Virus record (IMG/VR): IMGVR_UViG_3300009285_003776
Coordinates: 1-22,270 of that record
From: a virus
Reading direction: 5' to 3' (one strand)
Length of the DNA stretch: 22,270 nt
Shown: positions 1 to 22,270 of the stretch, piece after piece
Numbering within the stretch: position 1 is the stretch's first letter
Layout of the letters: each line of letters begins with the position of its first letter
Notes under the pieces: model-generated
Databases searched by the model: none
The model's input: only the letters and a program-made list of their open reading frames with translations
Told to the model about the DNA's origin: nothing
Made by a program: the position numbers and the translations under genes

Positions 1-318
1 CACGGCGCAATCATACCATTTTGGAGTGTCCCTGACGTAGCGCTCAATCCCGACACCTACGGCACCCGCCGCGCCGGTTGAGCCTGTGGCACCTGTCGCG
101 CCAGTAGATCCCGTAGCGCCCACCCCGCCAGTAGCACCCGTAGCCCCGGTCGCGCCAGTCGCGCCTATCCCGCTTATAAAAACAGGATGGGCGGCGGAGG
201 CCCCGAGCACGTTGAACCCGGATGCTGAAGTGCTGTCCACCAAAACCGTGGGCTGAACAGGGACAGACGCGAGAGCAGTCTGTGCGAATATGAATAACAG
301 AGGGAGAAGGTGTCTCAT
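1..318 (-). CDS. Secreted collagen-like repeat protein, fibre-like (3' end beyond window)
   Basis: This open frame starts at ATG 316-318 and runs off the left edge, so only the first 106 residues are visible. Residues 1-18 look like a Sec signal peptide: a basic start (MRH), a hydrophobic core (LLPLLFIFAQTA) and an ALA cleavage site before S18. Residues 52-87 are twelve Gly-X-Y triplets, mostly GAT, with GGV, GST, GAA and GAV variants, as in bacterial and phage collagen-like stalks that form trimeric rods. After the repeat the sequence becomes ordinary (IERYVRDTPKWYDC), probably the start of a globular head. The start codon overlaps the stop of the upstream gene (ATGA), so translation is probably coupled; no strong ribosome-binding site is seen. 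It is the last visible gene of the exported cluster. A stalk or fibre role is inferred. The signal peptide is unusual for a virion fibre. Confidence 0.72.
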   Translation of the reverse strand, partial: MRHLLPLLFIFAQTALASVPVQPTVLVDSTSASGFNVLGASAAHPVFISGIGATGATGATGATGGVGATGSTGATGATGSTGAAGAVGVGIERYVRDTPKWYDCAV

Positions 319-653
319 ATTGTCGCCAATCCGTTCACTATCAGACTCGTGGCCACCCCCAAATTTAACGCCGCCACTCTGAGTCGTATATACGCGGAGG
401 GGAACACAAGGGCGCCGGAAAAAGATATGTCGCTTCCATCCCCGGTGGCGTGGGTCAGAATGGGGCTGAAGTTTGTGCCATCCAGGCTCCCTTCGATGAC
501 CACCATCCAACTGTCGGCCGCCACCGGGCTGCCCACCACCTGAAGAGAGAAGCGGCGTAGCAGTAAGGACGAGGGGATGGCCTCGCCGGCGGTCGCCGCG
601 GCGAATGTCTCTCTAATCGTTATCCCTTTGCCAGCTACGGTGCTATAAGCCAT
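315..653 (-). CDS. Small beta-rich phage protein, unknown function
   Basis: This encodes 112 residues from ATG 651-653. An in-frame GTG at 671 would extend it but lies inside the preceding gene. The ATG overlaps the preceding stop as TAATG, and its own TGA overlaps the next ATG as ATGA, so three genes are translationally chained. There is no signal peptide or membrane segment. The composition and the motifs SLQVVGSP, WMVVIEGSLDGTNF and YIRLRVAALNLG look like a beta-sandwich similar to small phage proteins that pair 'EGSLDGTNF' with 'P-x-YIRLRV'. These are often encoded near tail or neck genes and have no assigned function. A virion or fibre-accessory role is inferred from position only. Confidence 0.7.
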   Translation of the reverse strand: MAYSTVAGKGITIRETFAAATAGEAIPSSLLLRRFSLQVVGSPVAADSWMVVIEGSLDGTNFSPILTHATGDGSDISFSGALVFPSAYIRLRVAALNLGVATSLIVNGLATI

Positions 654-883
654 TATTTCATCCCAAGCCACCGAGAGCGTTTCAGCAGGTCAGTGAGGCT
701 TACCCCGACAATGACAGCCAGGTAGACAGACGTGAAGTACTCGGGGTAGGGCTTTTCCCCCACCACATCCCGCCATAATAGCCAGAAGAATAGATAAGTG
801 AACGCGGAAAGAACAACGTATCCGGGCGGGAAAAAGATAGCGGAGAGCCCGCGTTTCAAGGCACTTACGATTTTTGGTAGCAT
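653..883 (-). CDS. Small two-helix membrane protein, holin-like
   Basis: This encodes 76 residues from ATG 881-883, with a strong Shine-Dalgarno AAAGGAG eight bases upstream. An in-frame TTG at 907 would start inside the previous gene and is not needed. The N-terminus is basic (MLPKIVSALKRG). Two hydrophobic stretches follow, about residues 20-40 (AIFFPPGYVVLSAFTYLFFW) and 57-70 (YLAVIVGVSL), separated by a charged loop (RDVVGEKPYPE), and the C-terminus is basic (KRSRWLGMK). Size, topology and position in a late cluster resemble class II holins, but no family signature is recognised and no endolysin is evident nearby. It could equally be another small phage membrane protein. The stop overlaps the next start (TAATG). 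Confidence 0.72.
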   Translation of the reverse strand: MLPKIVSALKRGLSAIFFPPGYVVLSAFTYLFFWLLWRDVVGEKPYPEYFTSVYLAVIVGVSLTDLLKRSRWLGMK

Positions 884-897
884 GTGAAATTCTCCTT

Positions 898-1341
898 TTA
901 TCCCCAAAACAGCCTAAAACTACGCGGCGTGCCTATCATCTGTCTGTTGAGTTGCGGCTCGATCCACCGGTAAATGCCGCGGTCGTCCCGGTGCCACACC
1001 CAGGCGTGGAGTTTGTCTTCTGCATTATGCCCGTCCACCTGGCCAAATGTCAGTGCCTTGTGATCCCGTGCCTCTTCCGCCCAGCCCCTTTTAACGTCGG
1101 CTTCAAAGCACACGGCGTAGTCGTCGCAGTCAAAAGCGTCTTTGGCGTAAAAAGGCTCAGTCCTCCGGTAGTCAGCTACCAACTCCATGAAGTCGGCGAA
1201 GGGGATGGCCTGGTAGTCCCTGTCGCGGAGATACACCCCCGCCGGATTTCGCGCCCACAGTTCTTCATAAAGCGTATTGGACGGAACGGGGGCACCAAGT
1301 TTGGCCCACTTTTTGCGTGTTAAGAAGGAGAAGAAGGACAT
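898..1341 (-). CDS. Transglutaminase/papain-like fold protein, possible cysteine peptidase
   Basis: This encodes 147 residues from ATG 1339-1341, with GAGGT as ribosome-binding site. A GTG at 1362 lies inside the upstream gene and is rejected. The diagnostic pattern is FDCDDYA (Cys near residue 71), then HAWVWH, then WIEPQ. Phage and bacterial proteins with a transglutaminase/papain-like fold carry Cys, His and a third polar residue in this order, and 'DCDDFA...HAW...EPQ' is a recurrent small phage form, sometimes annotated agglutinin- or transglutaminase-like. A catalytic Cys/His pair is therefore visible. Substrate and reaction are unknown: peptide hydrolysis, cross-linking of virion or surface proteins, or a non-enzymatic role are all possible. 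There is no signal peptide. It sits between a secreted fibre-like gene and a holin-like gene, which leaves a lysis role open but unproven. Confidence 0.72.
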   Translation of the reverse strand: MSFFSFLTRKKWAKLGAPVPSNTLYEELWARNPAGVYLRDRDYQAIPFADFMELVADYRRTEPFYAKDAFDCDDYAVCFEADVKRGWAEEARDHKALTFGQVDGHNAEDKLHAWVWHRDDRGIYRWIEPQLNRQMIGTPRSFRLFWG

Positions 1342-1343
1342 AA

Positions 1344-2156
1344 CTACCTCGGTATCCAACACCGATAGACGTGTTGTGTCGTTCGCGTGTCAACTGTCGG
1401 GATCCCGGTGTTAAGTCTGAGAAAACCGTTTTCGGTAACTTCCCACCCGACGTCACCAAGCCACTCGCTGTCGTCGGTCTCGTCGGTTAAACTGTAGGCG
1501 TTGAAGGCTATGTCGTCCTCTTGCGCCGTGGGGAGTCTCCCCCCGAAGAGAGCGAAGCAGGTGGTGGAGGCAGCTACTTGGCTGTCTGTCCCCCATTCCA
1601 TATTCTGGATGCAGCCGAGTTGCGTCCCCTGGGATTGGACAGAGGTGAAACTTGACCCCCGTATATCAGGGCACGTTCGCGTCATGCTGGACGCGGCGGG
1701 TATATTGAAATATACACTGGAGTTAAATGCAGCGGACGACGCGAAAGTAGCGGGCGACGCGAAAGTAGCGGGCGACGCGAAAGTAGCGGACGACGCGAAA
1801 GTAGTTCCACCAGTAAATGTTTGTGTCGACACCAAGGATACGGCGTTTATGGCGTCTATGTTCGCCTGTAACGCGGTGGTCGTGACAGCTATGGCGGTTA
1901 ATGAGGGGGAAGAAAAGGCGCTTATGGTGGATACGGTTATGGACGACACCGAAATAGTGGTGGCGGTGATCTTCCCCCCGGTTCCATTCAGTGTTATGGT
2001 GTAGGTGGACCACGAGGCTGTCGAGGCGGCGATGTCCAGTTTGCCACTCCAATGTTGATAGACTTTCCCGGCGGTAGTCTCGTACCGCGTCCCCTCATAG
2101 GTGCTCGCGCTAAGGAGAAAAGGTAATAGCACCAGAACAGCGAATAGAAAGCGCAT
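1344..2156 (-). CDS. Secreted Ser/Thr-rich repeat protein with possible C-type-lectin-like C-terminal domain
   Basis: This encodes 270 residues from ATG 2154-2156, with ribosome-binding site AAAGGAG. Residues 1-17 form a strong Sec signal peptide (MRFLFAVLVLLPFLLSAS). Residues about 40-115 are rich in Ser, Thr, Ile and Val in short beta-type repeats. Residues 119-142 are a tandem six-residue repeat TFASSA/TFASPA matching 18-bp DNA repeats. The C-terminal domain from about residue 162 has four cysteines (about 162, 182, 200, 266), the motif CFALFGGRLPTAQE, Trp-rich strands and a terminal YRCWIPR. 'GGRLPT-x-x-E' is typical of the formylglycine-generating-enzyme/C-type-lectin-like fold used for binding. 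The order signal peptide, stalk, repeat, head suggests an exported adhesin or fibre tip. The lectin assignment rests on a short motif. Confidence 0.8.
   Translation of the reverse strand: MRFLFAVLVLLPFLLSASTYEGTRYETTAGKVYQHWSGKLDIAASTASWSTYTITLNGTGGKITATTISVSSITVSTISAFSSPSLTAIAVTTTALQANIDAINAVSLVSTQTFTGGTTFASSATFASPATFASPATFASSAAFNSSVYFNIPAASSMTRTCPDIRGSSFTSVQSQGTQLGCIQNMEWGTDSQVAASTTCFALFGGRLPTAQEDDIAFNAYSLTDETDDSEWLGDVGWEVTENGFLRLNTGIPTVDTRTTQHVYRCWIPR
1738..1804. repeat. 18-bp in-frame tandem repeat, about 3.7 copies
   Basis: Plus-strand units of the form gacgcgaaagtagcggRc begin at 1738, 1756, 1774 and 1792; the last is cut after 13 bases. The unit is 18 bp, so each copy adds six residues (ATFASP or ATFASS) to the secreted protein without a frameshift. 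Copies are identical except at the wobble-like g/a position that switches Pro and Ser. Copy number could vary by slippage, changing stalk length. Confidence 0.9.
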
Positions 2157-2189
2157 CGTCGTCTCCTTTATTCAATCCCGCCGATCTTC

Positions 2190-3248
2190 TTAATGTATCC
2201 CCACGCAGATATAATTAACTTTGTCACCCGCGTCCCATGCTCCGGTGTTAGGCACGAATGTCATGCTGGACGCTGATATCTGCGAGATTATGGCACCTTC
2301 TGTGGCGGTGGCCACGACTCCGGTCATAACGCATACGGGCGTCGCGTCATATTGTGAACCGAAACTTATACCGCATGATGAATTGGCTCCGGAGAACGTA
2401 ACCGAACCCGCTGTATCTCTTGAATTGGAAGTCATTGCGGCATTTGCACAGGTTGCCAGAGAAGTAGTTGACCCATAGATACTTAAGTGCCCGTCAGGAT
2501 GAACTCCAAAAGAAGACTCCCCGGTTGAGGATGATATCTTAAGCGCGTAATCTTGATTCGCAGACGCTTTAATATGTAACTGCGCTACAGGTGTGGTCGT
2601 GCCAATGCCTACATTACCAGCCGTAACCACAAAGGTCGAAGTGCCCACGGAGAAGGCGTTGCCGGTAATCGTGCCAGTCGTGGCGGTGATATTCCCTAAA
2701 AAAGAGGCGGAGCCGTCACTGCCATTTATACGTAATTTTTCAGAGGATGCCACATTATCATCTCGCAGTTGAACGGAAAAATAGGCTGATGTGCTAGTAG
2801 CATTTTCCCAATAAGCACCTATCTTCCCCTGCTCCACAAGCCCTGCCGCTGCGTTTGTCCCATACCACGCAAGAGGCAATCCAGCATTTGCTGTCAGGCT
2901 GGTTCTATCCAGAAGAACTATCCCCTGCCTAGAAGCCACAGTAGTACTTATCTGCAACATAGAGGTAGAAACTGCGTCTCCTGTCGCATTTAGCCCCATC
3001 CTACCCCTAATATCAAGATCAAATACTGGAACAGAGATACCTATCCCCACTTTGCTGGCGAATTGTGACGCACCCGTCACCGTCAAGCTGCTGCCCGACA
3101 GCGTAAGCGGGCCTGTCATGGTGTCGCCGAGTATGTTGACGTATCGGGTGTCACTCCCCCCAAATCCTTCCATCGCCCCCGACGGAGATACTATCTGCGC
3201 GGACGCGGGGATAACCGAGCACAAAAGAATAATGATAAAGGCTTTCAT
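2190..3248 (-). CDS. Secreted tail-fibre-like protein with NVGIGTT motif and Cys-containing C-terminal domain
   Basis: This encodes 352 residues from ATG 3246-3248, with GGAGA as ribosome-binding site. A further in-frame ATG at 3347 is rejected because it overlaps the upstream gene by about 100 bp and would bury the signal peptide. Residues 1-18 are a Sec signal peptide (MKAFIIILLCSVIPASAQ). Fibre-type motifs follow: GDTMTGPLTLSGSSLTVTG near residue 40, then FSVGTSTFVVTAGNVGIGTT and PVAQLHI further on, as found in beta-helical fibres of phages and of surface proteins from uncultured bacteria. The last 90 residues contain four cysteines (LATCANA, SSCGISF, PVCVMTG, YICVGIH) in a pattern recurrent at the C-terminus of exported fibre-like proteins, suggesting disulphides. 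The middle is more AT-rich than its flanks, as if exchanged. Role inferred: exported fibre or adhesin. Confidence 0.82.
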   Translation of the reverse strand: MKAFIIILLCSVIPASAQIVSPSGAMEGFGGSDTRYVNILGDTMTGPLTLSGSSLTVTGASQFASKVGIGISVPVFDLDIRGRMGLNATGDAVSTSMLQISTTVASRQGIVLLDRTSLTANAGLPLAWYGTNAAAGLVEQGKIGAYWENATSTSAYFSVQLRDDNVASSEKLRINGSDGSASFLGNITATTGTITGNAFSVGTSTFVVTAGNVGIGTTTPVAQLHIKASANQDYALKISSSTGESSFGVHPDGHLSIYGSTTSLATCANAAMTSNSRDTAGSVTFSGANSSCGISFGSQYDATPVCVMTGVVATATEGAIISQISASSMTFVPNTGAWDAGDKVNYICVGIH

Positions 3249-3250
3249 TT

Positions 3251-3685
3251 TTATCTCCAGGCCACGCCGCCGACTATGAGAGTTCCAGCCGATCCGGCCG
3301 CATTTAAACAATAGACTGCCATTCCTTTGCCAAGTTTCCACACCCATACAGCCCCGGGGGTGACGGCGAAAGAATTGGACACGGTGAGGCCAGACGCGCT
3401 ATAGCCACAATACATATTCACGGAACCGTTGTTCTGTGTGGTTATTTCTGCCCTCTGGTAATTCGCTCCGCAGGCAGAGAGCGCCGCCGCGTTAAACGCC
3501 GTATCTATCCGGGTTATTACCGAAGACGACACGGACACGGCGGAAACGGATCCGGTGGTGCAGGTTATGGATGGGGACAGCTCATTGGAGTAAGGGAGGG
3601 TTCCGAGAACATAAGATGGGGACGCGGCTTCAGCTCCCGCCACAAGACATCCCAACAACCCCAGGCCCATCAAAATCTTTTTCAT
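3251..3685 (-). CDS. Small secreted beta-rich protein
   Basis: This encodes 144 residues from ATG 3683-3685, overlapping the preceding stop as ATGA, with AAGGGGA upstream. Residues 1-21 form a signal peptide (MKKILMGLGLLGCLVAGAEA) with cleavage expected after AEA. A Cys at residue 13 in LLGC also resembles a weak lipobox, but the residues after it remain hydrophobic, so signal peptidase I is favoured. The mature part is small and beta-rich, with four cysteines (ITCTTG, LSACGAN, MYCGYSAS, VYCLNAAG) likely to pair in an oxidising compartment. The end pattern 'CGYSASGLTVSNSFAVTPG ... VYCLN' resembles small phage proteins encoded beside fibre genes, which lack an assigned function. The next gene starts three bases after its stop. 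Confidence 0.78.
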   Translation of the reverse strand: MKKILMGLGLLGCLVAGAEAASPSYVLGTLPYSNELSPSITCTTGSVSAVSVSSSVITRIDTAFNAAALSACGANYQRAEITTQNNGSVNMYCGYSASGLTVSNSFAVTPGAVWVWKLGKGMAVYCLNAAGSAGTLIVGGVAWR

Positions 3686-3921
3686 TTGCTTTTCCCCTTT
3701 ATACCAGCTACCCCTACTCCCGCCTCCGGATGCTTCGCCAAATAGTCCAGCATTATCATTTGCCTGCGTATGGCGTCTGCCTCATAAACTGCTATCTGAG
3801 GGTTCTGCATTTCCACCGGAGGCGCGACCGGGTTTGCCATCCGGCTATTTACGTATGTCTGATGCCCCCAAGTGAACAGCAGCATACCGCCAAACGCTAT
3901 GTAAAAGACTTCTTCGCACAT
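3682..3921 (-). CDS. Small N-terminally membrane-anchored protein, unknown function
   Basis: This encodes 79 residues from ATG 3919-3921. Its TGA overlaps the next gene's ATG, which supports it as a genuine coupled gene. Residues 5-18 are hydrophobic (VFYIAFGGMLLFTW), then come a polar Pro-containing linker (MANPVAPPVEMQNPQ), a short probable helix (YEADAIRRQMIMLDYLAKHP) and a basic end (KGKSK). An N-terminal anchor with a cytoplasmic or periplasmic helix is the only visible structure. The first 77 bases overlap the end of the upstream frame. Internal ATGs (for example MLLFTW) are possible starts but have weaker upstream sites. No family is recognised; a spanin-like or accessory membrane role is speculative. 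Confidence 0.6.
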   Translation of the reverse strand: MCEEVFYIAFGGMLLFTWGHQTYVNSRMANPVAPPVEMQNPQIAVYEADAIRRQMIMLDYLAKHPEAGVGVAGIKGKSK

Positions 3922-4123
3922 TCTCGCACCCCGTTTTGTAGTAGATGCAGGCGTAGTCAGGCGACTGCATACTCATAAAACCGACCGCGGGGGGTGTTCT
4001 GGCTACCCACAACTGGTCTTCGACGTAGAAGTTCATCGCGCACAGAATGAAAGTCAAAGCCAGAAACACCCACCGCAGTAAGGAGACCACTCGCCTATTA
4101 CGGAACAAACGTACCCGCGGCAT
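3845..4123 (-). CDS. Small basic single-pass membrane protein, unknown function
   Basis: This encodes 92 residues from ATG 4121-4123. The start lies inside the last 26 bases of the upstream gene but has an excellent Shine-Dalgarno GGAGG eight bases before it, which decides the start. The N-terminus is strongly basic (MPRVRLFRNRR), followed by one hydrophobic segment at residues about 13-31 (VSLLRWVFLALTFILCAM), giving an N-in signal anchor. The remainder is polar with two further cysteines (DYACIYYKTGCENV). Its 3' third overlaps the next gene in another frame by 77 bases. Overlapping pairs of small membrane genes recall spanins, but there is no coiled coil or clear lipobox, so no function is assigned. 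Confidence 0.55.
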   Translation of the reverse strand: MPRVRLFRNRRVVSLLRWVFLALTFILCAMNFYVEDQLWVARTPPAVGFMSMQSPDYACIYYKTGCENVRRSLLHSVWRYAAVHLGASDIRK

Positions 4124-4637
4124 TTACGAAACCTCCGACTATCGTCCATATGGGGAGAGGGGGAGTGCAGTTTGAACAGAAATACGCCTGCCCCTTGACG
4201 GTGGGCGTCATCTGCACTATCTCCTGAAGCGATATGGGGTGAAACTGGATGTACCCGCCGGCGGTGATATTGGAAGTCACTGACACGTCATGGGGGGCCA
4301 CGGTGCCTGAGAAGTCGGCGCCCGCGCCAGTCAGAGTTCCGGTTATGCCCACCGTTCCCCCGACGTTTATGGACCCGCTGAACGTCCCCGAAACAAAATG
4401 AACACTGTCAGTGGTCTGGAGATTCTGGTTCATAAGCCGCATTTCGGCCACGCCGTTTCCGGTGTCTATCGATGACCCGACTATCGCGCCCGCCGCGCTG
4501 ATGGATGCCACTTCCGTTCCGCGAGTCGTTTCAACCACCAGGGCTTCGCCGTATAAAGTGCCGGTCGTCCGGGCGACAGCGTAAGATACTGCGAACACTA
4601 AAACCAACAACGCCAACTGCCATTTCGTGACTCTCAT
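4098..4637 (-). CDS. Secreted phage tail-fibre-like protein
   Basis: This encodes 179 residues from ATG 4635-4637, with a strong ribosome-binding site AAGGAGA. The frame stays open upstream, but any earlier start would lie within or just after the promoter, so this ATG is chosen. Residues 1-23 are a Sec signal peptide (MRVTKWQLALLVLVFAVSYA, cleavage near AVA-R). The centre carries a recognisable phage fibre motif, MNQNLQTTDSVHFVSGTFSG, followed by Gly/Thr/Val-rich short repeats typical of beta-helical fibres. The end has a CxxC (YFCSNCTPP) and a small domain finishing NAAGTFVP. It is the first gene after a perfect promoter and heads the exported cluster. A fibre fold is well supported; the destination (virion or host envelope) is not. 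Confidence 0.8.
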   Translation of the reverse strand: MRVTKWQLALLVLVFAVSYAVARTTGTLYGEALVVETTRGTEVASISAAGAIVGSSIDTGNGVAEMRLMNQNLQTTDSVHFVSGTFSGSINVGGTVGITGTLTGAGADFSGTVAPHDVSVTSNITAGGYIQFHPISLQEIVQMTPTVKGQAYFCSNCTPPLPIWTIVGGFVNAAGTFVP

Positions 4638-4671
4638 TTTGATTGTCTCCTTAACTGTCGAATTACTGCAT

Positions 4672-4700
4672 ATTATACTACAACCGCCACAGTCTGTCAA
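4672..4700 (-). promoter_or_regulatory. Consensus sigma-70-type promoter for the exported/fibre cluster
   Basis: On the minus strand the sequence reads TTGACA (4695-4700), a spacer of exactly 17 bases, and TATAAT (4672-4677), a perfect match to the bacterial housekeeping consensus. The -35 box begins at the base directly after the TAG stop of the large ejection-protein gene. Initiation is expected near 4665, giving a leader of about 30 nt with AAGGAGA before ATG 4637. The spacer shares most bases with the promoter before the capsid gene. Confidence 0.9.
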
Positions 4701-7700
4701 CTATTCTGTAACCAACCCAAATCCTTTGCGCTTTTTTCTGTCGGAGAGCGCCTTTTCTGTCACGAGACCGAGCCCCGCCCCGCCAGTGCGTTTCGCCTGT
4801 TCTTTGACCATATAGGGTGAATACCCTGCCAGCAGCTTCACGTTGTCCATAAATTCCCCCTCCCCCTTCGCCATTGAAGACAACGCCGCCGCCCCTCGCA
4901 CGAAAGGTTCGGTGGGAAGCCCCCATACCCCCTTAAAAACGGGGTCAGAGAGCAGGGCCAAAGCCCCCGCCACGTCAGCCACCGACGCCGAGTTCATCAG
5001 CTCTTTCGTGCCTTTTTCCAGATCGCGTATCCAAGAGTCGTATATGGTCCCGGCGCCCATCGGGATGTCGCTGTCTTTCATTATCTGGTGGTAGAGTTTA
5101 AGAACCACTTGCGACAGCAAGGGGACAGAATTGAACGACCCCAATATGGCCGCCCGTTTCTGCTTCTCCTCGTCCCATCCGGCGTCCACTATGGCTTGAA
5201 ATAGCATGGGGATGAATATGTGAAATAGCACCAAAGTCTTTGCCACCTCAGTCCTCGTCATGCGCCCCTCGCCTTTTAGGAATCCTCTAGTAGCCATAGC
5301 CCTAAACGCCTGCATTTCAAGGCGCACGAATTGGAGCGGCTGGTTCTGGTAAAGGGTGAAGAGCCTGGCGAATCCCCCGCCCCCGGTTGACCCCTGTAAT
5401 ACCGACAAAGTATCCATACTCCCCGTGGATTGTGTATCCCGCGCCGTTTTAGACGCCACGGCCACCGCCGCGTCAACTGTCATCCCTTTCGATCGCCCGT
5501 AACGGTAGAGCGCGTCTCCGCCCACAAGAATAGAGACTTTATCCCCCCATTGAATGAATTTGGCCAACATTTCTATGATGGACGGATTGCGGAGAAAAGA
5601 CCCCGACTTCGCCCAATCTTCCCACGCCCTTAATTCTTGCGACTGGTTCATACCACGGGAGCGCACAAAGTCTGAGTTCACCCACTCTTTTGAAAAGCCT
5701 TTGATCGCCACATTCCCTATCTCGGTTAAAAAGAGGTGCAGGTCTTGTATGGGGATGGCATTAAGAAACGCTGGCATGGCCGACAACTGTTTAGGTATAG
5801 CCACGGCCTTCCCCACGATCTCGGCTATGGCGAGGCGGGTTATGACCTGGTTAAACCCGCGCATGAGCATCTGTTCGTGGGTGCCCGATGTTACGCGAGA
5901 TACCATTGTCTCGAGCGCCTGGAGCGCCTCGGAACCATAAACCCCCGTAACGAAAGCCCGGAAACGCGGGGTAGCAAGAACTTTATTCCACTCTCTGACT
6001 TTCCCCTCGAACGCGATAAAATGCGCCATGTCATAGACGTGCTTATTAAAAACAGCTTCCGCGCTTGTTTGGTCGAGGGGGAGTGTGTGGCGTGTGCGAT
6101 TTATGGCCCACGGGCCAAGAGTGGTTTTAGGGGAGAGATGCTGCGACAGAGCCGCGGAACTGTCCGGATCTAACGCCGGACCATCTTTTCCCCGGAACCC
6201 AATCACGGAGATGGGGCTATAAAAAGCGTTAAAGGGCAAGTCTACTCCACGCACTTTGCGATAGATAGCGTTGACCTGTTTATACATTTCGCGGTATAGG
6301 CCGAGTTGCCCCATCGCAAAGCGTTTATCCCCGTCCGTCAAAACCCCGAAAATCTCCCTTTCCATTTCAGGAGTGTATGCGAGGCCCGTCGGTTCAAAAA
6401 GATTCTGCGCCAGAGTCGGGTCTTGCCTTTCCATGTAGCGTTTAATCGCCTCGAAAACCGAGAAGTCCAATTTCACGATCTGCCCAGCGGCGTTCTTATG
6501 TGCCCCTAAATCGTGTCTCTCTACCAAACGCGATTTTAACCTATTTAACTGCCGGCGTTTAGCATCTATGGATCCGTCAAACCCGTATGCCTTCGCCGCA
6601 GCATCAACATAAGCGTCGTGCCAATCTTGTATCAATCCGTCTTTCCTGATAGCGGCTTCCGACGGGTCAAAAACTCGGCTTATCCAACTGCCCCCTGTCT
6701 TTTTTGACGATCGCTGGGAGATAGCATCCGCCAACGACCACATATTGTCTATGATTTTTTTACCCGCCGCCCAGAGAACGGACCTAGCCTTTTCCGCTCC
6801 CTTTACCCACCCATAACTCTCGACCCGGCCCTTGTCCCAGCCCTCGGGCTCGATTATCTGCCCCATCGCGTCGTTAATCCCCGCATCCACTTCTTTCGCA
6901 AACGCTTCTTTCTCGGCCAATTTCTGTGCGAGAAACTTTGACTTCGCCCCCTCTATCATGGACGCGACATCTTTAACGAAGGCCACGCTGTCCCGCATGG
7001 AGAGATTGCCTGCCCTGTACTGAAGCGCCTGCAACTGATAACGGGCCTTAGCGTGTTCTAAAGGGGCGTAGTCGGGGGCTGACTCATCCTCGGTTTTCAG
7101 GAGGGCGTCTTCTGCGTCGGCTATCTCTAAAGCCGAGCGCTCCCGAGTTAATTTAAGCGCGTTTGTCACAACTGAAACCAACGACTGCGTATCAGCATCG
7201 CCTAAACGCCCGATGGCTTTCTTCCCCGTCGGTTTTGTTTTGGCCGATTTCAACTCTTTTCGGAGAAAAGCGTCCGCCGCTTTGCCCCGCGCTATATCCT
7301 CGGCTTCAAAAATTCTATCACGGATTTCGGGGTAGTTTTTCTCCAGCTGTTCTACCGTTAAAGTGTTGCGGAGAATACCGTCAAAGTGCTTTTTCTGTGA
7401 ATCGGTCATGCCCGACCGTTTTACCAACTCAGAAATATATCGCTGCACTTTTTTGACTTCCCTGCGACTATACGCCTCCCCGTGTTTAAACGCCGAAATT
7501 TTAACCGCCGCGACCTTATCCACTATGGAACGCTCCATAGCCACCAAATCGGATGCCCGCACTAGCCCCATCGCCCCTGTGCGTTCCAGTTCGTCAGCCA
7601 ACTCCTCTTCCGCACCCATAGGGGTCATTACGATGTCCGCGCCTTTAGCATCGTTCTCCGAAATTTTAGCCGCGAGTTTTGACGCCCTAGCCGCGAGAGC

Positions 7701-9479
7701 GGCGGTTGTCTGCCCGTTGGCCAGCCGTTCGACTATCTCGTCGTTTACATCCGCCAATTCTTTGTCAAGAACGGAGTTCTCTTTCTCCAGTTGACTGATA
7801 ACCGCCTGCTGCTCTGAGTATCGGCGCTCGACATACTCGACAGGCGTTTTGGGCTCTTTAAGCGGCACCATCGGTTCCACTTCTCTCGCCGCCGAAATCT
7901 TTTCCCCTTCACTCACTCCCGCAGCTATCGTCGAAAGACTCTGCAACTCCTCCGCCAACTTTATCACCCGCGCTTCCGACTCCGGGGATATTTTCATTTC
8001 CGGAGTAAGGGCTTTCAACTCTATTTTTCTCGACTCCACAGCCGCATGAAGGGCCGCCTTCGCGTCGTCGTTCCCCGCTATCTTCTGCCCGATGGCATTG
8101 AGGTCAGCGTCAGTGTTCCTCAGTCCTTCGTTCAGTTTCTTCGCTTCGAGAAAAATCGGTTTGGCGTCGCCTATGATTGTCCTTTCGATAACAGCGGCAG
8201 ACGGGATCTCCCCTGTGTCCTCTATCTTTGCTTTTACCAGTCGGATGCCAGCCTTCTGTTCACGGGTTCCATATGCCTGCACCGCCGCGCCGGGAGCGCC
8301 TATTATGGCCATGCCCACCATAGACTCTACCAAAGTGTCGAGAAATGCCTTCTTCGTCGCTTTCCAGTTATTCTGGAGTTCAGGACGTTTTTCATACATC
8401 GCCGACAACTGTGTAGTGGCCTGAGTTACGACCTCCTGCGCGACTTCGGTAGACGTCTCTCCCATCGTGTTCTTAACCCAATCCACAAGCGCGGTCTTTA
8501 CGGGACCGGAGTCCACCACCTTCTTTAAAAATGCCTTTTTAAATGGCGCGGCTAAAAACTTAAACTGCGCGACTTCCAGAAACCCCATCAGAGCGCCGGC
8601 CGCCGGAGCCACTTTTCTTATGGTCTCCTCTTTAAATCCCTTTTTGTACATATCCAAAGCGAGGTTTCCCCCCTCTGTCTCCATCGTATATTTCACGATG
8701 CCGTTAGTCATGCCGAGGGAGATAGCGGAAGCGGCCAAAGGTATGGTAGCGGGGGTGTCGAGTCCCCCTGTGGCGAGAGTGGCGGCGCCAAGACCTGCCA
8801 GAATGGCGGCGCTATCCTTCGCCCCCGCGCCTGCCCCCCTAGCCACTCCGGGGAGAATCTGAACGGCGACACCCGCCCCCCAACGCATATTCCCCATAAG
8901 TCCGGCAAAACCCTCCCCCCAAAGGGCCGGGCGTTCATTCACAATGGTTTTAAGCAGTTCTTCGTCTCCGTGAACAGCCGCGTTGGAGAAAGATATTTTG
9001 CCTTTAAGCGCCTCAGTCCCCAACATCCCGCGCCTGTGCCCGACCTCGCCATTCTCGTACATACCTTTGAGAAAGGCGGGTAGAGGGAGTTTTCCCTCCT
9101 TCAGCGAAAGCGCGACTTCCTGGGGGACGCCGTACCACGCTCCGCTTATCTCGTTGGGGGGCGATATCTTGTTGAGTATTTCCTCTGCATTGGGGACAGC
9201 CACCAGCCCTAAATCTTGGTCATCGCCATCCGGGGTTCTCAAATATATGTGCTGCTCTCCGTTAACCCTCGGGGTGACACTGTACTCCCCCTCCACCCGC
9301 GTTTGTTCTTCGGCGGGAGCGGATAGAGGCGCAGATTCAACGGGCGCGGCGTCAAAACCAGAAGCGGGGGCAACCCCGGCCACAGGCGCAGAACGCCCCG
9401 CCCCCACCTCAAACTTAGATGATGGGTTAGGATTCGGATTGCCTGAAAAGTCCCGCATTAAGTTTTCGTCTTGTGCCAT
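4701..9479 (-). CDS. Giant internal virion / DNA-ejection protein (T7 gp16-like position)
   Basis: This encodes 1592 residues. The ATG overlaps the upstream stop as TAATG and has no Shine-Dalgarno site, so coupling is likely. Residues 1-70 form an Ala/Pro-rich tail. Residues about 200-262 and 385-403 are long apolar, Gly/Ala-rich stretches that could insert in membranes, and residues about 540-610 are a probable coiled coil. The C-terminal part has FARLFTLYQNQPLQFVRLEM (near 1370-1395) followed by a hydrophobic segment (VAKTLVLFHIFIPMLFQAIV, near 1412-1432), a layout seen in large phage internal or polyvalent proteins. Position after gp14- and gp15-like genes and size (T7 gp16 is about 1300 residues) indicate the core ejection protein forming the trans-envelope channel. 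No lytic transglycosylase motif is visible. I find no cysteine. GLVTE occurs twice at the C-terminus. Confidence 0.85.
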   Translation of the reverse strand: MAQDENLMRDFSGNPNPNPSSKFEVGAGRSAPVAGVAPASGFDAAPVESAPLSAPAEEQTRVEGEYSVTPRVNGEQHIYLRTPDGDDQDLGLVAVPNAEEILNKISPPNEISGAWYGVPQEVALSLKEGKLPLPAFLKGMYENGEVGHRRGMLGTEALKGKISFSNAAVHGDEELLKTIVNERPALWGEGFAGLMGNMRWGAGVAVQILPGVARGAGAGAKDSAAILAGLGAATLATGGLDTPATIPLAASAISLGMTNGIVKYTMETEGGNLALDMYKKGFKEETIRKVAPAAGALMGFLEVAQFKFLAAPFKKAFLKKVVDSGPVKTALVDWVKNTMGETSTEVAQEVVTQATTQLSAMYEKRPELQNNWKATKKAFLDTLVESMVGMAIIGAPGAAVQAYGTREQKAGIRLVKAKIEDTGEIPSAAVIERTIIGDAKPIFLEAKKLNEGLRNTDADLNAIGQKIAGNDDAKAALHAAVESRKIELKALTPEMKISPESEARVIKLAEELQSLSTIAAGVSEGEKISAAREVEPMVPLKEPKTPVEYVERRYSEQQAVISQLEKENSVLDKELADVNDEIVERLANGQTTAALAARASKLAAKISENDAKGADIVMTPMGAEEELADELERTGAMGLVRASDLVAMERSIVDKVAAVKISAFKHGEAYSRREVKKVQRYISELVKRSGMTDSQKKHFDGILRNTLTVEQLEKNYPEIRDRIFEAEDIARGKAADAFLRKELKSAKTKPTGKKAIGRLGDADTQSLVSVVTNALKLTRERSALEIADAEDALLKTEDESAPDYAPLEHAKARYQLQALQYRAGNLSMRDSVAFVKDVASMIEGAKSKFLAQKLAEKEAFAKEVDAGINDAMGQIIEPEGWDKGRVESYGWVKGAEKARSVLWAAGKKIIDNMWSLADAISQRSSKKTGGSWISRVFDPSEAAIRKDGLIQDWHDAYVDAAAKAYGFDGSIDAKRRQLNRLKSRLVERHDLGAHKNAAGQIVKLDFSVFEAIKRYMERQDPTLAQNLFEPTGLAYTPEMEREIFGVLTDGDKRFAMGQLGLYREMYKQVNAIYRKVRGVDLPFNAFYSPISVIGFRGKDGPALDPDSSAALSQHLSPKTTLGPWAINRTRHTLPLDQTSAEAVFNKHVYDMAHFIAFEGKVREWNKVLATPRFRAFVTGVYGSEALQALETMVSRVTSGTHEQMLMRGFNQVITRLAIAEIVGKAVAIPKQLSAMPAFLNAIPIQDLHLFLTEIGNVAIKGFSKEWVNSDFVRSRGMNQSQELRAWEDWAKSGSFLRNPSIIEMLAKFIQWGDKVSILVGGDALYRYGRSKGMTVDAAVAVASKTARDTQSTGSMDTLSVLQGSTGGGGFARLFTLYQNQPLQFVRLEMQAFRAMATRGFLKGEGRMTRTEVAKTLVLFHIFIPMLFQAIVDAGWDEEKQKRAAILGSFNSVPLLSQVVLKLYHQIMKDSDIPMGAGTIYDSWIRDLEKGTKELMNSASVADVAGALALLSDPVFKGVWGLPTEPFVRGAAALSSMAKGEGEFMDNVKLLAGYSPYMVKEQAKRTGGAGLGLVTEKALSDRKKRKGFGLVTE

Positions 9480-10978
9480 TATTTTTTATTGTATGAAGGG
9501 CGCAGCGTGATGTCATCCACGGCGTCCTGCGCCATTTTAGTCGCCTGTTGGCGAGACGGCGTGCTGCCTTTCTCTGCCTTAAATCTGTTCACAGACTCCA
9601 AATATCGGAGCCCGGCCCGGCGCTCGTTCCGAGGGTCCATCTTCAACGCGCCGAGAAGACGGTTAAGTTCCTTTTGACCAGCCTGAACGCCCGTCCAGGC
9701 TATCACAAAGCCTGTCCGTTCTTTAGCCGATTTAGCCAACGTTTCTTCTGTGAGAGCAAAATTCTTGTTAAGCGTGGTGGCGGCTGTCATTGACATCTTC
9801 CCGTCGCGCACCGCCTCCGCCGTCTTTATCCGTAGATTGGATATGTCTTCCGGCGTTGGTATTTTACCCTGCACAGACGCCAAAGACACGGCCAGTTCTT
9901 CCGGCATCTCATCATCACCAACTCCGAACGCTGGCTTCGAGTTGAGATAGTGGTAGTCAATTATTATCTTGACTAACCTCTCGCGACGGGCCTGAACCTT
10001 GAAAATGTCGTCACGCATGGCAGGCGTTATCTTCCCTTCTTTCAGTTGCGACACAGCCACCGCCCGTCTGCCCTCTATCCGCCTCAACTCCGCCGAGGTA
10101 TAGGAGGCGTTGGCGTTACCCGTTTGAAACGCGGCCACTAAATCTTGGTCTTCCTTAGACGCCCTTGCCAACTCATTCTCTCGGACAGTGACTTCAAGCC
10201 CCTGCGCCCCCATTCGGGCCTTGTTTTCCAAAGACTTATAGTCATCGGCAGAGATATTTTTGTGATAGATATTGCCTTCGTCCTTCAATACTGTCAAGAG
10301 GGATATGGGTTCTATTTTTGCCTGGGACTCCCCAAAGGCGTTAAACATGCCGGCCTTAATCGCCCTCTTCTCCGCGGCTGCCTGTTTACCCAACGCCCTG
10401 TCTATGGTCTCGTCTGCGTCAACGCGAGCGGCCAACGCCTGCACTTCTACCACCGATTTTTTAAGCCCGGCGGAAATTATGAGACTGTCGCGGAGACCCA
10501 CTATTTTCTCTTTCGTGCGTTCCGTAAGCCGCGCACTCGCCCAATTACCCATCTCCCGTTCAGACGACTGATTCTGCGTGGCAAAGGACTGCGCCGCGTG
10601 TAATTCTACGTCGGGATTATCTGCCTGTTTTCTATACCCTTTCTCCAGTTCTTGGAGCCGCGGGAGCAGGGCTTCAGGTGCTTTGTCAGGATTGTCGTAA
10701 AACTCGTCCTGCGTTTGCGCAATGACATCCCGCGTCGCTTCTTCATATTGGGCCGCCAACACCCCGGCGCTCACCGCGTCAGTGATGGCCTTCTTCTTCG
10801 CCAAAGTCTCAGCCAGAATCTTTTGATTTCTGGCGTAGTTGTCTTCGGCGACTTTGGCCCCAATATCCGCAACAGCCCCCACCTTCCCCATAATATTCGC
10901 CTGTTCTAAATCAGGTCTCACGGGGGAGGTAAGAGACGATGGTCTATCATCCTGAGAAATTCGTGTTATTTTCGCCAT
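9479..10978 (-). CDS. Internal virion protein C (T7 gp15-like)
   Basis: This encodes 499 residues from ATG 10976-10978; an in-frame TTG at 11008 lies inside the preceding gene and is rejected. The protein is almost wholly helical, rich in Ala, Lys and Glu, with many heptad-like stretches (for example residues 45-130 and 160-240), and lacks signal peptides, membrane segments and cysteine. In T7-like phages the gene between gp14 and gp16 encodes an internal core protein that is ejected and, with gp16, forms the periplasmic tube. Identity here rests on order, size (T7 gp15 is about 750 residues, so this one is shorter) and composition rather than on a motif. Its stop overlaps the start of the giant ejection gene. 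Confidence 0.75.
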   Translation of the reverse strand: MAKITRISQDDRPSSLTSPVRPDLEQANIMGKVGAVADIGAKVAEDNYARNQKILAETLAKKKAITDAVSAGVLAAQYEEATRDVIAQTQDEFYDNPDKAPEALLPRLQELEKGYRKQADNPDVELHAAQSFATQNQSSEREMGNWASARLTERTKEKIVGLRDSLIISAGLKKSVVEVQALAARVDADETIDRALGKQAAAEKRAIKAGMFNAFGESQAKIEPISLLTVLKDEGNIYHKNISADDYKSLENKARMGAQGLEVTVRENELARASKEDQDLVAAFQTGNANASYTSAELRRIEGRRAVAVSQLKEGKITPAMRDDIFKVQARRERLVKIIIDYHYLNSKPAFGVGDDEMPEELAVSLASVQGKIPTPEDISNLRIKTAEAVRDGKMSMTAATTLNKNFALTEETLAKSAKERTGFVIAWTGVQAGQKELNRLLGALKMDPRNERRAGLRYLESVNRFKAEKGSTPSRQQATKMAQDAVDDITLRPSYNKK

Positions 10979-10982
10979 AGTT

Positions 10983-11507
10983 TTAACGCCGCGATCCGTA
11001 GTCGTCAAACCCAGTCATAGATTGCCTGGTGATAGGAGTCGAGGCCGAAGCCGAAGATTCGGTAGTGTCCTGCGGGGCTCGGCTCCCCGACCGGCCAAAC
11101 ACCCCTATTCCTGTACCCAAAGCCCCGAGATACCCACTCGTAAGCGCCTGCCGTCCCTGCGACCGCAGTTCCGACGCCCTTGTCAGATACTCGGACGCCC
11201 GCGCTTCCCCCTTCGCTGTTATGGCCGACAGATTCTCGGAAGCCACACGCGCTGTTTCATCGAGAACGTCAAGAGGGGAACCTTCAAGCGCGACCCCGCT
11301 CTTTAAGTAGGAAACCGCCTGCGTCGCCTTAAAAGAACGCGCTTGTGAAGCGTAGCGTTCCGCGTCCGCCTGTGCCTCGGCCCGCGCAAGCGAAGCCTGC
11401 CGTTCGGCTGAATCAGCGGCGTCGCGGGCGGCACGATTGGCGTACTCCCCCTCGGCTATCGACGCCGCCATACTCACGCCTGCTAATATTACTGATACTG
11501 CCGCCAT
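10983..11507 (-). CDS. Internal virion protein B (T7 gp14-like)
   Basis: This encodes 174 residues from ATG 11505-11507, with AAGGA upstream. The N-terminus is hydrophobic (MAAVSVILAGVSMAASIAEG) and is followed by a long Ala/Glu/Arg-rich helix. A motif frequent in phage gp14-type proteins, AVSYLKSGVALEGSPLDVL, lies at residues about 63-81, then a second helix and a Gly-rich hydrophobic patch (SGYLGALGTGIGVFG), then a Ser/Thr-rich tail. T7 gp14 is ejected first and is thought to form the outer-membrane pore; the same role is inferred here. No cysteine is present. Neighbours are a gp13-like gene five bases upstream and the gp15-like gene downstream. Confidence 0.82.
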   Translation of the reverse strand: MAAVSVILAGVSMAASIAEGEYANRAARDAADSAERQASLARAEAQADAERYASQARSFKATQAVSYLKSGVALEGSPLDVLDETARVASENLSAITAKGEARASEYLTRASELRSQGRQALTSGYLGALGTGIGVFGRSGSRAPQDTTESSASASTPITRQSMTGFDDYGSRR

Positions 11508-11511
11508 AAAT

Positions 11512-11946
11512 TCAATCCTTTGTCAGACCCCACATCGCCATGTCTGACCCGTCAAAATCATACTTCTTTAAAATCCCTTCTTTCTCAAAGCCGAGCCAGA
11601 AAAGCCAGCGGTCATGGAAAGCGTCGTTCTTTGCTATCGCCTGTATTCTACGAAATTTCGGGCGTAATTCCAAGAGTTCTTTTTTCACCGTTCTGGCAAA
11701 CGTGGCCGGATGCTGCTTTTGGTCTTTCGACGCGACCACGAAAACTTCACAGACCCCCTCTATCAACGGCACTAACCCCATAACGCCCAACATTATTCTC
11801 CCATTCGCCGACGCAATTGTTTTCCCGTTTCCCGTTCTCTCCAGCCAGTCTAGCGCAGCCGCCATCTCCGGCCGGGCTACCGTCTCCGCCGCCTTCTCCT
11901 CCAAGTCTATCCCGGCGATATGCCCCACCTTGAAAGGGATAAGCAT
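11512..11946 (-). CDS. gp13-like GNAT-fold virion protein (DUF2833-type)
   Basis: This encodes 144 residues from ATG 11944-11946, immediately after the stop of the nozzle gene, with GAGGG upstream. The pattern GRIMLGVMGLVPLIEGVCEVFVVAS, seen here in part as central strands, followed by AFHDRWLFWLGFEKEGILKKY near the end, resembles N-acetyltransferase-fold proteins: a central beta strand pair, then a helix and the 'W-LGF-x-x-EG-x-L-x-x-Y' closing element. Phage members of this type, including the family containing T7 gp13, are placed between the tail nozzle and internal virion genes. No acetyltransferase activity is established for these phage proteins. A role in virion assembly or ejection is inferred from position. 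Confidence 0.75.
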   Translation of the reverse strand: MLIPFKVGHIAGIDLEEKAAETVARPEMAAALDWLERTGNGKTIASANGRIMLGVMGLVPLIEGVCEVFVVASKDQKQHPATFARTVKKELLELRPKFRRIQAIAKNDAFHDRWLFWLGFEKEGILKKYDFDGSDMAMWGLTKD

Positions 11947-14334
11947 TTAGCCCTCGTCCGCCGTGTCGTATTCGATATCCACGAATTGAACAGTGCATGG
12001 GAGCGGAAGACGCTGCGAAATGAACACTGTCTTCTCCCCTCCTTCGGGGGAACTGTAATCATCCGAATAGTGCAATTTTTTTATGCCGGAAAAAACTGGC
12101 GTCGCTAATGTGTCGTCCAGTGTCATGTCATCGGAGAAATCCACCTTCTCCATGTGATACAGATTCGTCCCGTATTCGCACCCCAGGGTATTAAGAAACC
12201 TTATACCGAAAGCCACTATATTCCGGGGTTTGGTCTGTGCGGGGCCGCTTCTCCCACCCATCTCCAAATTCTGAGTTTGCAGAAAGCCGGTGTACGGGAG
12301 ACCTATCTGGACCACGGAGGCAGCGGTGGCGAGAGTTATTGCCCCGCTCGCCACTGTTACTGTGGGGTAGTCAGCGGTGAGTCCGTCGGAGTAAACCTCC
12401 CCGTCTGCCAGAACAGCCACCCGCTCCCCCTCCAAATGCCACAACCCTCTGATGGTCGTAGCGGCGGTGCTATCATAGGTCACAGCAGCATCCATGTTCA
12501 CACAATCCGCCTGAAGCGCGACCACAGCCGCCCGGTAAGTCACCAGGTTGGCCGCCATATTGTCCGAACCTGTGAAATAGTCCTCTACGTCAGGGAACAC
12601 CACATGGTCGGACATGACCTCCACACAGCGCTGAGTGGCTCCGTTTACTGTCCTCTGCGAAACTATGAAAAGTTGATCGTCTCCGTCCGTCTGTGGCAAT
12701 ACCGCGACGCTGATAACTTTGGCTGCCGTACCCCCCAACTCGTGCCTATGCCAGCCGGCTATGCCCTCCGAACCCTGAATCGTCATCCCGGCGAGAACTC
12801 CATCTGTTCTTACGGCCCACAGGGCGTCAGGCTTGCCCGCCTGAAGAACCACATGAAGGAGGGGCGAATCCCCTATCTGGTCCGCATTTAAACACATGTC
12901 GACGCTAACAAAGTCGTCTACGTCGGCACTGTATTTTATCGCCCTTAACGTCCCTCCGCCTCTCTGGATGAAATACGCCATAGACCCGTTCAAAACGGGG
13001 GCGGTGGCCTCGCACCCAAAAGCGTCTATCTGTTTGACATTTATGGACGTAGGGGTTATGGGCTCGTCCACGCCCCCACCCGATATCCTGAACACGCCAC
13101 CGAAGGTGCCAGCCAGCAAATATTTAGTCGTCCCGCCTATCCAGGTGATGTAGTCAACCGTCCCGTTGACCGGAGCCAGGGTGAAGAAGTCGGCGTGGTC
13201 TGCGTCCGTCCCCCCGGTGAAATCATCGAACCGCGCCGCGCCTGTGCTGGACGGGGACCGGCTGAGAAAGAGAGTGCTCGGCCTCAGATCTGTCCCGCCG
13301 AAGACCAACCGGCTCTCGTAGAAAGCCACGGAGATGGGGCGGTCCGTGGCTGCGGTCGCCGTTCCGCCAGCTATCGCGGTGGTGTAGGCGCTGGCGGCAC
13401 TCACCCTTTCAAGAGTTAAACGATTGTAAATCGGGTAAGTGGTTCCCGAAATGGGGGTAGAGCCTATCCTAAAAGAGAGGCCGTCTATGCCCGCCACTTC
13501 CTCACACCCGGCGAATACGTAAACCGCCATGTTACTGACCGTCCCGGCGGTCGTAACTCCGATGAAATGGTCAGCGGACGCGTCAGCTACCGCCTCAGTT
13601 ATTGCCAGAGCCGCGCCGGGGTTAAAAGGATCGGCTGTCCTGGTGTATTCCACCATCGTGAAAACATCCGAACTGTCCACAGTCAGCTTGCGCGGGGTAT
13701 AGACGTAGTGCGCCAGATACATGACATTACGGGTCTGCGAGAAAGTTATGCCGTCTAAGTCGTCTACAGACGTATAGGGGGTGGCTATCTCGTAAACTTC
13801 GACCAGCGTGCCCCCCGATACCCACGCCCCGTAGTTCGTGGAGTTTATTCCGGTTCCGGTTGTGGGGTCGGTAAGCTGATAGGTGGACCCGGAATTTCCC
13901 GCCAACTTAAAAGGCCGGTTATTCAACTCGACCATACCTACGACACCAGTTAGAATTATCTCGTCCCCGTTGGCGAGTCCAGAAGTGGACGTGACTGTTA
14001 TTACGCAGGTGGCTGCTTTGGTGGCCCCGGTTATGGTAGTCCGGGCGGTGGTCAAAATGTCGCCATCTTTATAGACACGCATTTTGCCCGCGGTGAACTC
14101 CAGCATATACGCCTGCTCGTCGTTTAGCTGAAAAGGGACAAGACGAGCAACTTGGTTCGCCCGCGTGTTATAGATGTGAGAAAAACCAGGCCTGAACCGC
14201 GCCGACCCCTGGACTTCGGCTATGAAGTTCTCCATCTTCCGGCACGAAGATGAATACGATGGTATGTCAAAACGCCCCCTGGACTTCGGAGACGTTTCGC
14301 CAGACACAAAATTCACGATAGAAGCATTGGCCAT
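11947..14334 (-). CDS. Tail tubular protein B / nozzle (T7 gp12-like)
   Basis: This encodes 795 residues from ATG 14332-14334. A TTG nine bases earlier is possible but less likely. The start is five bases past the upstream stop without a clear Shine-Dalgarno site, so coupling is likely. The N-terminus (NASIVNFVSGETSPKSRGRFDI, quoted in part; then CRKMENFIAEVQGSARFRPG) is the hallmark opening of gp12-type nozzles, in which 'GE-SP-l-GR-D' precedes 'C-n-N-...-G-a-RRPG'. Residues about 100-182 contain an inserted FCCH-like beta domain (TSGLANGDEIILTGVVGM ... YGAWVSGGTLVEV), common in nozzle proteins of environmental podoviruses. Later motifs VNGTVDYITWIGG and FFTLAPV fit the propeller. It forms the distal tail tube bound to the adaptor. 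Confidence 0.9.
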   Translation of the reverse strand: MANASIVNFVSGETSPKSRGRFDIPSYSSSCRKMENFIAEVQGSARFRPGFSHIYNTRANQVARLVPFQLNDEQAYMLEFTAGKMRVYKDGDILTTARTTITGATKAATCVITVTSTSGLANGDEIILTGVVGMVELNNRPFKLAGNSGSTYQLTDPTTGTGINSTNYGAWVSGGTLVEVYEIATPYTSVDDLDGITFSQTRNVMYLAHYVYTPRKLTVDSSDVFTMVEYTRTADPFNPGAALAITEAVADASADHFIGVTTAGTVSNMAVYVFAGCEEVAGIDGLSFRIGSTPISGTTYPIYNRLTLERVSAASAYTTAIAGGTATAATDRPISVAFYESRLVFGGTDLRPSTLFLSRSPSSTGAARFDDFTGGTDADHADFFTLAPVNGTVDYITWIGGTTKYLLAGTFGGVFRISGGGVDEPITPTSINVKQIDAFGCEATAPVLNGSMAYFIQRGGGTLRAIKYSADVDDFVSVDMCLNADQIGDSPLLHVVLQAGKPDALWAVRTDGVLAGMTIQGSEGIAGWHRHELGGTAAKVISVAVLPQTDGDDQLFIVSQRTVNGATQRCVEVMSDHVVFPDVEDYFTGSDNMAANLVTYRAAVVALQADCVNMDAAVTYDSTAATTIRGLWHLEGERVAVLADGEVYSDGLTADYPTVTVASGAITLATAASVVQIGLPYTGFLQTQNLEMGGRSGPAQTKPRNIVAFGIRFLNTLGCEYGTNLYHMEKVDFSDDMTLDDTLATPVFSGIKKLHYSDDYSSPEGGEKTVFISQRLPLPCTVQFVDIEYDTADEG

Positions 14335-14339
14335 AGTTG

Positions 14340-14981
14340 TCAATCGTAATACTTGCTTGCGCCGCGTATGCCGGTGGATCTGGCATTTATCAATTTACTG
14401 TTCTGGATGCGGATAGGGGGCTTCTCTTGGCCGGATATGGCCGCCGCCTTCACTATCGCGTCCTGGAGTTCATTGTCTAGAGCTATGACGAACTGGTTTT
14501 TAAGAGTGAATTTATACGCCATGCTCTGCGCCAGAGTAAGTTTGAACAATTTGACGAAGAGGGGGTCGAACTCTGTCACGAGTTTGGCGTCTTTAATATA
14601 CACGACATTCAGGTCTCCGTCGTCGTCGCTGCTGGTGTAGATATAGGACTCAACGATGTCATACAGCGTTCCCGTTATCTGTGCGCCAATCGTGATGTCG
14701 CCGAGAACCAAAAGGCGGAGAAAGTCATCGGGCAAATAAAAAGCGGAAGTGTAGGTGAACGGGGGAGTCACATCCGTCGCTTTTTCCCACACGTCATATT
14801 TTTTGGCAAAATTGAAGATGTAACTGCGGAGGAGTTCTTGGCGAATCTGGTGGTAGTGCCGGGCGCAAATGGTTTCTATCTCGGTCGTGGGCGTGTCTAT
14901 GGAAGCGATAGCTCGTTGTCCGAGCCGGTCAAGCGCGAGATTGCAGATATCAACTTCTGACAACGGCTCGGTTGCGACCAT
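14340..14981 (-). CDS. Tail tubular protein A / adaptor (T7 gp11-like)
   Basis: This encodes 213 residues if it starts at ATG 14979-14981. That start has a strong GGGAGG nine bases upstream, whereas an earlier in-frame ATG (15021-15023) lies in the loop of a 10-bp hairpin with no ribosome-binding site. The opening SEVDICNLALDRLGQRAIAS, followed by ARHYHQIRQELLRSYIFNFA and FYLPDDFLRLL, is the characteristic pattern of gp11-type adaptors. The helical C-terminus (LAQSMAYKFTLKNQ) also fits. The protein forms the ring joining the portal to the nozzle. It lies directly before the nozzle gene, as in T7. Confidence 0.88.
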   Translation of the reverse strand: MVATEPLSEVDICNLALDRLGQRAIASIDTPTTEIETICARHYHQIRQELLRSYIFNFAKKYDVWEKATDVTPPFTYTSAFYLPDDFLRLLVLGDITIGAQITGTLYDIVESYIYTSSDDDGDLNVVYIKDAKLVTEFDPLFVKLFKLTLAQSMAYKFTLKNQFVIALDNELQDAIVKAAAISGQEKPPIRIQNSKLINARSTGIRGASKYYD

Positions 14982-15009
14982 GCGCTTGTCCTCCCGAAAA
15001 TTGGTATAA

Positions 15010-15042
15010 CCCCTCTCCGCCATTTTACACGACGGAGAGGGG
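15010..15042 (-). promoter_or_regulatory. Strong 10-bp hairpin between decoration and adaptor genes
   Basis: The minus-strand RNA has CCCCUCUCCG (15033-15042) perfectly complementary to CGGAGAGGGG (15010-15019) with a 13-nt loop. No run of U follows (UUAUACC), so it is not a standard intrinsic terminator in this direction. It may slow or stop polymerase, protect an upstream 3' end, or be a processing site that lowers expression of tail genes relative to capsid genes. Confidence 0.7.
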
Positions 15043-15063
15043 GTAGGTAACTGCCAGACTACG

Positions 15064-15558
15064 TTAGCCGGCTATGAAGATACCGCGAATCGCTATGGTG
15101 CCCGCAGCCCCGCCAGTGGTGGGGGCTGTGAAAGCCAGGTCGTAGGCGTCTTCTTTCGTGCTGATAGTCAGGCCGAGAGATGTGATCTCCCATATTTTCT
15201 TGCCCACATCGGCTATCGGAAGCGCGGTAAGACCGTCAAGCTCGGAACCCATCGCCATTCCCGCCGTATAGTCGGAAGCCGCGGCGAAGATGTCGACGTC
15301 CAACACATCCCCGTTGGTCTTATACAGACCGAGGGATATGGACGACGTGCCGAGCGAGTCGTCGGCATTTATCTGTATCTGAACCGGGATGAAGTTTGAC
15401 TTCAGCCGAGCCACCTTGTATATCGAGGTGTCGCTGTCGGCGGCCGCGATTTCAAAGTTCTGCGCGAACGCGAACACCTGGCCGGGCATAATGCTGGCCG
15501 GATTTCCCTTTTTGCCCGCTTCGACTGAGCTGTCCACCCACTCATTGACTACTGCCAT
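15064..15558 (-). CDS. Probable capsid decoration / head structural protein
   Basis: This encodes 164 residues from ATG 15556-15558, with AAAGGAG upstream. No signal peptide, membrane segment or cysteine is present. The sequence is beta-rich and acidic-neutral, with segments such as SIYKVARLKSNFIPVQIQI and ISLGLYKTNGDVLDV and a Gly/Ala-rich end (PTTGGAAGTIAIRGIFIAG). Small beta-rich proteins encoded directly after the capsid gene in podoviruses are often head decoration proteins or minor capsid proteins. This position, and the strong capsid promoter driving it, argue for a protein made in high amount. It is enclosed by two strong intergenic RNA structures, suggesting its dosage is tuned apart from its neighbours. 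The family is not recognised from motifs. Confidence 0.75.
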   Translation of the reverse strand: MAVVNEWVDSSVEAGKKGNPASIMPGQVFAFAQNFEIAAADSDTSIYKVARLKSNFIPVQIQINADDSLGTSSISLGLYKTNGDVLDVDIFAAASDYTAGMAMGSELDGLTALPIADVGKKIWEITSLGLTISTKEDAYDLAFTAPTTGGAAGTIAIRGIFIAG

Positions 15559-15650
15559 AATAGTGTCTCCTTTAACCCTTAGATTTTACTGAATCCTCCG
15601 CCCCCTTTAGCGGGGAGGCGGAGGGAACAACAGACTTCGGCACTATTATG
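15556..15650 (-). promoter_or_regulatory. Nested RNA structure linking capsid stop to decoration start
   Basis: The 10-base sequences at 15641-15650 (minus CATAATAGTG, spanning the capsid stop) and 15556-15565 (minus CACTATTATG, including the next start codon) are perfect inverted copies. Between them, 15595-15624 forms a GC-rich hairpin: 7 bp (CCUCCGC/GCGGAGG), a 2-nt bulge, then 4 bp (CCCC/GGGG) and a 6-nt loop. There is no U tract. Folding would put the decoration start codon in a stem that ribosomes finishing the capsid gene could open. Confidence 0.7.
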
Positions 15651-16536
15651 CGTCAGTCGTCTGAACTTTTTGCATCAGTATGCCTTCAGTGCGGACGGCG
15701 CCGAGTTCAAATATAATCTGAACCTGGGTCGTTTCGATGAGGTCGGAGCGTTCCTCGATTTTGAGGCCCATCTCTTTGCTCATGCCCACGCACATGGCGC
15801 GGGTAGACATCGCGAAACAGTCCCTTACGCTGGAATTAACGTCCAGAATAGGGTTGTTCACATCGCCGGCAAACAGGACTATCTGCATACCCGCGGCCTG
15901 CGAGATGCGTCCCTTCTCCACAACATACTGTCTGGTGAAGTCGCTGCTTATAAGTTCGGTTTCTTTCATCAGCATGGTATGCTCCACACCGGAAAGGCCG
16001 AGGATTATCTGCTCGGGTACGTCGTTACCGACTTCGTTGTCCATGAACTTCTGATTGATTTCGAGGAGTTTCTCGTACGTCAAACCCCCGGTGGCGGTAA
16101 CCGTAGTCCCGCCGTCGGTCGCGAAAGTCACGGAGGTGTCCATGTCGCGCCCGGTGTAGACAGTGGCGAACATCGCTTCAACCACGATCCGGTCGAACAC
16201 GCGCTCCATAGCCCTTACACACGCGCCGGCGTATTCCGACTGCGGATTTAACAGCATACCGCGCACGTCGGAGGCATCGATGGGGAGGGTGATCTGGAAG
16301 CGCCGGCGGGAGATCTTCCGCCTGCGGTGCTCGATATCCGAGAACACGACGGGCTGGTGCCTGCCGAAAATCTCGGACGCTTCGACGGAACCTATGCCGT
16401 CGTAAGCGAACTTATCCCCGCTCATCTGTTTGATCTGAACGAAGGGGCGCAGTCTGGCCTTGTTCTGCTGAGCGGCCACATGCACCATATCGGAAAACTG
16501 AATTACCAGCGCTGCATCTATCGTCTCGCCTGCCAT
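15646..16536 (-). CDS. Major capsid protein
   Basis: This encodes 296 residues from ATG 16534-16536, with the ideal ribosome-binding site AAGGAG. The opening (AALVIQFSDMVHVAAQQNKARLRPFV, read in part) followed by YDGIGSVEASEIFGRHQP and a basic run (HRRRKISRRRFQITLPID) matches the family of podovirus major capsid proteins in which 'Q-...-d-iG-...-r-...-T' precedes 'rrr-...-d-...-D'. The middle (TYEKLLEINQKFMDNEV) resembles the helix of an HK97-like fold. The C-terminal EGILMQKVQTTDA is short. It follows the scaffold gene and is preceded by its own strong promoter and a long structured leader, consistent with the most abundant virion protein. The stop TAA is followed at once by TAG. Confidence 0.9.
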   Translation of the reverse strand: MAGETIDAALVIQFSDMVHVAAQQNKARLRPFVQIKQMSGDKFAYDGIGSVEASEIFGRHQPVVFSDIEHRRRKISRRRFQITLPIDASDVRGMLLNPQSEYAGACVRAMERVFDRIVVEAMFATVYTGRDMDTSVTFATDGGTTVTATGGLTYEKLLEINQKFMDNEVGNDVPEQIILGLSGVEHTMLMKETELISSDFTRQYVVEKGRISQAAGMQIVLFAGDVNNPILDVNSSVRDCFAMSTRAMCVGMSKEMGLKIEERSDLIETTQVQIIFELGAVRTEGILMQKVQTTDA

Positions 16537-16733
16537 AGTTATTTCTCCTTAACCGTCTTAGATTGCCGAAAAGAAACAAAGCCCGTCTACTGTTTTAAGC
16601 GAAGTCAGTATCCTCGAACCGACCGAGGGTGCCTTCTCCATTTACGCTGGTCGCGGGTGGGTGATTGTCCCCCACCAAACAGCGGGGTTTCTTTTCTCAT
16701 CTAGGATAAGAAGAAAAAACGTATCCGCACTTA
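16537..16733 (-). promoter_or_regulatory. Long structured 5' leader of the capsid gene
   Basis: About 200 nt lie between the expected start site and the capsid ATG. Three pairings are visible on the minus strand. GGUGGG/CCCACC (16656-16676, 9-nt loop) can extend with CGCUG/CAGCG (16645-16684). CCCCGC can instead pair with GUGGGG, sharing the same GGUGGG bases. CCUCG/CGAGG (16612-16628, 7-nt loop) is separate. The first two are mutually exclusive. A 31-codon frame (ATG 16700 to TGA 16605) crosses the leader but has no ribosome-binding site. No known riboswitch class is recognised. The end near 16541 holds the capsid Shine-Dalgarno site. Confidence 0.5.
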
Positions 16734-16740
16734 TACCACC

Positions 16741-16769
16741 ATTCTACAACAAAAGCCACTGGCTGTCAA
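16741..16769 (-). promoter_or_regulatory. Near-consensus sigma-70-type promoter for the capsid gene
   Basis: On the minus strand TTGACA (16764-16769), a 17-base spacer and TAGAAT (16741-16746) match the housekeeping consensus at 11 of 12 positions. The -35 box lies seven bases after the scaffold TAG stop, and A/T-rich sequence (AAAAAATAGAAAG) lies upstream like a weak UP element. Transcription is expected to start near 16734. It gives the capsid and downstream genes extra transcription over the packaging operon. Confidence 0.88.
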
Positions 16770-16776
16770 GAACTTT

Positions 16777-17613
16777 CTATTTTTTACCCCCATCTTTCGG
16801 GAGGGCGGCATAGACAGCGTTTATCTTCGCCACTACCTCGTTATGCCGGGGATGGAAAGCGTCTTTATACTCAGGGAGCGCCATTAACTTCCGCGCCTCC
16901 TCTCTGGCAGCGAGAGGATCAGACCCCGCCGGTTTCCCACCGACGCCGTTAAGGTTGTCCTCTTTCATGTACTTGGCGCGGACGCCATTGAGAATCCCGG
17001 CCAAAACCACCAAGCTCTCGTTCGGGAGTTTGGCCACATAAGGCTTCAGGTTCTCGGGAGTGAAGTTGTTTATCATCTCTTTTGTGTGGGCGAGAACTTC
17101 TGTGTTGTCCGCCCCAAACGTCTTGGCCGTCAGCTCCTCGAATTGCCTGTCAAGGGCGGCGGCGGCCTTCTGCTGTTCGGCGCTCTGCACTTTTGCCATA
17201 GCATTGAAGTCCGCCTGGAGAACAGCGGCCTGTTGTTTCGTGAGCCCGGCCTTATGGAAGATGCCTTTCACTCCTTTGACGAAGTTTTCATCAGGAGCAG
17301 GCGCTCCGTCTTCAACTTCGAAGTCGTAAGCGTCGGGGGTCTCAGGGCGCAATTTTGCGTAAAACTGATCCCACTCCTCTTTGGAAGCGGTAGCGGAATC
17401 TGGTATCCCGATCTTCTTTCCGACCAGCTTTTCTGCGCCGTCGAGCTTTTTAAATACCTCATTGTACGCCTCCGGACCGACGGGCATACCCAGGATGTCT
17501 TTCAGATAGGGCCTGTCGTGAAATTCCTTCGGGACGATGGTATTGAACAGCACTTTTCCGTCGTCCGCTTTCCCGTCCCCTGCTCCCGCTCCCGCTTTCT
17601 GTTCCTCTCCCAT
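16777..17613 (-). CDS. Capsid scaffold protein
   Basis: This encodes 278 residues from ATG 17611-17613, with AAAGGAG upstream at the end of the preceding gene. The protein is acidic and helical. The N-terminus is Gly/Lys/Asp-rich. The segment EEWDQFYAKLRPETPDAYDF (residues about 80-100) is the recurrent 'W-x-x-FY-x-KLRPE-p--Y-f' motif of podovirus scaffolds. Long helices follow (LTKQQAAVLQADFNAMAKV; QQKAAAALDRQFEEL), and the C-terminus is basic, as expected for a segment that docks on capsid subunits. Scaffolds guide procapsid assembly and are released on DNA packaging. Position between the portal and capsid genes agrees. No cysteine is seen. Confidence 0.87.
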   Translation of the reverse strand: MGEEQKAGAGAGDGKADDGKVLFNTIVPKEFHDRPYLKDILGMPVGPEAYNEVFKKLDGAEKLVGKKIGIPDSATASKEEWDQFYAKLRPETPDAYDFEVEDGAPAPDENFVKGVKGIFHKAGLTKQQAAVLQADFNAMAKVQSAEQQKAAAALDRQFEELTAKTFGADNTEVLAHTKEMINNFTPENLKPYVAKLPNESLVVLAGILNGVRAKYMKEDNLNGVGGKPAGSDPLAAREEARKLMALPEYKDAFHPRHNEVVAKINAVYAALPKDGGKK

Positions 17614-17614
17614 A

Positions 17615-17920
17615 TTATTGGTTCTCCTTTTGGTACTCGATTTCTTTCAGCAAATTTGAATCCGCGAAGGCCCTAAGACGCAGGTATATCTCGCGCCGGG
17701 CTTCGTTGTACGCTGTGCTGCTGTTTTTTATATCCCCTGTGGTTAGGTCCACCACCAGGGAGGAGCGATTGAAACCGCACACCCGGCACAAAAAACCAAA
17801 CACCCTTTTGCCATCCGCTGTCTTTAGGAGGGCGTTGATGGACTCACCGAGTTGTTTCGCTTCCAACGCTCTTCGTTGTTCCGCAGCTTTCCTTACTTCT
17901 TCCTGTTCCTCTTTTGTCAT
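17615..17920 (-). CDS. Bbp19-like phage protein
   Basis: This encodes 101 residues from ATG 17918-17920, with a strong AGGAGG site. The first 30 residues are a charged helix (KEEQEEVRKAAEQRRALEAK). The rest follows the Bbp19-like pattern: DGKRVFGFLCRVCGFNRSSL, then STAYNEARREIYLRLRAFAD. That family, named from Bordetella phage BPP-1, is characteristically 'T-x-x-GrrvlwwlL-x-cGv-...-fNEGrRnVGl-L' and is encoded between portal and scaffold in many podoviruses. Its function is not established; a head-assembly role is inferred. Two cysteines in CRVCGF are the conserved site in the family, in which one is usual. Confidence 0.82.
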   Translation of the reverse strand: MTKEEQEEVRKAAEQRRALEAKQLGESINALLKTADGKRVFGFLCRVCGFNRSSLVVDLTTGDIKNSSTAYNEARREIYLRLRAFADSNLLKEIEYQKENQ

Positions 17921-17932
17921 CGCTTCCTCCTG

Positions 17933-19687
17933 TTATTTAGCCCCGCCACCGCCCAACGACCCCATCCCTCCGCCCATAGACTGTTTCGCTTGCCCGAAGT
18001 TCCTGGCCGCCTCCGACACCGCCCGCGCGGACTCGATCTCGTCTGCCTGTTTCTGCTGCGCCGCCATATCAGCTCTTAACTGTTTAATGGCGTCGACTGT
18101 CCTCAGTGACGTGGACGGGGCACCGCAGTATTTAACCAAATTCTGCGCTATGTCGTCAACGTCAAAATTATCGGAAAGGCCGGGCATAGTCTGCCCGTTC
18201 TGGAGAACAAAGTCAGACAAGGTGAGTATACCCTGTAATTTCTCTGACTGCATGAACCGTTTGGCCGGGGAAACATAGCGCACGTCAAATACATCGAGCC
18301 CCTCGTCTATGGCCTTCAACACGGCTTCGGGGATGATTACCGCCTCCCGCCCCAATACCTTCGCCCACGCCTTTTTCGCCAGCCCCATCGCCCCCGACAT
18401 CGCCACCCCTAACATTCCCTTCCTATAAAGGATATTAAAAGTCCTTTCCACCAAAGGGGTGAGTAGTTCCAATTCTTGCCGGGCGAATAGCGATCCTAGC
18501 GATTCCCCCCGCATCCTGTTTCTAACCGACGTTTCAAACGCCGTCATCTGGACGTTATTATTCAGATCCAGAAGGCGGTCGACATAAAACGCCTGGGTAA
18601 TCGCTTCTTTAAATTTCTCCTCGAGTTTATCCGCGCTCTGCAATTCCCCCACCGTGTATAACGCCCCTATGGGCTTGTCGGAACCTATCCGGCCTGAACT
18701 GTTAAAGACATTCAACGCGCCGGCGGAAGTGTCTATGACCCCGCCACCTAACCGCCCATCATCCAGAACGTAGAGAGGGGGGTCGAGCTGTTTCTCGGTG
18801 GCTATGATAATCGCCTCTTTCAGCGCGTTAAGGGACGAAGTATCGGGCAGAGCCACCATTCCAGGGGAACGCCCATACGCCTCTTCTATGCTCTTGAAAA
18901 AGCGAACCACAAAGACCGGCAGCTCGTGATAGCCGCTTTCTCGCATCATCACCTTATTGGTGTGATCTATGTGGCAGGTCTTAAACGCCATGCCGTAGAC
19001 GCCTTCCTTCCCCTGCCTGTCCGCTGCCCGGCGCGGTTCTATGACCTTCAACACTTCCACTTCCTCTTCGTACCGACCGCCCTTATACGCCTCCGAAACT
19101 TGGGGGGCTACGACATCTTTATCGCCGTATTCTTCCACGACCTGGCGAACGGTATATTTCCGAAGTGAGTATATCGTGTCTACGAAGCCCTGCGCATTTT
19201 CCGAGATGCACATATTCTTTATGCCCCAGGCGTCATAGATTACGGGAGTAGTCTTATCAGGACCGTCAAACACGCCGACACCGCTCGTCCCAAACACCCC
19301 CTGTTCTAAGAAGTGTTCTTGAAACGCGAGGAGAAGCCCCGCCCTCGGGTTATCCATCGCCCGCTGCATCTGCCTATTTACATACCGGAAATACTCATCC
19401 ACCCCCGGCTCGTCCTTTATCTCGAACACGGGATCGAGAATGACGGAGCGCGACGCGTCCGGCCAGAGCATGGAAAGGAAAGCCGACGCCATGACCCATG
19501 CCATGAACTGGCCGGTGTTGTCAAAGAGATTCGCCTGGAGAAAGTCACCGGGGGAGATGGTGGACGTGAAATTGGATTTGCGCGTTAAAAACGCCTCTGC
19601 TAACTTCTGATAGTGAATGTTCCACGGGGCCTTCTCACGTTCCAGATCCCGGTAGCGGGAAAGATACCTATTGATGTCGGATGCCAT
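17933..19687 (-). CDS. Portal protein (podovirus head-to-tail connector)
   Basis: This encodes 584 residues from ATG 19685-19687, with AGGAGA upstream. The N-terminal region (YRDLEREKAPWNIHYQKLAE, then NLFDNTGQFMAWVMASAFLS and MLWP) is the signature of the podovirus 'head-to-tail connecting' portal family: helix, 'W-...-i-...-p', then 'dstg--a---lAs-l-s-ltpp'. Later motifs include YGRSPGMVALPDTSSLNALK and NVQMTAFETSVRNR, which fit the stem and wing. The C-terminus is Gln/Gly-rich (QKQADEIESARAVSEAARNF). It forms the dodecameric DNA gate at the capsid vertex, binds terminase during packaging and binds the adaptor afterwards. T7 gp8 is about 536 residues, so the length fits. Confidence 0.92.
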   Translation of the reverse strand: MASDINRYLSRYRDLEREKAPWNIHYQKLAEAFLTRKSNFTSTISPGDFLQANLFDNTGQFMAWVMASAFLSMLWPDASRSVILDPVFEIKDEPGVDEYFRYVNRQMQRAMDNPRAGLLLAFQEHFLEQGVFGTSGVGVFDGPDKTTPVIYDAWGIKNMCISENAQGFVDTIYSLRKYTVRQVVEEYGDKDVVAPQVSEAYKGGRYEEEVEVLKVIEPRRAADRQGKEGVYGMAFKTCHIDHTNKVMMRESGYHELPVFVVRFFKSIEEAYGRSPGMVALPDTSSLNALKEAIIIATEKQLDPPLYVLDDGRLGGGVIDTSAGALNVFNSSGRIGSDKPIGALYTVGELQSADKLEEKFKEAITQAFYVDRLLDLNNNVQMTAFETSVRNRMRGESLGSLFARQELELLTPLVERTFNILYRKGMLGVAMSGAMGLAKKAWAKVLGREAVIIPEAVLKAIDEGLDVFDVRYVSPAKRFMQSEKLQGILTLSDFVLQNGQTMPGLSDNFDVDDIAQNLVKYCGAPSTSLRTVDAIKQLRADMAAQQKQADEIESARAVSEAARNFGQAKQSMGGGMGSLGGGGAK

Positions 19688-19767
19688 ATTTTAATGTCTC
19701 CTAAGAACGGGGGGCCGGCGAGGGCGAGAGGTGGCGCCCGATAAACCCCCACAGGGATGGGACGTAT

Positions 19768-19796
19768 CTTTTATCGCCGGCCACACCGTTTATCAA
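19768..19796 (-). promoter_or_regulatory. Candidate weak promoter and inverted repeats before the portal gene
   Basis: The 105-bp gap after the small coiled-coil gene holds TTGATA (19791-19796), a 17-base spacer and TAAAAG (19768-19773) on the minus strand, 9 of 12 consensus matches, with the -35 box overlapping a TGA stop. Nearby, GGCCGGCGA (19713-19721) is a perfect inverted copy of 19774-19782, and an imperfect 14-base pair joins 19731-19744 to 19771-19784. The portal ribosome-binding site AGGAGA closes the gap. Confidence 0.35.
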
Positions 19797-20095
19797 TTCC
19801 CGAAAATTCTCCCCCGACCCGAAATTCTGTCCTCTCGCTGCGACGCCTGCACCGAACCGCTGAAACCCATGCTCAAAATAGAGGGGAAGCCGTATCCGGA
19901 ACCCGCCGTCGCCCCTCGAACACTCGCCCTCTCTTCGGCTTCTTTTTTAGCCGCCGCTTCCGCAGCCAGCTGCGCCTCTCTCTGCCGGGCCAGGTCGGCG
20001 GTTCTGTCACGCTCGGCCCGCGCCTCCTCCTCGCGCTGACGAAGACCCGGACTGAATAATCCATACGCCTGGCCGATAACAGAATGTGAACTCAT
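19793..20095 (-). CDS. Small coiled-coil phage protein between terminase and portal
   Basis: This encodes 100 residues from ATG 20093-20095, with GAGGA overlapping the terminase stop region. Residues about 18-58 form a highly charged Arg/Glu/Ala helix (RQREEEARAERDRTADLARQ and onward), very likely a coiled coil. The C-terminal third is Gly/Ser-rich (ATAGSGYGFPSILSMGFSGS) and ends RISGRGRIFGN. Small proteins with a charged helix and a 'STILTGxxGL'-like tail are common beside podovirus portals, and the end here is reminiscent of that pattern but not a clear match. No function is known. A head or portal accessory role is inferred from location. Confidence 0.65.
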   Translation of the reverse strand: MSSHSVIGQAYGLFSPGLRQREEEARAERDRTADLARQREAQLAAEAAAKKEAEERASVRGATAGSGYGFPSILSMGFSGSVQASQREDRISGRGRIFGN

Positions 20096-20096
20096 G

Positions 20097-21722
20097 CTAT
20101 TTTCCTCGTATCCTTCTCATCGACGACAAGGGGCTGTTATTTTCTTTCTTCCTGAAACCTATCACGTCTTCGCCCTCAACGCTCCGCTTGCGAAACATTG
20201 ATTGGTTGTCCGCTCTCCTAACCGGATAGGCGAATGTGAGAGCGAAGGCGTCATAGATATCAGTCGACTTTCCCCCCAACAGCTTTTTGATATCTTTCTT
20301 AGCTTTGATGTATTTTAACCCATTTGAGGTGGTCTCGTCAAGTGGTATCGCAGCGAAGTCGGAGTGAACCTCGTCGTCATCCGGTATCCTTACCCCGCCC
20401 CCATTCACCCACTCCGCCGCGTCTATCATCATCTCCGACCGCTTGTTAAGATAGACTTCGGGGCGGATAGCTCTCTCCCCGAATCCCACTCCTTGAACCC
20501 GTTGCCTGAACCCCAACTCATGCAATCGGTCGATGGTGCCGTGGCCGTACCCCACGTCGAAGAAGCACATATCCACGTTTCTTTTCTGGATGAGATTGGC
20601 GCAGACACCGGCCAGCGCCATGTCCATGTTCGGCATTTTCGGGACCTTTATCATCTCCTCGAAATACCGCCCTCTCCGAAAAACAATCACCGTCCTGTCG
20701 CTGCCTTCGGAACTGCCCGCCGAGTCCACACCCATGATCAAAGGCGCGTTGTCATCGGTCAGTGTGTTGTTCTTTCTCGCCGCCATGATCGCGCCGGGAT
20801 TTATAAGCCCGATGCCCGACGCCTGGAAAGCCTCTATAGGATTGGCCGGGTACACCTGTCTGAATTTCCGCAACCCCTTTTCGAAGGACAACCCGTTACT
20901 GAATTCAACTATTTTAGCCCGGCGCCACAAGATCTTACGGTAAGACTTCTCTTTAGGGAACTCTTTAAAATAGAGGTCGGCATATACCTTTTCCTCCTCG
21001 GTGAGGGGGGAGCCATCAGCGTCTCTTTCATACTCCTCCTGCCAATACCACGGGATAAATATTAACTCGTAGTCTCCTACCCCCTTCAGCGCGTCCATGC
21101 ACTTGCCATAGAAAAGACCGATTGGGCCATTTGCTGTGGATTCCAAAATCACCTCTGTCCCTATCAAGGCGATGGACTCAAGGGCACCATCCTGTATCTC
21201 TTCCGCGTTTTCCCAATACGCCACTTCGGACCCATGAAAATACTGCGCTGTCCCACCGCGGCCCACGTTTTCAGACCCGGCGGTTCCAACAGCGAAGTCG
21301 CTGCCTATCCCGCCGAACACCAACTCGTTGCGATTCGACACCCCTTCCTCTGGCCGCAATTCAACCCTGGCGCCTTCCTGAAACCGCTTGACCATGCGGA
21401 ACAATTTGTGGGTAGCTGATCCGTCGTGGGACAAAACGAAGACCGACTTCCCCTTGTGACGCGAAGCCTTCCAGTAATATCTACCCTCTGTATAGGTGGA
21501 CACACCCTGCTGCCGTCCTTTCAATACCAGAACGCGGACGAAGCCCTTGCGCCGCCACATATCTTCGATACGATTGTGGATATATTTCTGAGCGCGATTA
21601 AGCATCCACACCACCAAATCCCCCTCTTTGTCCTTCACCATCATAGGGGCTTTGGCCGCAAAAAATTCAAGGTCGGTGTTCAGCCGGTTGTGGATCTCAA
21701 GGAGAGAGTTGTCAAGTATCAT
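20097..21722 (-). CDS. terL: Terminase large subunit (DNA-packaging ATPase/nuclease)
   Basis: This encodes 541 residues from ATG 21720-21722, which overlaps the small-terminase stop as ATGA and has GAGGGG upstream; a TTG at 21743 is rejected. The ATPase part shows a Walker A-like LKGRQQGVST (about residues 67-76), a Walker B-type segment YFHGSEVAYWENAEE (about 161-175) and the coupling motif VILESTANG (about 191-199). The nuclease part shows MGVDSAGSSEGSD (about 330-342), CFFDVGYGHG (about 386-395) and DIYDAFALTF (about 488-497), whose Asp residues would bind metal. The protein docks on the portal, pumps DNA into the procapsid and cuts the concatemer. Length and motif order are complete. Confidence 0.95.
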   Translation of the reverse strand: MILDNSLLEIHNRLNTDLEFFAAKAPMMVKDKEGDLVVWMLNRAQKYIHNRIEDMWRRKGFVRVLVLKGRQQGVSTYTEGRYYWKASRHKGKSVFVLSHDGSATHKLFRMVKRFQEGARVELRPEEGVSNRNELVFGGIGSDFAVGTAGSENVGRGGTAQYFHGSEVAYWENAEEIQDGALESIALIGTEVILESTANGPIGLFYGKCMDALKGVGDYELIFIPWYWQEEYERDADGSPLTEEEKVYADLYFKEFPKEKSYRKILWRRAKIVEFSNGLSFEKGLRKFRQVYPANPIEAFQASGIGLINPGAIMAARKNNTLTDDNAPLIMGVDSAGSSEGSDRTVIVFRRGRYFEEMIKVPKMPNMDMALAGVCANLIQKRNVDMCFFDVGYGHGTIDRLHELGFRQRVQGVGFGERAIRPEVYLNKRSEMMIDAAEWVNGGGVRIPDDDEVHSDFAAIPLDETTSNGLKYIKAKKDIKKLLGGKSTDIYDAFALTFAYPVRRADNQSMFRKRSVEGEDVIGFRKKENNSPLSSMRRIRGK

Positions 21723-22186
21723 CGTGTCAACCCCTCGCCCCAATCGTCATCAGCGGCGGCAGCATCAGAGGATGGCGGGATATCTGAAAAACCCTGCTGC
21801 TGCCGCGCCATCTCTTTTAAGACATCTTCATATGACATGCGGATGCTCTTGCTTTCCACCGACTGTTTAGGTCTGCCCAGCACCCTATCAAGCAACTCAG
21901 ACGCGACGGCCAAATCCCCTTCAGCGGCTTTCCGCGCCATGCGTATCATCATGACCTCTGCATTAGTCAGGCCGTCAAACTCGCCGCCGTCTAGCCCCAA
22001 AGGGTCTACGTAAGGAAGCGACATCGCGGCGCCGGCCAGGGCCTCTAACTGCGGTTTTGTTATGAGGGGGGAAGAGGAAGGAACGGGCAAGCCATCCGCC
22101 CCCCACACCATCAATCGTCTATTGACGATGACAGCGGAGGGGGGCTGGGGCGGGAGGGAGACGGGCTCGTTCTCCTCTTCTTCCAT
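21719..22186 (-). CDS. Probable terminase small subunit
   Basis: This encodes 155 residues from ATG 22184-22186, overlapping the stop of the upstream gene by one base (TAATG). The N-terminus is acidic and Pro-rich. The core, VMMIRMARKAAEGDLAVASE followed by LLDRVLGRPKQSVE, matches the recurrent segment 'a-k-A-eGD--Al--lLdRveGkp-qsv' of phage proteins that usually sit directly before large terminases. A helix and an acidic tail (SDAAAADDDWGEGL) follow. Small terminases recognise the genome's packaging site and load the large subunit. The N-terminal helix-turn-helix is not obvious, so identity rests on the core motif and direct coupling to the large terminase. Confidence 0.75.
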   Translation of the reverse strand: MEEEENEPVSLPPQPPSAVIVNRRLMVWGADGLPVPSSSPLITKPQLEALAGAAMSLPYVDPLGLDGGEFDGLTNAEVMMIRMARKAAEGDLAVASELLDRVLGRPKQSVESKSIRMSYEDVLKEMARQQQGFSDIPPSSDAAAADDDWGEGLTR

Positions 22187-22270
22187 TAAGGATTAAGCTC
22201 TTCCAGCTCGGCCTTTTTCAGAAGTTCATCGACCCGGCGCTTTTCGCGTTGGTCGAAACCGCGGGGGTTC
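22186..22270 (-). CDS. C-terminal end of an upstream gene (5' end beyond window)
   Basis: One minus-strand frame stays open from the right edge to TAA 22186-22188, giving 27 residues (NPRGFDQREKRRVDELLKKA, then ELEELNP) that form a charged helix. The stop overlaps the small-terminase start as TAATG, the same arrangement as other gene junctions here, which supports a real gene. Too little is visible to identify it. Confidence 0.6.
   Translation of the reverse strand, partial: NPRGFDQREKRRVDELLKKAELEELNP

Follow-up and report, generated by a model that had tools for sequence, protein, structure and literature searches.

The analysed stretch of DNA (22,270 nucleotides, hereafter the window) is part of the genome of a T7-like podophage, of which it covers 22 kb. 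On its minus strand the tail-fibre slot is marked by a gene for a gp16-like internal virion protein, which is 48% identical to its counterpart in the related phage L002. The gene has no PHROG match of its own, and the label "gp16-like" is therefore based on its size, its place and its relatives. Ten minus-strand open reading frames follow, all of which were found at the positions given in a preliminary description of this DNA (Table 1). That description had also placed the cluster behind a consensus promoter of its own. The promoter indeed matches the consensus at 12 of 12 positions, but no comparable promoter was found upstream of the syntenic genes in L002, and possession of a promoter of its own is thus not conserved in the module. 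The last gene is truncated by the contig end, so that the module is incomplete in the window. The hosts of the phage are probably Elusimicrobiota, because the homologues of its capsid and fibre proteins point there.

Table 1. Features of the exported-fibre module and its surroundings in the window.
Feature	Position	Strand	Remarks
gp16-like internal virion protein (context)	4701..9479	-	marks the tail-fibre slot
Sigma-70-type promoter	4672..4700	-	TTGACA-17-TATAAT; immediately 3' of the gp16-like stop
SP1	4098..4637	-	signal peptide MRVTKWQLALLVLVFAVSYAVA, cleaved before RTTG; ARTxGxxYGxALVV-type motif
92-aa protein	3845..4123	-	N-terminal membrane helix (ORF and own scorer)
79-aa protein	3682..3921	-	weak N-terminal hydrophobic stretch; no signal-peptide score
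SP4	3251..3685	-	signal peptide; 4 Cys in the mature part
SPfib5	2190..3248	-	signal peptide; fibre-like repeats GDTMTGPLTLSGSSLTVTG, VGIGTTTP; 4 Cys
SP6	1344..2156	-	signal peptide; 45-aa N-domain KVYQHWSGKLDIAASTASWSTYTITLNG; FASPAT repeats; Cys-containing tip
147-aa protein	898..1341	-	no signal peptide; FDCDDYA ... KLHAW
75-aa protein	653..880	-	hydrophobic
112-aa protein	315..653	-	no signal peptide
SPcol10	1..318	-	signal peptide; collagen-like GxTGxTG repeats; truncated at the contig end

SP1 has a fibre-like body and a C-terminal cap with a CSNC motif, and its homologues in L002 and in G280, a second relative of the window phage, also carry signal peptides. SP4 carries a small domain that is probably beta-rich. 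Its homologue in L002 (37% identity) has a signal peptide, similar exported proteins occur in L063 and L064, and the SP4-type proteins of L002 and L064 match phrog_30212. Matches of SP4 in Elusimicrobiota genomes were weak (E about 1e-3), mostly to frames of about 350 aa, and were judged to be due to chance. SPfib5 has homologous signal-peptide fibres in L063-L065, and its genome matches are confined to two Elusimicrobia MAGs. The tip of SP6 is suspected to be C-type-lectin-like; it has no relative among 150 Elusimicrobiota genomes, and a match in L128 was attributed to chance. SPcol10 matches a collagen-like tail protein (phrog_30509, E 5e-8). The 147-aa protein, which possibly has a papain-like or transglutaminase-like fold, gave a weak Pfam match to Agglutinin_C (E 0.009) that lies below the cut-off. 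The 75-aa protein may be holin-like, judged from its size and place, and no family match was obtained for the 92-aa and the 112-aa proteins. PDB sequence searches with SP6 and SPfib5 returned nothing at E 1, and AlphaFold monomer models had mean pLDDT values of 48 (SP4 with four homologues) and 35 (SP6 alone).

The central claim of the preliminary description was that the genes starting at 4637, 3685, 3248, 2156 and 318 begin with Sec signal peptides. It was assessed with a scorer of our own, not SignalP, which evaluates a positive n-region, a hydrophobic core and an A-X-A-type cleavage site. With this scorer, signal peptides start five of the ten genes after the gp16-like gene (scores 13.7, 11.8, 13.1, 11.1 and 11.9 in the above order), compared to none of the 14 structural genes in the window (Fisher p = 0.006), and the claim was thus borne out. 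Family-wide, 1 of 112 structural homologues scored, a weak false positive at 10.5, and whole-protein shuffles matched the observed scores 0, 12, 0, 2 and 3 times per 2000. The starts are supported by ribosome-binding sites (e.g., aaggagacaatcaaaATG at 4637 and aaaggagacgacgATG at 2156), on the basis of which an artefact of start choice was rejected. The residues following the predicted cleavage sites are R, A, Q, S and S, and neither a lipobox (Cys at +1) nor another anchor was seen in the five tagged proteins. In the mature exported proteins, 2, 4, 4 and 4 cysteines were counted. N-terminal membrane anchors had been proposed for two further genes. The gene at 4123 encodes a genuine membrane helix, which reaches 11.0 on the signal-peptide scale, and hence our scorer cannot tell an anchor from a signal there; the gene at 3921 has just a weak hydrophobic stretch behind MCEE. 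Ordinary fibres used as controls, namely the tail fibre of Bacteroides phage B124-14 and the fibres of Flavobacterium phage immuto, have no signal peptide, which shows that not all phages of the tagged-fibre phyla use the tag.

The same signal-peptide-plus-fibre cluster recurs beside gp16-like genes in related phages, namely in L002 and G280, in which the gene order is kept. In other phages the signal-peptide fibre adjoins hub or baseplate genes. The signal-peptide fibres of the Elusimicrobiota-linked phages have in common with SP6 a domain of 45 aa directly after the tag. A model of this N-domain, seeded with SP6 itself and with the proteins from L002, L065 and L139, found L141 (in G140) with an E value of 1.7e-12, behind a signal peptide, and a search of 315 Elusimicrobiota genomes added G280 and G252, both tagged. 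Every match of the N-domain carried a signal peptide. The proposed family is defined by a signal peptide and the N-domain at a tail-fibre locus, and SP6 has all of these, while SP1 and SPfib5 were assigned by synteny and shaft rather than by the N-domain. The signal peptides are retained in homologues at just 37-40% identity, also in G280. The number of mature cysteines is mostly even, and some members have 0 or 1. Searches of phage collections with SPfib5, SP6, SP4 and the G144 fibre matched no cultured phages. L004 and L005, which are other phages, were matched via the signal-peptide half alone and were discarded. A similar layout was observed in Bacteroidota-like phages.

Ordinary fibres are usual at a tail-fibre locus, and the N-termini could be hydrophobic helices of ordinary cytoplasmic fibres that mimic signal peptides. 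This is highly unlikely in view of the A-X-A-type sites, the near absence of such scores in the 112 structural homologues and in the shuffles, and the conservation of the tag in phages of three tail types and among strongly diverged homologues. We are highly confident both that the proteins are truly tagged for export and that they constitute a recurring family.

Like T7 gp17, the module proteins are fibre-like, and their genes lie between a gp16-like gene, which they directly follow, and the lysis genes. Unlike gp17, they have a signal peptide and no gp17-type anchor (tail-binding) domain, which agrees with the earlier view that these exported late proteins differ from ordinary fibres of the T7 type. 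The anchor-bearing fibre of L002 and G280 is a separate short gene, again in contrast to gp17. A short tag-less fibre followed by a signal-peptide fibre was found in L002 (tag-less fibre of 289 aa), G280 (252 aa), L065 (88 aa), G144 (79 aa), G140 (81 aa) and G252 (198 aa), i.e., in all six of the Elusimicrobiota-linked phages in which the locus was readable throughout. These phages are of podo-, sipho- and myovirus build and are found in Elusimicrobiota or tied to them.

The usual view is that phages make their tail fibres in the cytoplasm and attach them there. The gene pair raises the possibility that just a short tag-less adaptor is attached to the tail there, and that the exported long fibre docks onto it at lysis, which we regard as a serious alternative. 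In this reading, the long fibre would fold in the periplasm and would constitute the true receptor-binding fibre together with the adaptor. The constant neighbourhood of the two genes favours this arrangement, and so does the shortness of the gp17-type fibres of L002 and G280 compared to the ordinary fibres of relatives that lack it (481-569 aa), when "it" denotes the module. In addition, whether the layout is that of a podo-, sipho- or myovirus, the exported fibre occupies the canonical tail-fibre slot and is the sole long fibre seen there, and cysteine-bearing tips possibly need an oxidising compartment. However, we know of no tailed phage that completes its tail outside the cytoplasm, and docking would be inefficient owing to dilution at lysis. 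Furthermore, the window has no adaptor between gp16 and SP1 or elsewhere in its 22 kb, nor any match to the N-terminal proteins of the L002 and G280 tail fibres. The adaptor caps resemble one another just weakly, and the additional small exported proteins would be left unexplained. It is somewhat doubtful that tailed phages of different builds complete their receptor-binding fibres outside the cytoplasm, with docking at lysis via the conserved N-domain. If true, host adhesin tips could be reused, and fibre cassettes could be exchanged between phages of podo-, sipho- and myovirus build.

Two relatives without the module (G022:C15 and G157:C52) have ordinary fibres with diversity-generating retroelements at the same locus. 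In contrast to these, no template/variable repeat pair is present in the module of the window or of L002, and no retroelement reverse transcriptase was found in the cluster of the window, the contig of which is incomplete.

The closest known system are the mosaic adhesive trimer (MAT) fibres of Bdellovibrio, for which a beta-rich domain that immediately follows the signal peptide has been described (PMC10769870), together with MAT-like proteins of Elusimicrobiota (L024, L025, L049 and L121). Signal peptides, fibre-like repeats and variable C-terminal tips or caps are common to all of them. Unlike the MAT-like Elusimicrobiota proteins, the phage genes are mostly shorter, lie in a phage late region and lack a domain of about 130 aa that comes after the signal peptide in those proteins, and some of the phage fibres have the 45-aa N-domain of their own. 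An HMM of the ~130-aa domain, built from three Elusimicrobiota proteins and no Bdellovibrio sequences, matched no phage fibre. The S74 chaperone/protease domain of one MAT subgroup has no Pfam match in the cluster. The shaft repeats and the cap are shared with secreted Elusimicrobiota proteins: a phage shaft motif is 72% identical to an Elusimicrobia protein over 29 aa, and the SP1 cap aligns with such proteins. As judged from these sequences, the module genes were probably put together partly from secreted adhesin-like host fibres, with a phage-specific domain substituted for the N-terminal domain of the host proteins.

This homology, and the fact that at least one member (G144) is probably a prophage, since its contig also has cellular genes, e.g., for an aminotransferase and a TrkA-N/ion-channel protein, would agree with captured host fibre genes being displayed on infected or lysogenic cells as a benefit to the host. 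Such lysogenic conversion, in which attachment or aggregation would bring the progeny close to new hosts, seems improbable, because the N-domain is phage-specific and not of the host type, the genes have a late-gene position and orientation, and no lysogeny gene was seen in the 22 kb of the window.

Of the roles considered in the preliminary description (remodelling of the surface, blocking of receptors, decoys and assembly outside the cytoplasm), masking of receptors on the envelope and on debris tentatively appears to be the most likely one for the module. The signal peptides would direct the module proteins across the inner membrane late in infection, where they would fold, partly via disulphides, into probably trimeric fibres, the tips of which would bind ligands on the host surface. 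At the infected cell's envelope and on its debris, the fibres could thereby occupy the receptors of the phage itself, so that superinfection would be blocked and released progeny would not be lost on dead cells. The exported or membrane-located neighbours (SP4 and the products of the 4123 and 880 genes) suggest that the envelope is the target of the module. Further points in favour of masking are the signal peptides with their ribosome-binding sites, the N-domain, the mostly even number of cysteines, the shaft and cap held in common with secreted Elusimicrobiota proteins, and the proximity of tagged fibres to endolysin genes (L002, G144, L090 and L098). Against it count the missing N-terminal domain of the host proteins, the lack of a visible anchor and the members with 0-1 cysteines. 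The short ordinary fibre in L002 and G280 and its absence from the window fit docking of an exported fibre onto a cytoplasmic adaptor at least equally well.

Exported phage proteins of the envelope are known, e.g., the lipoprotein Llp of T5 and Cor of phi80. The antiholin RI of T4 is described as another one (PMC8385771). Like these, the module proteins are phage-coded and their signal peptides predict export to the envelope. However, Llp, Cor and RI are smaller, are not fibres and do not form a multi-gene fibre module, and, unlike the superinfection-exclusion lipoprotein Llp, the window proteins have no lipobox cysteine at +1. Literature searches, from which subscription journals were mostly excluded, retrieved the exported Bdellovibrio MATs, no published precedent for an exported phage fibre module, and no reports on host-linked Elusimicrobiota phages, which the present analysis supplies. 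The analysis also connects the phage fibres with secreted adhesin-like fibres from a phylum that has hardly been studied. An exported fibre family that spans three tail types would represent either a new way of arming the cell surface or a new assembly route.

The virus fragment of 22,270 bases carries on its minus strand, in this order, TerS, TerL, portal (these three named by size, order and relatives), a scaffold-like gene, the major capsid protein, tail tubular A and B, internal virion proteins and a gp16-like protein of 1592 aa, and is a T7-like podophage. Its tubular B has at most about 36% identity to phages of the annotated collection. The nearest relative is L002, a 41 kb IMG/VR contig (identity of 48% for gp16, 73% for the capsid and 58% for tubular B). 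Ten genes lie downstream of gp16, and the five described earlier as Sec-tagged were positive with a score written for this analysis, which evaluates the n-region, the hydrophobic core and an A-X-A-type site. None of 14 structural genes of the window was positive, one of 112 structural homologues scored weakly, whole-protein shuffles seldom reached the observed scores, and ribosome-binding sites back the chosen starts. It is very improbable that these N-termini are false signals, a view that ranks below both receptor masking and a split fibre. The mature parts contain 2, 4, 4 and 4 cysteines, and no strong membrane segment was found in them. The cluster's own consensus promoter was confirmed as a perfect promoter in the window, but L002 has no counterpart.

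Features of the window and of other phage regions
Sequence	Positions	Feature
Window	4700-4672	Perfect promoter
Window	4637 (start)	SP1, signal-peptide gene
Window	3685 (start)	SP4, signal-peptide gene
Window	3248 (start)	SPfib5, signal-peptide gene
Window	2156 (start)	SP6, signal-peptide gene
Window	1726-1815	18-base tandem repeats in SP6 (FASPAT units), where the length of the fibre shaft is likely to vary
Window	898-1341	Protein of 147 aa containing FDCDDYA and KLHAWVW, near lysis region; sole match Agglutinin_C (weak); possibly papain-like or transglutaminase-like enzyme
Window	318 (start)	SPcol10, signal-peptide gene
G280		Part of large open frame, 252-aa tag-less fibre, SP1, signal-peptide fibre
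G144		Hub, tag-less short protein (79 aa), signal-peptide fibre, endolysin
G140		Hub, tag-less short protein (81 aa), signal-peptide fibre
G252		Tag-less fibre of 198 aa directly upstream of 1371-aa signal-peptide fibre; also two exported proteins of smaller size
L050 (G022:C15)	13813-17134	Diversity-generating retroelement: C-terminal variable repeat, template repeat, reverse transcriptase
L054/L055 (G157:C52)	19807-22838	Diversity-generating retroelement: C-terminal variable repeat, template repeat, reverse transcriptase
L016	676-1331	Pair of exported proteins immediately upstream of tail tubular A, one of them with lipobox-like end
L004	4791-6141	Two or three repeat-bearing signal-peptide proteins next to Hsp20-like gene; perhaps a further phage module of exported proteins
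L005	1214-2564	As L004

The preliminary description had proposed to look for the same cluster beside gp16-like genes in related contigs, and it is present in L002 and in the Elusimicrobiota genome G280. In L002, gp16 is followed by a gp17-type fibre start of 289 aa without signal peptide (tag-less), SP1, SP4, a 581-aa signal-peptide fibre and further genes, including an M15-type endolysin (typed by similarity to named endolysins). The 4.4-kb contig of G280 has the same gene order, and its tag-less fibre is 53% identical to that of L002. An ARTxGxxYxxALVV-type motif right at the SP1 cleavage site is kept in all three phages.

About 45 residues directly after the signal peptide are common to SP6, L002, L065 and G144, and a model seeded with these four matched G140 (E 1.7e-12). 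Among 315 Elusimicrobiota genomes it matched only G144, G140, G280 and G252, and a signal peptide precedes the domain in every match. L065, a contig of siphovirus-like type, encodes tape measure and large tail proteins, and the phage region in G252 is of the contractile-tailed kind (sheath, E 7e-139; baseplate hub and wedge); the domain is therefore common to podo-, sipho- and myovirus layouts. With a 62-aa SPfib5 piece as query, L063, L064 and L065 were retrieved, each with a signal-peptide fibre behind virion genes; L063 and L064 have a different capsid family, phrog_1357. Of 248 Elusimicrobiota genomes, 30 contain relatives of the large tail (hub) protein of L065, and most of the 32 regions fetched around such relatives lack an exported fibre, which is present in G144 and G140. 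The existence of a tagged fibre family at the tail-fibre locus is well supported. G144 is probably a prophage, because its contig also carries cellular genes; that such fibres serve as adhesins of lysogens is unlikely, and ranks below masking and a split fibre.

Many Elusimicrobiota genomes contain a recurring fibre-less unit of a tail hub and one or two membrane proteins of about 90 aa (L140-L152, L169, L170), some with an endolysin-like gene; the unit may be a tail locus that is domesticated or resembles a gene transfer agent. In two Elusimicrobiota prophage regions (L159 and L160, from G035 and G135), a signal-peptide protein of 223-241 aa with beta-barrel-like appearance adjoins the hub and precedes an ordinary tag-less fibre.

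The only bacterial matches of the SPfib5 piece were two Elusimicrobia MAGs. On visual inspection, their proteins (1023 and 1237 aa) have plausible signal peptides; they also contain an INYQG domain (about 130 aa), SPfib5-like shaft repeats and a C-terminal cap. The SP1 cap can be aligned with both of these caps and with the final part of a G054 frame of 1915 aa; a cap model matched 12 of 150 genomes. The INYQG domain is absent from the phage fibres. In the mosaic adhesive trimer fibres of Bdellovibrio, the signal peptide is immediately followed by a domain of about 130 aa that is proposed to lie at the cell surface (PMC10769870). Capsid relatives occur in eight of 248 Elusimicrobiota genomes, several remoter ones on contigs of 124-207 kb. 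Judged from these similarities, the host phylum is probably Elusimicrobiota, albeit not proven, because the contigs with the closest relatives carry phage genes only and may have been binned wrongly.

Five further contigs (L007, L067, L069, L090, L098), whose signal peptides suggest a Bacteroidota-like origin, carry signal-peptide fibres amid phage genes. Additional small exported proteins come after the fibre in four of the contigs, and endolysin-like genes do so in L090 and L098. Among 34 loci with a shared C-terminal tip and readable frame, the tag was confined to the five contigs and one near-duplicate; the others have tag-less N-termini. The fibres of the cultured controls B124-14 and immuto have no signal peptide.

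Five relatives (G022:C15, G157:C52, G072, G082, L016) have a gp17-type fibre of 481-569 aa after gp16, and no exported fibre was found in them as far as readable; in L015 this fibre has at least 450 aa, the gene being cut by the contig end. By comparison, the gp17-type fibres of L002 and G280 are both short, in a small sample of entries related by kinship, and none was seen in the 22-kb window. Two of the module-less relatives, both Elusimicrobiota-linked podophages, contain diversity-generating retroelements. In G022:C15, whose capsid is 62% identical to that of the window phage, 17 of the 18 positions at which the repeats differ are template adenines, and the adjoining 446-aa protein is a reverse transcriptase; in G157:C52 it is 18 of 25.

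The short ordinary fibres, as well as the pairs of a tag-less adaptor and an exported fibre, agree with a split fibre that would be completed outside the cytoplasm. However, to our knowledge this is without precedent for a tail fibre, and we consider it possible but less likely than not. Somewhat more plausible, although still tentative, is that the exported fibres mask receptors both on debris and at the envelope; the additional membrane and exported proteins of the module, and known exported phage proteins, are consistent with this.
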